From NCBI GenBank assembly GCA_016840855.1, contig JAEORO010000132.1:1-62417 (forward strand): DNA of 62,417 nt, read 5' to 3'. Below, in pieces: positions 1 through 62,417 of this stretch. Below the pieces are notes generated by a model. That model made no database searches and was not told the origin of the DNA. It saw nothing but the letters and a program-made list of their open reading frames with translations. Source of the DNA: Candidatus Thorarchaeota archaeon (GTDB taxonomy: Archaea; Asgardarchaeota; Thorarchaeia; Thorarchaeales; Thorarchaeaceae). Numbering within the stretch: the stretch's first letter is position 1; every line of letters starts with the position of its first letter. A program made the translations under genes and the position numbers.

Positions 1-493
1 GAGTCAGGCGATGCCTGTATGGAACCTTCGTCTTTCTTCTTCTTCTGCGCTTCACTCTGAAGCCAGGTCGTTCAATACATACCGTGATGTTCATACCCTG
101 AATTCCAAGTTGCGGGTCATACTTCACATCAGGTATGTCAATATGCTCTGCAATACCAAAGGCAAAGTTACCATCAAGATCCCAATTCTTAATCAACAAG
201 ACATTGTCTTTAGCTTTCAATGCCCTAGTTAGAAAATCTTCGGCCTTCTTGTGCCTTAGAGTGACTCTCACTGCAATTGGTTCTTTTCTTCGAATACCAA
301 AATCCCTGACAGTCTGACGGGCTTTTGATTGAGTAGGAGCCTGTCCTGTTAGCTGTTCGAGAATGGTTGCCGCTCTTGTAAGTGGCTCACCGCCACCGGT
401 GCATATGTCTATGACGACTTTGGCGATGTGCGGTTCTCTCATAGGATACGTTTTCCAGTCTTCTTGGAATACTTGTTCATTTTCAATACTCAC
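1..493 (-). CDS. rpl5: Ribosomal protein L5 (uL5), partial, runs off the left edge
   Basis: Reading leftwards from a GTG at 493 there are 164 codons with no stop before the window edge, so the C-terminus is missing. The translation begins MSIENEQVFQEDWK and contains the archaeal L5 signature stretches (ICTGGGGEPLTRA, VRVTLRHKKAEDFL) and a late basic patch (KRRRRKTKVPYRHR). L5 binds 5S rRNA and helps form the central protuberance of the large subunit. The GTG start shares one base with the TAG stop of S4e, so translation is probably coupled. It is the last visible gene of the L22-to-L5 operon, in the usual archaeal order. Confidence 0.93.
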   Translation of the reverse strand, partial: MSIENEQVFQEDWKTYPMREPHIAKVVIDICTGGGEPLTRAATILEQLTGQAPTQSKARQTVRDFGIRRKEPIAVRVTLRHKKAEDFLTRALKAKDNVLLIKNWDLDGNFAFGIAEHIDIPDVKYDPQLGIQGMNITVCIERPGFRVKRRRRRKTKVPYRHRLT

Positions 494-1245
494 TATGAGC
501 CACCTCCACTAGTTTCCAGAACCACTTCTGGTTTGCTCTTACCCACAACAAAGACATACTCGAGTGCAGTCTGGACCTTGTTGCCCTCAGAATCCTGTAG
601 AGTTACTGTGCTTGCGTGGGTTCCAAGCCGTCTCTCGATTTCAAGGATTTTTCCTTCAATTCCTATGTTCTTTCCACGTGAAACAACTGCATATGCTCCC
701 TTGTCGAGATTGATAGTCTTCATCAATTTCTGTTCAGGGATTCCAATCTTCAAAGTGTCCAAAGTATGATAGTCAGAAGGCTTCTCTCCATCTGGAAGTA
801 ACAGAGTTCTCCCATCATGAAGACTAAGCTGGACTTTGCCGCCTTTGACCATACTCTTGTTCTCAATCCGACAAAGTTTGAACTTGGATTCTGCATCATC
901 GATACTGACCAGTCGTAGGCCACCTTTCTCCTTTGGGAGTAATCTGAATCGTTCTCCTGAGGTGGTGATTTCCACTACATCCATTAGTCCTACTGGAAAT
1001 CGTGCATCCTTTCGAATGACGCCATCAACCTTTATTTGACCGCTGGAGAGTATTGCTTTCACTTCACGCATGTTCTCAGCATATTCAAGAACTTCTCTCA
1101 GGAGTATTGCCAGTGTGAGACTGTGTTCTTTTGGATGCGGTCCAGGAATTACTCTTGTTGTGAATTTAGTTACCTTCCTCTTGATAGGCCAATGACGAGG
1201 CGCTGGTAACCGCTTCAAGTGTTTCTTTTGACCTCTTCTTACCAT
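493..1245 (-). CDS. rps4e: Ribosomal protein S4e (eS4)
   Basis: A 250-residue protein with the archaeal/eukaryotic S4e architecture: a basic N-terminus (MVRRGQKKHLKRLPAPRHWP), an S4-type RNA-binding segment at about residues 40-100 (REVKAILSSGQIKVDGVIRK) and a C-terminal KOW-like segment (RGKNIGIEGKILEIE). It is a small-subunit protein absent from bacteria, which supports the archaeal assignment. Its ATG overlaps the L24 stop by one base (TAATG) and its stop overlaps the L5 GTG by one base, as expected in a tightly coupled ribosomal operon. Length is normal for the family. Confidence 0.97.
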   Translation of the reverse strand: MVRRGQKKHLKRLPAPRHWPIKRKVTKFTTRVIPGPHPKEHSLTLAILLREVLEYAENMREVKAILSSGQIKVDGVIRKDARFPVGLMDVVEITTSGERFRLLPKEKGGLRLVSIDDAESKFKLCRIENKSMVKGGKVQLSLHDGRTLLLPDGEKPSDYHTLDTLKIGIPEQKLMKTINLDKGAYAVVSRGKNIGIEGKILEIERRLGTHASTVTLQDSEGNKVQTALEYVFVVGKSKPEVVLETSGGGS

Positions 1246-1637
1246 TACTCCTCACTCTCCGCTATTTTCATTACTTTGTTCTCTATGAGGGCTTTCCTCT
1301 CATCATTCAATTCTAATTTCACAAGCATAAGGTTTGAAGGATGTACCGGGACAGTAGCTTCCTTCCCATCCGCCTTGGTTATTGTAGCGCTATCGAGAAA
1401 GACCACTCTTCTCTTGTAGCTAACCCCTGTGACCTTCCCTTCTGTGTCACGAAACTGACCTCTCATAATTCTGACAAGGTCTCCTTTCTTGACAACAAGT
1501 GAACGCAGCCCATATTCTTCCTGAAGGAACTCGTCAAGACGGCACTTGAGCAAATTCTTTCGCTCATGCATTGCCGTTTCTTGTGCTCGTTTGCGCTGTT
1601 TTCTTGGCGATTTTGATACTGGTTTCTTTGCCATCAT
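1245..1637 (-). CDS. rpl24: Ribosomal protein L24 (uL24)
   Basis: A 130-residue large-subunit protein. The KOW motif is visible at about residues 50-80 (KKGDLVRIMRGQFRDTEGKV), followed by the typical VHPSNLMLVKLEL segment. The N-terminal region is Lys/Arg-rich, as in archaeal and eukaryotic L24/L26. In-frame ATGs at 1637 and 1634 are both possible starts; the choice changes only one residue. It lies 8 bases after L14 and overlaps S4e by one base, in conserved archaeal spc-type order. Confidence 0.96.
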   Translation of the reverse strand: MMAKKPVSKSPRKQRKRAQETAMHERKNLLKCRLDEFLQEEYGLRSLVVKKGDLVRIMRGQFRDTEGKVTGVSYKRRVVFLDSATITKADGKEATVPVHPSNLMLVKLELNDERKALIENKVMKIAESEE

Positions 1638-1645
1638 TCATACCC

Positions 1646-2068
1646 TCACACAATCTTAGATGCAATTGCAGCAACTCGGGGCCACTTGAGAGTGACTTCT
1701 CTTGCCATAGGACCTCTTAGTTCAGATCCTTGTGGTTCGCCTCCTGGTTTCACGAGGACTGCTGCGTTATCCTCAAACTGCATCCAGGTACCATCAGGTC
1801 TTCTGTATGGTTTTTTCTGTCGTACAATAATTGCTTGAAGCACTTGTTTTCGAAGTTCCTGTTTTCCTTTGGTGACTGAAACATTTACTAGGTCTCCAAT
1901 TCCAGCCTTCCCAAGCTTCCTCAATTTGCCTTTGTAGCCAAAGACTGTAATGACTTGGAGTTCTTTTGCTCCAGAGTTATCAGCGCATGCAATTTTCGCA
2001 CCAATTGGGAGTCCTCGAGCAATTCGAGGTATGAATTTCCTAATTCCTCTACCAACCTTTCTTGACAC
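1646..2068 (-). CDS. rpl14: Ribosomal protein L14 (uL14)
   Basis: A 140-residue protein with the L14 signature AKIACADNSGAKELQVITV near residues 23-41 and the conserved AVLVKPGGEPQGSELRGPMA segment near the C-terminus. L14 sits at the subunit interface and contacts 23S rRNA helix 95. The N-terminal extension (MSRKVGRGIRKFIPRIARGL) is archaeal-like. It follows S17 with a 3-base gap and precedes L24 in the operon. Length and order are typical. Confidence 0.97.
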   Translation of the reverse strand: MSRKVGRGIRKFIPRIARGLPIGAKIACADNSGAKELQVITVFGYKGKLRKLGKAGIGDLVNVSVTKGKQELRKQVLQAIIVRQKKPYRRPDGTWMQFEDNAAVLVKPGGEPQGSELRGPMAREVTLKWPRVAAIASKIV

Positions 2069-2071
2069 CGA

Positions 2072-2440
2072 TTACTCCTCCTTTACTCCCTGTTCAACTG
2101 AGGTGGCTGCAACGACAACGCTGGCAACATTCTTACTCAAAGGACGACACTCTACAACTTTTACTGTGTCACCCACCTTCACTTCAATACACGGAGGTAG
2201 GTGCGCCAGCTTCTTCGATTTACGACGCTCATATCGCGCATACTTCTTGATTAAACTGAGATAGTCGGTCTGAAAGACGATTGCCTTATGCATCCTAGTA
2301 CTCGTGACAGTCCCCTCCATGACTCGCCCTCTTACTGAAAGATTTCCATGAAATGGGCAGTTCTTATCATCACAAGTCTTCTCTGGGGGCTCCACATTTG
2401 GGATGCCAATGTTACGGACTTTATTCTTAGTTGCCGCCAT
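2072..2440 (-). CDS. rps17: Ribosomal protein S17 (uS17)
   Basis: A 122-residue S17. The N-terminal segment carries [17 protein letters not shown], a Cys/His stretch found in archaeal and eukaryotic S17/S11. The OB-fold core follows ([19 protein letters not shown], then [33 protein letters not shown]). S17 binds 16S rRNA early in small-subunit assembly. It lies directly after the RNase P subunit Rpp29 gene (2-base gap), which is the conserved archaeal arrangement. Confidence 0.97.
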
Positions 2441-2442
2441 GA

Positions 2443-2727
2443 TTACCAGCTCCTATTGAGGCGCTTCTTCATTCTGTCCTCAGGTCTTCCCCTGAGTAGC
2501 TCTCCATTAATTCGAACTACTGAACTATCAGGAAGAGTCATGTCAAAGACACAGATTCCTTTGGGAACAGATATTGTTCCACCACCTATGTCAATTCGGA
2601 TCATTTCTTTGGATTCGCCGAGAATGACGCCCCCTCGGCACACATGACCGGGGTCTTTTGACTCGACAATGTGCGTTGGCAAGCCAACAAGCTCATGTCC
2701 AAGGATGTTTTGAGGAGTAATTGTCAT
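2443..2727 (-). CDS. rnp1: RNase P protein subunit Rpp29 (Pop4, Rnp1)
   Basis: A 94-residue protein of the Pop4/Rpp29 family, a subunit of archaeal RNase P that helps the catalytic RNA remove tRNA 5' leaders. Typical Sm-like beta-barrel residues are visible: [36 protein letters not shown], and the end [12 protein letters not shown]. The gene starts four bases inside the end of L29 (ATGA-type overlap) and is followed after 2 bases by S17. Its place between L29 and S17 is a known archaeal arrangement and supports the call strongly despite the short length. Confidence 0.95.
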
Positions 2728-2936
2728 TCTGATTGTTTCAACTCCTCTTCATGTTGAATTGTGAGAATTCTGGCGATTGCTTTCCTCACGTTACGAATCC
2801 TGTATGGATTTTCAGTGCCTCCACCAGTAGCAGACTCAATCCTGATGGTAGACATTTCATTATACAATTCCTCTAGCTTCTTTTGACGCTCGGTGGGAGT
2901 GAGCTTTCTAATCTCCTTTGCATTAAGACCTGGCAT
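2724..2936 (-). CDS. rpl29: Ribosomal protein L29 (uL29)
   Basis: A 70-residue helical large-subunit protein found near the polypeptide exit tunnel. It has the L29 pattern of an N-terminal helix (LNAKEIRKLTPTERQKKLEE), a short linker and the terminal helix ending YRIRNVRKAIARILTIQHEE. The start ATG shares one base with the S3 stop and the end overlaps Rpp29 by four bases, so it is embedded in a translationally coupled operon. Confidence 0.95.
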   Translation of the reverse strand: MPGLNAKEIRKLTPTERQKKLEELYNEMSTIRIESATGGGTENPYRIRNVRKAIARILTIQHEEELKQSE

Positions 2937-3850
2937 TACTCCACACCTCCCTCATCTAATTCGTCAAGTTCCTCAAGGTCTTCCAGTATCTTCTCTTCAG
3001 TGATTTCTTCAGAATCATCTTCAGACGGAGGTTTTTCTTCCTCGGAGATATCCTCCTGCACTGGTTCGAGTTTTGGCTTCTCCTCTGTTTCTATGGACTC
3101 TTCTACAAGCTCGAGACCATCAAGCTCTTCCAACTCACGTAATTCATCAATGTCCGTGATTCCTTCGAATGCCTCTTCAACAACCTCAGCGTCTTCGGCA
3201 GCCACCTCTTCATCAGGCTTCTTAACGAGTTCAATCTCTTCCTTCTTTCGTGGTTTTGGTGGCTTTATATGGACAACTCCAGGAACTCTCGACTCAGGTC
3301 TCATGATACGGACTTGTATGCCTATGACACCTGGCTTTAGAACAGCCCTGTCATTTGCATGATCAACAAAAACATTTGCAGGCTGTCCTGTCTTCGCGAT
3401 GTTACCTTGCTTGAATTTCTGATAACGGGCTCTTCGGCTTGAAAGCTTACCTTTAACGATTATCTCACAACCAATTGCTCCCGCTCTCATAACACGTCTT
3501 AGAATCCAATATGCCATCCTCCGGAAGCGGACACCTCTCTCAAGTTGTCTAGCTAATCGTGACGCCATAACTGATGCGTCCAACCAAGGATTCTCTATCT
3601 CGCTGACTTCAAGCTGGACATTCTCGATTCCAAACTCATTCTCAAGAATGTAGGTTAAGTCTCTTATCTTTGCGCCACGACGACCAATCACAACACCTGG
3701 TCTTGAGGCATGAATCACAACCTCGGACTTCATGGGCATCTTTCTTATCTCTACACCCCCATATCCAGCAGCATTAAGTTCAGTGGAAAGGAATTCATCA
3801 ATAGCTAGTCTACGGGAGTTCTGCTCTATGAAATATTTGACAGCCGACAT
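2936..3850 (-). CDS. rps3: Ribosomal protein S3 (uS3) with a long acidic C-terminal tail
   Basis: A 304-residue S3. The type II KH domain is in the first 100 residues, with the RNA-binding loop VIGRRG at 54-59, followed by the conserved core (SVMASRLARQLERGVRFRR; GAIGCEIIVKGKLSSRRAR). S3 lines the mRNA entry channel. The core ends near residue 200. After it comes about 100 residues made largely of Glu and Asp, which is longer than a typical archaeal S3. The extension is in frame, with no stop and no second gene start near its beginning. It is the second gene of the operon, 1 base from L22. Confidence 0.97.
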   Translation of the reverse strand: MSAVKYFIEQNSRRLAIDEFLSTELNAAGYGGVEIRKMPMKSEVVIHASRPGVVIGRRGAKIRDLTYILENEFGIENVQLEVSEIENPWLDASVMASRLARQLERGVRFRRMAYWILRRVMRAGAIGCEIIVKGKLSSRRARYQKFKQGNIAKTGQPANVFVDHANDRAVLKPGVIGIQVRIMRPESRVPGVVHIKPPKPRKKEEIELVKKPDEEVAAEDAEVVEEAFEGITDIDELRELEELDGLELVEESIETEEKPKLEPVQEDISEEEKPPSEDDSEEITEEKILEDLEELDELDEGGVE

Positions 3851-4315
3851 TTAACCCACCTCTTCTAATACAATCTCCACATGGGATGTCTTCTCGAAGT
3901 ACGATGAACTTCGACCAAATGCTCGCTCGATGAACTTCTTGTAAATACGACCTTGTTGTGTTACAGCGTGAGTAATCCTTAGCCGGTCTATGTCAAGACC
4001 TTTGTTATCCGCATTTGCTTCTGCATTTTTCAAAACTTTCAGAATATGTTCTGAGGCTTTCACAGGATGACCACCTGCTGCCCATCTCTTCATTCCAGGA
4101 TGATGTCCACGCTTCTTTTTATGTCGTCTATATGGAATCCAGGCTTTCTCCTCGATTACTTTTTCAAGTAGATCGATTGCCTTATCCAGCATCATTCCAT
4201 GAATGTGGTTGCAGACCTCTCTGCACTGTTTTGGCGAAACCCGCATGTTCCTTCCACTTGCTATGGCTGTCCTATCCGGGTCAATGCCTATGATTGAATA
4301 TCCATACGATGGCAC
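3851..4315 (-). CDS. rpl22: Ribosomal protein L22 (uL22), first gene of the operon
   Basis: A 154-residue L22, the archaeal/eukaryotic L17-like form. Visible features are the early ASGRNMRVSPKQCREVCNHI segment, the basic insert WIPYRRHKKKRGHHPGMKRW that belongs to the hairpin lining the exit tunnel, and the late LRITHAVTQQGRIYKKFIER segment. No ribosomal gene lies upstream: the next 245 bases are non-coding and the S10-type genes that usually precede L22 (L2, S19) are absent here. Transcription of this half of the cluster therefore probably begins in that gap. Confidence 0.97.
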   Translation of the reverse strand: MPSYGYSIIGIDPDRTAIASGRNMRVSPKQCREVCNHIHGMMLDKAIDLLEKVIEEKAWIPYRRHKKKRGHHPGMKRWAAGGHPVKASEHILKVLKNAEANADNKGLDIDRLRITHAVTQQGRIYKKFIERAFGRSSSYFEKTSHVEIVLEEVG

Positions 4316-4559
4316 TATGCCTCACTTCCGCTATACGGACTTTATCTAGCCTACACTGTAAGCTGCAAAGTCATCATTGTGCTCCGCAAGCCACTCCAGA
4401 CCCGACCGGCACACGTCTGCAGACTGTTCTCGCGAGCAGAACTAGTTGTCTGCACTGCTTCCATTGGTTCTGAAACAGCTGACTCTATGAGCAGCAATCC
4501 GGTTTCGGAATAGTTTTACATTTAAACATTGTCACTTGTCCGAAATCATTTCTTCATCA
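4316..4559 (-). promoter_or_regulatory. Leader and promoter region of the L22-L5 ribosomal operon
   Basis: This stretch holds no plausible gene. Read on the minus strand it has an A/T-rich TATA-like block around 4520-4530 (TTTAAATG), which would give a leader of about 180 bases before L22. Inside the leader is a hairpin at 4419-4453: arms GCAGAC and GTCTGC enclose a second stem GTTCT/AGAAC, and a 10-base perfect palindrome GTCTGCAGAC lies at 4415-4424. Such a leader could be an autoregulatory ribosomal-protein binding site; that is inference from position and base pairing only. Confidence 0.4.
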
Positions 4560-4985
4560 CTAGGGATTATCTCCGAACTCTGCAGTTACACGTTTCAAAA
4601 CCGGTGTTTTGATTGACCTTTTGATTAAATCGACTCCGTCATCAGTTAGAGTGCCTTTCACAAAATGAATCCCCGCAGAGCGGATATAGACAAGTCCTTT
4701 CTTCTTTAGCTTTTGAAGACTACCGAGAACGATTTGTGTGAGCTCGTCTTCCGTGACATCAAGCCCACCGCCTGGAACTTGAAGGGTTTCTGACATTTTT
4801 AGAACAGTACGCATTGAGCTTAGTTGGCGACGATTGTTATCATATGGATTTGAATACATCCAAAGTAGAACAATGAGGTCAACTACATCGAGACCTATGT
4901 CTGGATTGAGCTCAAGCGTTTTCTTGGCCACAAGTTCTACAATTGGCATGATTTTCAATTTCCTATTGGCCTGAGCCCTATCCAA
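4560..4985 (-). CDS. Uncharacterised helical protein, possible winged-helix fold
   Basis: A 141-residue protein I do not recognise. It is mostly predicted helical, with a segment at about residues 75-120 (DVTEDELTQIVLGSLQKLKK, then KGLVYIRSAGIHF) that looks like the recognition helix and wing of a winged-helix domain. There are no Cys motifs and no membrane segment. It begins with TTG 13 bases after the stop of the zinc-ribbon gene at 4999-5712, so the two are probably cotranscribed. A role in transcription or RNA binding is only a guess. Confidence 0.7.
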   Translation of the reverse strand: MDRAQANRKLKIMPIVELVAKKTLELNPDIGLDVVDLIVLLWMYSNPYDNNRRQLSSMRTVLKMSETLQVPGGGLDVTEDELTQIVLGSLQKLKKKGLVYIRSAGIHFVKGTLTDDGVDLIKRSIKTPVLKRVTAEFGDNP

Positions 4986-4998
4986 CTAATCGAAACTC

Positions 4999-5712
4999 TC
5001 ATACCAGACTTACAAAGCCACTCTTTGGCTCAAAGATCTCTCCTTTTTGCATAAGTTTCTCGAGGGAGGTTTCTACTGAGTTTTCAGAGATGCCTTGCTT
5101 ACCTAATCTCTTGATGATGTCAACGATCCGCATTATCTTCTCAGGACCTTGAAGAATGACTAGAATCTCTTCTGAAACATCTCTATCAGCAATTACCTTA
5201 GGTTTTTTACGATCATCTTTCAAAACGAGTTGTATCGACCAAGGTCTGGGGAAGATAAGAGTCCCATCATTTGCTAGTCGTTCTAGTTGCCTTTCTACCC
5301 ATTTCCAATCTAATTCATAATTTGAACACAATTCTTCTATTCTGTCTAGGGAGCAGGGAGCTGACTTTGCCTCTCTCTGAAGCAGTTGCATTAACCGCTT
5401 TCTCTTGCCTAGCGGCTGTGATGCTTCTCCTTTACCTGAAATGTCCTTAATGTTAACATGCTCTTTTGGAAGCAAGGCGAGCACTCGTTCTCGCGACTTC
5501 TCAACTGCCTTGTCAAATTCATCTCCCCCTCTTGATGCATTGAATTCTTTTACTGCTACCGATGCCGATTCCGGGGTGTCAAAGAGAGCAGAAGCTGCCT
5601 TAGCTATATCAATTATAGTTCCACAATAACTACATCTCCTGTGTTTTTGACCAACTGGCGCATTTGTGAAATTGTGGCACTTTGAGCACATGAATACCAG
5701 GAATTGCTTCAA
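4999..5712 (-). CDS. Zinc-ribbon and winged-helix protein (DUF1922/DUF5817-like)
   Basis: A 237-residue protein. A zinc ribbon is clear at the N-terminus (CSKCHN near residue 9, CSYCGT near 27). The rest is helical, with two segments resembling winged helices: about 125-160 (YELDWKWVERQLERLANDG) and about 195-235 (IIKRLGKQGISENSVETSLE). The ribbon plus helix-turn-helix pattern occurs in archaeal proteins of unknown function. The TTG at 5712 has GGTG about 9 bases upstream; an ATG at 5691 is the alternative start. It diverges from the ferredoxin gene at 5831 across a shared AT-rich promoter region. Confidence 0.78.
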   Translation of the reverse strand: MKQFLVFMCSKCHNFTNAPVGQKHRRCSYCGTIIDIAKAASALFDTPESASVAVKEFNASRGGDEFDKAVEKSRERVLALLPKEHVNIKDISGKGEASQPLGKRKRLMQLLQREAKSAPCSLDRIEELCSNYELDWKWVERQLERLANDGTLIFPRPWSIQLVLKDDRKKPKVIADRDVSEEILVILQGPEKIMRIVDIIKRLGKQGISENSVETSLEKLMQKGEIFEPKSGFVSLV

Positions 5713-5750
5713 TCATCGTACACCTACTACTAAAGAGTCATGCAGGACTG

Positions 5751-5757
5751 TATATAA
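5751..5757 (+). promoter_or_regulatory. TATA box for the ferredoxin gene at 5831
   Basis: The sequence TATATAA lies about 80 bases before the ATG at 5831. This predicts a transcript start near 5780 and a leader of roughly 50 bases that includes the strong ribosome binding site GGGAGG at 5810-5815. The element is nearly symmetric, so it may also serve the divergent gene at 5712. Confidence 0.55.
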
Positions 5758-5830
5758 TGCTCGCTCTCTTAGTTCTGATGAATATCGTTATATGACCATT
5801 AGATTGCGGGAGGAATTGGAGACGCACACG

Positions 5831-6055
5831 ATGGCCAAGAAAGCGAAAGCAATTGTTATCGACCCAAAGCTCTGTAAAGGCTGTCATATTTGTATCTCTG
5901 TCTGTCCACATGGAGTTTTGATGAAGACTGAAGTCGTTGACAATCGCGGATTCTTCCTTCCTCAAGTTGTGGACATTGAAGCATGCAAGGTATGCAAACT
6001 GTGTGAAATGGAGTGTCCTGATGCTGCCATTGCTGTGGTAGAAATCGATGAGTAA
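5831..6055 (+). CDS. Two-cluster 4Fe-4S ferredoxin, KorD/VorD-like
   Basis: A 74-residue protein beginning MAKKAKAIVIDPKLCKG. Two CxxCxxCxxxCP clusters are visible: CKGCHICISVCP and CKVCKLCEMECP. Spacing and the sequence between clusters (GVLMKTEVVDNRGFFLPQVV) match the delta subunit of 2-oxoacid:ferredoxin oxidoreductases, which passes electrons from the thiamine enzyme to ferredoxin. No alpha, beta or gamma subunit gene lies nearby, so this is an orphan in the window. Upstream in-frame codons exist, but the ATG at 5831 follows GGGAGG and gives the family-typical length. Confidence 0.85.
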   Translation: MAKKAKAIVIDPKLCKGCHICISVCPHGVLMKTEVVDNRGFFLPQVVDIEACKVCKLCEMECPDAAIAVVEIDE

Positions 6056-6188
6056 TACATGCTTTCCATGCCACTTGTTTACTCACTAATCACGAGAGAA
6101 TCTTACTTCTACAAGTTCTAATAATACAATCAAACATATAGTATTGGCCACTTCTTCAGAGTGTCCGCGTTATATGTTGGTGGTTGTA

Positions 6189-6758
6189 GTGTCAGACCCT
6201 GAAATCCGTGTGTTGCTGGAATTAAGAACCCATCTTGGTGAAGAGTTAGACCGATTACGAGAACGAGTGGAACAACTTGAGGAGTTCATTCAAGCATTGG
6301 ATTCTACAATCGGAAAAGGTAGCTTCAAGACTGCGGATGTTGCGATGGAGGCGGCTGTACGAGCTCCCGAGATGTCACCTACGGAAACATTAGCTGCCTC
6401 TGGTGAACCCCGGAACATCGTCGTCTTAAACAAGCCCGGTGATTTGGAACTTGCAACCATTGAGGTCATCGAACAAAGTTTGAGAATCATTCCAGCTGAT
6501 CATGCAGTATACAACATCACTCGTGGAGCTTTTGCTAGATTCTTTGTTCAGGACATCCTAGGCAAGTTCCAACAGGAAGACCGTCATCGTGTGGAGAATG
6601 GTGAAATCGAGTGGGAAGATGCATTTGATTTCGAGGTTAAATCCGAAGATAAGATTCTTGATGAAATAGTCGTAAAGAATTTTGGAGAAGAATCTAGACT
6701 AGAGGAAATTCAACGAACGCTTCGATGGACATTAGAAAAAATCTACCGTGCGCGATAG
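6189..6758 (+). CDS. Uncharacterised archaeal protein with N-terminal coiled coil
   Basis: I do not recognise the family. Residues 1-45 form a strong heptad-like helix (LRTHLGEELDRLRERVEQLE). A low-complexity linker leads to a compact C-terminal domain (about 80-189) with ITRGAFARFFVQDILGKFQQ and an acidic segment. The GTG at 6189 is preferred because GGTGGTT lies just upstream and it gives MSDPEIRVLLEL; ATG 6174 and an earlier start are alternatives. A TATA-like ACATATAG lies at about 6134-6141. It is monocistronic between two short intergenic regions. Confidence 0.75.
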   Translation: MSDPEIRVLLELRTHLGEELDRLRERVEQLEEFIQALDSTIGKGSFKTADVAMEAAVRAPEMSPTETLAASGEPRNIVVLNKPGDLELATIEVIEQSLRIIPADHAVYNITRGAFARFFVQDILGKFQQEDRHRVENGEIEWEDAFDFEVKSEDKILDEIVVKNFGEESRLEEIQRTLRWTLEKIYRAR

Positions 6759-6882
6759 AATATAACCATCAAGGCGCCAAACCACTCACCTTCTTTTCTA
6801 TTGCAAAAGAGTCAAATACTCCAAACGAACCAAACCACTTTAAGCGACGCTATGTTCACCGATAAATTTTGGAGCGGAGGTT

Positions 6883-7509
6883 ATGGCTACACACTTTGAC
6901 GATGAACACTTGGCTGCAAGTCCACAAATAATCGTTAAAGTTGTACGAGATGCTCATGAATTTTTCAAAGAAAATAGAATCGATGAACGTTACGAAACCA
7001 TGGCTCTTGATCTTATACGACGGTTTGTTTCAAAGGAAGGTGTTCCTCGAGAAGTAGATCCTTTCTTCGGAGCCGCATTGTACATGGTCACTCGTCATCC
7101 ATGGAGTCATCCCAATCCATTAACTAAAACAGAATTTGCTAACAAACTAAGGATGAAAGAGTCCAGTCTTGAGTGGTATACTGAAAGTATTGTTGAAAAG
7201 CTGGGATTTTCAACATTACACGATAATGCACATCTTCCCTTCTTTATGGACCCACAAGGTATCATATCGAGTGTTGTAGACTCGGTAGTTGGTGCTAGTG
7301 TAGGTGAAGTAGTTGTCCGCGGGATTGTTTCTGGAAGTCCACCTTCATACACGAAACTTGCTGATAGCATTGTAGACCGACTCTGTAATGTTGTCAAGAT
7401 TGTTCCCATCGTTTTCGAACAAGACATCCATAATCTTGTACGGCGTAAGATTGAGGAAGAGAGCAAGAAACTTAGTGATCAGCTATCGGGTCGCCATCTA
7501 GACATCTAG
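6883..7509 (+). CDS. Uncharacterised protein with a possible single cyclin-like repeat
   Basis: A 208-residue protein with no recognised family. The first 110 residues follow the helix pattern of a TFIIB/cyclin repeat: AALYMVTRHPW resembles the third cyclin helix, and LTKTEFANKLRMKESSLEWY resembles the helix-turn-helix found in TFB (compare RTQREIAEVARVTEVTVRNR in this window). No zinc ribbon is present. The second half (about 120-208) is different and ends in a charged helix. The ATG follows GGAGCGGAGGTT, a good ribosome binding site. Its 3' end converges on DUF211. Confidence 0.72.
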   Translation: MATHFDDEHLAASPQIIVKVVRDAHEFFKENRIDERYETMALDLIRRFVSKEGVPREVDPFFGAALYMVTRHPWSHPNPLTKTEFANKLRMKESSLEWYTESIVEKLGFSTLHDNAHLPFFMDPQGIISSVVDSVVGASVGEVVVRGIVSGSPPSYTKLADSIVDRLCNVVKIVPIVFEQDIHNLVRRKIEEESKKLSDQLSGRHLDI

Positions 7510-7817
7510 GAATTCTCTGGCTGCAGAGGTACTTCCTCGACAAACCGTTTCCCTGCGACTACTTGGTCTATTGAGTGGATTACTGCTCCCGCTTGTTCTA
7601 GAATCTCCTTAATGGAATCATAAACAAGGTCGTCCCCCTCAAGTGTTATAGTAATGCTCTCAGTATTTTGATCTACTTCTTTCAGTGTAATGTTCAGCCC
7701 TGTGACCCGGTCATTTCGAGCAAGCATCAAAGCAAGGTCAGTAAGTCTCGGGCTGTGAGGTTTTAGCACATCCAGAACTATTCTCCGAATGCCGTGAGGC
7801 AATAATTTATTCTCCAT
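7506..7817 (-). CDS. DUF211 family protein
   Basis: A 103-residue protein whose pattern matches the archaeal DUF211 family: an early GIRRIVLDVLKPHSPRLTDL, then TGLNITLKEVDQNTESITIT, and a final helix SIKEILEQAGAVIHSIDQVV. Members are small ferredoxin-like-fold proteins of unknown role that assemble into oligomers. It ends four bases inside the end of the convergent gene at 6883-7509. Its promoter lies in the 7818-8052 gap, which contains no other gene. Confidence 0.85.
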   Translation of the reverse strand: MENKLLPHGIRRIVLDVLKPHSPRLTDLALMLARNDRVTGLNITLKEVDQNTESITITLEGDDLVYDSIKEILEQAGAVIHSIDQVVAGKRFVEEVPLQPENS

Positions 7818-7969
7818 TTAAGACCCTTAGGCCATATTCTTCTTTGGTGCCATCAGAGCAAGCCTTGTTAAACCTTACTACGCAGGAAGCGCGCCATCTT
7901 TGAAATGAAATCCTTCTGTATTTGGCTTCGTAGATTCAATGGCACTGACTTTTTTTAGCAGCTCCCCAA

Positions 7970-7980
7970 GGCTTATATCA
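7970..7980 (+). promoter_or_regulatory. TATA-like element upstream of the small HTH gene
   Basis: GGCTTATATCA sits about 80 bases upstream of the ATG at 8053. The 7818-8052 gap otherwise holds only a weak inverted repeat (AAGG...CCTT near 8036-8054) and no convincing open frame or RNA gene. Confidence 0.4.
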
Positions 7981-8052
7981 CATCGACCAATTTTCTACAA
8001 GGAGCCTATTTCATTGTAGGCTACGCCGGGAAACTAAGGTTGGGACGCCGCC

Positions 8053-8370
8053 TTGAAGCAAATGAGACTGACAAGACCTAGCAAGGATAATCCATCTGAT
8101 TCTATGACTAAACCAAGAATACCAAAGGAAACGAAAACAGAATCAGGCCGCATCATCGATATCAACGTTGCAGATTTCAAAGGCCACCCCCTGTATAAAC
8201 TTCTCATTGAAACTGCAAAAAGCAATCCACTTTTTGCAGGAAATGCAGGATATGCTCAGAACTATATTCTACCAAAGAACCCAAACATCACAGCCAGAGA
8301 ATTGGCAAGCAAGCTTTCTATCACAGTGGGAGAAGCTCTTGCTATTTTAGACGGCCTTGAAGATGAGTAA
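8053..8370 (+). CDS. Small uncharacterised protein with C-terminal helix-turn-helix
   Basis: A 105-residue protein. The first 35 residues are basic and probably disordered. The rest is compact: HPLYKLLIETAKSNPLFAGN, then ITARELASKLSITVGEALAI, which looks like a helix-turn-helix. A second ATG at 8104 could be the true start and would remove the basic segment. It lies 68 bases before hypD on the same strand. Whether it is linked to hydrogenase maturation is unknown; the TATA-like CTTTTAAG near 8396 suggests hypD has its own promoter. Confidence 0.68.
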   Translation: MKQMRLTRPSKDNPSDSMTKPRIPKETKTESGRIIDINVADFKGHPLYKLLIETAKSNPLFAGNAGYAQNYILPKNPNITARELASKLSITVGEALAILDGLEDE

Positions 8371-8438
8371 TTTCCTTAACGCACACACATCTGCACTTTT
8401 AAGCTGAACAAGTCTGAGTAAGGTTGGATTGAACTCCA

Positions 8439-9518
8439 ATGAGCGAGCGTAAAGGATTCCGTGATGCCAGATATGCTCAAGCAATAGTAAAGGAGATTGA
8501 AACTCTAAGCCCGCAGCGTGACATCAGGATTGTTCATGTTTGTGGAACCCATGAGGATACAATAAGCCAACATGGCATCCGTTCTCTTCTCCCGCAATCC
8601 GTGAGGCTCGTAGCTGGGCCTGGTTGTCCTGTCTGCGTTTGCGCTGCTGAAGATATTGATATGGCTATCGAACTTGCTCGAAAAGGTCACATAATTACCA
8701 CCTTTGGTGATATGATTCGGGTCCCTTCAACTAGCTCTTCATTAGCAAAGGAACGTGCATCTGGAGCTGACGTTCGAGTCGTCTATGGTGTTAGCGAGGC
8801 AGTATCAATTGCTCTTGAGAATCCTGACAAGGAGGTTGTCTTCGTAGCTGTTGGTTTTGAAACCACTGCTCCAACTATCGCTCTTGAGCTACTAAGAGAT
8901 CCGCCAGCAAACTTCTCTATATTGACATCACTCAAAGTGATACCTCCTGCAATGGAAATCCTTGTTAGTATAGAGGGACTTGAGGTTGATGGCTTCATAA
9001 CTCCCGGACATGTTTCTACCATAATAGGTTCAAATGCATTCCAACCATTCGCTGAGAAATCTGGAGTTCCATGTGTCGTAGCTGGTTTTGAACCTCTAGA
9101 TGTTCTAGAATCGATACGTATGATTCTAAGGCAAATCCACGAAGGTCGTACAGACTCTGAAAATGAATACACGCGCGTCGTGAAACCAGAAGGGAATCTC
9201 TCTGCGCAAAAGGTACTGGCTGAGGCTTTCCAGTTACGTGATGCTCCTTGGAGGGGACTAGGGATAATAAAGAAGTCTGGCTATTATATCAAGGAGAAAT
9301 ATTCTGATCATGATGCTCGACTTCGTTTTGAGTTTCCCAAGTTTGAATCTCTGGATATCTTGCCTGGTTGTCGCTGCCATGAAGTAATTCTTGGAATGAT
9401 AGACCCTGTTGACTGTCCCCTATTTGGAAATCGGTGCACTCCTGAGAATCCATATGGGCCTTGTATGGTGGGACATGAAGGAACTTGCCGAATCAGGCAT
9501 GAATACACAATAGACTAG
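8439..9518 (+). CDS. hypD: [NiFe]-hydrogenase maturation protein HypD
   Basis: A 359-residue HypD, which carries a 4Fe-4S cluster and works with HypC to assemble the Fe(CN)2CO group of [NiFe]-hydrogenases. Family motifs are clear: HVCGTHEDTI near residue 33, AGPGCPVCVCAAEDI near 64, TTFGDMIRVP near 89, GFETTAPTIA near 147, and the C-terminal Cys-rich part LPGCRCHEVILGMIDPVDCP. Length is normal. No other hyp gene is nearby. The presence of HypD implies the cell makes a [NiFe]-hydrogenase, consistent with the hydrogenase-like MvhG and MvhD genes at 44.8-46.2 kb. Confidence 0.97.
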   Translation: MSERKGFRDARYAQAIVKEIETLSPQRDIRIVHVCGTHEDTISQHGIRSLLPQSVRLVAGPGCPVCVCAAEDIDMAIELARKGHIITTFGDMIRVPSTSSSLAKERASGADVRVVYGVSEAVSIALENPDKEVVFVAVGFETTAPTIALELLRDPPANFSILTSLKVIPPAMEILVSIEGLEVDGFITPGHVSTIIGSNAFQPFAEKSGVPCVVAGFEPLDVLESIRMILRQIHEGRTDSENEYTRVVKPEGNLSAQKVLAEAFQLRDAPWRGLGIIKKSGYYIKEKYSDHDARLRFEFPKFESLDILPGCRCHEVILGMIDPVDCPLFGNRCTPENPYGPCMVGHEGTCRIRHEYTID

Positions 9519-10144
9519 CGCCTGTGTTTCTTGGAGTGCTGTTTTTCCATACTCTTGAGTTCTCTGAGCGTATTGAAGTTAACAAAGGAGTCCAAGTTCG
9601 GATCAAACTGTTTGAGTGCTTCAGTTGAAACATAGAGTACATTTTGAAGAGCGTCTAGCATGTCGCTCATTCTGTGTTTTCCCTTCTCCATCACCTTCAA
9701 ACCACGGTTGTAAGCATGCTCTGATAGATAGACTGAATGGAGCGGTTCAATGTAACCGGATGGCCAAGCTGGCACGACTGCTCCATGCTTCGGACCCATT
9801 TCAATTAACACTCTTAGTACATCAGTATTAACAAGTGGAGTATCAACTGGTAGGAGTAAGGTATGTGATGTTTCAGTGTACTCAAAAGCTGTCAGAGCTC
9901 CTGTAAGTGCACATCTTACATCGCTTGGGGGGTCTATTACGACCCGAACGCTCTTTACAGCCTTGCTTAGATTTTCCTCTTGCATCTCATCTGAAACAAC
10001 GATCATGATTTGAGATGACAGTCTACGCGCGATATTGACCATGTGAACAACGAGAGGCTTCCCTTTGAAATCAGCCAATGCTTTTTCTGAGCCAAACCTC
10101 TTCGATGTTCCTCCCGCCAGAATGGCGACTGTCACTTCTTCCAT
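9515..10144 (-). CDS. mobA: Molybdenum cofactor guanylyltransferase-like protein (MobA)
   Basis: About 209 residues with the nucleotidyltransferase signature LAGGTSKRFGSEKALADFKG at the N-terminus, the VSDEM strand and a metal-binding PVDTPL segment. MobA attaches GMP to molybdopterin; related enzymes act on tungstopterin or other substrates, so specificity is not certain. The ATG at 10144 gives MEEVTVAILAGG; a TTG at 10165 would add seven residues. The gene ends four bases inside the end of hypD. A pterin cofactor role fits the two AOR genes and the MoaD-like gene in this window. Confidence 0.85.
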   Translation of the reverse strand: MEEVTVAILAGGTSKRFGSEKALADFKGKPLVVHMVNIARRLSSQIMIVVSDEMQEENLSKAVKSVRVVIDPPSDVRCALTGALTAFEYTETSHTLLLPVDTPLVNTDVLRVLIEMGPKHGAVVPAWPSGYIEPLHSVYLSEHAYNRGLKVMEKGKHRMSDMLDALQNVLYVSTEALKQFDPNLDSFVNFNTLRELKSMEKQHSKKHRR

Positions 10145-10198
10145 GGTTGTCTTTTGCTCCCTCAATAAAGTAGTCTGAAGTTCACGTGAGTCTTACTA

Positions 10199-12169
10199 TT
10201 ATACTTCTTTATGAACAGAGAGGTACTCCTTGATCATCGCTGCTATTTGTCCGTCTGTGTAGTGCTGTGATGAAATTGCACTACTAGCGCAAGTTGATGT
10301 GCATGTTCCGCATCCCTTGCACAGAGCAGGATTTACTTCTGCACGACCTCTTTCATTCAATGCAATTGCATTATAGGGACAAACAGAAATACAGACTTGG
10401 CAACCAGCACATTTTTCCTCGTCAACAACTGAGTAGTATGGCTCAATGCTGATTTTACCTCTACCCATGAGAGCCATCGCTCCAGCAGCTGCAGCTTTTG
10501 CCTGCGCAACTGTGTCAGGAATATCCTTCGGTCCTTGAGCCATTCCTGCAACAAAAATCCCATCATTAAATGAGTCAACAGGTCTTAATTTTGGATGCGC
10601 CTCTAGCAGGAAGCCGTCAGGCGAGAGACTGAGATTCAGTGCTTTTGCGACCTTCTTGGTCGATTCTGGTGCGACCACTCCAGTTGATAAAACCACAAGA
10701 CCAACATCATCAAGCTGGATAGGCTTACCAAGAAGGGTATCCTCTCCTCTGACCGTAAGAGTGTTTGTTTCGTCATCCTGGATGATTTCTCCAACGCGCC
10801 CGCGGATGAAGGTGACACCTGCTTCAGCTGTACTCTCATAGAACTCTTCATACCCCTTACCAAAGGTGCGCAAGTCGATATAGAAAATGTAGACCTTTGC
10901 ATCAGTCTTATCAACTATCATTCTAGCTTGTTTGATTGCAGTCATGCAACAAATTCGTGAACAATACTTGTTGGTTAATTCATCTCGACTTCCAACGCAC
11001 TGAATATAGACAATCTTGTCGGGCTCTTTCAGGTCAGATGGTCGAACAACATGACCTTGTGTCGGACCTGCTGAGTTGAGCATTCGTTCTATCTCGCCTA
11101 GGTTGACAACATTTGGATACACTCCATACCCATATTCCAGCTTTTCAGCAGCATCAAAAAGTGCGAAACCTGTGGCTACGATAATTGTTCCAACCTTAAT
11201 CTCAATGATTTTATCGTGGTCATCATAGTTGATTGCTTGAGCCTCACAGACCGTTGTACACTTACCACAGCGCACCGCGTCCACGCCAAGGCAATTCTCC
11301 ATGTCAAGAATGTAGGCTGATGGTACAGCTTGTGCGAATGGGATATAGATTGCCTTCCGATATGATAGATTTGCTTCAAATTCCGCTGGCACATCGACTG
11401 GACATATGTCTGAACAATCACCACATGATGTACACTTCTCAATGTCAACATACCTTGGTTTCTGTCTGATTTTCACCTTGAAGTTACCAACAAATCCATC
11501 TACTTCCTTAACCTCCGCCATGGTCAGCAGTGTAATGTTCTCATGATTTCCTGCCTCTGCCATTCTAGGTGTCAGGATGCAACTTGAACAATCGAGAGTT
11601 GGAAATGTCTTATCCCAGCGGCTCATCATGCCTCCAATACTAGGCTCTTTCTCAATCAGATAGACTTTGAAACCTGCGTTTGCCAGGTCTAATGCTGCTG
11701 ATATTCCTGCAATCCCTCCTCCAATCACTAATGTTGACCTTTCAATCGACACCTCTGGTTCAATAAGAGGTTCCAGAAGCCTAGCTCGTGCAATTGCCAT
11801 TCTAAGAAGATCAGTTGCTTTCTCAGTGGCTGCAATGGGGTCGTCCGCATGAATCCAGCTTACATGCTCTCTGATGTTGGCAATCTCGAGTAGGAAGGGA
11901 TTCAATCCGATTTCACGAAGTGTCTGCCGAAAAGTTGGTTCATGCATTCGTGGTGAACAGGATGCAATCACAATACCGTTCAATTTGTGTTTCTTAATGC
12001 TGTCCTTGATTGTCTGTTGCCCTGGCTTGGAACAGACGTACTTGTAATCGGATACAAATTCAACATTCGGAAGGTCCCGGACAGCATCACTAAGCTTTTG
12101 CATATCAATAACACCAGCGATGTTACTTCCACAATGGCAGAGAAAGACACCAATCCGTCTATCGGGCAT
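10199..12169 (-). CDS. hdrA: Heterodisulfide reductase subunit A (HdrA), stand-alone copy
   Basis: A 656-residue FAD and iron-sulfur protein, the electron-bifurcating subunit of Hdr-type complexes. In order: an N-terminal domain (RIGVFLCHCGSNIAGVID), the FAD-binding VIGGGIAGISAALDLANAGF near residue 146, the cluster segment LDCSSCILTPRM near 191, two ferredoxin clusters in the insert (CTSCGDCSDICPVD), and two C-terminal 4Fe-4S clusters (CAGCQVCISVCP, CKGCGTCTSTCA). Cys occupies the position that is selenocysteine in some archaeal HdrA. A TATA-like TTTATTAA near 12255 suggests its own promoter, separate from the hdrB-hdrC operon upstream. Confidence 0.96.
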   Translation of the reverse strand: MPDRRIGVFLCHCGSNIAGVIDMQKLSDAVRDLPNVEFVSDYKYVCSKPGQQTIKDSIKKHKLNGIVIASCSPRMHEPTFRQTLREIGLNPFLLEIANIREHVSWIHADDPIAATEKATDLLRMAIARARLLEPLIEPEVSIERSTLVIGGGIAGISAALDLANAGFKVYLIEKEPSIGGMMSRWDKTFPTLDCSSCILTPRMAEAGNHENITLLTMAEVKEVDGFVGNFKVKIRQKPRYVDIEKCTSCGDCSDICPVDVPAEFEANLSYRKAIYIPFAQAVPSAYILDMENCLGVDAVRCGKCTTVCEAQAINYDDHDKIIEIKVGTIIVATGFALFDAAEKLEYGYGVYPNVVNLGEIERMLNSAGPTQGHVVRPSDLKEPDKIVYIQCVGSRDELTNKYCSRICCMTAIKQARMIVDKTDAKVYIFYIDLRTFGKGYEEFYESTAEAGVTFIRGRVGEIIQDDETNTLTVRGEDTLLGKPIQLDDVGLVVLSTGVVAPESTKKVAKALNLSLSPDGFLLEAHPKLRPVDSFNDGIFVAGMAQGPKDIPDTVAQAKAAAAGAMALMGRGKISIEPYYSVVDEEKCAGCQVCISVCPYNAIALNERGRAEVNPALCKGCGTCTSTCASSAISSQHYTDGQIAAMIKEYLSVHKEV

Positions 12170-12281
12170 ATGTAGCGCCTCGCTTTAGTATGTTCTAACT
12201 AGGCTGAGCCTTATCATTAGACTTTCACTAGTATCTCGCGCGGTCATATGGTATTAATAAAGTGTTTCGGGAATGAGTTCA

Positions 12282-13199
12282 CTATGGATTTGACGCGATT
12301 GAGTCGCCTGCATCAACTTTGGTTTCCTTCCTAGTACTTTCTCTCCTAGGGAGATCAAGCTTGACTCTATGTTCAGCCAGCAACAAGTCTGTTTCCGGAA
12401 GATCCATCGCAATGGCTAGTAGTTCCGTGTAATAGAAGACTGGAAACATAAAACTGGTATCAAATATTCTGTTTGCCACTTTCTGCCCTGACTCGAAGGT
12501 AATGAAGCATGTCGGGCAAAAAACAACTATTGCATCAGGTTCTACCATTTCCATGCTTGTCAACTTCTCGCGTAGTACTGCGTAAGAAGTGACTGAGTTG
12601 GTTTTTCTGACTCCTGCGCCACAACACATGGTCTTGTCCATATACTCTAATGGCTCCATCCCAAGAGCCTCACAAAGCAGGTCAAGCTTCACTGGCACTT
12701 CTGCGTTGTCTACATGTAGAACTCTTTCTGGTCTCAGAAGGTGGCAACCTGAATGAGTTACGACTTTAATCGGAATTGGACGTGAAACCTTCGAAGACAG
12801 AGTTTCAATTCCAATCTCATCGAATAGTAGCTGATGCATGTGAATTATTGTTGATGTTCCCTTGTATTCAAGACCTAAGTTCTTGAGTATGCTGTTTACC
12901 TTGTCCTTTTTCTCTGGTTTTTGGCCGAGCTCATGTTTTGCCAAGGAAAGCGACTCATGACATCCTGCACACGATGTGAGAATGTTAAGTCCCTCTTTTT
13001 CTGCAATAGCGATGTTTCTTGCAGCAAAGGTTATCCAAGTATCATCTGACAAAGAACGCACTGCATTAGGCTCTGGACAGCATGTGAAAGGTAAATCAAC
13101 AAGATCAATATCCAATACTGGAGCTACCATTCTGATTGACTTCTCTGCGAACTGTAGACGATATGCCATTGTGCAACCAGGAAAGAATGCATACTTCAC
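12282..13199 (-). CDS. hdrB: Heterodisulfide reductase subunit B (HdrB)
   Basis: A 305-residue protein with two CCG domains that bind the non-cubane 4Fe-4S clusters where disulfide reduction occurs. The first is FPGC, then FTCCPEP, then SCAGCHE; the second is HSGCHLLRP, then MCCGAG, then FCPTCF. All expected Cys are present. The GTG start overlaps the hdrC stop by four bases (GTGA), so translation is coupled. The physiological disulfide is not known; methanogen genes for CoM/CoB are not in view. The last 25 residues are charged and variable. Confidence 0.95.
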   Translation of the reverse strand: MKYAFFPGCTMAYRLQFAEKSIRMVAPVLDIDLVDLPFTCCPEPNAVRSLSDDTWITFAARNIAIAEKEGLNILTSCAGCHESLSLAKHELGQKPEKKDKVNSILKNLGLEYKGTSTIIHMHQLLFDEIGIETLSSKVSRPIPIKVVTHSGCHLLRPERVLHVDNAEVPVKLDLLCEALGMEPLEYMDKTMCCGAGVRKTNSVTSYAVLREKLTSMEMVEPDAIVVFCPTCFITFESGQKVANRIFDTSFMFPVFYYTELLAIAMDLPETDLLLAEHRVKLDLPRRESTRKETKVDAGDSIASNP

Positions 13200-13702
13200 T
13201 CAGATGCTTCCTCCTGTTTGTCTTTGTTGGCTTCCAGTACCTCGAAAGCTCCTGTTGCTTTAAACAGCTTCAGGACATCAGAAGAATTAGCTCTGGGTAA
13301 TTCTGGCAATCCTAACTCAGCTCGTATCTTCTCAGATCTGCTTGAGATAGGCGATAGACAACCATCTTGCATTAATGATTGAGCTGAATCGATGACGTCA
13401 GGTGGTGCTTTTCCTTCTCTTGCAGATATGTTCTTTATTTCCATCAATATCTCAGCAAGTGATACACCCATTGGACATCTCTGATCACACATAAGACAAT
13501 AGGCACATAGCCACTCATTACCCTCTCTTGGGACCTCCCCTCTTGTAATAATGGAGTCAACTGATACTCTCGGATTAAGTTCAGGAGCTACTCTAAAGAC
13601 CGGACAAGACGAAGTACATATCCCACATTGGAAACATGGCCGAGCCCTCTCTTTAAGGTCTTCCAGTGTCAGGTCTTGAACATTATCAGCCATGCGTATC
13701 AC
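13196..13702 (-). CDS. hdrC: Heterodisulfide reductase subunit C (HdrC)
   Basis: A 168-residue iron-sulfur protein with two 4Fe-4S motifs: CFQCGICTSSCP near residue 23 and CAYCLMCDQRCP near 66. HdrC passes electrons between HdrA and HdrB. The GTG at 13702 overlaps the stop of the HdrA-MvhD fusion by four bases; an ATG three codons later (13693) is an alternative start. Operon order is hdrA(mvhD)-hdrC-hdrB on the minus strand. The C-terminal 30 residues are acidic and variable. Confidence 0.94.
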   Translation of the reverse strand: MIRMADNVQDLTLEDLKERARPCFQCGICTSSCPVFRVAPELNPRVSVDSIITRGEVPREGNEWLCAYCLMCDQRCPMGVSLAEILMEIKNISAREGKAPPDVIDSAQSLMQDGCLSPISSRSEKIRAELGLPELPRANSSDVLKLFKATGAFEVLEANKDKQEEASE

Positions 13703-16263
13703 TTCTTCTTTGCTGTCTGTCTTTTTGCAGTTTCCTTCGCGGAATTGCTAGCTTTCTTTTTTGGTTTTATTTTCGCTTTGGTTTCTGATTTTGGTTTTGT
13801 ATCTGTTTTTGTTTTGACCGCTCTCTTTGTTTTTGACACTACTGGCTCCTTTGGTTTTGGTGCGCTTTTCCTTGGGGTCTTTACAACCTCTGCTAACTCA
13901 GTCATAATGGTCTGCCATTTCTTTCCTTCTCCTGCAGATACCCATTCCACACCGAACCGCTCGTCTTCAATTCCATTCCTTTTCATCCATCCTCTGATTC
14001 TCGGTTCTCGTTTTGCCATCCAATGGTTCCCTGTTTGGAAGTGACAATCAGCTGGGAGGTGGCATCCGGAGTAGAGAACCGCTCCAGCTCCCTGCTCGAA
14101 AGCCCTCTGAGCAAACTTTGTAGAGTATCTTCCTGAACACATCGCTCGAATGACCCTAGCATTGGTTGGATACTGCATCCTTGATACTCCTGCGAGGTCT
14201 GACCCTCGATATGAACAGAATGCACATGCAAACGCAATTATCTTGTTTCCTGGGTCCTCCTGCAGCGCGATATCAATCTGTGTTTCAATTTGTTCGCTCG
14301 TGAAGTTTGGCATATAGATAGCATCTTGCGGACAATCGCCAGCGCATGTCCCACAAGCCTGGCAGAGAGCACCCATGACAGTAAATTTACCAGTGCCATC
14401 CTGTGAGATGGCCCCATATGGACAGCGTTGTACGCATGTCCCACACCTGCTGCAGAGATCTTGCAATATCTTGGCACTTAGTGCTTCAATCGGATACCTT
14501 CCCTTCTGAAGAATGATAGCTGCCCTTCCCGCAGCAGCACTTGCTTGAATAACAGAGTCCCTTATGTCCTTTGGACTCTCTGCGCCTCCACAGATGAAGA
14601 CACCTGCGGAGCTGGTATCAACTGGTCTTAACTTTGGATGTGACTCAATATAGAACGAGTCATGAGTGCAAGATATTGGAAGTGGAAAGTTTCCTGCTGT
14701 TCCCTCAGCCCCCATCGAAAGTATTACCAAATCGAAGTTTTCTAGAAGAAGCTTGTTATGAGTGGTGTCCTCGACACTCACACGAAGGTTCTTGGTCTTC
14801 GGATACTGCTGGATTTCACCCACTCGACCCCGAATGAACTTAACACCTTCTTCTCTCGCTTTCTGATACTGATCTTCAAAGTACTTGCCATGCATTCTCA
14901 GATCCTGATAAAAGATGGAAACCTCTGTGTCTGGGTAGTGCTCTTTGATGAGGAGAGCACATTTCACAGACTCTGCACAGCAAAAGTTCGAACATCCTGA
15001 TCGTGTGCTGATATCTCGTGAGCCAACACATTGAGCAATTGCTACTGAGGTTGGTTTAGATAGGTCCGATGGTCTAACAAGTGCCCCCTCAGTAGGACCA
15101 GCCGCATTGATTAGTCGTTCGAACTCTAATGAAGTGATCACATTTGGATACCGCCCCCATCCAAGTCGGGGAGTTTTACTTGGGTCCGCTGGTTTAAACC
15201 CGGTGGCTAGAATAATCACTCCAACATCAAGATCAATGTACTTTCCTCGGTCCGAGGCTATAATGGCCTCTTGCTCGCAACGGTCAATGCATTTTCCACA
15301 TCTAATCAAATCCATTCCAAGACATGCATCAGGGTCAATGAAGTAACTCGAGGGGACTGCCTGTGGAAACGGTATTTGAATTGCCTTTTGCCATGTCAGA
15401 TTTTGATCGGTCCGGCTCGGAACATCTACTGGGCAGACCTCTACACAGTCTCCACATGCTGTACAAGCATCAATTTCCACATATCTGGCTCTCTGTTTCA
15501 CTCTAACCTCGAAGTTCCCAACGTATCCTGAGATTGATTCGACCTCTGCCATTGTGATCATATTGATATTCGGGTGTTTGGCAACGTCTACCATTTTTGG
15601 GCCTAAGATACAGATGGAACAATCATTTTGAGGGAACACCTTGTCAAGAATCGCCATGATTCCTCCAATGGTGGGTTGTTTCTCAACCAAGTGAACCTTG
15701 AATCCTGATTCTGCAAGGTCGAGAGCTGCCTGCATCCCTGCCACGCCTGCACCCACGACAAGAGCCGCCTGAGTCACTGGAACATCTTGTTCAGGTTGCG
15801 CCTGGAGAGTTGCGGCCTTGGCAACAGCCATTGCTACTAGGTCCATTGCCTTTTGGGTTGCTGCTTCGTGGTCATGTTGGTGAACCCATGACACGTGCTC
15901 TCTGATATTCGCCATTATACACAAGTATGGATTAAGTCCTGCAGCTTTGACGGTTTTCCTGAATGTGTCTTCATGCATAGTTGGACTGCAGGATGCAACA
16001 ACAATACGGTTGAGACTATGTTCTGCAATGGCTTCTTGAATCTCTCTCTGCCCCGGGTCTGCACAGGTATAGACATTCACCTGAACATGTGCAACACCTG
16101 GAAGTGTTTTGGCATACTCAGCAACCGCATCAATGTCTACAACAGCTCCAATGTTTTTGCCACATTTACAAGGAAATACGCCGATACGTAGCTCAGGATC
16201 GGTTGATACAACTTCGATGTCTGCAGGTCCTGCACTACTTCCTTTTGGATCACTTGTGGTCAT
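13699..16263 (-). CDS. hdrA: HdrA fused to MvhD, with a lysine-rich C-terminal tail
   Basis: About 854 residues. The HdrA part (1 to about 670) has the N-terminal RIGVFPCKCGKNIGAVVDI, the FAD segment VVGAGVAGMQAALDLAESGF, the cluster segment NDCSICILGPKM, an inserted ferredoxin (CTACGDCVEVCP) and C-terminal ferredoxin clusters (CSRCGTCVQRCP, CQACGTCAGDCP). An MvhD domain (about 673-797) follows: CAFCSYRGSDLAG, MCSGRYS and GCHLPADCHF. MvhD normally links hydrogenase MvhAG to HdrA. The last 57 residues contain about 20 Lys. The ATG at 16263 is preferred because a TATA-like TTTATTA at 16317-16323 puts the transcript start downstream of the other candidate, 16305. Confidence 0.95.
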   Translation of the reverse strand: MTTSDPKGSSAGPADIEVVSTDPELRIGVFPCKCGKNIGAVVDIDAVAEYAKTLPGVAHVQVNVYTCADPGQREIQEAIAEHSLNRIVVASCSPTMHEDTFRKTVKAAGLNPYLCIMANIREHVSWVHQHDHEAATQKAMDLVAMAVAKAATLQAQPEQDVPVTQAALVVGAGVAGMQAALDLAESGFKVHLVEKQPTIGGIMAILDKVFPQNDCSICILGPKMVDVAKHPNINMITMAEVESISGYVGNFEVRVKQRARYVEIDACTACGDCVEVCPVDVPSRTDQNLTWQKAIQIPFPQAVPSSYFIDPDACLGMDLIRCGKCIDRCEQEAIIASDRGKYIDLDVGVIILATGFKPADPSKTPRLGWGRYPNVITSLEFERLINAAGPTEGALVRPSDLSKPTSVAIAQCVGSRDISTRSGCSNFCCAESVKCALLIKEHYPDTEVSIFYQDLRMHGKYFEDQYQKAREEGVKFIRGRVGEIQQYPKTKNLRVSVEDTTHNKLLLENFDLVILSMGAEGTAGNFPLPISCTHDSFYIESHPKLRPVDTSSAGVFICGGAESPKDIRDSVIQASAAAGRAAIILQKGRYPIEALSAKILQDLCSRCGTCVQRCPYGAISQDGTGKFTVMGALCQACGTCAGDCPQDAIYMPNFTSEQIETQIDIALQEDPGNKIIAFACAFCSYRGSDLAGVSRMQYPTNARVIRAMCSGRYSTKFAQRAFEQGAGAVLYSGCHLPADCHFQTGNHWMAKREPRIRGWMKRNGIEDERFGVEWVSAGEGKKWQTIMTELAEVVKTPRKSAPKPKEPVVSKTKRAVKTKTDTKPKSETKAKIKPKKKASNSAKETAKRQTAKKK

Positions 16264-16600
16264 GTACCAGTCCTCGTTTTGCAGAACACATCTTTGCAGC
16301 TTCATTCAACATTAGTAATAAAGGTTGAGAATAACAAACACAAATCACTTCACAATATTTCAGTTACAGAAAAAAACAGTCTAATGACGTATAATATCGA
16401 ACAAATATCACCGCACTATGAATGGATGCGCCTATGTAAAGTTCGACTTACTCATATCTATCATTCAGGCACAGCGATTTGTCCAAACATCAAGAATAAG
16501 ACAGTCCTTGCCAAATTTAAGTCTAGAATATATTTGTGAGATTACCAAAAGTGTAAAAAGCATGACAAGGGCGAAACACCTACATTTGGGAGGCTATTCA
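16264..16600. promoter_or_regulatory. Divergent promoter region between hdrA-mvhD and GGGP synthase
   Basis: No gene is supported in these 337 bases. On the minus strand, TTTATTA at 16317-16323 lies about 55 bases from the HdrA ATG. On the plus strand, an A/T block at 16514-16534 (AATTTAAG and ATATATT) precedes the GGGP synthase ATG at 16601 by 67-85 bases. An in-frame upstream extension of the GGGP synthase frame starts at 16418 but lacks family similarity. Confidence 0.5.
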
Positions 16601-17374
16601 ATGTCTGGAAAGGTGTGGAAATACATCACAGAAAAGCTCGAGTCTGATGGTGCTTGTCACTTTTCACTTCTAGATCCCGACCCACTATCTACTAGAATTG
16701 AGAACATAGTAGAGATTGCAGGGCTCGCTGAAAAAGCTGGAAGTGATGCAATCATGATTGGTGGAAGCACAATATTCGGTGTGATTGATGATGCGTGCGA
16801 GAAGATATGTGAAGCAGTCAACATTCCAACAATTCTATTTCCAGGCAACATAACAGGAGTGTCAGAAAAAGCTGACGCGATGTTTTTCATGACACTTCTT
16901 AACAGCACCAACCCATACTATATCATTGGTGCACAAGCACTCGCTGCTCCAAAGATTAAGTTGATGGGACTTGAAGCTATTCCGATGGCTTATCTCATTG
17001 TTGCACCTGGTAAGACAGCTGCATGGGTTGGAGATGCAAAGCCTTTCCCAAGAGACAAGCCCAAACTTCCTGCAATGTATGCCATTGCTGCAGAGCTTCT
17101 AGGAATGAAACTCGTGTACCTTGAGGCTGGAAGCGGCGCAGAAGGAGGAGGTGTACCACTAGAGATGATTGAAACTGTTTCTAAATACATAGAAATTCCA
17201 GTCATCACAGGCGGCGGTTTCAATGATGAGAAATCAGTAGTTGCTGCAGTTGAAGCTGGGGCCTCTATTGTGGTACAGGGAACCTACCTTGAAAAGCGTG
17301 TGCAGGATGACAAAGGCGCCGAGCTAGCTAAAATAATTAAGGGACTTAAGACAGCTGGCGCCAAGAGAGTTTAA
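16601..17374 (+). CDS. Geranylgeranylglyceryl phosphate synthase
   Basis: About 257 residues, a TIM-barrel prenyltransferase that joins geranylgeranyl diphosphate to sn-glycerol-1-phosphate, the first committed step of archaeal ether lipid synthesis. Signature segments: FSLLDPDPLS near residue 24, AIMIGGST, ILFPGNITGV, and the phosphate-binding YLEAGSGAEGGGVP and ITGGGFNDEKSVVAAVEAGA. The ATG at 16601 follows GGGAGG and gives MSGKVWKYITEKL, matching family length. This gene is a strong archaeal marker. Confidence 0.95.
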   Translation: MSGKVWKYITEKLESDGACHFSLLDPDPLSTRIENIVEIAGLAEKAGSDAIMIGGSTIFGVIDDACEKICEAVNIPTILFPGNITGVSEKADAMFFMTLLNSTNPYYIIGAQALAAPKIKLMGLEAIPMAYLIVAPGKTAAWVGDAKPFPRDKPKLPAMYAIAAELLGMKLVYLEAGSGAEGGGVPLEMIETVSKYIEIPVITGGGFNDEKSVVAAVEAGASIVVQGTYLEKRVQDDKGAELAKIIKGLKTAGAKRV

Positions 17375-17424
17375 ATACTTGACAATCCATTGGACTAAAG
17401 ACGCCATGGGAGGATTGCCTTATC

Positions 17425-17820
17425 TTGTCCTCAAAGACTGAAATGTTGAATGAGCTTTTAATAGACTTGAGCCGAGCATCCCAAGGCAATGTAGAAGCAA
17501 GTGCTGTCATCTCAAAATCACAAGGTCTCACTATTTGTTCTCATTATCCTGATGGGACTGATGAAAAGAATGTGCCAGACGAGGATGTGATAGCAGGAAG
17601 ATCCACCCAAATACAAGAAGCTACACGAAAGGTCTTCAAACAACTCAAACGGGGGCCTCTCGTACGTATGCTCATTGAAGGTGAAACTGGTTATGTCATA
17701 ATTTGTGATGCGGGTGATGATGCTATCCTTGCGGTCCTTACAACTAAACGTGCAAATATAGGCTATATGTTTTTCATGATGACTCGAATTGCAAAACGCA
17801 TCGAGAAAGTTCTTGCATAG
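17425..17820 (+). CDS. Roadblock/LC7 domain protein
   Basis: A 131-residue protein with the Roadblock/LC7 layout: helix 1 (MLNELLIDLSRASQGNV), the strand pair SAVISKSQGLTIC, a long helix (STQIQEATRKVFKQLKRGPL), strands (VRMLIEGETGYVIICDAGDD, AILAVLTTK) and a C-terminal helix. Roadblock proteins bind small GTPases and are numerous in Asgard archaea. Translation starts at TTG 17425, about 10 bases after GGGAGG. No small GTPase gene is adjacent. It lies 50 bases after GGGP synthase on the same strand and may be cotranscribed. Confidence 0.82.
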   Translation: MSSKTEMLNELLIDLSRASQGNVEASAVISKSQGLTICSHYPDGTDEKNVPDEDVIAGRSTQIQEATRKVFKQLKRGPLVRMLIEGETGYVIICDAGDDAILAVLTTKRANIGYMFFMMTRIAKRIEKVLA

Positions 17821-17880
17821 CTTGCCTTTCCGTCACTTTTATCTTGGCCGCCTTTGACGAGCCATATAGTTGGTGATTTT

Positions 17881-18810
17881 ATGGCTGATGAAAAGCCTGT
17901 AGAAAAGACAGATGATACGTCAGATGATCCTTGGGACATGTGGCGACGCGCTGGTATAGTCGCTCGTGAAGCATTGGATTTAGCACGACCTATGGTGAAA
18001 CCAGGCACAAAGGTCATTGATATTATTGATACTGTTGAGAACTATATTCGTGAACACTCATCTGGCACGTCATTTCCATGTAATGTGGCTCTAAACAATA
18101 TAGCAGCCCACTACACTTCCCCACTTAATGATGAAACTGTCATTGAGGAAGGGGATCTTGTAACTGTAGATTGTGGGGCTCATGTTGATGGTTGTATCGC
18201 TGATACCGCATTCACAATTGCACTAAATTCAGATCACGAAGCACTTGTCAAAGCTGCGGTTGATGCCACAAATGTGGCGGTTCAGATGATGCGTCCTGGT
18301 GCAAAACTCAATACAATCGGAGCACTGATTGAGGACACTATTCACAGTGCTGGATTTGAGCCAATAAAACAATTATCCGGACACCAACTGAAAGAATATG
18401 AACTTCATGCAGAGAAACAAGTACCTTGTATTTCTGGTAAGGCAGAGGTTCTTGTCGAGGAGGGCGAGGTGTATGCCATTGAAACATTCGCTAGCACAGG
18501 GTCAGGAAATATCACTGATTTGCCACGACCGCTGATATACCAACTTCTTCCAGTTAGAGTCCCAGTACGATTCAAGGGAACCAAGCAGTTCTTGGGCATT
18601 GCGAGGAAAGATTACAAAGAGTTTCCATTTGCTAAAAGATGGCTTGCTGAACAGATGTCTCCTGCGTCGCTTGAGATGGCCATCAAGGAGCTAGAAAAGA
18701 ATGGCGCACTCTTTGGACATCATATTCTAGCTGAAGAAAAGGGTGAATTTGTGTCTCAACATGAGCATACAGTCATCATCACAGAGCGAGGTCACGAGAG
18801 AACAACCTAA
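17881..18810 (+). CDS. map: Methionine aminopeptidase, type 2
   Basis: About 309 residues. It removes the initiator Met from nascent proteins. The five metal ligands of the pita-bread fold can be seen: Asp in VDCGAHVDG, Asp in ADTAFTI, His in SGHQL, Glu in AIETFAS and Glu in QHEHTVII. The roughly 60-residue insert between the His and the C-terminal sheet marks the type 2 (archaeal/eukaryotic) class. The ATG at 17881 follows GGTGAT; an in-frame TTG at 17854 is less likely. The N-terminal 20 residues are acidic. Confidence 0.95.
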   Translation: MADEKPVEKTDDTSDDPWDMWRRAGIVAREALDLARPMVKPGTKVIDIIDTVENYIREHSSGTSFPCNVALNNIAAHYTSPLNDETVIEEGDLVTVDCGAHVDGCIADTAFTIALNSDHEALVKAAVDATNVAVQMMRPGAKLNTIGALIEDTIHSAGFEPIKQLSGHQLKEYELHAEKQVPCISGKAEVLVEEGEVYAIETFASTGSGNITDLPRPLIYQLLPVRVPVRFKGTKQFLGIARKDYKEFPFAKRWLAEQMSPASLEMAIKELEKNGALFGHHILAEEKGEFVSQHEHTVIITERGHERTT

Positions 18811-18881
18811 TTAGACGCTTTTGTGCATGTTCAAACAAGCTTCGTGAAGCGTCGAAACTATCATCGGTTGATTCAGAAACA

Positions 18882-18974
18882 TTAAAAGCTCTTTTTTCAT
18901 TTGGTTTATTGTGGGTTCCGGGAGACTGTCTCTAAAACTATGATGACACAGTGAATTCTGACGGATTTCTCCCG
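18882..18974 (+). promoter_or_regulatory. Promoter and structured 5' leader of the first TFB gene
   Basis: TTAAAAG at 18882-18888 is a plausible TATA element, giving a leader of about 88 bases. In the leader, CGGGAGA (18919-18925) can pair with TCTCCCG (18968-18974). Between the arms are ATGATGA (18940-18946) and CTGA (18958-18961), which resemble boxes C and D of archaeal guide RNAs, spaced 11 bases apart. A full C/D RNA is not present because no C' box follows. Confidence 0.35.
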
Positions 18975-18999
18975 TTCCAACAGCAACGGAGGAGAGACA

Positions 19000-19968
19000 T
19001 TGGACCGTACGCGTGAAACTACTGAGAGAAAGGGTGCTGTTTCCGATGCAAGCGTTGAGCCACTTGTGTGTTCTGAATGTGGTTCGGTATCTGTTGTCGA
19101 GGATGCGACTCGTGGTGAACGTGTCTGTGGTGGATGCGGACTAGTTCTATCGGATCACAGGATTGATACTGGGGCGGAGTGGAGAGCCTTTAGCTCGGAG
19201 GAGAGTGATGCTCGCAGTCGTGTTGGGGCACCGATACGATATACTGTTCACGACAAGGGTCTCTCAACTGTCATTGATTGGAGAGATCGAGACACATCCG
19301 GGAAGAAACTCAGTCCCACCAGACGGTCTGAAATCTATCGATTGAGAAAATGGCAGATACGATCTCGTGTTCATAGTTCAATGGACCGGAACTTAGCTCA
19401 AGCAATGTCGGAACTCGAGCGTCTATCATCTCAATTAGGAATTCCCGGTCCAATTCGTGAATTGGCAGCGTTGTTGTATAGAAAATCCATAATTCAAAAG
19501 CTTGTAAGGGGTCGGTCCATTGAGGCAATGGTCGCAGCAACACTTTATGCTGCATGCAGAATCAGGATGAAACCACGCCCATTGGATGAGGTTGCAGATG
19601 CATCAAGGGTGGATAAGAAGAAGCTCGGTCAATGCTACCGATTGCTCCTACGGAGTCTGTCCATCAAAATACCACTTAGTAATCCTATCGATTACATCTC
19701 CCGTTTTGCTTCACAGCTTGCATTATCAAGCCCCGTACAATTACGGACTGTTGAGATTCTTCAGAGAAGTAGAGATATTGGTCTCACTATAGGGCGGGAC
19801 CCCCTTGGCTTGGCCGCAGCAGCAATCTACGTGGCATCCATCATGCTTGATGAACGCAGGACACAACGTGAGATAGCTGAGGTTGCCCGCGTCACTGAGG
19901 TCACTGTTCGGAATCGATACAAGGAAATCGTAAAGAAACTTGGTATTGATTCGATGACTCTCGGATAG
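19000..19968 (+). CDS. tfb: Transcription initiation factor TFB (TFIIB-like), copy 1
   Basis: A 322-residue TFB that bridges TBP on the TATA box and RNA polymerase. The N-terminal zinc ribbon is CSECGS...CGGCGL (residues 24-48), followed by the B-reader region (EWRAFSSEE) and two cyclin repeats, the second with RTQREIAEVARVTEVTVRNR, the helix-turn-helix that reads the BRE. The TTG start follows GGAGGAGAG. A second TFB lies at 36278-37222; the two share the conserved blocks but differ clearly elsewhere, so they may have different promoter preferences. Confidence 0.96.
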   Translation: MDRTRETTERKGAVSDASVEPLVCSECGSVSVVEDATRGERVCGGCGLVLSDHRIDTGAEWRAFSSEESDARSRVGAPIRYTVHDKGLSTVIDWRDRDTSGKKLSPTRRSEIYRLRKWQIRSRVHSSMDRNLAQAMSELERLSSQLGIPGPIRELAALLYRKSIIQKLVRGRSIEAMVAATLYAACRIRMKPRPLDEVADASRVDKKKLGQCYRLLLRSLSIKIPLSNPIDYISRFASQLALSSPVQLRTVEILQRSRDIGLTIGRDPLGLAAAAIYVASIMLDERRTQREIAEVARVTEVTVRNRYKEIVKKLGIDSMTLG

Positions 19969-20045
19969 TATAGAGAAAACTCTCTATATTGTCTCTGCGC
20001 TCCTGATCAAATCGGATTATTCCTCACAGGACCTACCGGTTGTCG

Positions 20046-20390
20046 TTACCTTCTTCCCGTTACCTGAAACGACCAGTCTACTTGGACCATTTCCTCTGGA
20101 AATCCCAGTTTAGCAAGCACTTCTTGGATAGACCCTCGGTGGTCTCCTTGAAGTTCGATGTGACCGTGCTTTGCAGCACCTCCACATGCAAGCTTGGCTT
20201 TCAGTTTGGTCGACAAATCACTGAGGTCGATGTTCTTATCAAAACCCTCGACGATTGTTGTCAAGCGACCCCATTTTCTTCGTTCAATACTTACAGAAAT
20301 CCTCGCCTCTTCCTGTGCTATTGTTTCGCAAACACATAGGTCTTGAGGCAATCCACAATTCGGGCATATTCCGCCTTCGTCGTCGCTCAC
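20046..20390 (-). CDS. Translation initiation factor SUI1/eIF1 homologue
   Basis: A 114-residue archaeal SUI1/eIF1 protein that helps select the start codon on the small subunit. A small zinc-binding segment (CPNCGLPQDLCVC) precedes the SUI1 core: RRKWGRLTTIVEGFD, then the conserved KLACGGAAKHGHIELQGDHR and EVLAKLGFPEEMVQV. Translation begins with GTG at 20390, with GGAG about 11 bases upstream. It converges on the TFB gene across a 77-base gap. Confidence 0.93.
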   Translation of the reverse strand: MSDDEGGICPNCGLPQDLCVCETIAQEEARISVSIERRKWGRLTTIVEGFDKNIDLSDLSTKLKAKLACGGAAKHGHIELQGDHRGSIQEVLAKLGFPEEMVQVDWSFQVTGRR

Positions 20391-20526
20391 GCAGCATTGT
20401 ACTCCTTAGTTTTGGCAATCCTTTTTTTTGCCTACGAAAGAAGTAACCCTAGCGCCTTAAAAGTGCTATGAGTCTGTGCAAAAATGAAGTTGAGCAACAG
20501 TAAAGAGCCAACTAATACCTTCATGG

Positions 20527-22134
20527 ATGTTGAGAATGTCCGGTCATGTTCTAATCGTTGATGCCCTCAGTGCTGGTACAGGACAACGTACAAGCTCTAG
20601 GGATTCCATTGGTTGCGGCCCACGCGCAGTCGCAGGTTCCTTTGAATCTCATGGAATACCATGCTCAATCCGCAGGGCTGAAGAGATTCTCTCTAAAAGA
20701 GGAATTCTAAAGCGATTCGACCATCTTGCTGTTAGTGCCATGACAATGGACCTAGCCGCTGTAGAAAAGATAGCCAAGTTTTGGAAAACAAGTCGACCCA
20801 GTGGGAGATTTCTTCTTGGCGGACCAATTGCATCAGCGCCTGATATAGTCCTCAAACAGATTCGACCTCATGTCCTTGTGATGGGTGAAGGCGAAGCCAC
20901 GCTCGATGAATTACTGAAGAATGATTTTCTGGTTGAAAAAATCTCACTCACAGACATTCATGGTATCGCTTATCTTGAATCGGACACACCTAGAATCAAT
21001 AAGACACGGAATATCATCCCAGCAAGTGAACTATCAGAGAGGTATCAACCATCAACTGTTAGGATAACGGACTATAATGACTATCAAGCTTGCAAGGTGT
21101 ATGTTGAGGTACTCCGCGGGTGTTCGAATTTCCGGAGACCAAGGTATCCTCTAATTAAAGGAACACAATGTACAGAGTGTGGCAACTGTGATGCTGAAGA
21201 CCCATTAGTACGAATGAACTGTCCTGAAGACATTCCCCCGGGGTGTGGATTTTGTAGTGTTCCTGGTACGTGGGGTCCACCCAGAAGTAAGACTTCGAAC
21301 TCAATTGTTCAAGAAATCAAAGAGTTACTTGATCTCGGAGTGCATAGAATCACTCTCGAAGCCCCATGTTTCTTAGACTATATGCGCGGTAGTGAGCCTT
21401 TGACGGATCCCTGCAATCCACCTGCGAATCTAAAAGCAATTGAAGATCTTCTGGGAAAGCTCAACACGTTACCACAAGTTTCTGCAGGATCTATCCATAT
21501 AGGTATTGAGAACATGAAGGCCTGTCTTTTCACAGATGAAGTCGCTAATACATTGAAGAGATCCCTAATCTCCAGCTCTCCCAATATTGGACTCGAAACT
21601 GGGTCCGAATATCACATGCGGCAAATTGGAAAGTGTGGAAGTCCTGAGGATGTTATTCGAGCAGTTCGTGTCGCCAGAGCCCATGATATGAAACCTTTCG
21701 TGTACTTGATTTATGGACTCCCTGGTGAAACTGCAGAAACAACAGAACAATCAGTCAAGATTCTACGGAAAGTGAGCGAAGCAGGCGCAGAGAGGATCAT
21801 CCTCTATGGTTTTCGACCACTACCCGGGTCCGCATTTGCTGACTATCCCGAGTCCTCATTAAAAGACGATTTTGGTCAAATCTTACGAAGAGAAACTGAG
21901 AAGATAAATCGGAACAAGAAGAACCAGTATGTCGGAAAAATTGTACGAGGGATTGCTGCAGAGCAATCAAAAACGCATCATGGATTCACTATGGTCTACC
22001 CTCTTGAGGAAGGTCCGATGATGACTGTGCCGGGTGGATTCACAACTGGGACTCTATTACACGTGAATGTAACGCGTGTGCTGAGTAGTGGTCTTGTGGA
22101 AGGAAAGGTCGTTGAGAAGGAACAAGAAGATTGA
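20527..22134 (+). CDS. B12-binding-type radical SAM protein with TRAM domain
   Basis: A 535-residue protein. The first 180 residues follow the cobalamin-binding-like fold of this class (FLLGGPIASAPDIV, VMGEGEATLDELL). The radical SAM core follows. The expected CxxxCxxC is split: the first Cys is in EVLRGCSNF and the other two in PPGCGFCSVPG, separated by about 46 residues that contain four more Cys (CTECGNC and NC). The core continues (NIGLETGSE, YLIYGLPGETAETT). The last 70 residues look like a TRAM RNA-binding domain (YVGKIVRGIA...VNVTRVLSSGLVEGKVV). Substrate is unknown; an RNA or protein methylation or thiolation role is possible. Confidence 0.85.
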   Translation: MLRMSGHVLIVDALSAGTGQRTSSRDSIGCGPRAVAGSFESHGIPCSIRRAEEILSKRGILKRFDHLAVSAMTMDLAAVEKIAKFWKTSRPSGRFLLGGPIASAPDIVLKQIRPHVLVMGEGEATLDELLKNDFLVEKISLTDIHGIAYLESDTPRINKTRNIIPASELSERYQPSTVRITDYNDYQACKVYVEVLRGCSNFRRPRYPLIKGTQCTECGNCDAEDPLVRMNCPEDIPPGCGFCSVPGTWGPPRSKTSNSIVQEIKELLDLGVHRITLEAPCFLDYMRGSEPLTDPCNPPANLKAIEDLLGKLNTLPQVSAGSIHIGIENMKACLFTDEVANTLKRSLISSSPNIGLETGSEYHMRQIGKCGSPEDVIRAVRVARAHDMKPFVYLIYGLPGETAETTEQSVKILRKVSEAGAERIILYGFRPLPGSAFADYPESSLKDDFGQILRRETEKINRNKKNQYVGKIVRGIAAEQSKTHHGFTMVYPLEEGPMMTVPGGFTTGTLLHVNVTRVLSSGLVEGKVVEKEQED

Positions 22135-22200
22135 GGGGGTCGTAAGAAAAGCTTCATATGGGCTTCACTTTTCTTTGACGCTATTGGAGTTGAATTTCAT

Positions 22201-22344
22201 TTGGTCTACGTATGCCATAAGTGTCATCGCGAGGTAACTCCCGAAGGTCTGAAGACACTACCAGGTGTGAAATGCCCATACTGTGGTGGTAGAATACTAT
22301 ACAAGATCCGCCCGCCAGTCGTTAAGCGTGTCAAAGGCGTCTAG
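22201..22344 (+). CDS. rpo12: RNA polymerase subunit P (Rpo12)
   Basis: A 47-residue zinc protein starting at TTG 22201: MVYVCHKCHREVTPEGLK, then CPYCGGRILYKIRPP. The CxxC...CxxC zinc ribbon and the GGRILYK-(R/K)-P ending are diagnostic of archaeal Rpo12, homologous to eukaryotic Rpb12. It lies 66 bases after the radical SAM gene on the same strand and converges on the Get3 operon, whose last codon is 19 bases away. Confidence 0.93.
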   Translation: MVYVCHKCHREVTPEGLKTLPGVKCPYCGGRILYKIRPPVVKRVKGV

Positions 22345-22363
22345 ATTTTTCAATCCCCCTGAT

Positions 22364-22468
22364 TCAAGGCTTGTAAATCTGATAGATGACAATAATAAAT
22401 GATGCTAGGAATAGAAAAATCAAAAACGCCGCTGCAGCCTTGATTTTAATTGAACGTTTCATCTTCAT
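22364..22468 (-). CDS. 34-residue single-pass membrane peptide coupled to the Get3 gene
   Basis: The ATG at 22468 overlaps the TGA stop of the Get3-like gene (ATGA, four bases), a signature of translational coupling. The product begins MKMKRSIKIKAAAAFLIFLF and continues LASFIIVIYQIYKP before TGA. It has a basic N-terminal segment of 10 residues and a hydrophobic helix of about 18 residues close to the C-terminus, which is the layout of a tail-anchored protein, the client class of Get3. I recognise no family. Coding reality is supported by the overlap and by the clean hydrophobic segment, not by homology. Confidence 0.6.
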   Translation of the reverse strand: MKMKRSIKIKAAAAFLIFLFLASFIIVIYQIYKP

Positions 22469-23427
22469 TCAACCTCTTCACCAATCAGTATCTTACCTAG
22501 TTTTGTAAGACCTTCAATGCCTCTTATCTCTCCATCGAAAAGCGGAACCTCAGTCAGGTCCATGTCAGAATATAGCTCCCTAATATCATCCAGATTTGAT
22601 TGTTGCATTTCATATCTCTTTGAACAAAAGCTGCAGGACGGATTTGGAGGTACTAGTTGATTAATGATTAGATGAGTTGCAGGAATGTGCCAAGAACCCA
22701 AGCTCGCAAGTAATCTCTGTGTTTCGAAGACAGCCATCGCTTCTGGAATCATGACAACTACAAATTGTGTTGTATCTGGATCCGATAATTCAATTCTTGC
22801 GGCACGGATTTTATCCTTTGTTTGCTGGATCATTTGCCAAGAGCTATCCTCTTGGTCACCACCCCCGAAAAACCCACGAAGTGCCCCCATCATAGAACTC
22901 AGTCGTTGTCTCAGTGTGAGCATCTTCCCAAGCCAACTATCTAAGAGGTCTGGCAGTTCGAGCAGTTTGAGAGTATGCCCTGTTGGAGCTGTATCAAAGA
23001 TAACACGGTCATATGATGAATCTTCTATAAATTCAAGGATCTTCCCAAAAGCCATGGCTTCATCTGATCCTGGAGGCGCCATTCCAGTCATATCGCCCAT
23101 TAGACCTGCTGCCATTTGTGCCTCAGGACCAATATTGCCATCTCCAATCACTTTTTGAAAGTCCTCCATGCCTTTCTCAGTGCTTATCTCCATTCCCCAC
23201 AGATTGTCAAAGCCTTCAATTGGGATAACATCTCCTCCTGACAAGTCTTGGTCAAAACTATCACTGAGACTGTGCGCTGGGTCTGTGGAGAGCACTAGTG
23301 TCCGGAAGCCATGCTGCGCAGAAAGGACCGCCATAGCTCCTGCACTGCTGGTTTTTCCGACTCCACCTTTGCCTCCTGAGAGAATGAACTTTACCGTATC
23401 CTTGTAAATGATATCTCGTAGGGTCAT
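22465..23427 (-). CDS. Get3/ArsA-type ATPase
   Basis: About 320 residues. It has the deviant Walker A SGGKGGVGKTS at residues 17-27, the A-loop STDPAHSLSDSFDQ, switch II region FDTAPTGHTLKLLELP, and a late CSFCSKR with the CxxC seen in Get3, where two subunits share a zinc. The Met/Gly-rich segment AAGLMGDMTGMAPPG lies where Get3 has its client-binding helices. Get3 captures tail-anchored membrane proteins; ArsA drives arsenite export. CxxC plus absence of ars genes favours Get3. The ATG at 23427 places Walker A at the usual position; an in-frame ATG at 23517 would add 30 unusual residues. Confidence 0.9.
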   Translation of the reverse strand: MTLRDIIYKDTVKFILSGGKGGVGKTSSAGAMAVLSAQHGFRTLVLSTDPAHSLSDSFDQDLSGGDVIPIEGFDNLWGMEISTEKGMEDFQKVIGDGNIGPEAQMAAGLMGDMTGMAPPGSDEAMAFGKILEFIEDSSYDRVIFDTAPTGHTLKLLELPDLLDSWLGKMLTLRQRLSSMMGALRGFFGGGDQEDSSWQMIQQTKDKIRAARIELSDPDTTQFVVVMIPEAMAVFETQRLLASLGSWHIPATHLIINQLVPPNPSCSFCSKRYEMQQSNLDDIRELYSDMDLTEVPLFDGEIRGIEGLTKLGKILIGEEVE

Positions 23428-23597
23428 AGACCTGCCTCTATCTGGGGAACCTTCCGCTGAGGTTTTTAAGCCTTCCATAGGCCATAGGTTAAAGAAGCTT
23501 GAAGAATTAACCGTCATGTGCGCTCAATAATCGACACACACACAAGCTTCTTGAATACTATACAGGATTACATTGGATAACCACCGAGGAAAGTTTA

Positions 23598-24314
23598 ATG
23601 TCGTTTCCACAGGTTCGCACCACAGCACTCGAGTTTCCTGCAACAGTCTTGAAACTCTTGGGATTAGAGGTTCCTGAAGGGCTCTTTGCTCCAAATGAAG
23701 AGTTGCTGCGGAAATTTAACCCGAAATCTGTAGTTATCATTATGATAGATAATTTCGGGCTCTTCGAAGCAGTGGTGTACAAACCTGAGGCGCTCATCAA
23801 GAACATGGAGGTATTAGCTCTTCTTGAAACTAATGATCCATATGCAATGTCTCTCATCAAAAGACTTCTGAGAGGCCACAGAACTGACTTTCACCTTGTC
23901 CAGCATGCCAAAAATAATGGAAAAGTAACCCGCGTCATCTGTCGAGAAGAGGATATGGTTCAATTTGATTTTGATCCATCATACACAATTAGACCACGTG
24001 ATGATATGGCTACCTACATTGAAGCAACCAAACACATCTTCAAGAGTGAGCTTCTATATCTTCATTTCCTAGACTTTGAGAGCCTCTACGCGCAGTATGG
24101 CCATCGGACGCCTCCAAAAACGTTGCTTGAAAAGATTGTACGACGAACTGACAATTGGATCAAGGTGCTTCTTAAACAAGCTCGAATAGGAACACTGTTT
24201 ATTGTAGTTGGCAACCATGGGCGGCATCCTATTCCCCTTGATTATGATGGAAAGCTTGCAGAATGGCGGAAGGCCAATTCCCCAATAGCTATGATGTTTC
24301 AGAAGCGAGCCTGA
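23598..24314 (+). CDS. Uncharacterised protein, alkaline-phosphatase-superfamily-like core
   Basis: A 238-residue protein I cannot name. Segments resemble the alkaline phosphatase/phosphodiesterase fold: VVIIMIDNFGLFEAV (strand then metal-binding Asp), LLYLHFLDFESLYAQYGHRT (second metal region) and TLFIVVGNHGRHP, where the usual D-H pair would be. If the fold is right, the canonical SDHG is altered to GNHG, so activity is uncertain. The ATG follows GAGGAAAG. It diverges from the Get3 gene and converges on uppP. Confidence 0.65.
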   Translation: MSFPQVRTTALEFPATVLKLLGLEVPEGLFAPNEELLRKFNPKSVVIIMIDNFGLFEAVVYKPEALIKNMEVLALLETNDPYAMSLIKRLLRGHRTDFHLVQHAKNNGKVTRVICREEDMVQFDFDPSYTIRPRDDMATYIEATKHIFKSELLYLHFLDFESLYAQYGHRTPPKTLLEKIVRRTDNWIKVLLKQARIGTLFIVVGNHGRHPIPLDYDGKLAEWRKANSPIAMMFQKRA

Positions 24315-24321
24315 TGATCTT

Positions 24322-25122
24322 CTAAAATTGTATCAAAGCAGGAATCCCAAATAAAATCGCCACGACAGCGAGAACCAAACATAGTTTCCAAAAGCTGACT
24401 CTTCTTGCCAATCTTAATAGAAATTCCATCGATGCCAAACCTGTTATGAACACGATTCCTTCAATCACAATGATATCTAATGTTTCAACTCCTGCAGGCA
24501 GCGTGTGTCCTGATATGACTTCCAAGATGAATATTGCTAGAACTGCAGGCACACTCATTAAGAAACTGAACCTCATAGCAGTTTCCTTGTCTATTCTCTG
24601 CATTAGAAGGGCTGAGATTGTAACTCCTGATCTACTCAAACCAGGCAACACAGCAAGTCCCTGAACCAGACCAGTCGTGACCGCTTCCTTATCCTCAACC
24701 TCTAGTTTGGTGTCCACAACTTCTTCTTCTCCTCGTCTTGTTGGAAGATATAGTATAATGGCTGTTACTAGAAGGAATATACCGACAATCACGTTCAAGA
24801 GTTCACCATGTTCTGCTGCTAGACTGTTCCTAAGGAATACATAGATTGGTACTCCAGTGATGGCTGTACTCAATGTTGCAACTAGCAGGAGTTTGAAGAG
24901 TTTCTTATCCTTTAAACTCAATATCTCAAATATGAGCCTTGGATATCTCACTACCACAGCTAGAGCTGTTCCAAGATGAAGCCAAACGATGAGCGCGATT
25001 ATTTCTTCTTGGCTGACGGGTGTGAAGTTATACAAGAACAGGAATACCTGACCTTCGCTACTTATTGGGAGCCATTCAACCAGACCTTGAATGAGCGCAA
25101 CAATGACATGCCAGAGATCCAC
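24322..25122 (-). CDS. uppP: Undecaprenyl-diphosphatase-like protein (UppP/BacA family)
   Basis: A 266-residue integral membrane protein with about seven or eight helices. The two family motifs are present: GLVEWLPISSEGQ near residue 14 and LPGLSRSGVTIS near residue 160. The enzyme removes a phosphate from polyprenyl diphosphates to recycle the lipid carrier; in archaea the substrate would be a dolichyl-type diphosphate used in glycosylation. Translation starts with GTG. A charged loop (RRGEEEVVDTKLEVEDKE) separates the two halves. Confidence 0.92.
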   Translation of the reverse strand: MDLWHVIVALIQGLVEWLPISSEGQVFLFLYNFTPVSQEEIIALIVWLHLGTALAVVVRYPRLIFEILSLKDKKLFKLLLVATLSTAITGVPIYVFLRNSLAAEHGELLNVIVGIFLLVTAIILYLPTRRGEEEVVDTKLEVEDKEAVTTGLVQGLAVLPGLSRSGVTISALLMQRIDKETAMRFSFLMSVPAVLAIFILEVISGHTLPAGVETLDIIVIEGIVFITGLASMEFLLRLARRVSFWKLCLVLAVVAILFGIPALIQF

Positions 25123-25204
25123 TATTCTTTTCTCCTGTTTTGCTCAAGGTCCAGAAGAATTAAAAAGCTACTCTAATCGACTCAGCTCAATAAGGGTGCG
25201 TACA

Positions 25205-25867
25205 ATGGTTCTTGATAATGGACGGTTCATGAGTTCTGAACTAGGAAACATCACACAAATGCTGGATGAGCATTTCCGTGTTGCAGTATCAGCGAACAAG
25301 ATTGTAGTCAACGCAATCACAGATTGGCTCGAAGGAAAGAAGTCTATAGAATCGGAAGAATTGGCAAAAATCACAGATTTGGAGGAAAAAGGTGATGCGG
25401 TGAAGCGCACTATTCTCAATGAACTTGCTAAAGCGAGTTCCCTCATGCAGCGCGAAGACCTTCTCAAACTAGTTTTTTACAATGATAAATCTGTAGATGG
25501 TGCTGAGATTGCATGCTACCACTTGGCGGCAGTCGTTGGTCAATGGACTCCGAACGGTGAATTAAAAGATAATATCAAAGAACTTGGAGAATTGATGAGT
25601 TCTCAACTTTCTGCACAACGGGAAGCAGTTCGATTTTTATCAATAAACATGGAGGAGTCGATGAAACGTGCTGATGAAATCTGTAAACTCGAGAAGCAAA
25701 TAGATGCTGTACAGAGGAAGATAGTATCTTTGTTGTATCCACTTGATATTCCCACTGCAGTAATGCTACGATTTCGGGACTTCATAAACATGCTAGAGGA
25801 TATTGCTAACTTCAGTGAAGACGCAGCACTCGTAATTCGGACACTCTCACTCACGCTCAACAGTTGA
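25205..25867 (+). CDS. DUF47/PhoU-like protein
   Basis: About 220 residues, almost all helical, matching the DUF47 (PhoU-related) family: an early LDEHFRVAVSANKIVVNAI, the ITDLEEKGDAVKRTILNELA helix with an E-x-x-x-D metal-type pattern, and a repeat of it (ADEICKLEKQIDAVQRKIVS). Such proteins often partner phosphate transporters of the PiT family, but no pit gene is adjacent. The ATG at 25205 follows AAGGGTG; upstream in-frame codons overlap uppP and are rejected. ATTAAAAAG near 25159 may be its TATA box. Confidence 0.82.
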   Translation: MVLDNGRFMSSELGNITQMLDEHFRVAVSANKIVVNAITDWLEGKKSIESEELAKITDLEEKGDAVKRTILNELAKASSLMQREDLLKLVFYNDKSVDGAEIACYHLAAVVGQWTPNGELKDNIKELGELMSSQLSAQREAVRFLSINMEESMKRADEICKLEKQIDAVQRKIVSLLYPLDIPTAVMLRFRDFINMLEDIANFSEDAALVIRTLSLTLNS

Positions 25868-25885
25868 TGTAGTCGGTGCAATGAA

Positions 25886-26449
25886 TTGGCAGAAAACTCC
25901 TCAATAGCAGAAGCCAGACTTGTAGGCGACAGAGGAATCATTTGGAATCCGAATCATGGCATGCGGCTTTATGAGGATGGTTACTTTGGTCAACCAGTAG
26001 GAATTAGAAAGCCTAAGTCCTCAGTTTTCGACAAACCGCTCGAATTATCATTGATAGAATGTGTATATCTCACAGAGCAAAAACGATTGAAAGTTAGACG
26101 TCATGATGATGATAGGGTTCTCAGTGTTGAAGACCTCCTTCGGCTAGGTTCTGAATGGTCCGAAGATTTCAGAGACCGCTTCATTGTATATTCACAGTTA
26201 CGTGAACGTGGATATGTTGTACGCCCTGGATTGAAGTTTGGGACTGATTTTGCAGTCTATGAATATGGTCCCGGAAAAGATCATGCACCTTTTCTTGTCC
26301 ATGTGATTCCTCAAAGAAAAGGTGTTGTTCCACTTGATATTGTTCGCGCTGGGCGTTTGGCTACGAGTGTACGGAAGAAATTCATAATTGCTACTGTGAA
26401 AGAAACCAGTGATGTGGCATACTACTCCTTTGTGTGGCATAGACCTTAG
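25886..26449 (+). CDS. endA: tRNA-intron splicing endonuclease EndA
   Basis: A 187-residue homotetramer-type EndA that cuts bulge-helix-bulge introns from tRNA and rRNA precursors. The catalytic C-terminal domain is clear: VVRPGLKFGTDFAVYEYG (Tyr125), DHAPFLVHV (His133) and ATSVRKKFIIA (Lys164). The N-terminal domain has GIIWNPNHGMRLYEDGYFG. The length is that of the alpha-4 class. A TTG at 25886 is the best start available. It lies 18 bases after the DUF47 gene and is probably cotranscribed. Confidence 0.94.
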   Translation: MAENSSIAEARLVGDRGIIWNPNHGMRLYEDGYFGQPVGIRKPKSSVFDKPLELSLIECVYLTEQKRLKVRRHDDDRVLSVEDLLRLGSEWSEDFRDRFIVYSQLRERGYVVRPGLKFGTDFAVYEYGPGKDHAPFLVHVIPQRKGVVPLDIVRAGRLATSVRKKFIIATVKETSDVAYYSFVWHRP

Positions 26450-26526
26450 ACTATACTCAATCAGCAAAACAGTTAAGTTTGCAATTACGTTGTTTCGTAC
26501 AATATCTGGCCCCAGAGGTTATCTTG

Positions 26527-26844
26527 ATGGCTGATAAAGCTGAAAATGCAAAAGCTTTTGGTGTGCTGTTGGCTCAAGCTTGGGAGAACACTCCCTCGTT
26601 TATCTGCAGCAACGAAGACTACATCTATTGTCTTTTCCCTTCAGACGAAACAAAGACAAAATGGATAGAAGCATCGCTTACTTTTCCCGATGGTTCTTTC
26701 GATAAGAAGGACATTGACTCTGACAAGGCAATAGCTCTTCTAATTGAAGAGTTGAAAGTGCTACCGACTTATGGTGCAAACACAATAGTCACAACAAAAG
26801 CCCAGCTAGATGAAGTGAGTAGTCGACTGGGTACGCTATCATGA
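26527..26844 (+). CDS. Uncharacterised 105-residue protein
   Basis: No family recognised. The protein is a small soluble alpha/beta type: FGVLLAQAWENTPSFICSNE, YIYCLFPSDETKTKWIEASL, and a final helix TKAQLDEVSSRLGTLS. There are two Cys but no metal motif. The ATG at 26527 follows AGAGGTTATC; an earlier in-frame start at 26479 lacks a ribosome site. TTAAGTTT near 26473 may be the TATA element. It is followed by an inverted repeat and the zinc-ribbon gene. Confidence 0.68.
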   Translation: MADKAENAKAFGVLLAQAWENTPSFICSNEDYIYCLFPSDETKTKWIEASLTFPDGSFDKKDIDSDKAIALLIEELKVLPTYGANTIVTTKAQLDEVSSRLGTLS

Positions 26845-26862
26845 AATAGATCGTAATCAAAG

Positions 26863-26876
26863 CGGACATTTGTCCG
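26863..26876 (+). promoter_or_regulatory. Inverted repeat CGGACA-TT-TGTCCG at a promoter
   Basis: A perfect 6-base inverted repeat with a 2-base spacer lies directly against the A/T-rich ATTAATAAC (26877 on) that probably is the TATA element of the gene at 26909. The position is where BRE/TFB contact occurs, so a protein bound here would likely block initiation. No regulator is identified. Confidence 0.4.
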
Positions 26877-26908
26877 ATTAATAACTTCATCATGGATGAT
26901 GCTAAGCC

Positions 26909-27709
26909 ATGTCTGACCCGCTTGTAACTTGCCCCTCCTGTGGTTTGGATGTCCCTGAAGGGCGATACTGTAAGATTTGTGGAAAACCACTTGTTGCAGA
27001 ATATTCTACAAATCCCCCAGAAAAAGAACCACTGTCTGAGGACAAGATAGATCTCGTTGCTCCTTCTTTAAAAGCTGAAAGACTAGTTCTACCTCATTTC
27101 GATATTTCAATTGAAGACATGGAAAAAGAGGCTGCTATCATACTTCTATCTAGATCGGAGCTTGATGTTGTAGATTTGGAACTTGATAGCATAATCGAAC
27201 GGACCAAAGCAACTAGGCAGGCTCTGCAGCTTCAAAAAGCAAACAAACAGGTGCTAACTATCAGGGCTGAGGAGCTGCGTGAAGAATTCGAGAAGACTAA
27301 AAACCGTCGAAGAGAATTGGCAGCTGTTTCAGGACCAATAATCCTAGAAAGGTTACTGGATGCTTTAGACAAGGATGAACAGCGGCTAGAAAAACTCGAA
27401 GAAATCTCAGGAACCGTTGACAAGAGTGTCTACAAAGAGCAACGAACTGAGATACTCAGCTCAATCAAAGAAATTCGTGAGAATCTAAAAGTAGCCATCA
27501 AGACCGTTAAAAAGTGGGTTAAGGGGATTAAAAAGACACTGAAGAACCTTGACAAGGAAATGAGCAGGATTGAAGCCAAATTCAAGATTGGCGACATATC
27601 GCGAGATTCCTATGAGTCCACAAAAGTAAAACTTGAACGAAACACCAAGATTGTGGAAGGTGGCCAGGAGAGATTGATATCACTACTCAGAACTGCTGAG
27701 AAGAGATGA
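26909..27709 (+). CDS. Zinc-ribbon and long coiled-coil protein
   Basis: A 266-residue protein. Residues 8-25 form a zinc ribbon (CPSCGLDVPEGRYCKICGKP). After a Pro/Glu linker, residues 70-260 are a nearly continuous charged helix with heptads (REEFEKTKNRRRELAAVSG; VDKSVYKEQRTEILSSIKEI; IKKTLKNLDKEMSRIEAKFK). No membrane segment or ATPase motif. The architecture suggests a scaffold or adaptor. I considered a CdvA-like cell-division role, but no PRC-barrel domain is present. It is followed after 28 bases by the Cys-rich gene. Confidence 0.78.
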   Translation: MSDPLVTCPSCGLDVPEGRYCKICGKPLVAEYSTNPPEKEPLSEDKIDLVAPSLKAERLVLPHFDISIEDMEKEAAIILLSRSELDVVDLELDSIIERTKATRQALQLQKANKQVLTIRAEELREEFEKTKNRRRELAAVSGPIILERLLDALDKDEQRLEKLEEISGTVDKSVYKEQRTEILSSIKEIRENLKVAIKTVKKWVKGIKKTLKNLDKEMSRIEAKFKIGDISRDSYESTKVKLERNTKIVEGGQERLISLLRTAEKR

Positions 27710-27737
27710 ACATGAACAAACTTTGGAGCGGTCAGTA

Positions 27738-28037
27738 ATGGTCAGCAACAATGTCGAATGTACAGCTCTATGTGAGAAATTCATGTGCGGCAAGAAGCCG
27801 CCTGCACTAAAAATCAGAAAACAAGGAAAGAAGGACTTAGTCTGGTGCACATGGATCGATGAAGAATGCGATCAGGGCTGGTGTGTTCATTCTAAGTGTG
27901 CAATTCGTAAATTGTCACAGGACGGGAAGTGCCTCCATACTACTATACCTGTATCAACTGATGTTCGAACCAGGCTTGATGATCCATACCCCGATTCTAT
28001 GCCAAGGGACATCGCAAAGAAGTTCAAACTACGATAG
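27738..28037 (+). CDS. Cysteine-rich small protein, probable metal binder
   Basis: About 99 residues with nine Cys in the first 65: CTALCEKFMC, then WCTWIDEECDQGWCVHSKC, then GKCLH. The pairs suggest one or two zinc or iron-sulfur sites. The C-terminal 35 residues are basic and end in FKLR. The ATG at 27738 follows GGAGCGGTC; an in-frame TTG at 27723 is possible. Cotranscription with the preceding zinc-ribbon gene is likely. I do not recognise the family. Confidence 0.72.
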   Translation: MVSNNVECTALCEKFMCGKKPPALKIRKQGKKDLVWCTWIDEECDQGWCVHSKCAIRKLSQDGKCLHTTIPVSTDVRTRLDDPYPDSMPRDIAKKFKLR

Positions 28038-28117
28038 AAAATCGTCTTACAGTTGGTCTTCATTGCACAATGTCTATAAGTAACACATCGGGTGCTGTTC
28101 GATGAAGGTGAACTAAA

Positions 28118-28255
28118 GTGTTCGAGGAACTCCGCCCAGAAATGCGGGCACTGATTTACTTCATGGTTGGAATATCCCTCCTTGGAATAGGTATCCTTCT
28201 TGGTCAGGCAGCTTTTGCTGTTGGCTTACTTCCTGGTCCATCGCCAGCTCCCTAA
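28118..28255 (+). CDS. 45-residue single-pass membrane protein
   Basis: Starts at GTG 28118 with AGGTG 8 bases upstream. The product is MFEELRPEMRALIYFMVGIS followed by LLGIGILLGQAAFAVGLLPG and PSPAP. It has one strongly hydrophobic helix (about residues 12-38) with an acidic N-terminus and Pro-rich tail. No family is recognised. It ends 11 bases before the PurM-like gene, which has no separate promoter in view, so the two may be cotranscribed. Confidence 0.6.
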   Translation: MFEELRPEMRALIYFMVGISLLGIGILLGQAAFAVGLLPGPSPAP

Positions 28256-28265
28256 CATAGAGTGA

Positions 28266-29264
28266 TTGGACTTGAGTCGTCTCGAAGAAATCTTGAAGCT
28301 CCTCCTGAGCTTTGATGGTATCTCACGAAAATTCGTGCTTCCTTCTATTATTGATAGGCTTCGGCTGGAATCTTATAATGGTAATACACCGCATAGCCTA
28401 GGAGAAGACTCTGCGGCGATAGGGACGGATTCTGACGATTTTGTGCTCCTTACTACAGATGCGATTGTTGAAGATCTGTGTTTCAATCACCCTTATGCGG
28501 CAGGATTTAATGCTGTACTTGCAAATATGATGGACATCTATGCTGCAGGTGGAACACCAACCTCATTTGCAGTTGCTCTATCATATTCTGATCCTAAAAT
28601 TGGAAATGCATTACTTGATGGTTTAATCAGCGGGTCTCAAATATTTCGTGTTCCTATTGTTAGAGGTCACACAAACCCACGGTCGAGCTCTACGTATGTT
28701 GTTGGATCTGCAACGGGCACGGTGGCAAAAACAAACCTTCTCACAGCAGGAGGCACCGAATCTGGTGACATCTTGATTCTGCTGTTTGATGAAGTCGGAC
28801 AAAGAGGCGAGAGCTATACACTGGGGTGGGACTCAGTAACAGGTCGCACGTCTGATGATGTTGTACTTAGACTCTCTGTGATGAATGAACTTGCCAATGA
28901 GCGAATTTTGACAGCTGCAAAGGATGTGTCCGTCGCTGGAATAATTGGTACAGCTGGAATGATGTTGGAATATTCAGGGTGCGGAGGTACTGTAAGCTTG
29001 GACTCTCTCGATTCTACGTGTCCGTCTGAAATTCCTCTCGAAGACTGGATTCGGATGTTCATCTCGCTGGGTTTTCTTGTATCGACATCTGAAGAGAATC
29101 TGCCAGAAGTGAAGCGAATTGCGAAAGCACATGGACTGAGAGCCACAGTCATTGGGCGAGCTGATGAGTCCAAGGCTGTCAAACTAGTACTTAATGATGA
29201 AGAATGTGTATTCTTTGATTTTTCAAATGGAGGTATTCTTACCCCGAAGAATTTGAATACATGA
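28266..29264 (+). CDS. PurM/AIR-synthase-like ATP-binding protein (methanogenesis marker 2-like)
   Basis: A 332-residue protein of the PurM superfamily. The N-terminal domain has the ATP-site pattern GEDSAAIGTDSDDFVLLTTD and LANMMDIYAAGGTPTSFAVAL; the C-terminal domain has VSVAGIIGTAGMMLEYSGCG. The superfamily includes AIR synthase, ThiL, HypE and SelD. It is not SelD: the N-terminal Cys/Sec-containing loop is absent. It best resembles the stand-alone archaeal AIR-synthase-related proteins such as methanogenesis marker 2. Substrate is unknown. The start is TTG 28266. Confidence 0.82.
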   Translation: MDLSRLEEILKLLLSFDGISRKFVLPSIIDRLRLESYNGNTPHSLGEDSAAIGTDSDDFVLLTTDAIVEDLCFNHPYAAGFNAVLANMMDIYAAGGTPTSFAVALSYSDPKIGNALLDGLISGSQIFRVPIVRGHTNPRSSSTYVVGSATGTVAKTNLLTAGGTESGDILILLFDEVGQRGESYTLGWDSVTGRTSDDVVLRLSVMNELANERILTAAKDVSVAGIIGTAGMMLEYSGCGGTVSLDSLDSTCPSEIPLEDWIRMFISLGFLVSTSEENLPEVKRIAKAHGLRATVIGRADESKAVKLVLNDEECVFFDFSNGGILTPKNLNT

Positions 29265-29313
29265 TGTCAATGCGCTATAGTTATAATAGAGAATAACAGG
29301 TAATGCACTCGAA

Positions 29314-29538
29314 GTGTCCCAAGTGTCAGAAGATAAGATTTGCAGCATTGTTGGTTGTAGGAAGCCTTCAAAGAGATCTATGAAGAGAGATAGGATTGCT
29401 GAGAGTGTAGCAAAATCCAATCTCAAGGTTAAAGACGCACAATCAAGGACAATCTACTTATGCGCTGATCACTGGAAAGCAGTGAAGAAGGTTTTCAAGA
29501 AAGAAACAAAACCAGAACGACTTCGTTGGGGTCATTAG
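29314..29538 (+). CDS. Small basic protein with possible zinc site
   Basis: A 74-residue protein with CSIVGCRKPSKRSMKRDR near the N-terminus and YLCADHWKAVKKVFKK near the C-terminus. The Cys-x4-Cys and Cys-x2-His pairs could form one zinc site. The rest is strongly basic, consistent with nucleic acid binding. GTG at 29314 or 29323 could be the start; TTATAATAG (29281-29289) upstream suggests a very short leader. Family unknown. Confidence 0.65.
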   Translation: MSQVSEDKICSIVGCRKPSKRSMKRDRIAESVAKSNLKVKDAQSRTIYLCADHWKAVKKVFKKETKPERLRWGH

Positions 29539-29596
29539 AACTCGCAAATCTGATCGCAAATTTGCTCCTGAGACCTTGCAGATGGAGTGGTTTCAA

Positions 29597-29956
29597 ATGG
29601 GTGCAAAAGAGAAGCGTAACCTTACTCTGGTGCCAGACTACAAACTATGGTTTGAACGTGATGGGGAGTATATCTTTGGCCCAGGAGCGTATGCCATCCT
29701 CAAATCAGTACATGAAGAGGGAACTATAACTGAAGGCGCTAAAAAACTAGGCATGTCTTACCGCTATGCTTGGGGAGTCATCAAAAAGATAGAGCGGAAG
29801 CTAAGCATCACCTTGGTTGAGACCTTTAAAGGTGGAACGGAAGGTGGGGGTGGTGCAAGAGTGACTGAGAGTGGACTGAAACTCATGGAGCTGTATTATA
29901 GCATCAACAATGCGTTCAACGATGTGCTTGAGTCATCCGATAAACTGACTCTATGA
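29597..29956 (+). CDS. ModE-like winged-helix regulator, DNA-binding domain only
   Basis: About 119 residues. The LysR/ModE type winged helix is clear: ILKSVHEEGTITEGAKKLGM, SYRYAWGVIKKIERKLSITL, then the wing VETFKGGTEGGGGARVTESG. ModE senses molybdate or tungstate in bacteria through a separate C-terminal domain that is missing here, as in many archaeal proteins. The ATG at 29597 follows GGAGTGG. Control of the tungsten/molybdenum-related genes in this window is possible but unproven. Its end overlaps the convergent polyferredoxin gene by six bases. Confidence 0.85.
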   Translation: MGAKEKRNLTLVPDYKLWFERDGEYIFGPGAYAILKSVHEEGTITEGAKKLGMSYRYAWGVIKKIERKLSITLVETFKGGTEGGGGARVTESGLKLMELYYSINNAFNDVLESSDKLTL

Positions 29957-31024
29957 GAACTTCAAGATGATTGCGTTATTCGGGCAGTGGCTCTTACATT
30001 CCAAGCACATTATGCAATCTGGACTGTACATGTGTTTGTATGGGTATTTTCTGATTCGTATGTTCATTGGGCATACGACCTCGCACACATTACAGGTATC
30101 TGGTGTGCATCGTGCAGGATTTCTACCAATCCCAATCAGCGCATCACGTGAAAAGATGCTATAGAACCAGCCCGCAGGACAAAGCCACCTGCAGAACCAT
30201 CGAGGAACCCAAAAGGAAACAAGAAAAACGAAGATGACAAACACCATCTGCAGCAGCGCCCAAATCGACCATAGGTTGGGGTCAGTGAAATACCATAGGG
30301 TTTCCAGACTAGTTGGCCATCTTTGACCCGGTAAAAGGACAAACAGAATGTATGCAGGATTCAATGGAGCGAAGGCATCATTGACAAAGTCACCTAATGC
30401 ATTCTCAAGAGCTCCGGCTGTTCCTGTAAGTCTAGCAAATCCTACCCAGACAGCAAGGAAAGCGACAATCACAAAGATGTATGCTTTCACTTTTCTAAGC
30501 TCTTGCTCAGTTCCCTGAGTTGGGCGTATCTTAGTTCTTTTTGGTAGAGTTATGAAGTCCTGAATAGTGCCAATTGGACAAATCCAGCCGCAGGGCGCTC
30601 TACCAACAATGACGACTATGATCAACATCGCCCCTATTGTAAAGAATGGGAAGAAGCCTGTTGCGAACTCGCGTATCATTGTATCAAATGAACCAGCAAT
30701 GACACCAAAGGGAGCTTCTAACGGTGCCAAAATGGGCAATGTAGGTAAATTCTGCCAAATGGATAACCAAAACGCTTGAACATTGGGCATATGAAACCAT
30801 GCTAGAAGAATGTACCCATTAATTCCGATGAAGGCGAGAATCTGAAAGATACGTCGAAGCATCCTGATGTTTAAGATGAATCCAAGAGGATTTGACCTGA
30901 GGCTGATCTTTCTTGCCTCTTTCGTTTCCACGGTTTCTGGAACATCCTCAGGCATCCCTTCCTCTGGTTCGGACTCTTCGTCATCTGTACCAGTTTCGTC
31001 GACTCTATCGACATCCTCTGCCAT
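29951..31024 (-). CDS. NapH/MauN-like membrane polyferredoxin
   Basis: A 357-residue protein. An acidic N-terminal segment of about 35 residues precedes at least five membrane helices. Two cytoplasmic-side CxxxCP motifs follow helices (APCGWICPIG and RWFCRWLCPAG), and the C-terminus has two 4Fe-4S motifs (CNVCEVVCP; CIMCLECKSHCP). This layout matches NapH/RdxA/MauN-type electron carriers. No partner reductase or FMN-binding protein is adjacent. It is monocistronic, convergent with the ModE-like gene. Confidence 0.88.
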   Translation of the reverse strand: MAEDVDRVDETGTDDEESEPEEGMPEDVPETVETKEARKISLRSNPLGFILNIRMLRRIFQILAFIGINGYILLAWFHMPNVQAFWLSIWQNLPTLPILAPLEAPFGVIAGSFDTMIREFATGFFPFFTIGAMLIIVVIVGRAPCGWICPIGTIQDFITLPKRTKIRPTQGTEQELRKVKAYIFVIVAFLAVWVGFARLTGTAGALENALGDFVNDAFAPLNPAYILFVLLPGQRWPTSLETLWYFTDPNLWSIWALLQMVFVIFVFLVSFWVPRWFCRWLCPAGWFYSIFSRDALIGIGRNPARCTPDTCNVCEVVCPMNIRIRKYPYKHMYSPDCIMCLECKSHCPNNAIILKFS

Positions 31025-31113
31025 TGCTTTCAGTCCTCACCTGAGGGTGCTAGCGGCGTGAACCTGAGCCTAGATTAAAAACGTTGCGCTCAATTTACTG
31101 GATGCCCATCATC

Positions 31114-31539
31114 TCAAATTGGGACTTCTAAGAATATGATATGGATGGTATCACCAATTAATGTGAACTCTGCAGAATAGAGCACTCTTGTAGTGTGTGA
31201 TAATATTGTATCATCGATTATAATTTCATGGTTGTATGATGCTGGCCAAGTACTTGGCGATGTTCTACCATTGTCAAATAGGACCGTTAGCGTGTTCCCA
31301 CTGGCAGTCACCGAGATGCCGGGATTTACCCAAAAAGTGAATGCGGTCGTATTTAGAGCACCCGTGTCAACATCTCTTGTAGCGTTGTGAATCTTTTCTG
31401 CTACTGAAACTGCATCCTGCAGTTCTGATGTTGTGTTAATTGTATCAATCGCATACATCAACACTGGTACGCCTATAATTACCACTGTTGAGAGACCTAT
31501 TGCAATTAACATCATTTTCTCAAGAGACCGTGACACCAT
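31114..31539 (-). CDS. Small exported or anchored protein, pilin-like
   Basis: A 141-residue protein with a short basic N-terminus (MVSRSLEKM) and one hydrophobic helix (about residues 10-30: LIAIGLSTVVIIGVPVLMYA). The remaining 110 residues are beta-rich and lie outside by the positive-inside rule. The layout resembles archaeal type IV pilins or FlaF/FlaG-like proteins, but no clear class III signal cleavage motif is seen. No pilus gene is nearby. It diverges from selB. Confidence 0.65.
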   Translation of the reverse strand: MVSRSLEKMMLIAIGLSTVVIIGVPVLMYAIDTINTTSELQDAVSVAEKIHNATRDVDTGALNTTAFTFWVNPGISVTASGNTLTVLFDNGRTSPSTWPASYNHEIIIDDTILSHTTRVLYSAEFTLIGDTIHIIFLEVPI

Positions 31540-31641
31540 ATCTTTTCTTCAGGTAATGGTCCCAATAAACTACTCTGTATCCCCTCTCGTTTGTGACTAA
31601 GGTTTTATGTTCTAATGTCCATCTTGGCTTGAGGCAAGCAA

Positions 31642-33036
31642 ATGGACAATCTTGTCCCGGTACATGTGGGTCTCATGGGTCATATAGACCATGGAAAGAC
31701 AGCCCTTGCACAAGCACTCAGCGAGAGAGTTTCCACCGCTGGTTTGGATAAGCATCCACAATCACAGAAACGTGGCATTACCATAGATCTTGGGTTCACA
31801 ATGTTTGTTCTTGACAAATTTCTTGTAACACTCGTTGACGCTCCTGGACATGCTGACTTGATACGTAGTGTCGTAGCGGGTTCGAACATCATAGACTCAG
31901 CCATTCTGGTGGTGGCTGCGGATGAAGGTCCAATGATACAAACAGGAGAACATCTTGTTGTTCTTCAGTCAATGGATATAGAGAATATTCTTGTAGCAGT
32001 GACTAAAACTGATCTGGTGACTCCTGAGAGAATCGCTAAAATAGAAGAGAAAATGAGATCCATTCTCGCAGAAACTCCTTTTTCAAATGCAGAGTTTGTC
32101 AGAGTTTCAGCATTGAGAAATGAAGGTCTCGATGAACTTCGAGTAGCGCTTTTACGATGCTTAGTACCTCGGACTAGAGATTCAGAAAGTCCTTTGTCCA
32201 TTCCAATCGACCATGCGTTTCCTGTTAAGGGACACGGTACTGTGGTGACAGGTACTATTCAAAGAGGAAAACTCAAACTCGGTGATGTGGTAGAAATTGC
32301 TCCACTTGACAAAAAAAGCAGAGTTCGCTCAATTCAAACATTTGGCGAGAGTCGTGATGTCGTTAGTGCAGGTGATAGAGTAGGTGTTAACGTTCCAGAG
32401 GTCAACGATACCGAAATCACAAGGGGTGATTATCTCTGTGCCCCTGGAAGTATGCATTACACAACAGGATTCATTGCACATTTAGAAATCAATCCACTCT
32501 ATCGTGGCCGAATCACTAAAAGGATGACTGCCAGTATCTCAGCTGGAATGCCTGTGGTAACAGGGCAGATAGTACCTGTACAAGAAACGAATGGCATCAT
32601 GGTAGTTCAAGATGTGGTGAATACCAAGGAGTTCAGTGCAGCTCTTCTGCTTCAGAAACCAATTGCACTAACAGAAGGAACCAAGGTTTTACTCCTTCGT
32701 ACCGATTTACCGCCTACACAAATGAGAATCATTGGATCTGGCGACGTTGTTAACATTCCTGACAAGATAACTCTCTCCAGACCTCGATTAAGAATAGGTA
32801 AAGTCCAGAGAGTCAGGGACAAAGACGTCCTAGTTGAAGGACTGGCGTCCAATAAGGAAGTAGCTGAGCGATTAGTCGGAAGCAATGTATCCTCCGCTAG
32901 TAGTGTAGTTGGTGTTATTAGGCAGCCTTTTGGTACACGCGGTGTTGTTTCAGTAGAATTCAAAGGATCAGTGAAAGAGTTTGAAACAGTGACCTATCGA
33001 CGTTTGATAGAGGAGGAGTATAGATTTGGACAATGA
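31642..33036 (+). CDS. selB: Selenocysteine-specific elongation factor SelB (EFsec)
   Basis: A 464-residue GTPase. G motifs: GHIDHGKT (13-20), DAPGH (66-70) and TKTD (121-124). Domains 2 and 3 follow (FPVKGHGTVVTGTIQRGKLK; ITRGDYLCAPGS), then a short domain 4 (RPRLRIGKVQRVRDKDVLVE). The size, GHIDHGKT loop and short C-terminal domain fit archaeal/eukaryotic SelB, not the bacterial form with winged helices. SelB carries Sec-tRNA to recoded UGA. It begins the Sec operon; TTTTATG near 31602 may be the TATA element. Its stop overlaps SepSecS. Confidence 0.93.
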   Translation: MDNLVPVHVGLMGHIDHGKTALAQALSERVSTAGLDKHPQSQKRGITIDLGFTMFVLDKFLVTLVDAPGHADLIRSVVAGSNIIDSAILVVAADEGPMIQTGEHLVVLQSMDIENILVAVTKTDLVTPERIAKIEEKMRSILAETPFSNAEFVRVSALRNEGLDELRVALLRCLVPRTRDSESPLSIPIDHAFPVKGHGTVVTGTIQRGKLKLGDVVEIAPLDKKSRVRSIQTFGESRDVVSAGDRVGVNVPEVNDTEITRGDYLCAPGSMHYTTGFIAHLEINPLYRGRITKRMTASISAGMPVVTGQIVPVQETNGIMVVQDVVNTKEFSAALLLQKPIALTEGTKVLLLRTDLPPTQMRIIGSGDVVNIPDKITLSRPRLRIGKVQRVRDKDVLVEGLASNKEVAERLVGSNVSSASSVVGVIRQPFGTRGVVSVEFKGSVKEFETVTYRRLIEEEYRFGQ

Positions 33037-34345
33037 TGAGATTGATCGCATCCTTGAGAAGAACATCCCAAAGAGTATGCGTCAACGTGGAAGAACGACA
33101 GTTGACTCGCTAATGAGCCCGATCAGAGATGTTCTAAATAGACGAAGGTTTCCTGAAAAGGGACTTACAGATCTTCAACTCGAAATGATGTTTCAACTCC
33201 TCTCCTCTCTTGACACTGATAAAGACCCTGAAGCAGCAAGGGTTGGTGAACGAGAGGCTCGAATAGCATCACCTTTCATCGGTCGTTTATCAGCAGGTTT
33301 CAACCACGGTGTTGGGCGGAGTGGGAAGCTTGCTGCACCTCAACCGAAAGCTCCCGGGGCATCCTTGATGCAGCAAGTAGCAAACAGTGTTGCACTTGAT
33401 GCAATTCGTAAGCTCGGTCTTAGCAATATGAAGTCAGGAATTGTGACTCCATTATCAACTGGAATGAGTATTGCGCTCATTCTTAGTGCGTTACGAAGAG
33501 AACAGGGAATCAACCGAGTCCTTTTTCCTCGTGTAGACCACGCATCTCCTCATCGAGCTATTGCTTTTGCAGGACTTGAGAAGATTGTAATTCCTACATT
33601 GATTGAAGGAGATGCTGTTCGAGTTGATTTGGAACAACTGAAACAGCAAATAGAATCGACTGAATCAAGTGCTGTCCTTGCTACGACTACATTCTTTCCA
33701 CCACGAGAATCCGACCCAGTAAAGGACATTGCAAAGTCTTGTGCAAAGCACGACGTGCCTTTAATCATCAATAATGCATACGGTGTCCAATCTGATAGGA
33801 TTATGAGTGAGATTCGTTCTGCAGCAGACGCAGGATATGTGACCGCAGTTGTTCAAAGCAGCGACAAGAACTTTCTTGCACCTGTTGGTGCATCAATCAT
33901 TGTTTCACCTTCGGAGGACTTTGTTGAGCAAATCACAGAGACCTATGCAGGACGCGCATCTGCAGCACCGATAGTTCAAACACTGGCTGCTCTATTAGCG
34001 ATTGGATTGGAGAATTATAGGGCTCTCCAGCTGGAGCAGTCTGAGAACCTGAAAATCCTTAACGAGAGAATGAATGAAATCGCAGACAAAATCGGTCAAA
34101 GATTACTTTCAGTCTGGAATCCTGTGGCATGTGCGCTCACAATGGATGGTCTGGATGCAAATGAGGTTGGAGCAAAGCTCTATAACATGCGTGTAACAGG
34201 GCCTCGGGCAGTGGCTAAAGGTGAGTTTGGATCCTCATGTGATAACTACCCTCATAGCTATTTGGTGATGAATGCAGCAATCGGGGCATCCAAAAATGAC
34301 GTCGAAACAGCTACGATGAAACTAAATAAGGAAGTCCGTAGATAG
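33026..34345 (+). CDS. spcS: O-phosphoseryl-tRNA(Sec) selenium transferase (SepSecS)
   Basis: A 439-residue PLP enzyme that converts phosphoseryl-tRNA(Sec) to selenocysteinyl-tRNA(Sec). The PLP lysine is K281 in VVQSSDKNFLAPVG. Other family blocks are GFNHGVGRSGKLAAPQPKAP (about 91-110), TPLSTGMSIAL and TTTFFPPRESD. The start is TTG 33026, 11 bases inside selB, preceded by GAGGAGGAG. The overlap makes coupled translation with SelB likely. This enzyme occurs only in archaea and eukaryotes with the phosphoseryl route. Confidence 0.95.
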   Translation: MDNDEIDRILEKNIPKSMRQRGRTTVDSLMSPIRDVLNRRRFPEKGLTDLQLEMMFQLLSSLDTDKDPEAARVGEREARIASPFIGRLSAGFNHGVGRSGKLAAPQPKAPGASLMQQVANSVALDAIRKLGLSNMKSGIVTPLSTGMSIALILSALRREQGINRVLFPRVDHASPHRAIAFAGLEKIVIPTLIEGDAVRVDLEQLKQQIESTESSAVLATTTFFPPRESDPVKDIAKSCAKHDVPLIINNAYGVQSDRIMSEIRSAADAGYVTAVVQSSDKNFLAPVGASIIVSPSEDFVEQITETYAGRASAAPIVQTLAALLAIGLENYRALQLEQSENLKILNERMNEIADKIGQRLLSVWNPVACALTMDGLDANEVGAKLYNMRVTGPRAVAKGEFGSSCDNYPHSYLVMNAAIGASKNDVETATMKLNKEVRR

Positions 34346-34376
34346 ACTATGAAACCCTTGAGGGAGGAAAATAGGT

Positions 34377-35030
34377 TTGGATGCTTCAGAGGATATGGTG
34401 AAAGTATCACGTAGTCTGAATTATTCCGTTGATGATTCGACCACAGTCTTCAGAATCGCATGGTATGAAGTTGCTTCGAAACCCAACGTAATCCTAGAAG
34501 AGTATAGAGAGGCCGAGAGTCAGGTTTTCAAAGGAGAGGCGAAATTCTCACTTCGTATCGCTGGCGAGAGAGCACTGGCTAACATCTCTGTTGATGGAGC
34601 TAAGTCGACTATCGGAGTTGAGGCTGAAGGGGTTGATGAAGTTGCAGTTGGTATCTTTCTAGATGGTTTCGCAGGATCTTTAAACAATGCACTTGCGAAA
34701 TACGATGCATTATCAGATGATCATAAGTCTAAATTGAAACGAGCTCTCGTAGCAAAGACCTGCTGGGACAGAATGGTGCGTGAAATCCTCAACAAGGCGC
34801 CTCTCAATGATGTTTACATACAGGTGGCTCATGGTCGCGAGATGATGATTAAAGCCACAGAAGGAGAGGAAAATGTACCCTCCCTCACCTTGACCACATC
34901 CGGATGGCTCTCAAAGATAGAATCCCTCCCTCGTGATGAAACATTACCTAGTAACATTGCCTCTGAGCTTGCAAAGAAGAGTATAGAATGGAAGAAAGAG
35001 ACCCAAGACATTATCAGCCGTTACATTTAG
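34377..35030 (+). CDS. Unrecognised protein inside the selenocysteine operon
   Basis: A 217-residue soluble protein, no family recognised. It begins at TTG 34377 after GGGAGG, 31 bases after SepSecS, and ends 43 bases before tRNA-Sec, so it lies in the Sec operon. The N-terminal half is alpha/beta (SRSLNYSVDDSTTVFRIAWY; GEAKFSLRIAGERALANISV; GVEAEGVDEVAVGIFLDGFA). The C-terminal half is helical with a basic patch (DHKSKLKRALVAKTCWDRMV). No RNA-binding or enzymatic motif is visible. Context suggests a helper of Sec synthesis or insertion. Confidence 0.8.
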   Translation: MDASEDMVKVSRSLNYSVDDSTTVFRIAWYEVASKPNVILEEYREAESQVFKGEAKFSLRIAGERALANISVDGAKSTIGVEAEGVDEVAVGIFLDGFAGSLNNALAKYDALSDDHKSKLKRALVAKTCWDRMVREILNKAPLNDVYIQVAHGREMMIKATEGEENVPSLTLTTSGWLSKIESLPRDETLPSNIASELAKKSIEWKKETQDIISRYI

Positions 35031-35073
35031 ATTCTGAATTGGTCTTCTTGCATCAGGAAATTCACTATTCTAT

Positions 35074-35164
35074 GGCCTCCTACAGGACCGGTGGTCTGGT
35101 TCCGTGGGCTTCAACCCCATGAACGTGCAAGCGTTGAGAGTTCGATTCTCTTAGGAGGCCGCCA
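35074..35164 (+). tRNA. tRNA-Sec, anticodon UCA
   Basis: A full selenocysteine tRNA can be folded. The acceptor stem is nine perfect pairs (GGCCTCCTA with TAGGAGGCC), discriminator G at 35161 and CCA encoded at 35162-35164. The anticodon stem CGTGGG/CCCATG encloses loop CTTCAAC with anticodon TCA at 35111-35113. A long variable arm (AACG/CGTT) and a short T stem with loop TTCGATT follow. The 9+4 acceptor/T layout, G discriminator and TCA anticodon are hallmarks of archaeal/eukaryotic tRNA-Sec. No TATA box is apparent in the 43 bases before it. Confidence 0.95.
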
Positions 35165-35359
35165 TTATTTCTTAGATTTCCTTAATGAATAATCCCGAAT
35201 TATATATCCAAGAACTAGCCCGACTAGGAATGTCATAAAAGGTCTAACATCTATATATCCCGTTAATTTGATAGTTTGTATTTGGAGTATGAATCCCCCA
35301 CACATTGCAAGCATTATGACAAGTAATAAGCTCAAGAATAGCAGAACAAAGAATTTCAC
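35165..35359 (-). CDS. Small two-helix membrane protein next to tRNA-Sec
   Basis: A 64-residue protein starting with GTG. Helix 1 spans about residues 2-25 (FFVLLFLSLLLVIMLAMCGG), helix 2 about 40-55 (PFMTFLVGLVLGYIIRDY), and the C-terminus is basic (SLRKSKK). Its stop codon is immediately next to the tRNA CCA end on the opposite strand. It lies downstream of PSTK on the same strand with an 81-base gap and is probably cotranscribed. No family recognised. Confidence 0.55.
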   Translation of the reverse strand: MKFFVLLFLSLLLVIMLAMCGGFILQIQTIKLTGYIDVRPFMTFLVGLVLGYIIRDYSLRKSKK

Positions 35360-35440
35360 AACAATATTCCCATGATCTTCCTATTCGTCATTCTTCTCGT
35401 CATTGATAGTTTCATAGGCCTCTGACATCACCAAATCTCC

Positions 35441-36190
35441 TTACAACAGTTTGTTCAATTCATCTACAAGTATCTCACTAACATCCTTGAGTGGAATCCT
35501 CCGTTCAATAGCGGAATAAAGAACGCCACGTCTAATGATTGATACTTTTCTACTTCCTCTCAACTCAGGATGTTTTTGGAGAAACTCAGACACTATTAAT
35601 CGGGTTTTTGTATCTAATTCATTGAACTCATTACTGGAAACCAAAAGTGGTTCTGGTTTGATTGCTGGCTCAAGTGTTTCAAGAATATCTAGAATCTCAG
35701 GAACGACCACTGACAACTCTTGAGTTTCCATATCAACCTCTAGCTCTGCGTTATCCCAGAGATACCGTCGTCCTGGATTATCAAATCTCTCAAAGATGTC
35801 CTCAATGACGCTGTCAGGAATGGGAGAGTTTTTTCGTTCTTTGTTCCATTGTAAGGCTGTAGTAACAGATGTGGAAACATGTATGATTCCAAATCCACAT
35901 CTATTCCCTATGGCTACATCAAACAACTCGTGTCTCATACTGGTGTAGTAGTTCGTGTCATCATGGATTATACTCTTGCCTTCTGCCACCAGTTTCTTGA
36001 CACGTTCAATTGCCTTCTGACGAACTGGTTTTTCCTTCTCAGGCATCCAATTTGTATAATATTCATCATCTCGCCAATCATCAGTCCTTACAATCTCCAC
36101 TTCGTAGTTCATTGCCTTTTGTATGGCATCAGCTAAAGCTGATTTGCCTGATGCTGGAAGTCCACATAGCACTAGGATGAACTGTTTCAT
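35441..36190 (-). CDS. pstK: L-seryl-tRNA(Sec) kinase (PSTK)
   Basis: A 249-residue kinase that phosphorylates Ser-tRNA(Sec) to give the SepSecS substrate. The P-loop is GLPASGKS (residues 10-17), followed by the Walker B-like TDDWRDDEYYTNW region, the DDTNYY segment, the arginine-rich RFDNPGRRYLWDNAEL and a helical C-terminal tRNA-binding region. It is divergent in orientation from the selB operon, with the tRNA between them, so the two transcripts converge. Length fits archaeal PSTK. Confidence 0.93.
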   Translation of the reverse strand: MKQFILVLCGLPASGKSALADAIQKAMNYEVEIVRTDDWRDDEYYTNWMPEKEKPVRQKAIERVKKLVAEGKSIIHDDTNYYTSMRHELFDVAIGNRCGFGIIHVSTSVTTALQWNKERKNSPIPDSVIEDIFERFDNPGRRYLWDNAELEVDMETQELSVVVPEILDILETLEPAIKPEPLLVSSNEFNELDTKTRLIVSEFLQKHPELRGSRKVSIIRRGVLYSAIERRIPLKDVSEILVDELNKLL

Positions 36191-36240
36191 TGAAATCTAG
36201 AATCTACTATTGAGTCGCAGCAAATGAATGTAATGTTAGA

Positions 36241-36277
36241 AAAAGAAAGTGAAAGTAGTTGGGAGAATTCCCAACCA
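36241..36277 (-). terminator. Hairpin and T-rich tail after the second TFB gene
   Basis: Directly after the TFB stop, GTTGGGA and TCCCAAC form a perfect 7-pair stem with a 4-base loop (36258-36275). On the minus strand it is followed by a pyrimidine-rich run (TACTTTCACTTTCTTTTTCT). This matches an intrinsic-terminator layout; archaeal polymerase stops mainly at the U tract. Confidence 0.6.
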
Positions 36278-37222
36278 CTATGGCTTAATTGTAATCCGTA
36301 GACTGTTGGCTAAGTCCTTGTACCTATTTCGCACAGTCACTTCAGTCACATTTGAAGCTTCAGCAATCTCTCTTTGAGTACGTCTATCATCTTCAATGAT
36401 TCCAGCAATATAGAGTGCTGCTGCTGCAAGACCGCCTGGGTCTTTTCCAGCTGTAATCCCTCTCTTGCGAGCATCATTGATGATATTCATTGCAGTCTGG
36501 ATAGTCTTGCCATCAAGTCCGAGATCTGCAGAAATTCTAGGCATCAGGTCGTTCGCTGACGGAATTGGTACCTTGATGTCAACATTGCGTAGAATTAGAC
36601 GGACACACTGACCAAGCTCCTTCCGGTTGACTCTAGCTTCTGTTACAATCTCATCAAGTTGTCTTGGAATCTTATGAATCCTACACGAGAGATAGATAGT
36701 TGCAGCTACCATGCCCTCAATACTTCTTCCTCTTACAAGACGCCTACCTAAGGCTTTCCTGTAAATGAGTGCAGAGGTTTCTTTAGTTTCTTGAGGAACT
36801 CCAAGCTGTGATGTGAGCCTGTCCATCTCGCTCATAGCAATGCTAAGGTTTCTGTGCTGAGAGCTGTGCACTAGGGTTCTAATTTGCCATTTTCGCATCC
36901 GATAGATTGCTGCACGGCTATTTGCGGCAATCGCGCGACCATTTGCATCTCTGTCACTCCAGCCAATTGTCGTGGCAAGACCTTTGTCTGCCATTGTCAA
37001 TGTCATTGGAGACCCTGTTCGTGCTCTAGAGTTGCGCTCTTCAGAAGTAAAAGCTCTCCATTCAGGTCCAGAATCTAGGATTCTCTCATTCATAACACAT
37101 CCACAAGATGTGCATATGTGCTCTCCACGTGTCAAGTCTTGGTAAAAATCACTACCACCACATACAGAACAAACAGTCATACCTGGTCGACTAATTGTTG
37201 TGGGTCGTGCCGATCTTGCCAT
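36278..37222 (-). CDS. tfb: Transcription initiation factor TFB (TFIIB-like), copy 2
   Basis: A 314-residue TFB. Zinc ribbon CSVCGG...CTSCGC at residues 18-42, B-reader EWRAFTSEERNSRARTGSPM, and two cyclin repeats ending with RTQREIAEASNVTEVTVRNR. It shares the core blocks with TFB copy 1 (19000-19968) but the N-terminus and linker differ. TTATATA (minus strand, 37335-37341) is a good TATA box about 113 bases before the ATG. A hairpin terminator follows the stop. Confidence 0.96.
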   Translation of the reverse strand: MARSARPTTISRPGMTVCSVCGGSDFYQDLTRGEHICTSCGCVMNERILDSGPEWRAFTSEERNSRARTGSPMTLTMADKGLATTIGWSDRDANGRAIAANSRAAIYRMRKWQIRTLVHSSQHRNLSIAMSEMDRLTSQLGVPQETKETSALIYRKALGRRLVRGRSIEGMVAATIYLSCRIHKIPRQLDEIVTEARVNRKELGQCVRLILRNVDIKVPIPSANDLMPRISADLGLDGKTIQTAMNIINDARKRGITAGKDPGGLAAAALYIAGIIEDDRRTQREIAEASNVTEVTVRNRYKDLANSLRITIKP

Positions 37223-37550
37223 TTTTAAATCACCTATCTACATCCACTTGAGATATGGCCGCAAACATGCTTGGCCAAAGGATATGCAAAATCACAGCCC
37301 GAAGAGGATGCTCCCCAAAGCGCTATTATTTACGTATATAAGTGTAAGCATCCGTGAGCTATTGCACCACGCGTTTCCTGATTTCATCAAGAAAACATAC
37401 TATCCTCATACATACGTATGAGTTGACTCACATTAGCAAAAAAACAACAAAAGAAGGCGAGGTGAACGTCCGAAACGAAAGGAAGTCTAGCTGTGTGGGG
37501 GCAGCCAGAAATCAAGGAGATGATCAGACGTTCTACCTCTTAATTGCGTA
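37223..37550 (-). promoter_or_regulatory. Upstream region of TFB copy 2 with dyads
   Basis: No gene supported in this 328-base gap. It holds the TATA box for TFB (37335-37341) and, about 65 bases further upstream, overlapping dyads: CTCATAC-ATAC-GTATGAG including the palindrome CATACGTATG (37411-37420), then TGAGT-TG-ACTCA. A GTG-started 49-codon frame at 37462 runs antisense into the next gene and is not convincing. Confidence 0.45.
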
Positions 37551-38123
37551 TCACTCCAGACAAGACATCTGTTTTATGGCTGACTCAGGAATGATGTGGA
37601 TATTATCATAGTACTCGGTACCATCGTTGACAACAGTCTTTGAGAGGGCTAATTTCATCATTCCCTCGCTCTTCCCAAGCATGTATCCTGCGACATATTG
37701 TAGTGGGACACGCATCTTGTCTGCCTGCTCTTTAGACATGGCGCAGCACTCAACTCCGGGGCTTTCAAAGATGACCTCGATTATCTGGTGGTCCTCGCAC
37801 GCTGGGTGTCGACTCAGTTCTTTCGTCCGCTCAGAAATCCTTGTCTTTCCGCTGATACTTTCCACTCTGGCATGATCATAATGGAATGGGTCTCCAGTGA
37901 GTCGGTGGACTGATGGTGCTAAGAAGAGTGTCTTCTCACTAAGTTCCGCAACTTCATTACCACCACTATCGACGTATCTCTTATCTTCGCTTTCTCCGAC
38001 TAGGTAGCGTATTCTGTACGTCTTTGCATCTACTCTCTTCTTTTCTTCACCTTCATTCACGGTGACCATTGTATCATCCCACATCTCCATTGCAGAGAAG
38101 GGGTTACTTGCAGCTTCAGTCAT
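37551..38123 (-). CDS. Uncharacterised 190-residue protein
   Basis: Not recognised. The protein is soluble and alpha/beta: TYRIRYLVGESEDKRYVDSG, then SEKTLFLAPSVHRLTGDPFH, then HPACEDHQIIEVIFESPGVE, and a helical region EQADKMRVPLQYVAGYMLGK. Three Cys lie at HPAC and VECC. There is no membrane segment. It diverges from the ICMT-like gene across a 73-base region with a palindromic operator-like sequence, suggesting shared control. Confidence 0.72.
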   Translation of the reverse strand: MTEAASNPFSAMEMWDDTMVTVNEGEEKKRVDAKTYRIRYLVGESEDKRYVDSGGNEVAELSEKTLFLAPSVHRLTGDPFHYDHARVESISGKTRISERTKELSRHPACEDHQIIEVIFESPGVECCAMSKEQADKMRVPLQYVAGYMLGKSEGMMKLALSKTVVNDGTEYYDNIHIIPESAIKQMSCLE

Positions 38124-38148
38124 TTATTGTTCACCTAAGTGAAATTTA

Positions 38149-38178
38149 TTAACTATAGTTAAATACACAATAGTTAAC
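38149..38178. promoter_or_regulatory. Operator-like palindrome TTAACTATAGTTAA with a repeated half-site
   Basis: A perfect 14-base palindrome at 38149-38162 is followed by a further TAGTTAA at 38171-38177, so half-sites repeat at a 14-base interval. The element overlaps the probable core promoter (AGTTAAATAC) about 30 bases before the ATG at 38197, implying a leaderless transcript. A shared repressor site for the divergent genes is likely by position. Confidence 0.5.
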
Positions 38179-38196
38179 TTATAAGGTTAGTGTAAC

Positions 38197-38811
38197 ATGA
38201 AATACTCACTACAAGAAGGGTTTTACATCGTGATTGAATACTTCTATATCATATTAGCAACCTCGCTCTTTGGTCTGCAACATTCTGGAATGTCGTCTCT
38301 CTCGGTCAAAGCGAGAATAATTGACAGATGGGGAAAAGAGGGTTATGCTCGTATTTTTGACGCGTTGAGTGTCGTTACTCTCCTAATAGCATTCATCTCA
38401 ATGAATTTCTGGGATTGGCTATATTTTATCATGAATCCTACGCAGATTCAACCTATTCTCTTCTCGATGGGAATCTTGTTAGTTGTCATTGGAGCCGTCA
38501 TTTCGTTAATGGCTTCCAGAGTTATATCAGTGAGTACTGTAGCTGATATGAGAACTGACAGGAAGGCTGAACTTGTCACTGATGGAATATATTCTCGCGT
38601 ACGACATCCATTGTATCTTGCAACAGTACTGGTCCTATCTGCCTTAGCACTCATCTATCCTTTCCTCCCAGTGACTGTATTTTCACTCTGTATGATATTC
38701 TACACGATGATAGGTGCATTCTTTGAGGAAAGAAAACTTGTGTTACACTATGGAGATGAATATCTCAAGTATAGGGAAAAAGCAGGATTCATATTTCCAC
38801 GACTACGCTAG
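38197..38811 (+). CDS. Isoprenylcysteine carboxyl methyltransferase-like membrane protein
   Basis: A 204-residue integral membrane protein with about five helices. The C-terminal half carries the ICMT/PEMT-type SAM motif: LVTDGIYSRVRHPLYLATVL and the ending EERKLVLHYGDEYLKYREKA, with RHPLY and the Glu-Glu pair as in the family. Archaeal members methylate unknown substrates (lipid or protein). The 3' end overlaps the convergent gene at 38808 by four bases. The start ATG is about 30 bases from a TATA-like block, so the message is probably leaderless. Confidence 0.85.
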   Translation: MKYSLQEGFYIVIEYFYIILATSLFGLQHSGMSSLSVKARIIDRWGKEGYARIFDALSVVTLLIAFISMNFWDWLYFIMNPTQIQPILFSMGILLVVIGAVISLMASRVISVSTVADMRTDRKAELVTDGIYSRVRHPLYLATVLVLSALALIYPFLPVTVFSLCMIFYTMIGAFFEERKLVLHYGDEYLKYREKAGFIFPRLR

Positions 38812-39248
38812 CTGTCAATCATCTTTTGAATCTTCGACAGATGTCTAGAACGTTTTACGGCCTCAGATGTGATTTCATGCAGTTCGCCTTTCTCTATTAC
38901 AAAATGAGCCGTTTCTATATCTGGAGCAAAGTGTCGCTTAATGTCTTCTACTACATAGTGAAGCTGGATGCAATGAGGACTTCCATCCACCGTGAGGGTT
39001 GAGACTTTCCTGATTTCAGAGTATTTCACGATAGATGCGATCTTGAAACCTGCCTGATTCATGTGTGTTTCTTCAAGACATAAGTGGAGAGCAAAGTGAC
39101 CACCATCTCGCTCGCAGATGTCTTTAACAATGTCCAAATTTGTATCTGTGCAGCTACCAACTATTAGTAGATTCTTCTTTTCCCTTAGTCGTTTATCTCC
39201 AACATTGATACTCATGAGATGTTGTGAAACTGCACACTCGTCACTCAT
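38808..39248 (-). CDS. Uncharacterised 146-residue protein with conserved-looking Cys
   Basis: No family recognised with confidence. N-terminal MSDECAVSQHL, then KKNLLIVGSCTDTNLDIVKD, HFALHLCLEETHMN, and a GSPHCIQLHYVVEDI segment. Four Cys and several His could bind metal or redox groups. It is the last gene of a three-gene operon (40905 to 38808). ATG 39248 follows AGGAAATGG; ATG 39257 overlapping the upstream stop is the alternative. Partner genes are an aspartoacylase-like protein and a methyltransferase-fold protein. Confidence 0.7.
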   Translation of the reverse strand: MSDECAVSQHLMSINVGDKRLREKKNLLIVGSCTDTNLDIVKDICERDGGHFALHLCLEETHMNQAGFKIASIVKYSEIRKVSTLTVDGSPHCIQLHYVVEDIKRHFAPDIETAHFVIEKGELHEITSEAVKRSRHLSKIQKMIDS

Positions 39249-39250
39249 TG

Positions 39251-40192
39251 CTACCATTTCCTACGCTTTTGCGTAGGTTCTTCTTGTTCTCCTGCCTTAG
39301 AAGTCCATTGGTCTCCAAGTGGAGCCGCAATCCGCGCGATCATGTCCCCTTCAAAGACATAGTTTATCCGACTGAGTGAAATGACAGCTCCATTGAAGGG
39401 AGTTGCTATCTCTTTCTTATCCTGAACATGACCCAAGACATCGCCATTGTCAACAGTCTCGCCGAGGTTCACTGTGGGGACAAAGAATCCCTCTGCGTCC
39501 ACATTGACATGTTGTAGTCTTCCCATGAGTGTGTTTGAGGCTTCAATTCTTTCTCCTACTATCATGTCTTTATTGCGCAATAGATTAAGAATGGCTTCTC
39601 TCACTTCCACAGCGGCTTGAGAGTCTACTTGATCAGTATCGCCTCTCATTTCAACTGATACTGCAGGTATTCCATCATGTGCTGCTTCGGTTGTCAGTGC
39701 ACCTCTCATACCGGTCGACTGCACTACATACGGTAGTCCAATCTGAGAAGCAAGGTTTCTCACATGGATATAATCCCTGTGCAATCCTATGATATGGCTA
39801 GTGCAGTTCTGCCACCCCGTGCGAAGTTCTATAATATAGTCCGCGGTGGAAGCTCTACGCCAAATTTCCCATGCAGTCCTTTCAGTCACAGTACCATGTT
39901 CGTTTCCAGGGAAAACGGTGTCAAGATCCTTCGAGTCAAGCGGAGAAACCTTTAGTCCAAGACGAAAAGCTAAGGGACTTGCCACAGGAAGGAATGTCAC
40001 AGAACCATCAATTCTATCCAACCCCTCGAGGTGCCTCATGATGAGATAGCATGCGTACACATCTGTGGCTGAGCGTCCATTCATGGCTGCCAGGATAAAC
40101 ACATTTGGACGTTCTTCTCCAAATGTATAATATCCAAGAGTAGTTCCAGTCTTTAAGTCGATGTCTACAGCATCAACTACTGCCTTGACCAT
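39251..40192 (-). CDS. Aspartoacylase/AstE-family protein with altered metal site
   Basis: About 313 residues of the succinylglutamate desuccinylase/aspartoacylase family (M14-like). The order of family segments is preserved: VFILAAMNGRSATDVYACYL, VTFLPVASPLAFRLGLKVSP, DSKDLDTVFPGNEHGT, TADYIIELRTG, and a beta C-terminal domain (NLGETVDNGDVLGHV; ATPFNGAVISL). The usual zinc ligands (H-x-x-E and a later H) are not at their places: NGRSATD and ELRTG stand there. The ATG at 40192 follows GAAGGTC; a GTG at 40288 would add an N-terminus with five His in a row. It may be inactive or use another chemistry. Confidence 0.75.
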   Translation of the reverse strand: MVKAVVDAVDIDLKTGTTLGYYTFGEERPNVFILAAMNGRSATDVYACYLIMRHLEGLDRIDGSVTFLPVASPLAFRLGLKVSPLDSKDLDTVFPGNEHGTVTERTAWEIWRRASTADYIIELRTGWQNCTSHIIGLHRDYIHVRNLASQIGLPYVVQSTGMRGALTTEAAHDGIPAVSVEMRGDTDQVDSQAAVEVREAILNLLRNKDMIVGERIEASNTLMGRLQHVNVDAEGFFVPTVNLGETVDNGDVLGHVQDKKEIATPFNGAVISLSRINYVFEGDMIARIAAPLGDQWTSKAGEQEEPTQKRRKW

Positions 40193-40278
40193 GGTAAGAC
40201 CTTCTTTCAACTGATGATGATGATGATGGAAGTATATCTCCCAAAGATATGAAAGAGTGTAAGACCTCAAATTTCTGT

Positions 40279-40905
40279 TTAAATCCACTCTGGTTGGCAG
40301 TTGAAGAAGAAAATGTCCGTCTTGAATTCCCGTTCCAAGAAGTAGTCATGTCTACTCAGTGCGTATCTACTCTGTAATGGGATATGGGGGTATTCGAAGA
40401 TATCTGTGTGTCCACACATCTCAGGATTTCCTATCCATGCTATAGGTTTCCCTAGTTTTACGATCTCAATACCAGACATTGAGAGGTATGGTTCCCAACA
40501 CATGATAATGAATGATGGTGAATACTTTCCAATCGCTTCAATCGCGTCTAGTTTTTCCACCCACTTTGGGTATGCGATATTATATCGACCATCTTTACTG
40601 TCTGTTGCAATACAGCGTTTCTTGACCAATAGTTTTAGAAATTCAGTAAGCCTTCCATCACCACTCATCACTTCGAGAACTGGTCCTTTTACTTTCCTTG
40701 AACCGACTGCTCTGTTTATTATCTGAGCAAGCTCATCAATGAACTCTCTGTTGAAAATCTGAAAAATCCATCTACCCGCTCTGTTAGCTCCATCGCAGTA
40801 TGATTTCACATCTCCTTTCTTTTCCAATTTTTGGAAGAATCGAAGGACGTCTGAGAAGGGCAATAGCTCATAGTGAATATCGATGTATTCATCATGGTAG
40901 TCCAT
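40279..40905 (-). CDS. Methyltransferase-fold protein
   Basis: About 208 residues. Motif I of class I SAM methyltransferases is visible as PVLEVMSGDGRLTEFL (about residue 70), followed by the acidic-tipped strand CIATDS and the motif IV-like strand PSFIIMCWEPY. Substrate unknown. The ATG at 40905 follows GAGGAGAAGGA, a strong ribosome site, and is preferred to the TTG at 40941. It is the first gene of the operon with the aspartoacylase-like gene 86 bases downstream. Confidence 0.75.
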   Translation of the reverse strand: MDYHDEYIDIHYELLPFSDVLRFFQKLEKKGDVKSYCDGANRAGRWIFQIFNREFIDELAQIINRAVGSRKVKGPVLEVMSGDGRLTEFLKLLVKKRCIATDSKDGRYNIAYPKWVEKLDAIEAIGKYSPSFIIMCWEPYLSMSGIEIVKLGKPIAWIGNPEMCGHTDIFEYPHIPLQSRYALSRHDYFLEREFKTDIFFFNCQPEWI

Positions 40906-41050
40906 TCCTCTTCTCCTCTTTTTTGCAACATTCTTAGTCAACCCTAGCTAACCATAGCTCTAATAAGGGAAACTCTATTGCATAGATGGAGAGAGTGAGC
41001 CAGGATGGATTGCGTTCTCGATAACTAACATTTACTCCTTTTGCGAGCCC

Positions 41051-41057
41051 TTTATAG
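41051..41057 (+). promoter_or_regulatory. TATA box of leuS
   Basis: TTTATAG lies 61 bases before the LeuRS ATG, predicting a leader of about 35 bases that ends in GAGAGGTTACTGGAC before the start codon. Confidence 0.6.
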
Positions 41058-41111
41058 CGGTCGCTATCTTGGACTTTTCCCATCCTTCAATGTCAAGAGA
41101 GGTTACTGGAC

Positions 41112-44015
41112 ATGAGTGATTATGCAAAGATTGAGAAGAAATGGCAGAAGCGCTGGAGAAAAGACAAGGTCTTTGAGGCTGATCCAGATCCCAAGAGGAA
41201 GAAGTTCTTTTTGACTGTACCATATCCCTATGTAAACGGAGCTTTGCACATAGGACATGGCAGGACCTACACTATTGGCGATGTGATTGCTCGTTACAAA
41301 CGAATGCAGGGCTTCAATGTGCTGTTTCCAATGGCATCGCACATGACAGGAACCCCTATTCAGGGCATGGTCGACAGAGTAAAGGCTGGTGACCCAGTAG
41401 CAATTGAACAGTACAAACGTGACTTACGATTGTATTTTGAAACTGAGGCGGAAGTAGATGCTCAACTTGCTAAATTCAAGGATCCCTGGACCACAGCATC
41501 ATTCTTTGCTAAGGTAATTTCTCAGGACTTTGATGCATTAGGTTATAGTATAGATTGGCGAAGAAAGTTTACGACCGGTGACAAGGAATACAACAAGTTC
41601 ATTGAATGGCAATATCAGAAGTTCATGGATAAGGGATATGTCAAACAGGGTAACTATCCTTTACTGTATTGTCCGAACTGTAAAAATCCCGTTGGTGAGG
41701 ATGATTTACTGGAGGGTATGACAGCTAAAGTCAAAGAGTTTACAGCAATCAAGTGGCCATTCGAGGATGGGTTCTTGGTCGCTGCCACCCTGCGTCCTGA
41801 AACCATCTTTGGTGTTACAAACATGTGGATTCACCCAACAAAGAAGTATGTTTGGGCAAAAGTTGATGGTGAGAAATGGATAATTTCGAAAGCCGCTGTA
41901 GACAAGTTGAGATTTCAGGCAAAAGAGGTTGAGGTCTTAGAAACCTTTCCGGGTTCCAAAATTATTGGTAAGAAGTTCAGAGCAATCCACGATGACCATG
42001 AGATTATGATTCTGCCCGCAGAATTTGTAGACGTGGATAATGCCACTGGTGTAGTCTACTCAGTACCCGGTCACGCTCCCTTTGACTATATTGCTCTACG
42101 AGACTTGTGGGAGGACCCATCTGGCCTAGAGAAATATGGCATCTCAGCTGATGACGTTCGGGGTATAGAGATCATTAGCATGATTGATATGAAGGATTAT
42201 AGTGAATTCCCTGCAAAGGATGCTGTCGAGAGTCGAGGAATTAAATCTCAAAAAGAAGATGAGAAATTAGAAGATGCAACACAAGAGATCTACAAGGCAG
42301 AATTCTATGATGGAGTAATGAAAGACAACTGCCAGCAATTCTCTGGTCGCAAAATCATCGATGTAAAGGAAGATGTTGTTGCTTGGATGCGGTCTATCAA
42401 TAGAATTGATATTTTCTACGAACCCGATGAGAAACCTGTGGTCTGTAAGTGTGGGACAAATGTACTGATTGGTGTCTTTGCTGGTCAGTGGTTCTTAGAC
42501 TACACTAGCCCTGGTTGGAAGGAAGAAACCAGAAGAGCCCTAGCCTCCATGGAAATTATTCCAGATACATATCGAGTCCTGTTTGAGAACACATTCGACT
42601 GGTTGACCCAGAGGCCTTGTGCACGAAGGCGGGGGATTGGAACAAGACTACCGTTTGACCCTGACTGGATAATCGAGTCTCTATCAGACTCAACTATATA
42701 CATGGCTTACTACACTATTGTATATCAAATCCGCAAGAACAAACTAAAACCAGAGCAGCTGACGCCGGAGTTCTTTGATTATGTCTTTTTGGGGAAGGGA
42801 ACTCCAACAAAAGTAAGTAAAGTAACAGGTATTGACACTGGTCTCTTGAAAGCCATGCATGATGAGTTCGACTACTGGTATCCAAACGACCAGCGTCATA
42901 CAAATCCCGCACACATCCCCAATCATCTGAGCTTCGCTCTCTTCCATCACGTGGCTATTTTCCCAGAAAAATATTGGATCAAACGAATTAGCATCAGTGA
43001 ATACCTCGTCATGGCTGGTGGGAAAATGAGTAAGAGCAAGGGTCGCGTGATTCCCTTGGTTGAGGTTCCAAAGAAGTACGGGGCGGATGTCTTTCGTGTC
43101 TATGCTATGGCTGCAGCTGAGCCTGCATCCTTAATGGAGTGGCATGAGCGTGATGTGTCATCTATGATGGGACGAACACGCCAATTCAGGGATATTATGT
43201 TCAAGTACTCAAAGAATCCTCCCAAGACCTTCACGAAAAAGGAAAAGCCAAACATGGCCACAAGATGGATAGTTTCGCGAGTCAATACAATCGCTGAGAC
43301 TTGCACTGCATTGATCAACAGCTTCAGACTACGCGATTATGCTATCAATGTCACTTCAGAGATGATTCGCACAGTTAACCAATACTTGAAGCGTCCTGGA
43401 ATTCCCAAAGAAGAGAGCGATGCCACAATGGCCTACGTGTGTGATGTCTGGGTCAGGTTAGCAGCACCTTTGATGCCACATATGTGCGAAGAAATCTGGG
43501 ACAAGATGGGCAGGTCTGGGTATGTATCACTAGCTGAATGGCCTAAGCCCGACAAGAAGTTGATTGATCCTGAAGTTGAAACTGCAAGCCATGTTATTGA
43601 GTCCACAATACGTGATATCAGAGAGATTATGAAACTGATGAAAGGCAAGAAAGCTAAGAAGGTGCACGTCTATGTGGCTCCTGAGTGGATGTTCGAGGCA
43701 ATGAATAGCATTCGCGATGCAAACTTACCAATGATCATTGGTGACATCATGAAACACCTGATGTCAAATGAAACCTTCAGAACGCATGGAAAAGAGGTAA
43801 AGAGCATAGTCGATCGTATAGCAAAAGAGAATGGACTTTGGGCTCATTCATCAAGTTCGAAGAACGAGATGATTGCATTGGATGACTCAATTCCCTACAT
43901 GAAGTCAGAGTTGAATGTTGACATCATCATCCATAGTTCTGAGAATCCAAAGTATGATCCACAGGGCAAAGCACGATTTGCTCTACCGGGACGAGTTTCT
44001 CTGTACTTGGAGTGA
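41112..44015 (+). CDS. leuS: Leucyl-tRNA synthetase, archaeal/eukaryotic type
   Basis: A 967-residue class I synthetase. HIGH motif at 46-49 (HIGHGRTYTIGD), editing CP1 domain with TLRPETIFGVTN and the D-x-x-x-G type segment ATGVVYSVPGHAPFDY, and KMSKS at 638-642 (GGKMSKSKGRVI). The C-terminal anticodon-side domains complete the archaeal form, where CP1 is inserted early and the C-terminus is long. Length is normal, no frameshift. It is monocistronic with its own TATA box and converges on a DUF998-like gene. Confidence 0.97.
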   Translation: MSDYAKIEKKWQKRWRKDKVFEADPDPKRKKFFLTVPYPYVNGALHIGHGRTYTIGDVIARYKRMQGFNVLFPMASHMTGTPIQGMVDRVKAGDPVAIEQYKRDLRLYFETEAEVDAQLAKFKDPWTTASFFAKVISQDFDALGYSIDWRRKFTTGDKEYNKFIEWQYQKFMDKGYVKQGNYPLLYCPNCKNPVGEDDLLEGMTAKVKEFTAIKWPFEDGFLVAATLRPETIFGVTNMWIHPTKKYVWAKVDGEKWIISKAAVDKLRFQAKEVEVLETFPGSKIIGKKFRAIHDDHEIMILPAEFVDVDNATGVVYSVPGHAPFDYIALRDLWEDPSGLEKYGISADDVRGIEIISMIDMKDYSEFPAKDAVESRGIKSQKEDEKLEDATQEIYKAEFYDGVMKDNCQQFSGRKIIDVKEDVVAWMRSINRIDIFYEPDEKPVVCKCGTNVLIGVFAGQWFLDYTSPGWKEETRRALASMEIIPDTYRVLFENTFDWLTQRPCARRRGIGTRLPFDPDWIIESLSDSTIYMAYYTIVYQIRKNKLKPEQLTPEFFDYVFLGKGTPTKVSKVTGIDTGLLKAMHDEFDYWYPNDQRHTNPAHIPNHLSFALFHHVAIFPEKYWIKRISISEYLVMAGGKMSKSKGRVIPLVEVPKKYGADVFRVYAMAAAEPASLMEWHERDVSSMMGRTRQFRDIMFKYSKNPPKTFTKKEKPNMATRWIVSRVNTIAETCTALINSFRLRDYAINVTSEMIRTVNQYLKRPGIPKEESDATMAYVCDVWVRLAAPLMPHMCEEIWDKMGRSGYVSLAEWPKPDKKLIDPEVETASHVIESTIRDIREIMKLMKGKKAKKVHVYVAPEWMFEAMNSIRDANLPMIIGDIMKHLMSNETFRTHGKEVKSIVDRIAKENGLWAHSSSSKNEMIALDDSIPYMKSELNVDIIIHSSENPKYDPQGKARFALPGRVSLYLE

Positions 44016-44025
44016 GGACGCCTTA

Positions 44026-44679
44026 TCAAAGGCTCACTCCTCTCTTTTCCCTTCTCCATACGTAAATGGAAAGTACTAGCAGATAACCAACTATTGCGAA
44101 GTATATTGCCCATTCAAGAGTCGCATGCATCGAGAACTCCGGTGTTACCCATCCCATCTGCTCCCAAGGTCCATAGAGGAAGAGCATGAAAAGTGCCATG
44201 TTCAGGAATCCCCCGAGAGACAGGCCCTTATGGATCCTAACCTCTTTTTGAGCAAGGATTGCTAGTGCCCAAAAAAGGGTCATAACCATGCCGCTAAGGA
44301 AAAACGACATCGCTGAGATCATATGCTCATAGCCATAATTCATTGGGTATATTCCAACAAACACAATCGACACGCAAGAGAAGATACCAATCAACATGGT
44401 GATTTTACTTATGATATTGTCAATATAGAAACCTAATCCAATCATAAATGGGATGAACAATATACCCGCAAGGATCATCCCTAAATTAAACATCCATGCT
44501 AGTTCGGAAACGCCAATTTCTCCCAGCATTGATATATAAAAGATGAACATTGAATATGGCTCACCAAGAGACCCCTCATAGAACAATTGGGGGGTGAGAA
44601 TGAAGACTAGACCGATGCTCGAACTTACGATTCCCCAATATGGGAAATGATTCCTGTCCACCAACTCTTTAATATTCAT
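44026..44679 (-). CDS. DUF998-like membrane protein
   Basis: A 217-residue protein with six predicted helices. Pattern fits DUF998: an N-terminal YWGIVSSSIGLVFILTPQLF, the helix LAWMFNLGMILAGILFIPFM, then SCVSIVFVGIYPMNYGYEHM, where GxxP followed by a His-containing turn is typical of the family. Function is unknown. It ends 11 bases from the convergent leuS stop. It lies downstream of the MvhG-MvhD pair but is separated by 77 bases. Confidence 0.8.
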   Translation of the reverse strand: MNIKELVDRNHFPYWGIVSSSIGLVFILTPQLFYEGSLGEPYSMFIFYISMLGEIGVSELAWMFNLGMILAGILFIPFMIGLGFYIDNIISKITMLIGIFSCVSIVFVGIYPMNYGYEHMISAMSFFLSGMVMTLFWALAILAQKEVRIHKGLSLGGFLNMALFMLFLYGPWEQMGWVTPEFSMHATLEWAIYFAIVGYLLVLSIYVWRREKRGVSL

Positions 44680-44756
44680 TCAGCCACCTCTTCAATTTGG
44701 AACAAGAAACCATCAGATAGTTATGTCGATTGACTCCAATTTACTCTATGAGTTCA

Positions 44757-45671
44757 TTACTCCGCTTGTTTCATGTTTCTCCGAATCTTCGAGAGGTACG
44801 ATGATGCATAATCTGTGAAATAAAATGAGCCAATTGGATCTGGAAATGATGCCTCGAGCTTTTCTACGGGCATGTCAGAAATTGCCCCTAATGCAGAAAT
44901 AATCTTTGCACCGTGGTCAACGACTGAAGGTGGTGGTCCAAAGCATCCCTTACAGGGTGTGGCTTTGGATGGACATTGTGCTCCGCAGAGACCTATGGTA
45001 GCAAAACCCAAGCACAGATATCCCTGATCAAGGAGGCACTTTGTTGGGTCAATCCTCCCCTCATGAGTCCTGCGGAATTGCTTGATGTGTTTCTCTTCTC
45101 GTTCCATCGGACATTGATCACAAACGGTCTTGTCAGGAAGGTCATAGGGTTTATTATTCAACAGGGCTGACAGAGCATCAAGAGTGTTCTCGCTAGTCGG
45201 AGGGCATCCCGGAAGGACCAGATCAAAATCGACAATATCTGTATTTGGTATGATACTCTCTGTAAATCCAGGTACGTTCTCTTTCGGAATTCTTCCGTCT
45301 GTGATGGTTTCTACTTTGAGGAATTTCCTGTCAAGTAGTTCGTTCAAATCCCACTGATTAGCCAGACCTTGGATGCCGCCATAGACGGAGCAGGATCCCC
45401 ACGCAACAAGTGTCTTGCTTTTGTCCCGCATCACCTTCAGTAAATGAATGTCTTCCTCTGTCCTACAACTTCCCTCAACTAGTCCGATATGAATCGAATG
45501 TTTTGAGAGTGTTTCTAGGTCCTGAAGTTTATAATCAACAACCGCAGGCCAATAGACAATATCCAGTGAGGGAAGGACATCTAACAGCTTCAAATGAAGA
45601 TCAATGAGTGCTTGATCACATCCCCAGCACGAGGTCAACTGAGCGAGTGCTATACGTTTGGTCTTTACCAT
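44757..45671 (-). CDS. mvhG: F420-non-reducing hydrogenase small-subunit-like protein (MvhG)
   Basis: A 304-residue iron-sulfur protein of the hydrogenase small subunit family. Proximal cluster ligands: TSCWGCDQALIDLH (residue 13 on), VEGSCRTEED, GSCSVYGGIQG and LPGCPPTSE. The C-terminal Cys-rich part (CDQCPMER; CLGFATIGLCGAQCP; CKGCFGPPP) binds further clusters. In Mvh this subunit transfers electrons from MvhA to MvhD. Here the residue after the second Cys is Asp, where the family often has Glu. No catalytic large subunit (MvhA) gene lies next to it. Confidence 0.93.
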   Translation of the reverse strand: MVKTKRIALAQLTSCWGCDQALIDLHLKLLDVLPSLDIVYWPAVVDYKLQDLETLSKHSIHIGLVEGSCRTEEDIHLLKVMRDKSKTLVAWGSCSVYGGIQGLANQWDLNELLDRKFLKVETITDGRIPKENVPGFTESIIPNTDIVDFDLVLPGCPPTSENTLDALSALLNNKPYDLPDKTVCDQCPMEREEKHIKQFRRTHEGRIDPTKCLLDQGYLCLGFATIGLCGAQCPSKATPCKGCFGPPPSVVDHGAKIISALGAISDMPVEKLEASFPDPIGSFYFTDYASSYLSKIRRNMKQAE

Positions 45672-45674
45672 GGT

Positions 45675-46151
45675 CTATATTCCCTCTCTTGCTGGGTTCG
45701 GCCCTAGCTTCTTAATGCGCTCAACCATGTTCGTGACTCCGGCTGTGAAGACATCACCCTCAGCTGCACTAGCCCATTGAAGGTGGACTCTTTCTGGCTC
45801 AACCCCTGCCTGTTCCAAAAGGCGCTTCAGTAGAGTGTATCGAGCCTCCATCTTCAAGTTGCCACTGGTGTAGTGGCAATCCCCTGGATGACAGCCAGAG
45901 ATCAATACACCATCTGCTCCTTGATACAACGCATCCAAAATGAATGAAATGTCAATCCTGCCTGTGCAGTTCACTCGTATGATTCTGACGTTAGGTGGCA
46001 TCTGCATTCTACTTGTTCCTGCAAGGTCAGCTCCTGCGTATGAGCACCAATTGCAGCAGAACGCAAGGATACGTGGTTCGAATTGACTTGATTTCCTTGG
46101 TCTCCTCTTGGGCTGTGGGATGCCGGTTGATTTGGGTGTGACGCTAGACAC
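45675..46151 (-). CDS. mvhD: MvhD (FlpD-like) iron-sulfur subunit
   Basis: A 158-residue protein with the complete MvhD core: RILAFCCNWCSYAGADLAGT, RVNCTGRIDISFILDALYQG and LISGCHPGDCHYTSGN, a 2Fe-2S protein linking hydrogenase or formate dehydrogenase modules to HdrA. About 25 basic N-terminal residues precede it. The GTG at 46151 follows GAGGAGG with 8-base spacing. It precedes mvhG by 3 bases, forming a two-gene operon. A second MvhD domain is fused to HdrA at 13699-16263. Confidence 0.93.
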   Translation of the reverse strand: MSSVTPKSTGIPQPKRRPRKSSQFEPRILAFCCNWCSYAGADLAGTSRMQMPPNVRIIRVNCTGRIDISFILDALYQGADGVLISGCHPGDCHYTSGNLKMEARYTLLKRLLEQAGVEPERVHLQWASAAEGDVFTAGVTNMVERIKKLGPNPAREGI

Positions 46152-46320
46152 GCACGAGGCCTCCTCGAACGAGTCGGCGTCGAAAGTTCCCTGCTATTAA
46201 GTTTCCTGCTTCTTACAAGTTGAAATTGAACAAAAGACAGTGAATTCTTTTTTCTAGCAACAGTTTTATGCTCGGTAAAGAAGATAGAACAATGTTCAAG
46301 AAACGCATGGTGGAATAGAA

Positions 46321-46557
46321 GTGATTATTGCCTTCATCATGGCCAAGGTAGAGTCGACAAAGTCGCGAGCAATTCTGGATGCTGTTCGCAACCTCGAACA
46401 AGTGGAAGAAGCCTATCTGATTTATGGGGCGTATGACCTTCTCATCAAGTGCGTCTTTAAGACTCCGGAGGCATTAAGCTCTTTCGTAGTTAATGAGCTT
46501 CGGAAGGTAGACGGTGTAAGAGATACAATCACAAACGTGTGCGCCACATGCGAGTGA
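46321..46557 (+). CDS. Stand-alone Lrp/AsnC ligand-binding (RAM) domain protein
   Basis: A 78-residue protein comprising only the RAM domain of Lrp/AsnC regulators: VIIAFIMAKVESTKSRAILD, then the VEEAYLIYGAYDLLIKCVFK strand pair, and the helix ALSSFVVNELRKVDGVRDT. No DNA-binding domain. Such proteins bind small molecules and may pair with full Lrp proteins. It begins with GTG at 46321, diverges from mvhD and converges on the AOR gene (stops adjacent). TTTTATG near 46263 may be its TATA box. Confidence 0.85.
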   Translation: MIIAFIMAKVESTKSRAILDAVRNLEQVEEAYLIYGAYDLLIKCVFKTPEALSSFVVNELRKVDGVRDTITNVCATCE

Positions 46558-48432
46558 TTAAGCGTCCTTACTAAGACCAAGCCGTTGTAGGGTTTCTTTC
46601 AAGGGTAGACCTGTCTTCAGGTCCCAACCTCGCTCAGTATAATACTCATCTAGCATCATATCTAGCTCGACAACCTCGCCGGCGGATGGTCCTACAGGGG
46701 CTTTTTCCTTTGTGAGCCTATCCGGCAAACAATCATCCTTTCTCGAAACACCAAGACGTGCATTGAACAATCGGTTGAGGTTTACGATTCTCTCACCAAT
46801 GACTTGGAGGTCTCTTCCAGTCAAATCAAGGCCATTATGAATCTTGAGAGCAAGGGCAATATCATCGTAGAAGAACTCTGGAGGAATTTGAGTCCCATAC
46901 TTACACAGACCTACACTCTCAACCATGACCATGAAATCTTCACACTCCTTGACCATGATTCCCTTGTATTTTGGATTCAAACGGTCCGCCATCTCAGGAA
47001 GGTATTCTTCGCCAAATCGCTCCCTGATATCATCATCAAAACCAGCCTCATCAAGAACTGGGAATCCATAAAGATGATCGGCGCCTCTGGCTGCAGTGAC
47101 AGCAGCAAGCCCCATGGACTTCTGGGCTCTGGGTTCTTGCCCTGCAATCTCTTGCTTTTTCACAGCCATGACGAACTTCTCAGTTCCCCTACCTATTCTC
47201 TTAGCTGCTCTCGCACTTCCTTCTGCAAGTATATCTCCAAAGCCCTCCCGCAACGCAATCATTCGTGTCAAGTTTACAACAGTTTCATGGTTCCCCCAGC
47301 TGAGATCAATCCCACCTGTGTCTTCAGCAGTCAGAAGACCTTTTTCCCATGCCTCCATTGCCCAAGAAATTGTTCCACCAAGCGAGATGGTGTCCATTCC
47401 GTATTGATTTGAAAGATGATGTCCAAAGAGTACTGACTCAAGGTTATCATTTCCGCATCGAGATCCCATAGAAGATTGAGTTTCAAACTCAGGTGCGCCT
47501 CCCTCGTAAGCATAGGGTCCAGTTCTCACTGCAGTATACCTGCCACATCGCTGTAGACACGAGAAGTCTGCTCTGGCCTTCACAAGATACTTCTCATTTA
47601 TGGCATCTCCACTTATCTTCTCAAATCCATCAAAGACACCCTGTTTCATATTATAGCTTGGCAACCGTCCTATATGCTGCATGAGTTCCACAAGACTGGT
47701 GGTTCCATACTTTATACGACCGGGAGTGAATGGATTTGCCATCATTCGTTTGTGGAACACATCTATCTGTTTCAGATAGTTCTGCGGGTCAGCAACAATG
47801 AGTTTTCCGGTCCCTCTCACTGAGACCGCCTTCAGTTTCTTGGCTCCCATGACGGCTCCAAGTCCTGAACGCGCAGACGCACGGTCTCTGTCATTCATCA
47901 CTGCTGCAAACCTCACAAGGTTCTCGCCAGCTTGACCGATAGATAGAGTCCTGATTCTCCTACCATGTTTTGCCTTGAGGATGTCATCGGTTTCAAAGAC
48001 GTCCTTTCCCCAGACGCCTGCACTCTCAGCGTCCACGAGTTCTACATCTTTGTCCTTTATGTTTAGATACACTGGACTTGAAGATGCACCGGTGAAGATG
48101 ATTGCGTCATATCCAGCAAACTTCAGTTCTGCCCCCCAAAATCCTGCTGCGTGACTCTCACCCCATACATCTGTCAAAGGTGAATGAGCTGCAATGACAT
48201 GCCTTGAGGCTTGCGGGAACATGGACCCTGTGAGAAGTCCTGTCGCCATGCCTAGTACATTCTTATCGCTGAGTGGATCGATTCCTACTGGAATGGTATC
48301 AAAGAGGACTCTAGATAGAAACCCGGCTCCCAGAAGATAGTCTTTGACAATCTCCTCGTCTAATGGTCGTTTCTCAATGGACGCCTTTGTCAGGTTTATC
48401 CACAGGATTTGGCCTCCGACTCCCTTTATCAT
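46558..48432 (-). CDS. aor: Tungsten-containing aldehyde:ferredoxin oxidoreductase family protein, copy 1
   Basis: A 624-residue AOR-family enzyme that oxidises aldehydes (or related substrates) with a tungsten bis-pterin cofactor. Family segments: GQILWINLTKASIEKRPLDE at the N-terminus, ARSGLGAVMGAKKLKAV, and the cofactor region PEFETQSSMGSRCGNDNLES. The iron-sulfur motif is D289-x2-C292-x3-C296 (ADFSCLQRCGRY), with Asp in place of the first Cys; the last Cys is in VGLCKYGT. The ATG overlaps the ferredoxin stop by four bases. It ends the MoaD/amidohydrolase/ferredoxin operon. Confidence 0.94.
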   Translation of the reverse strand: MIKGVGGQILWINLTKASIEKRPLDEEIVKDYLLGAGFLSRVLFDTIPVGIDPLSDKNVLGMATGLLTGSMFPQASRHVIAAHSPLTDVWGESHAAGFWGAELKFAGYDAIIFTGASSSPVYLNIKDKDVELVDAESAGVWGKDVFETDDILKAKHGRRIRTLSIGQAGENLVRFAAVMNDRDRASARSGLGAVMGAKKLKAVSVRGTGKLIVADPQNYLKQIDVFHKRMMANPFTPGRIKYGTTSLVELMQHIGRLPSYNMKQGVFDGFEKISGDAINEKYLVKARADFSCLQRCGRYTAVRTGPYAYEGGAPEFETQSSMGSRCGNDNLESVLFGHHLSNQYGMDTISLGGTISWAMEAWEKGLLTAEDTGGIDLSWGNHETVVNLTRMIALREGFGDILAEGSARAAKRIGRGTEKFVMAVKKQEIAGQEPRAQKSMGLAAVTAARGADHLYGFPVLDEAGFDDDIRERFGEEYLPEMADRLNPKYKGIMVKECEDFMVMVESVGLCKYGTQIPPEFFYDDIALALKIHNGLDLTGRDLQVIGERIVNLNRLFNARLGVSRKDDCLPDRLTKEKAPVGPSAGEVVELDMMLDEYYTERGWDLKTGLPLKETLQRLGLSKDA

Positions 48433-48920
48433 AGCACGTCCTCCTTGTTATAGATCTCTTCGCTGTATTGTTCATACAACTCTCTCATACTACCATCTTT
48501 GTCCCTCTTAGCAAGCTCACCCTCAGTAGTCATCCATATTGCATCTGCAGGACAGCGGTCTACACACTCTCCACACTGGATACACTTGAAGGCCTTGCCA
48601 GTATCTGGATGTATGCGGATTGCATAGTAAGGACATGCTTTAACACATTCTCCGTGCCCAACACACTTTTTGTTGTTGACAATGACAACACCTTTCGATG
48701 TTCGCATCAAGGCTTGTTCTGGGCAAGCTGGTATACACGGTGCATCATCACAATTTCTGCAGAAGAGCGGAAAATCGAGAGCTGGTTCAACCCTGACAAC
48801 TCTATTCCGCGCACGAGAAGGACTAATCACCTTGAAGTAGTACATACTACAGGTATTCGAACATGTCATGCATCCCGAGCATACCCGTGGGTCTCCAAAT
48901 ACAAATTTGAGTTCTGTCAA
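48429..48920 (-). CDS. Four-cluster ferredoxin partner of AOR copy 1
   Basis: A 163-residue HycB/DmsB-like ferredoxin. Cys groups: CSGCMTCSNTCS, CRNCDDAPCIPACP, CGHGECVKACP-like group (CVGHGECVKACP) and CIQCGECVDRCP, enough for four 4Fe-4S clusters. It should carry electrons between the AOR and another acceptor. It begins at TTG 48920 with GGAG 8 bases upstream, inside the end of the amidohydrolase region (3-base gap), and its stop overlaps the AOR ATG, so translation is coupled. Confidence 0.9.
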   Translation of the reverse strand: MTELKFVFGDPRVCSGCMTCSNTCSMYYFKVISPSRARNRVVRVEPALDFPLFCRNCDDAPCIPACPEQALMRTSKGVVIVNNKKCVGHGECVKACPYYAIRIHPDTGKAFKCIQCGECVDRCPADAIWMTTEGELAKRDKDGSMRELYEQYSEEIYNKEDVL

Positions 48921-48923
48921 GGT

Positions 48924-50330
48924 TCAATCTCCGATAGGTCTTTCTCCGCTTCCCATTTCTTGGAACTTTCCATGACCTGGTTTAGCAATCACAGCCCCTT
49001 CATTGTAGACCTGTGTGCCTCTGATAAAGGTCATGACAGGCACTCCTCTCATGGTCATCCCCTCATAAAGTGTCCATCCGCACTTTGATTCCATCATGTC
49101 AGCAGTAATCTTCTCTTCCTTAATCTGGTCAAGTATCACAAAGTCTGCGTCTGCTCCAATTCGAAGTACTCCTTTCTTGGGATAGAGTCCGAAAATTCTT
49201 GCAGGATTTCGAGAACATACCCGCAAGAGCCGCGCAAAGGTCATTCGCGATTTATTGATGCCCTCTGACAAAAGCACTCTCAGAATCATCTGGATGCCAT
49301 CGACGCCTGACCATGCTTCCCTGATGTCTTCAGAACCTGCATCTTTTTTCTCAACCGGGCTTGGAGCGTGGTCACTCACAACCATATCAATACCACCACG
49401 GAGCAACGCGGACCAGAGTGCAGCCCTGTCTTCTTTGGTTCTGAGTGGTGGGTTCATCTTGCTTTTTGGACCGAGGCGGTTCATATCATCTCTGTAAAAC
49501 ACAAGGTGGTGGGGACAAACCTCAGTCGTCACCATTACTCCTCGGATTTTACCTTTCTCTACCTCCTGCACACCTTCCCTGGTTGTGACATGCGCGATAT
49601 GGAGATGTCCCCCTGTCTGCTCTGCAATATTGATATTCTGCTGTATCGCGAGCTGCTCAGCAATGTTTGGTCTTGCGAGGGAATGACTGATAGGAGCATC
49701 CCAGTCATCTTCCATTTCAGTACGGAACTCATCTAATATGCCCTGATCTTCCGCATGAACTGTGAGATGACCTCCTGATTCAGATACAGCACTCAAACAC
49801 TTTACAATGACCCCCGTAGTCGTCTGATATGGCTCACATGTGAATGCCTTGAAGGCAGCAATCCCTTTTTCAACAAGCAGTGGGATGGCTACATGGTTTT
49901 CTGAGTTCATCATCCCCGCATAAAATGTGAAATCAGCTACACTCATCTCCTCTCCCTGAACAATCTTCTCTTCTACTACATTCACTGTATCAACTTGATT
50001 TGTGAGTGGCATGTCAACAAATGTAGTGACACCTCCAGCGACCGCAGCCTTTGAACCAGTTGTGAATGTTTCATGGTCTAGCATCTTAGGGTCATGGATG
50101 TGTGCGTGAGCATCAATAAGTCCTGGCATCAGGATTTTACCTGCAGCATCAATGATAGTGCCTGCTTCTGGAAGGTGTTCATCGCTAGCAATAACCACGA
50201 TTATTCCATCTGTTACGCCTATCCCTCCCCGAGCAATTCCGGACTCAAGGAGAAGTTTTGCGTTTTTCACAACAAGATCTACAGACCCCCTCGTCTGTTT
50301 TCTGAAGGTTGACGTGAGGGTGCTGCTCAT
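48924..50330 (-). CDS. Dihydroorotase/dihydropyrimidinase-like amidohydrolase
   Basis: A 468-residue cyclic amidohydrolase. Metal residues are in place: DAHAHIHDP (H-x-H), the carbamylated Lys in AAFKAFTCEP, HAED, HIAHVTT and VSDHAPSP. The set resembles dihydropyrimidinase, hydantoinase and allantoinase as much as dihydroorotase, so the substrate is open. It lies in an operon with a MoaD-like gene (1 base) upstream and the ferredoxin and AOR downstream, an unusual linkage. GGGGG just before the ATG is its ribosome site. Confidence 0.9.
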   Translation of the reverse strand: MSSTLTSTFRKQTRGSVDLVVKNAKLLLESGIARGGIGVTDGIIVVIASDEHLPEAGTIIDAAGKILMPGLIDAHAHIHDPKMLDHETFTTGSKAAVAGGVTTFVDMPLTNQVDTVNVVEEKIVQGEEMSVADFTFYAGMMNSENHVAIPLLVEKGIAAFKAFTCEPYQTTTGVIVKCLSAVSESGGHLTVHAEDQGILDEFRTEMEDDWDAPISHSLARPNIAEQLAIQQNINIAEQTGGHLHIAHVTTREGVQEVEKGKIRGVMVTTEVCPHHLVFYRDDMNRLGPKSKMNPPLRTKEDRAALWSALLRGGIDMVVSDHAPSPVEKKDAGSEDIREAWSGVDGIQMILRVLLSEGINKSRMTFARLLRVCSRNPARIFGLYPKKGVLRIGADADFVILDQIKEEKITADMMESKCGWTLYEGMTMRGVPVMTFIRGTQVYNEGAVIAKPGHGKFQEMGSGERPIGD

Positions 50331-50612
50331 TTATCCCCCTCCAACTGGTGGGAACAATGCTACAGCATCATTGTCTTTCAATACAGTATCATATCCATCA
50401 AGTAGTTCAATGCGTTTCCCATTGATCATACATGAGAAAAACTGCTTTAGCTCTCCAGTCTCGTCATCAAGAACTACATCTTTGAACTTGTTTCCATAAG
50501 TTTTCGCTAGCAACTGAAGAAGTTCTTTGATGTCCCTTGCTTCTATCTCTACACTCTTGACGCCTGTGATCTCTCGAACCGTGGCAAAGAACTTCACCAA
50601 GACCTGAGCCAA
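50331..50612 (-). CDS. moaD: MoaD/ThiS-type ubiquitin-like sulfur carrier
   Basis: About 93 residues. The beta-grasp fold is visible (LVKFFATVREITGVKSVEIE; LLQLLAKTYGNKFKDVV; LLDGYDTVLKDNDAVALFPP) and the protein ends in the required Gly-Gly-Gly tail (PPVGGG). MoaD supplies sulfur for molybdopterin, and archaeal AOR operons often contain one. The start is placed at TTG 50612, preceded by AGGTG; the longer frame up to 50780 would overlap the divergent PfkB gene. It leads the amidohydrolase-ferredoxin-AOR operon. Confidence 0.9.
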   Translation of the reverse strand: MAQVLVKFFATVREITGVKSVEIEARDIKELLQLLAKTYGNKFKDVVLDDETGELKQFFSCMINGKRIELLDGYDTVLKDNDAVALFPPVGGG

Positions 50613-50724
50613 ATGTTTCACCTGTATTCGAAGAAGTAACCAGAGATTAAAACCGTTGCCTTCTGTTCTCTTCTGAACGTAGAAGTTATAGGAACCATTC
50701 ACAGATTGTGCCATCGAATCAAAA

Positions 50725-51621
50725 ATGGAGATTGTTGTAGTCGGACACCTAAGCAGGGACCTGATAATCACACCTGACACTAAAATGGAAATGCTTGGTG
50801 GAGCTCCAGCCTATGCAATGATAGCCCCTGCGATTGGTGCTTTTGGCGCTGGTATCATCTCCAAGGTTGGTTCAGACTTTGATGCCTCGTACAAAATCGA
50901 CTTGATGGCATCTGGACTCAATCTGACAGGACTTCACTTTGAAGGAGCCCATACTACTCGATTTGTCAATGTGTATGATGCAGACGGAGAACGAACGCAA
51001 CGGGTAGAAGCTCTTGCTCCACAGATTAAACCTTCAGACTTCACAGATGTTCATGTTGAAGCAAGTATAATTCACTTCTCGCCACTTTCGCCAAATGAGA
51101 TTGATAATGCATGCTTTGATACTGCATGTGAAGAGGACGCTCTGGTTTCACTGGATGTACAAGGTTACTTGAGATTCATATCCGCTGACGGAGATGTTAC
51201 TCTTCAGACATGGGTTGACAGCGATAGAATCCTTGGAATGGTCGATATTGTCAAGCTTCACGACACCGAATTGAAAATCATTAACGAAAGCAAATCTGAG
51301 TTGTCCACGGTATCATCAATTCTGGACCTTGGCCCAAGGGTCGTTATAATCACTAGGGACCACCGAGGCTCCACAATTTATACTCGTAATGCACGGGTTG
51401 ACATTCCACTGGTTCTTGCTGATGCACAGGTGGACTCAACAGGGTGCGGAGATACATACGCCATTGGTTTCTTACTTGAATACATGAGATCTGCGAATGT
51501 GAGTCGAGCAGGACTCTTTGCAGCTACATGTTCCTCGTTTAATGTGGAAACAATGGGTCCATATGACATGCCTGACCGTAGCATGGTAGAGAGTCGGATG
51601 CGTCGTTATCTTCAAGCATGA
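50725..51621 (+). CDS. PfkB-family carbohydrate/nucleoside kinase
   Basis: A 298-residue ribokinase-type kinase. N-terminal MEIVVVGHLSRDLIITPDTK, a Gly-rich lid GGAPAYAMIAPAIGAFGAG, and the anion-hole signature VDSTGCGDTYAIGFLLEY near residue 235, with Asp as catalytic base in GCGD. The family covers sugar and nucleoside kinases; no specificity residue is read with confidence. It diverges from the MoaD operon and precedes the M24 peptidase by 54 bases. Context with pyrimidine-type enzymes makes a nucleoside substrate possible. Confidence 0.88.
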   Translation: MEIVVVGHLSRDLIITPDTKMEMLGGAPAYAMIAPAIGAFGAGIISKVGSDFDASYKIDLMASGLNLTGLHFEGAHTTRFVNVYDADGERTQRVEALAPQIKPSDFTDVHVEASIIHFSPLSPNEIDNACFDTACEEDALVSLDVQGYLRFISADGDVTLQTWVDSDRILGMVDIVKLHDTELKIINESKSELSTVSSILDLGPRVVIITRDHRGSTIYTRNARVDIPLVLADAQVDSTGCGDTYAIGFLLEYMRSANVSRAGLFAATCSSFNVETMGPYDMPDRSMVESRMRRYLQA

Positions 51622-51675
51622 ATAGAAGTCTTTTTCATCTGATATTAGCAGGACTGATATAACAGGGGAACATCA

Positions 51676-52860
51676 ATGCTTGAAGACATTCATTCTCTAA
51701 TGGAGAAGTATGAGATTGATGGACTATTTGCACTCGGAAGTCCATTCGACTCTTCAAATCTTCTATGGCTAACAGGGTTTCGATCTGTTGACGCGATATT
51801 CTATCTGCAAAACAAAGGCGAACAAGGTATCATTGGCGCAGCATTCAACACGCTGGATCGCGTCAAGACCGAGAGTTTTGTTACGAGAACATATGATCTC
51901 AGTGAACTGGTTATTCAGATTCTTAAAGAGAAAAAGAAGGTCATTGAAAACAGAGCTGTGCTCATCGGACCAATGCTTCGTGATGAATTCACTGGAACGA
52001 AACTTGGAATTCCAGATGATCTTCCTGCGAGTGTTCTAATCGTACTTCAAAAAATGGGATATGATGTCAAAGTTGTTCGTGACTTAGTTCCTGATGCGAG
52101 GGCTACCAAGTCTTCTGATGAAGTCCGGAAAATCAAGAAGGCTGGAGATGCTACAGTTGGTGCAATCTCAAAGGTCATAGAGATGATTAAGGACGCAGAT
52201 GTAGGTTCAAACAAGACATTGATCTATGAAAACATTCCACTCACTGTCGGGAAAGTGAAGCTGGCTCTCGAACACTTTCTACTTGACAGGACCGCAGAAT
52301 GTTCAGAGGACACTATTCTTGCTGTTGGCACCAAGGCGTTTGATTGGCATTATTTGGGCAACTCCAATGATAAGCTGAAAGCTGGAGTGCCAATCATCCT
52401 TGATGTATTTCCACGCCTTAAACAGGAACGCTATGTGGCTGATGTCACTCGTACCATTGTAAAGGGAACACCATCGAAGAGAGTGAAGGAAATGTATGTG
52501 GCTGTGCAGGCTGCAGCTGACGCATCGGCTGATGCACTCACTGCTGGTGTCAAAATCGATGATGTGAACCTTGCATGTTTTAACACACTGAAACAGCACG
52601 GATATGACTCCCTCAGACTGAACCCTGAGGCTAAGGATGGAATGACTCATGGCCTTGGTCATGGTATTGGACTGGAGGTACATGAACAACCGAGTATGTA
52701 CGATTTCGAAGGTCGTTTTGAGGAAGGAAACATCATGGCAATCGAGCCCGGGGTCTATTTTAGGAATGCTGGTGGTGTCAGGATAGAGAATGACTATGCT
52801 GTGACTAAAGGTAAAGCAAAACTTCTGACAAGAAATCTTGAAACGATGCTCTGGGTCTAA
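51676..52860 (+). CDS. Xaa-Pro aminopeptidase/dipeptidase-like protein (M24 family)
   Basis: A 394-residue M24B-type metallopeptidase. The N-terminal creatinase-like domain has ALGSPFDSSNLLWLTGFRSV. The pita-bread domain has ILDVFPRLKQERYVADVTRT with the two Asp ligands, GLGHGIGLEVHEQPSM with the His ligand, and EGNIMAIEPGVYFRNAGGVR and RIENDYAV with Glu ligands. It removes or hydrolyses residues next to proline. The ATG follows GGGGAAC. Its stop overlaps that of the convergent PreA-like gene by four bases. Confidence 0.93.
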   Translation: MLEDIHSLMEKYEIDGLFALGSPFDSSNLLWLTGFRSVDAIFYLQNKGEQGIIGAAFNTLDRVKTESFVTRTYDLSELVIQILKEKKKVIENRAVLIGPMLRDEFTGTKLGIPDDLPASVLIVLQKMGYDVKVVRDLVPDARATKSSDEVRKIKKAGDATVGAISKVIEMIKDADVGSNKTLIYENIPLTVGKVKLALEHFLLDRTAECSEDTILAVGTKAFDWHYLGNSNDKLKAGVPIILDVFPRLKQERYVADVTRTIVKGTPSKRVKEMYVAVQAAADASADALTAGVKIDDVNLACFNTLKQHGYDSLRLNPEAKDGMTHGLGHGIGLEVHEQPSMYDFEGRFEEGNIMAIEPGVYFRNAGGVRIENDYAVTKGKAKLLTRNLETMLWV

Positions 52861-53951
52861 TCTTCACTTAAGGCATGATATGGACATACAGAGATGCACA
52901 TTCCGCATGCTTGACATTTGTCCTTATCAATCTCAAAGAGGTTTTTCTCCTTGTCTACAGTGATTGCTCCATAGACGCACGACTTTGGGCAAAGGCCGCA
53001 GAGTGTGCATTTCTCGAGGTCAACGGTTGGGGGTGGTGTCAGGGTAACAGCTTTGTCCATTTGACGTAATGCCACACCTCTGATATCTACGATTGAGTCA
53101 TATCCGTGGCTCTTCAGCCAATCCGCAGTTTCACTCGCAATCTTTCCATATATTGTGTGTCCCTCAAGGATTGCCGCAGTACATACCTCTACTGCTGATG
53201 CTCCCACCATCGAGAACTCAATCACGTCTTGACCTGAGGTCACCCCTCCCACTCCGATTACAGGAATCTTCACCGCTCTAGCAATGTCTGCGATACATCT
53301 CACTGCAATAGGTTTCAAAGCTGCACCACTCATCCACCCAAATCCATCGCTACTTCCCAACATCGGTTTTCCAGTTTCAATATCTATCCGCAAACATGGA
53401 CCATACGTGTTTATTCCAACAATGCCATCCACATAAGGCTCGAGCGATTTTGCCACTGCTGCAACATCCACCTTCGGACTGATCTTAGCAAAGATTGGAA
53501 TCTCAACCACTTCTCTCAGTGCCCTGGCGATATCCACGTGTCCTCCTACGTAGTGAGTACTGAACTCGATGGCATTCGCTCCTGCTTTCTCCAGTTTTGG
53601 TCCCAGCTTTGAAACCTCCTCCGGAGTGTACCCTACACTCGCAATTAGGGGAAGTCCAGAACTGAGGGCAATAGCATACTCTCTCTCAAGCCATTGTTCA
53701 ACTGAAAGCTCACTCCAGAGCTCTGCATTCAGAATACCTCTCCGCGACCCGACCCTGCCCTCTTTGAGTGCGGCCATATTTGGTCGAGGAACATCAGCAG
53801 GTCTGACACTAACGGTCTTAGCAACAAGGCCACCCACACCACCTGCTGCAGCATTCAATAATGTCATGCCATCTCTGGAGGTTGGGCCTGCTGCTGTCAT
53901 GACTGGATTTCTGAGCTTTAGTCCTGCGAACTCAGTACTGATATCGACCAT
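52857..53951 (-). CDS. PreA-like dihydropyrimidine/dihydroorotate dehydrogenase with ferredoxin domain
   Basis: A 364-residue FMN TIM-barrel enzyme with two 4Fe-4S clusters at the C-terminus. Flavoprotein segments: LKLRNPVMTAAGPTSRDG, AKTVSVRPADVPRPN, FAKISPKV, VIGVGGVTSGQDVIEFSMVG. Ferredoxin part: CTLCGLCPKSCVYGA and CQACGMCISVCPYHA. This is the PreA layout (NAD-dependent dihydropyrimidine dehydrogenase subunit), but a DHOD role is possible because PreT is not next to it. It lies 44 bases after the end of the ClC gene at 53996 on the same strand. Confidence 0.9.
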   Translation of the reverse strand: MVDISTEFAGLKLRNPVMTAAGPTSRDGMTLLNAAAGGVGGLVAKTVSVRPADVPRPNMAALKEGRVGSRRGILNAELWSELSVEQWLEREYAIALSSGLPLIASVGYTPEEVSKLGPKLEKAGANAIEFSTHYVGGHVDIARALREVVEIPIFAKISPKVDVAAVAKSLEPYVDGIVGINTYGPCLRIDIETGKPMLGSSDGFGWMSGAALKPIAVRCIADIARAVKIPVIGVGGVTSGQDVIEFSMVGASAVEVCTAAILEGHTIYGKIASETADWLKSHGYDSIVDIRGVALRQMDKAVTLTPPPTVDLEKCTLCGLCPKSCVYGAITVDKEKNLFEIDKDKCQACGMCISVCPYHALSED

Positions 53952-53995
53952 ACCACACCCTATGAAGACTTCAACATAAAGAGTTCTACGTTTTT

Positions 53996-55828
53996 TCAGT
54001 CCACATCGATAATGTCTGCAGGGCTAATATCCTCGACATCTACACCTGACTTTTGTAACCTGAGAATCGACAACTCATAAGCTTTGAGCACGTCCGCCTT
54101 TGTTATGTAGCCAAGCATCCTCTTCGGAGATCTGGGGTCAACAATTACAGCGTGCCCCTCATCACGTCGTATCATGGCTTGAAGAGCACTATCCATGGTG
54201 CAGTCTGGTGACAGGTGCAGAAAATCGGGATTCATGAGTTCTCCGACAGTATACTCTTGTCCATCCTCCTTTGGTTCATGAAATAGATCTTCTGCAATCA
54301 GGATTCCAAGCACGTTGTTATTATTGTCCACTACTGGAAACTTTGTGTGGTGTGTTTTGTCTATGATTGTAAAGACCTCTGATGTTGTCATATCCGCAGT
54401 CAGCTTTTCGGGCTTTGTTGTCATTATCTCTTCTACTCTGATTGTCTTGAGAACCTCAACATGCGAACCCCGTTGAAGTCGTACACCTCTTCTCACGAGT
54501 TTTGATGTGTAGATACTTTCTGGTTGAATAAGTGAAGAGACCAGATAAGAGGTTGAAACCGAAATCATTAGAGGTAGTATCAAGGAATAATCAGCTGTCA
54601 TCTCCATCAACATAACGATACATGTGATTGGAGCTCTTGCAGTTCCTGCAAAGAGGGCTGCCATACCAACTAGCGCGAAAGCCATCGGTTGTAGTACGCC
54701 CCAAGGATTCAGTGTAAAACAAAACAGACCAAATGCGCCTCCAAATCCTGCACCTATGAAGAGCGTAGGTGCAAACACACCACCAGACCCTCCTGAACCT
54801 AAAGTCAAGCTTGTAGCTAGCATCTTCAATATACCGAATAGCAGTAGAGCTCCCAATGTTACATGACCTATCAATGTGGCATCAATGAATGGATATCCTA
54901 CACCCATTATAGCTGGATAATATGGCTGATCGCTTGGAAACAATCCAGAGTATCCGAAAAATCCTTCGGCCTGATAAGTGATAAGCGCAAGAAGTCCGGT
55001 GAGTACTCCTCCAATTGCTGGTAGGATATATTTTGAAACGCGTAGTTTTTCCAAGAGGTCTTCGATGCCATAGAAACCCCTCATCCAGATGACGCTAACA
55101 AAACCAAGAATGACTCCAAGAACCAAGTATAGGACAAGCTCAATTGGATGGCCCATTTCAAAAAAAGGTGCCTGAAAGGAAACAGAAGTACCAAGTATCA
55201 AGTCAGCAGTTGCTGTAGCGACAACTGATGCTAGGATCACAGGAAGAATAGAAAATCCAATTATTCCTCCAGCTAATACCTCTATCCCAAAAAGGGCTCC
55301 TCCCAACGGTGCATTAAACGTTGCAGCTATTCCTGAAGAGAGTCCTGCTACAAGTAGTGTCCTTCTCTCTCTTTTATCAAGATTAAGGATACTGGCAACC
55401 ACTGAACCAGCTCCAGCACCAATTTGAGCAATCGGCCCCTCGCGGCCACAGGATCCTCCGGATCCTATACAAATTGCGGATACTATGCTTTTAATCAGTG
55501 GTACACGAAACCGGATTCTTCCACCATGCAATGCATACGCTTCTATCACTTCAGGAACCCCATGACCTTTGGCTTCTGTTGCATATCTTGTGACTAAGAA
55601 GCCAACAATCAAACCTCCGATTCCTGGTACAGCAACCCATCCCCAAACACCCAATACTTGTGGGATTGTTACGAAAACCAGACTTAATCCTAAAATTAGA
55701 AGTCTAAACAATACTGCTGTGATGCCTGAAATGACTCCAATTAGAGCTCCCAACGAGTAAAGAACGACTTGTTGCCTCATTGCTTTTCGTTCAATCATTA
55801 CACCAATTCGCCTTCTTGGACTAGGCAT
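53996..55828 (-). CDS. ClC-type chloride channel/transporter with CBS pair, copy 1
   Basis: A 610-residue membrane protein. ClC selectivity segments: GHGVPEVIEAY, GSGGSCGREGPIAQIGAG with the gating Glu in GREGP, and GGSGGVFAPTLFIGAGFGG. Two CBS domains follow the membrane part (MTTKPEKLTADMTTSEV; MNPDFLHLSPDCTMDSAL). The start is ATG 55828 because a TATA-like TTTAAGTA lies about 30 bases upstream, implying a leaderless message; the internal ATG (MIERKAMR) matches the paralogue's start. It is a tandem paralogue of the gene at 55970-57787. Confidence 0.93.
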   Translation of the reverse strand: MPSPRRRIGVMIERKAMRQQVVLYSLGALIGVISGITAVLFRLLILGLSLVFVTIPQVLGVWGWVAVPGIGGLIVGFLVTRYATEAKGHGVPEVIEAYALHGGRIRFRVPLIKSIVSAICIGSGGSCGREGPIAQIGAGAGSVVASILNLDKRERRTLLVAGLSSGIAATFNAPLGGALFGIEVLAGGIIGFSILPVILASVVATATADLILGTSVSFQAPFFEMGHPIELVLYLVLGVILGFVSVIWMRGFYGIEDLLEKLRVSKYILPAIGGVLTGLLALITYQAEGFFGYSGLFPSDQPYYPAIMGVGYPFIDATLIGHVTLGALLLFGILKMLATSLTLGSGGSGGVFAPTLFIGAGFGGAFGLFCFTLNPWGVLQPMAFALVGMAALFAGTARAPITCIVMLMEMTADYSLILPLMISVSTSYLVSSLIQPESIYTSKLVRRGVRLQRGSHVEVLKTIRVEEIMTTKPEKLTADMTTSEVFTIIDKTHHTKFPVVDNNNNVLGILIAEDLFHEPKEDGQEYTVGELMNPDFLHLSPDCTMDSALQAMIRRDEGHAVIVDPRSPKRMLGYITKADVLKAYELSILRLQKSGVDVEDISPADIIDVD

Positions 55829-55969
55829 CTACACTATTTGTTTGGGTCATGGGATATTACTTAAAGCTAATCATTACATACTAAACGCGACTGTCTTGAA
55901 TAGACATTCTATTAACTTTGAAGCCATTTATTGCCAAACTATTTTTCGACTTCCCTAATTTTATTTCAG

Positions 55970-57787
55970 TTAAGTTATGTCTCGCATGGTTGCAGCTTCA
56001 ATGTCTATGGGACTAATGTCTTCTACTTCCACACCTGATTTTTGTAACTTGATGATGGCAACCTCATAAGCCTTGAGAACATCCGTCTTGGTGATATACC
56101 CTAACATTCGTCTTGGGTCTATGGGATCAACAATTACTGCATGTCCTTCATCCCGCTTAATCATAGCCTGTAATGCCCCATCAATAGTTGTTTCTGGTGA
56201 AAGATGCAAGAAATCTGGATTCATGAGTTCCCCGACTGTATAATCCTGCCCATCCTCCTTTGGATCACGGAATAGATTCTCAGCTATTAGGATTCCAAGT
56301 ACGTTGTTCTCACTATCAGTCACAGGAAACTTTGTGTGATGAGTCCTATCAATTACATCAAATACATCTGACAGTGTCATCTCTCTTGTTAATGTAGTTG
56401 GCTTAGTCGTCATTATCTCGTTCACTTTGATTGTCCGAAGGACTTCAATATGAGGCTCACTTCTGAGGCGCACCCCTTTTCTGACTAACTTCATCGTGTA
56501 AATGCTTTCAGACTCGATAAGTGAAGAAACCAAAAAGGATGTAGGTACTGCAATCATTAGTGGTAGTATCAACGAATAGTCTGCTGTCATTTCCATTATC
56601 ATGACAATGCATGTGATTGGTGCTCGACCAGTCCCAGCGAATAGTGCCGCCATACCAACCAATGCAAAAGCTGTTGGTTGAGATACACTACCTGGCAAAA
56701 TCTCTGAACACATCAAACCAAAGGCGCCTCCAAATCCTGCGCCCATGAAGAGAGTTGGTGCAAACACACCGCCGGATCCCCCAGATCCTAAGGTAAAAGA
56801 GGTAGCAAAAATCTTCAGTAAACTGAATAGGAAAAGGGCTCCAATCGCTACGTGACCGACCAGCGCAGCATCAACAAAAGCATACTCCACTCCCATTATT
56901 GCAGGATAATATGGTTGATCTTCGTAAAATGCTCCAGAGTAGGCGAACACCGATTCAAAATAGATTGTACCAATCCCCAATAGCCCTGTAAGCACACCTC
57001 CAATAGCCGGGAGAAGATATCTTGAGGCACGAATTTTTTCGAAAAGATCCTCGATAGAATAGAATCCTCGCATCCAGATGACACTTGTAACTCCAAGTGC
57101 AGCTCCAAGCCCAAGGTAGAAAATGAGTTCAATTGGATGACCTATACCGAATGTGGGCGCTTGGAATGATGCAGCAGGTCCAAGCATGTACAAAGAAATT
57201 GCTGTAGCGACAACTGATGCTAGGATCACAGGAAGAATAGAAAATCCAATAATGCCCCCTGCTAGCACCTCTATTCCAAAAAGCGTACCTCCCAGTGGTG
57301 CATTGAATGTAGCAGCTATTCCTGACGAAAGACCACAAACGAGAAGCGTCTTTTTTGCTCTCTTGTCAAGGTTTAGGACAGTTGCCACAGCTGACCCAAC
57401 ACCCGCGCCAATCTGAGCAATTGGTCCCTCACGACCACACGAACCACCTGTACTTATACTAATAGCAGAGCCTATACTTTTTAGAAGAGGAACTCGAAAA
57501 CGAATGTTTCCTCCGCGTAAGGAGTATGCTTCCATAGCTTCAGGAACTCCATGTCCTCTTGCTTCTGGTGCATATCTCACGACAATTATTGCAACAACCA
57601 AACCACCCAAGCACGGAAGGACGACCCATCCAACTAAACCCAAGACCTGCGGGATGATGACAAAAATTCTGCTCATACCAAGAATGAGCAGTTTGAACAT
57701 GACTGAGGTTATACCTGAAATAACACCAATAAGAGCTCCTAATATGTAGAGAGCAACTTGCGGTCTCATCTCACTCCTTTCAATCAT
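55970..57787 (-). CDS. ClC-type chloride channel/transporter with CBS pair, copy 2
   Basis: A 605-residue ClC protein very similar along its length to copy 1: GHGVPEAMEAY, STGGSCGREGPIAQIGAGVG, GGSGGVFAPTLFMGAGFGG, and C-terminal CBS domains (MTTKPTTLTREMTLSDV; MNPDFLHLSPETTIDGAL). The gating Glu is present. The ATG follows AGGTAGAAGAC. A 141-base gap separates the two copies. No partner is visible. Conserved residues suggest both are functional, not decayed. Confidence 0.93.
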   Translation of the reverse strand: MIERSEMRPQVALYILGALIGVISGITSVMFKLLILGMSRIFVIIPQVLGLVGWVVLPCLGGLVVAIIVVRYAPEARGHGVPEAMEAYSLRGGNIRFRVPLLKSIGSAISISTGGSCGREGPIAQIGAGVGSAVATVLNLDKRAKKTLLVCGLSSGIAATFNAPLGGTLFGIEVLAGGIIGFSILPVILASVVATAISLYMLGPAASFQAPTFGIGHPIELIFYLGLGAALGVTSVIWMRGFYSIEDLFEKIRASRYLLPAIGGVLTGLLGIGTIYFESVFAYSGAFYEDQPYYPAIMGVEYAFVDAALVGHVAIGALFLFSLLKIFATSFTLGSGGSGGVFAPTLFMGAGFGGAFGLMCSEILPGSVSQPTAFALVGMAALFAGTGRAPITCIVMIMEMTADYSLILPLMIAVPTSFLVSSLIESESIYTMKLVRKGVRLRSEPHIEVLRTIKVNEIMTTKPTTLTREMTLSDVFDVIDRTHHTKFPVTDSENNVLGILIAENLFRDPKEDGQDYTVGELMNPDFLHLSPETTIDGALQAMIKRDEGHAVIVDPIDPRRMLGYITKTDVLKAYEVAIIKLQKSGVEVEDISPIDIEAATMRDIT

Positions 57788-57893
57788 GTCTTCTACCTGC
57801 CATCGATTATGTAAAACAACTTGCCCATTTACCTATCATTGGATTTTAGCATTTCACTTTGATGATAATCTTGTTGAAATGTCCAATATGCCT

Positions 57894-59822
57894 TTACCTT
57901 ATCATTCCACGAGGTTTGAGATCTTCAACCACGAAATCAAGACCAAGTTCTTTGAGTTTTGATTCTTTGGGGTACCCAGTTTCAGGATCACAACCTCGAT
58001 ACTTGTAGTAATCATCGAGCATATAATCAAGGTCCGGGAGTCCGCCCTTTGAAGGTCCCGTAGGCATAGGGTCTTTCAGCAGTCTGGGTGGTAAGGTCTC
58101 CTCTTTGCGTGTCACACCAAGCCTATGATTGTATGCTCTTCTCAGATGACTGATTCTCTCTCCTGTTGTTCTGACAAACTTAGGATCTGCCCAATCAGTC
58201 ATACCTGTAAGGGGAGGAATCACGTTGACGAAAGTGTCAAAGTAATACACTGGTGGCCACATGGTTCCGTATTTGCAGATGACCGCTGAGTCCACAATCG
58301 CATAGAGGTCTTCCATGTCCCAAACTACCTGTCCCTTGTGCACTGGTGACATGATATCAAGAATTTCATCCGCTTTGTCTTTACCAAACCGCTCTATGAC
58401 AATATCAGGATAGCCAAGTTCTTCAAGGCTAGAAAGACTTCTCAGATGGTCTGCACCTCTCACATTAGTTGCATAGGTGAGCCCAATACTCTGGTGGGCT
58501 CGTGGGTCCTGCCCAGAAGCCTCGAGACCCTTGACATGCACTGCATATCTCCAAGCATCTCCTCCAATCTTTTCTGCAGCCTTCCTAACACCATTTGCTA
58601 AGATGTCACCAAACCCTTCACGCTTGGCAATCTTTTCTACTAGGACCGTTTGTGTTTCGGCATTTCCCCAGCTGAGGTCTAACCCATCAGCATCCTTACT
58701 TGTGATAATTCCTTGTTCAAAAAGGTCCATCGCAAAACCAATTGTCTTTCCACAACTGATAGTGTCCATTCCAAGCAGGTCACACCGCTTCCCCAGATGG
58801 AATATAGACTCAATGTCGTTGTTGAGGCAATTTGAGCCAAATGCCATGATTGTTTCATATTCAGGTCCTCCTATTGGACCCGTGGCATACTTACCCTCAT
58901 TGACACGAATGATGTACTTACATCCGATGGCACACCCATGACAGGCTTCCTGTGCGATTCTATACCTTTCAGCGATGATCTCCGGACCAATGTCATCAGC
59001 ATCTTCATAGAATCCTGTCCAATGGTTCTTAGTTGGTAATCTACCAATCTCATTGATGATAGCAACCAAGTCTGTCGTGCCATACTTTCTGAGTGATGAT
59101 AGGGATTCAGTCCAGAGAGGGTCTCTCAGTCTTTCCATCTCTCTTTCGTTTGTTTCAAGAAACTTGTCCATGTCATGCGCTTCTATTCCTTGAGCTCCAC
59201 TTGCTGCAATCCCCTTAACATTCTTTGAACCTAAAACCGATCCCAACCCGGTTCTGCCAGCAGCCCGATAGAAATCAACAATGATGGAACCATACAATAC
59301 TTTGTTCTCACCTGCAGGACCAATAACTCCAGTCTTCAATGTGGGGTCCTTTTGCTCCTCTCGTATCATCTCTGCGGTCACATTGGTCTCTCTCCCCCAG
59401 AGGTGTGTTGCGTCGAGAAGCTCAGCCTTACCATCTCGAAGCGAAAGATAGACCGGCTTCTTTGAGCGTCCATTGAACACCACAAAATCGAAACCCGCAT
59501 ACTTGATTTCAGGTCCGAGGAATCCTCCAACATGACTCTCCGCCCACACACCAGTGAGCGGTCCTTTTGCGGCAAACATCATCCTTCCTGATGGTGAGAA
59601 CATCACACCAGTGAGAGGACCAGTCCCAACCACGAGAACATTCTCTGGACCGAGGGGGTCTGTGTCTGGACCTGTTCTATCCCAGAGAATCCTTGCTGCA
59701 ACTCCAGTGCCTCCTAGGTAAAGCCTAGCCCAATCCTTCTCGAGCTCTTTCTTGTGGACTTTACCTTTAGTCAGGTCTACATCTAAATAGTGCCCTGCAT
59801 AGCCCTTGTATGGAAACGTCAT
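57894..59822 (-). CDS. aor: Tungsten-containing aldehyde:ferredoxin oxidoreductase family protein, copy 2
   Basis: A 642-residue AOR-family protein. N-terminal YAGHYLDVDLTKGKVHKKEL, AAGRTGLGSVLGSKNVKGIA, PEYETIMAFGSNCLNNDIES, and the full iron-sulfur motif C294-x2-C297-x3-C301 (CHGCAIGCKY), with the last Cys in VICKYGTMWP. Unlike copy 1, all four Cys are present. The ATG overlaps the stop of its ferredoxin gene by four bases. No MoaD or amidohydrolase is in this operon. Substrate unknown. Confidence 0.94.
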   Translation of the reverse strand: MTFPYKGYAGHYLDVDLTKGKVHKKELEKDWARLYLGGTGVAARILWDRTGPDTDPLGPENVLVVGTGPLTGVMFSPSGRMMFAAKGPLTGVWAESHVGGFLGPEIKYAGFDFVVFNGRSKKPVYLSLRDGKAELLDATHLWGRETNVTAEMIREEQKDPTLKTGVIGPAGENKVLYGSIIVDFYRAAGRTGLGSVLGSKNVKGIAASGAQGIEAHDMDKFLETNEREMERLRDPLWTESLSSLRKYGTTDLVAIINEIGRLPTKNHWTGFYEDADDIGPEIIAERYRIAQEACHGCAIGCKYIIRVNEGKYATGPIGGPEYETIMAFGSNCLNNDIESIFHLGKRCDLLGMDTISCGKTIGFAMDLFEQGIITSKDADGLDLSWGNAETQTVLVEKIAKREGFGDILANGVRKAAEKIGGDAWRYAVHVKGLEASGQDPRAHQSIGLTYATNVRGADHLRSLSSLEELGYPDIVIERFGKDKADEILDIMSPVHKGQVVWDMEDLYAIVDSAVICKYGTMWPPVYYFDTFVNVIPPLTGMTDWADPKFVRTTGERISHLRRAYNHRLGVTRKEETLPPRLLKDPMPTGPSKGGLPDLDYMLDDYYKYRGCDPETGYPKESKLKELGLDFVVEDLKPRGMIR

Positions 59823-60310
59823 TCTACTACCTCCCCGGTCTTCAGTCCAATTATTTGCAATGCTATGTCGATACCTTCCCTCCTCGCTTTGAGTCCCGGT
59901 CTTTTAGCTTTAACTAGGCTGATTGCTCCATATTCACAAGCTTTGATGCATGCAGGATCTCCCCAGCAAAGATCGCACTTCACAGCTTTCAATGACTCTG
60001 GATCAATCTCTATTCCTCCATAGATGCATGCTGTGACACAGTTCATACAGCCAATACAGACCTCACTGTCTACAAAGAGCGTACCTTTTTCGTTGTATGA
60101 GATTGCTCCAGTTGGGCAGGCTTGTTCACATAGTGGTTCATCACATTGCAGACATACCATAGGAACTGTCAGGTTCCGAGGCTCGTCCTTGAGGATCTGT
60201 ATCCTTGATCTTCTAGGGTTGAACGATTTTGTGTGAGCAGAAGAACAAGCCAGTTCACAGTTCCTGCAACCAGTGCATTTGCGGAGGTCAATTGCTAAAA
60301 AGCTCTTCAA
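59819..60310 (-). CDS. Ferredoxin partner of AOR copy 2
   Basis: A 163-residue four-cluster ferredoxin. Cys groups: CTGCRNCELACS, CLQCDEPLCEQACP, CIGCMNCVTACI and CDLCWGDPACIKACE. It resembles the ferredoxin subunits paired with AOR in Asgard and other archaea. Start TTG at 60310. Its stop overlaps the AOR ATG. It is clearly related to the ferredoxin at 48429-48920 but differs in the order of Cys spacing, so the two AOR/ferredoxin pairs diverged some time ago. Confidence 0.9.
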   Translation of the reverse strand: MKSFLAIDLRKCTGCRNCELACSSAHTKSFNPRRSRIQILKDEPRNLTVPMVCLQCDEPLCEQACPTGAISYNEKGTLFVDSEVCIGCMNCVTACIYGGIEIDPESLKAVKCDLCWGDPACIKACEYGAISLVKAKRPGLKARREGIDIALQIIGLKTGEVVE

Positions 60311-60488
60311 CAGGTGGTCTCTCCGATTGATTATACAACCTCTATCCTCTTACGTTTGCCACTTTAAGTTGTTGTCCTTTGTCCAATACATCTTACTAAA
60401 GTATATGAAGAACGTCTTCATCGAACCACACACCCATCAATACATGCCGCGCAAGTTAGGAGTTAGCAACTGACACAGAAGTGGGACC

Positions 60489-62288
60489 ATGAAAGAGTCG
60501 TATGAACGAGAGCCGTCCCCAAAAAGGAAGCAATTTCGCCAAGTGGCAGACGGTATGCTTATCCCTGTCTTCGAGTTTGACAAGAAGTTCATACTCCAAT
60601 ATGCTAATCCTCCTGCATTGAAACTCCTCCAACTCTCAAAGGACACAATCTCTCCAGACATGACTGCAGCGGATCTTGTAGCGCCTGAACAAATATCGCT
60701 CGTAGAGGATGGACTTAGATTGCTCCGAAATGGAGAAGATTCGGTATCTATCTCCTTGAGAGCTGTAAGAAGTGATAATGTCAGAATTCCAACTCAAGTC
60801 TACTCAAACACAATTGTTGACGATGGCAACATAACTGGATATGTCGTCTACGTTGTGGATTTGAGCAGGAGAGAAGTCGCAGAAGAGAAGATGTTGGCGC
60901 GAAAAGAGATTCTCGAGTTCATGGTTGACTACTACAGTTTTGCTGGCATGATTGTTGTTGATACTAATTATCAGTTTGAATACGTAAATGACAAAATGTG
61001 CGACATCCTCGGTCGGAGACGGAGTGAGCTCTTGGGGAACGATTTCAGGAAGTTCGTTCATCCTAACGATTTAGACCTTGTCGCTGCGAGGTATAAGAAA
61101 CGCCAAAGAGGTGAAACTGTCCCCTCTGTCTATGAGTTCCAAGTTGTCAGGAAGGATGGTGAAACTGCTGACATCCGAATGAATGTAGGAACTATTAGAA
61201 GCGGTGATGGAACAATAAAGACAGTCGCACAGCTTGTTGACATTACAGATGAAAAGAGAAGTGCATATGCACTTCAAGAGAGTGAGCGAAGATACAGGTC
61301 CCTCATTGAAACGATGGATTCTGGTCTTGGTGTGGATAATGCAGAAGGAAAGATGGTCCTGGCAAATGATGCTTTGTGCAAAATGATGGACTGCGAGGAC
61401 CCAGAGTCCCTCATTGGCATACCAATTACCGACATAATGCATGGATGGACAGAGAATCAAGTAATCGAGAAGATGGAAGAACGCAAGAGTGGCAAGATTG
61501 AGCACTATGAGGCTTCATTGAAGCACAAGTCTGGTGGGGTTGTCCCAGTAATGGTCAGTGCATCTCCCTTGTTCGGTCCAGATGGCGAGTACATTGGTAG
61601 TCTTGCCATATTCACTGACATCTCAGACGTGAAAAAGGCTGAAGCAGAAGTACACTTCCTTCTTGACCTATTACTTCATGACATTGGTAATCAACTTCAA
61701 CTCATATTAGCAGGAGGGGACTTTCTCGAGAAAGATGCATCTGCTGACCAAATCTTGCGGTCGAAGCGATACGTCATGGATGGGGCTTTGAGATGCCTTG
61801 AGCTCATCCAAAAGGTTCGAAAGGCAGAGGAAGCAAAGACAGAACCACTTTGTCCTGTAGATGTCATCGGAGTCATTCGTGCTGAATCTGAGCTGCTATT
61901 CAAACAACGTGGCGTGCGAGTTGATGTTGGAAAGTTGCCACCTAAGGTAATGGTGCTAGCTGACCAAGCACTGAGCCAGTTAATCTGGAATCTTTTTGAG
62001 AATGCTGTTGTGCATAATCCCAAATCAGATGATAAGAAAGAGGTAAAGGTGAAAGGCAGAGTTACAGGCGACCAATTTATTCTTAGCATCGCTGACAATG
62101 GTCCTGGCCTTACTGATGATAAGAAGCTAGCCCTTTTTGAGCCAACTCGTCGATATGGTGGAGTGGGGCTACATCTTGTCAGGAGGCTGGCGGAAAAGTA
62201 TGGCGGTGCACCTGAGGTGAAGGACCGTGTCAAAGGTAAACCTGACCATGGATTGAAAATCGTAGTCAATTTCCAGATTGCTGAGTAA
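60489..62288 (+). CDS. Soluble multi-PAS sensor histidine kinase
   Basis: A 599-residue protein without membrane helices. Three PAS-like domains (about 20-130, 145-260, 270-390; for instance DTNYQFEYVNDKMCDILGRR) are followed by the H-box LLLHDIGNQLQLILAGG (His397) and an HATPase domain with N-box WNLFENAVVHN, G1 IADNGPGL and G2 GGVGLHLVRRL. It senses an unknown cytoplasmic signal; no response regulator is adjacent. HDIGNQL replaces the more usual HELRTPL, as in many archaeal kinases. Confidence 0.93.
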   Translation: MKESYEREPSPKRKQFRQVADGMLIPVFEFDKKFILQYANPPALKLLQLSKDTISPDMTAADLVAPEQISLVEDGLRLLRNGEDSVSISLRAVRSDNVRIPTQVYSNTIVDDGNITGYVVYVVDLSRREVAEEKMLARKEILEFMVDYYSFAGMIVVDTNYQFEYVNDKMCDILGRRRSELLGNDFRKFVHPNDLDLVAARYKKRQRGETVPSVYEFQVVRKDGETADIRMNVGTIRSGDGTIKTVAQLVDITDEKRSAYALQESERRYRSLIETMDSGLGVDNAEGKMVLANDALCKMMDCEDPESLIGIPITDIMHGWTENQVIEKMEERKSGKIEHYEASLKHKSGGVVPVMVSASPLFGPDGEYIGSLAIFTDISDVKKAEAEVHFLLDLLLHDIGNQLQLILAGGDFLEKDASADQILRSKRYVMDGALRCLELIQKVRKAEEAKTEPLCPVDVIGVIRAESELLFKQRGVRVDVGKLPPKVMVLADQALSQLIWNLFENAVVHNPKSDDKKEVKVKGRVTGDQFILSIADNGPGLTDDKKLALFEPTRRYGGVGLHLVRRLAEKYGGAPEVKDRVKGKPDHGLKIVVNFQIAE

Positions 62289-62355
62289 CCTTGGCACACC
62301 ACAACTGTTATGTCACATGGGAGTAGATACCCGACTTGCAAGGAGGAATCAGGTC

Positions 62356-62417
62356 TTGCCACCGAAATCTATCCTCATAAAGAATGGATATGTCCTCACT
62401 CTAAATCCCCGACGTGA
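62356..62417 (+). CDS. Amidohydrolase, partial (cytosine deaminase/SAH deaminase-like), cut by the window end
   Basis: From TTG 62356, preceded by AGGAGG, the frame reads MPPKSILIKNGYVLTLNPRR before the window ends. The ILIKNGYVLTLNP pattern is the usual N-terminal beta strand of chlorohydrolase/S-adenosylhomocysteine deaminase-type amidohydrolases. Only 20 codons are visible, so the family call is tentative and substrate cannot be read. Confidence 0.55.
   Translation, partial: MPPKSILIKNGYVLTLNPRR

Follow-up and report, generated by a model that had tools for sequence, protein, structure and literature searches.

Selenocysteine (Sec) is the 21st amino acid, and among known archaea the Asgard group is the most closely related to eukaryotes. 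A 62,417-nucleotide stretch of Thorarchaeal DNA (the window, meaning the whole stretch that was analysed) raises the question of whether the Sec genes clustered within it form a genuine and complete system, and of what a further conserved gene in their midst, here called SelX, contributes. The window comes from a 3.36-Mb Asgard MAG that is 92% complete with 6.3% contamination, a figure to be read alongside the finding that the window has counterparts in dozens of Thorarchaeota contigs. Our overall reading, to which we assign a probability of about 0.88, is that the locus serves Sec biosynthesis and insertion in Thorarchaeota, that the system is probably working, and that SelX is most likely a recruited adaptor with a function independent of Sec.

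An earlier note on this DNA had placed selB, sepSecS, tRNA-Sec(UCA) and pstK at 31642-36190, and all four were confirmed there by profile searches, solved relatives or covariation; its inventory fell short in overlooking a fifth conserved gene, SelX, which lies between sepSecS and the tRNA gene (Table 1). The overlap of selB and sepSecS that it described is real and amounts to 11 nt. Both sepSecS and SelX begin with TTG, each with a clear Shine-Dalgarno sequence (GGAGGAG for sepSecS). Together selB, sepSecS and SelX form a tight co-directional run, probably a single operon, which is followed by the tRNA-Sec gene and on which pstK converges. Synteny marks the TFB gene next to pstK as a conserved neighbour of the Thorarchaeal cluster.

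Table 1. Genes of the Sec locus and its flanks in the window, in their order along the forward strand.
Feature	Position	Strand	Evidence or remark
Upstream block (next four genes)	28266..31539	mixed	conserved by synteny
methan_mark_2-like AIR synthase (AIRS)	28266-29264	+	TIGR03267 220 bits
ModE-like gene	29576-29956	+	
NapH-like ferredoxin protein	29951-31024	-	
Small membrane protein	31114-31539	-	
selB / EFSec, Sec-specific elongation factor, 464 aa, archaeal size	31642..33036	+	TIGR00475, aSelB_III, 4ac9, GTPase motifs
sepSecS (spcS), Sep-tRNA:Sec-tRNA synthase, 439 aa	33026..34345	+	TIGR03531, 2z67, PLP K281
SelX (NCBIfam Sel_Asgard, NF045535), 217 aa	34377..35030	+	NF045535 213 bits, AF2 pLDDT 96, adjacency to sepSecS
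tRNA-Sec (UCA), 9/4 type	35074..35164	+	ARAGORN, RF01852, covariation; CCA encoded (35162-35164)
pstK	35441..36190	-	sole PSTK candidate in genome, 3adb/3a4l, SepSecS co-occurrence
TFB (transcription factor IIB), not a Sec gene	36278..37222	-	NF001658 423 bits

The two long genes of the run are securely assigned. In profile searches SelB scored 294 bits against TIGR00475 (cut-off 242) and also matched the aSelB domain III profile, and its best solved relative is the archaeal SelB 4ac9 (E 4e-98); the GTPase motifs that had been claimed for it are present, as GHIDHGKT, DAPGH and TKTD at residues 13, 66 and 121. SepSecS scored 461 bits against TIGR03531, more than the cut-off of 225, and matched the solved structure 2z67 with an E of 2e-112; its pyridoxal phosphate lysine is K281, as proposed, and lies within SSDKN. 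The tRNA gene, described beforehand as of the 9+4 type, was accepted by the folding software that could have rejected it: ARAGORN called it SeC/tca, and the Rfam model RF01852 gave 56.4 bits against a threshold of 47. An alignment of 25 Asgard sequences bore out the fold, with the 9-bp acceptor stem 99% paired, the 4-bp T stem 100% paired and 97.7% of cells paired across the cloverleaf; double changes occurred in 25 of the 30 pairs, and the observed values were reached by no shuffle. The window tRNA combines the UCA anticodon, the 9/4 fold and the extended arms of tRNA-Sec. With SepSecS, PSTK (discussed below), an archaeal SelB and this tRNA, the pathway is of the archaeal/eukaryotic type, as had been stated.

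By analogy with known systems, SerRS would charge tRNA-Sec with serine, PSTK would phosphorylate the resulting Ser-tRNA-Sec, and SepSecS would exchange the phosphate for selenium from selenophosphate, which would be made by SelD, encoded elsewhere; SelB would then deliver Sec-tRNA-Sec to those UGA codons that a SECIS element designates. SelD had been noted as missing, and it is indeed absent from the window, but selD was sought elsewhere in the genome and found on another contig (G000:C21:32283-33092, minus strand; 207 bits, over the cut-off). This gene has an in-frame UGA within its catalytic active-site motif, HGUSCK, SelD being itself a predicted selenoprotein, and each of the 19 Thorarchaeal Sec-SelDs that were aligned has its UGA at this site, as do three Loki-type copies. 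The AIRS gene upstream of selB was considered as a SelD candidate and rejected, since its 220-bit match to TIGR03267 compares with 36 bits for selD.

The selD transcript also carries a SECIS element, located in the window genome at G000:C21:32009-32088 (80.6 bits with its covariance model). The stop codon of selD is UGA in 19/19 Thorarchaeal genes and is at the same time the UGA within the core motif of the SECIS (N-UGA...GA); in Lokiarchaeia, a stop codon with this double role was already known (Mariotti 2016, as cited in PMC11227280). Covariation was observed at all seven pairs of the 7-bp upper stem among 19 Thorarchaeota, and the model found the element in 22 of 44 relatives, including strong matches in three genomes outside the set from which it was built (G189, G185 and G209), while Rfam offered no credible match to the selD SECIS. 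Because selD has an in-frame UGA in HGUSCK and a covarying SECIS with the UGA stop in its core, the Sec system of this genome is probably working. Selenoproteins other than SelD were not found in this genome by a search that covered FlpD/FrhD (none of nine matches with UGA) and NiFe hydrogenase (no Sec-FrhA or other UGA-containing gene seen).

The SECIS arm is part of a covarying three-way junction, which in Thorarchaeota extends into the selD coding region. The end of the coding sequence, GAG ACC G (Glu-Thr-Glu), forms an outer stem with a downstream CGGTCTC that is 100% paired; three pairs show compensatory changes, most of them silent at the codon level. Next comes a companion hairpin, GCCGC-NGCRA-GCGGC, with double changes in four of its five pairs. 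Unguided RNAalifold predictions returned the same three-way layout for Thorarchaeal selD and also for Loki-type selD, represented by just three sequences, in which the element lies wholly 3' of the stop. The SECIS model in the main text of Huang 2024 (PMC11227280) comprises the core, upper stem and apical loop only, and relative to that main text the junction appears to be a new detail, although its priority is not certain. If it is confirmed, the SECIS type proposed as ancestral to that of eukaryotes would gain a further structural element.

SelX clearly belongs to NF045535 (Sel_Asgard), its score of 213 bits lying above the curated cut-off of 132. Huang 2024 (PMC11227280) briefly mentioned an unnamed Asgard-only protein, MBD3157761.1, that is often found near secS, efSec and pstk, and suggested a link with Sec; this protein probably belongs to the same family. 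Among 228 Asgard genomes, SelX and SepSecS occur together in 112, SelX alone in 14, SepSecS alone in 20 and neither in 82, as raw counts with relatedness uncontrolled. Of the 45 fetched loci that have both genes, 43 have SelX directly behind sepSecS and in the same direction, and this adjacency spans eight Asgard families (f1, f2, f14, f15, f19, f20, f21 and f24). Conserved adjacency and co-occurrence argue for a link between SelX and Sec. A contig search of named genomes, with Thorarchaeal SelX as the only query, returned almost exclusively Thorarchaeota, the closest being SMTZ1-45 (84% protein identity over SelX).

The family is not restricted to Sec-using genomes. SelX scores above the cut-off in nine genomes without SepSecS or PSTK, namely eight of family f12 and G175, a single-contig genome of 1.42 Mb, and it occurs with weaker scores in family f4. 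At the SelX loci of all these lineages selB and sepSecS are absent and the neighbours are as in Thorarchaeota, including UppP, DUF47, a tRNA endonuclease and a zinc-ribbon/CdvA-like protein, and in f12 a NapH-like protein also adjoins. Conversely, family f27 has SepSecS, and PSTK in three of its four genomes, two of the f27 genomes being 100% complete, but SelX was absent from it even by a broad profile. Because lineages without Sec keep SelX, its function is likely to be independent of Sec, and the database name of the family ('putative selenocysteine system protein') is probably too narrow. In the SelX tree the deep branches do not resolve Sec gain from Sec loss around SelX.

Structural modelling suggests what kind of protein SelX may be. 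An AlphaFold2 model based on 59 Asgard sequences (pLDDT 96) consists of a beta-alpha-beta4 part, an alpha/beta 'platform', followed by a five-helix bundle. With Foldseek, the helices matched the C-terminal domain of VPS28 (2j9w) at a TM of 0.71 by target length and a probability of 1.00, with a weak E of 0.11. Window SelX had no Pfam match, VPS28 (PF03997) included, and the SelX alignment had no significant match among PDB sequences. The SelX domain is also found at the C-terminus of Loki-type proteins, some 800 aa long, that contain PCI, UFL1/DDRGK-like and ear-like regions and whose bundle does match PF03997 (1.4e-5 in L045, 5.4e-10 at best); G083 has the domain in many of its large proteins as well. 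The net charge of SelX is not consistently positive, and since the protein is acidic in Thorarchaeota (mean pI 5.4), it lacks a consistent RNA-binding charge. We infer that SelX is neither an enzyme nor an L7Ae-like RNA binder; that it is an adaptor which the Sec locus has recruited seems more likely than that it is a dedicated Sec enzyme.

The main alternative is that SelX is a dedicated Sec component, either a SECIS-binding or SelB-bridging factor standing in for SBP2 or a partner of PSTK or SepSecS, in which case its Sec-less copies would be leftover or repurposed. The adjacency and co-occurrence described above speak for such a role, as do the absence of SBP2 from Asgard archaea and the Sec link suggested for the Asgard-only neighbour protein (Huang 2024, PMC11227280); the Sec-less f12 genomes and G175, the SepSecS-bearing f27 without SelX, the acidity of the Thorarchaeal copies and a fold resembling adaptor modules weigh against it, and we regard it as possible but rather unlikely. 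A more specific version is improbable and frankly speculative: SelX would be a trans-acting Asgard Sec-insertion factor, drawn from a general family of Asgard adaptors, that joins SepSecS or SelB to the SECIS, perhaps at the companion hairpin, and that fills the role of SBP2 although its fold is unrelated and ESCRT-like. The recruited adaptor remains our preferred reading, and the locus offers a compact and conserved gene set for testing how Asgard archaea recognize SECIS elements without SBP2, with SelX as the first candidate.

The remaining doubt about the core pathway concerned pstK. A profile search had been named as a check on the SepSecS and PSTK assignments; SepSecS passed, while the pstK product scored 136 bits against TIGR03574, below the cut-off of 290, and 119 bits against the KTI12 profile PF08433. 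In none of the 228 Asgard genomes does a PSTK reach the TIGR03574 cut-off, that of the window included. The reading as PSTK is upheld despite this score because the best solved relatives of the gene product are PSTKs (3adb and 3a4l, E 4e-21) and because its presence tracks that of SepSecS, with both in 119 of the 228 genomes, PSTK only in 7, SepSecS only in 13 and neither in 89. On its sequence, the gene is a PSTK and would supply that step of the Sec pathway. That it might instead encode a KTI12-like kinase with another substrate, the true PSTK being lost or elsewhere, is suggested by the two profile scores but very improbable and was rejected, given that solved PSTKs are its sole PDB matches, that the DDTNYY-SMR block and the switch-region D/R are conserved with M. 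jannaschii PSTK, that its distribution follows SepSecS and that the whole genome holds no other candidate.

The locus is real, complete and ordinary for Asgard archaea. The earlier note had considered the clustering of all four components unusual, which was not borne out: a check of gene order in related genomes showed selB, sepSecS, SelX, tRNA-Sec and pstK in the same order within about 6 kb in at least 17 Thorarchaeal loci, the window included, and this arrangement is standard in Thorarchaeota but not in Loki-type genomes (f20), where sepSecS and SelX are together, tRNA-Sec often immediately precedes sepSecS, the SelB gene usually lies at a distance of several kb and pstK is found at another place. 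Sec use in Thorarchaeota has been published (Sun 2021, PMC9723677, which also reports a SelB tree; Huang 2024, PMC11227280), and the present locus is one more Thorarchaeal copy; the new detail lies in the position and fold of SelX and in the three-way-junction selD SECIS.

Comparison with known systems places each part of the locus. The SelX bundle superposes on the C-terminal domain of the ESCRT-I protein VPS28, whose profile matches the homologous domain of the large Asgard paralogues, but SelX lacks the N-terminal region of VPS28. Within NF045535, SelX is a member of a family whose name implies Sec and whose members also occur in Sec-less Asgard archaea. The methanococcal system (M. jannaschii, M. 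maripaludis) provides orthologues of SelB, SepSecS and PSTK that are the best solved relatives of the window proteins (4ac9, 2z67 and 3adb); it differs in that M. jannaschii, included as a control, yielded no Sel_Asgard, unlike the window locus, and in that the methanogen SECIS has a GAA_A bulge in place of the GA quartet (PMC11227280). The closest counterparts are the Asgard Sec systems of Loki-, Thor- and Sif/Jordarchaeia (PMC9723677, PMC11227280), from which the window system does not differ in principle: they share the same five components, the 9/4 tRNA-Sec, a Sec-containing SelD and the same eukaryote-like SECIS with a GUGA/AUGA..GA core and a type II ministem.

The SECIS (the RNA signal for UGA recoding) at selD is one part of a covarying three-way junction found in Thorarchaeota and at Loki-type loci. 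The core of the SECIS arm is supplied by the UGA stop, the companion hairpin carries an NGCRA loop and, in Thorarchaeota, the outer stem runs into the final codons of selD. Besides the element tabulated below, the junction is present in sequences L130-L147 and in the Loki-type L148, L149 and L151.

Four Thorarchaeal genomes (G206, G216, G212 and G199), all possessing Sec locus genes, encode a Cys-SelD (GLGCACK) within an ORF of ~750 aa (L125-L128). Sec-SelD was not found in these genomes, and their L125-L128 sequences gave no SECIS match; the fused Cys form has apparently replaced SelD. In the single-contig Thorarchaeal genome G186 (locus L117), SelX is truncated and the downstream tRNA-Sec, pstK and TFB are all missing, which may mark a breakpoint, a misassembly or a decaying Sec locus.

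Features and their coordinates
Feature	Location	Strand	Remark
selD SECIS element	G000:C21 (window's own genome), 32009-32088; L039, 1227-1306	(-) on C21	covarying three-way junction
HdrA, HdrA-MvhD fusion, MvhD, MvhG-like genes	window 10199-16305, 44757-46151		
Zinc-ribbon protein	window 26909-27709		weak CdvA-like coiled coil
Aldehyde:ferredoxin oxidoreductase-like gene	window 46558-48432		
Second aldehyde:ferredoxin oxidoreductase-like gene	window 57894-59822		

Every Hdr/Mvh gene tabulated for the window encodes Cys, and none contains a UGA. The zinc-ribbon protein gene lies near a tRNA splicing endonuclease gene, and linkage of this block to SelX is kept in Sec-less Asgard.

Proteins of 130-144 aa from three Sec users of families f16/f17 (L226, L227 and L236, from G083, G082 and G084) contain only the helical half of SelX and share the motif VYFALA[DA]SRE. 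Larger Asgard proteins (L045-L049 and L234; ~620-800 aa) have, at their C-terminal end or close to it, a SelX-like platform plus a VPS28-CTD-like bundle, combined, depending on the member, with zinc ribbons, PCI/winged-helix repeats, and UFL1/DDRGK-like or ear-like parts.
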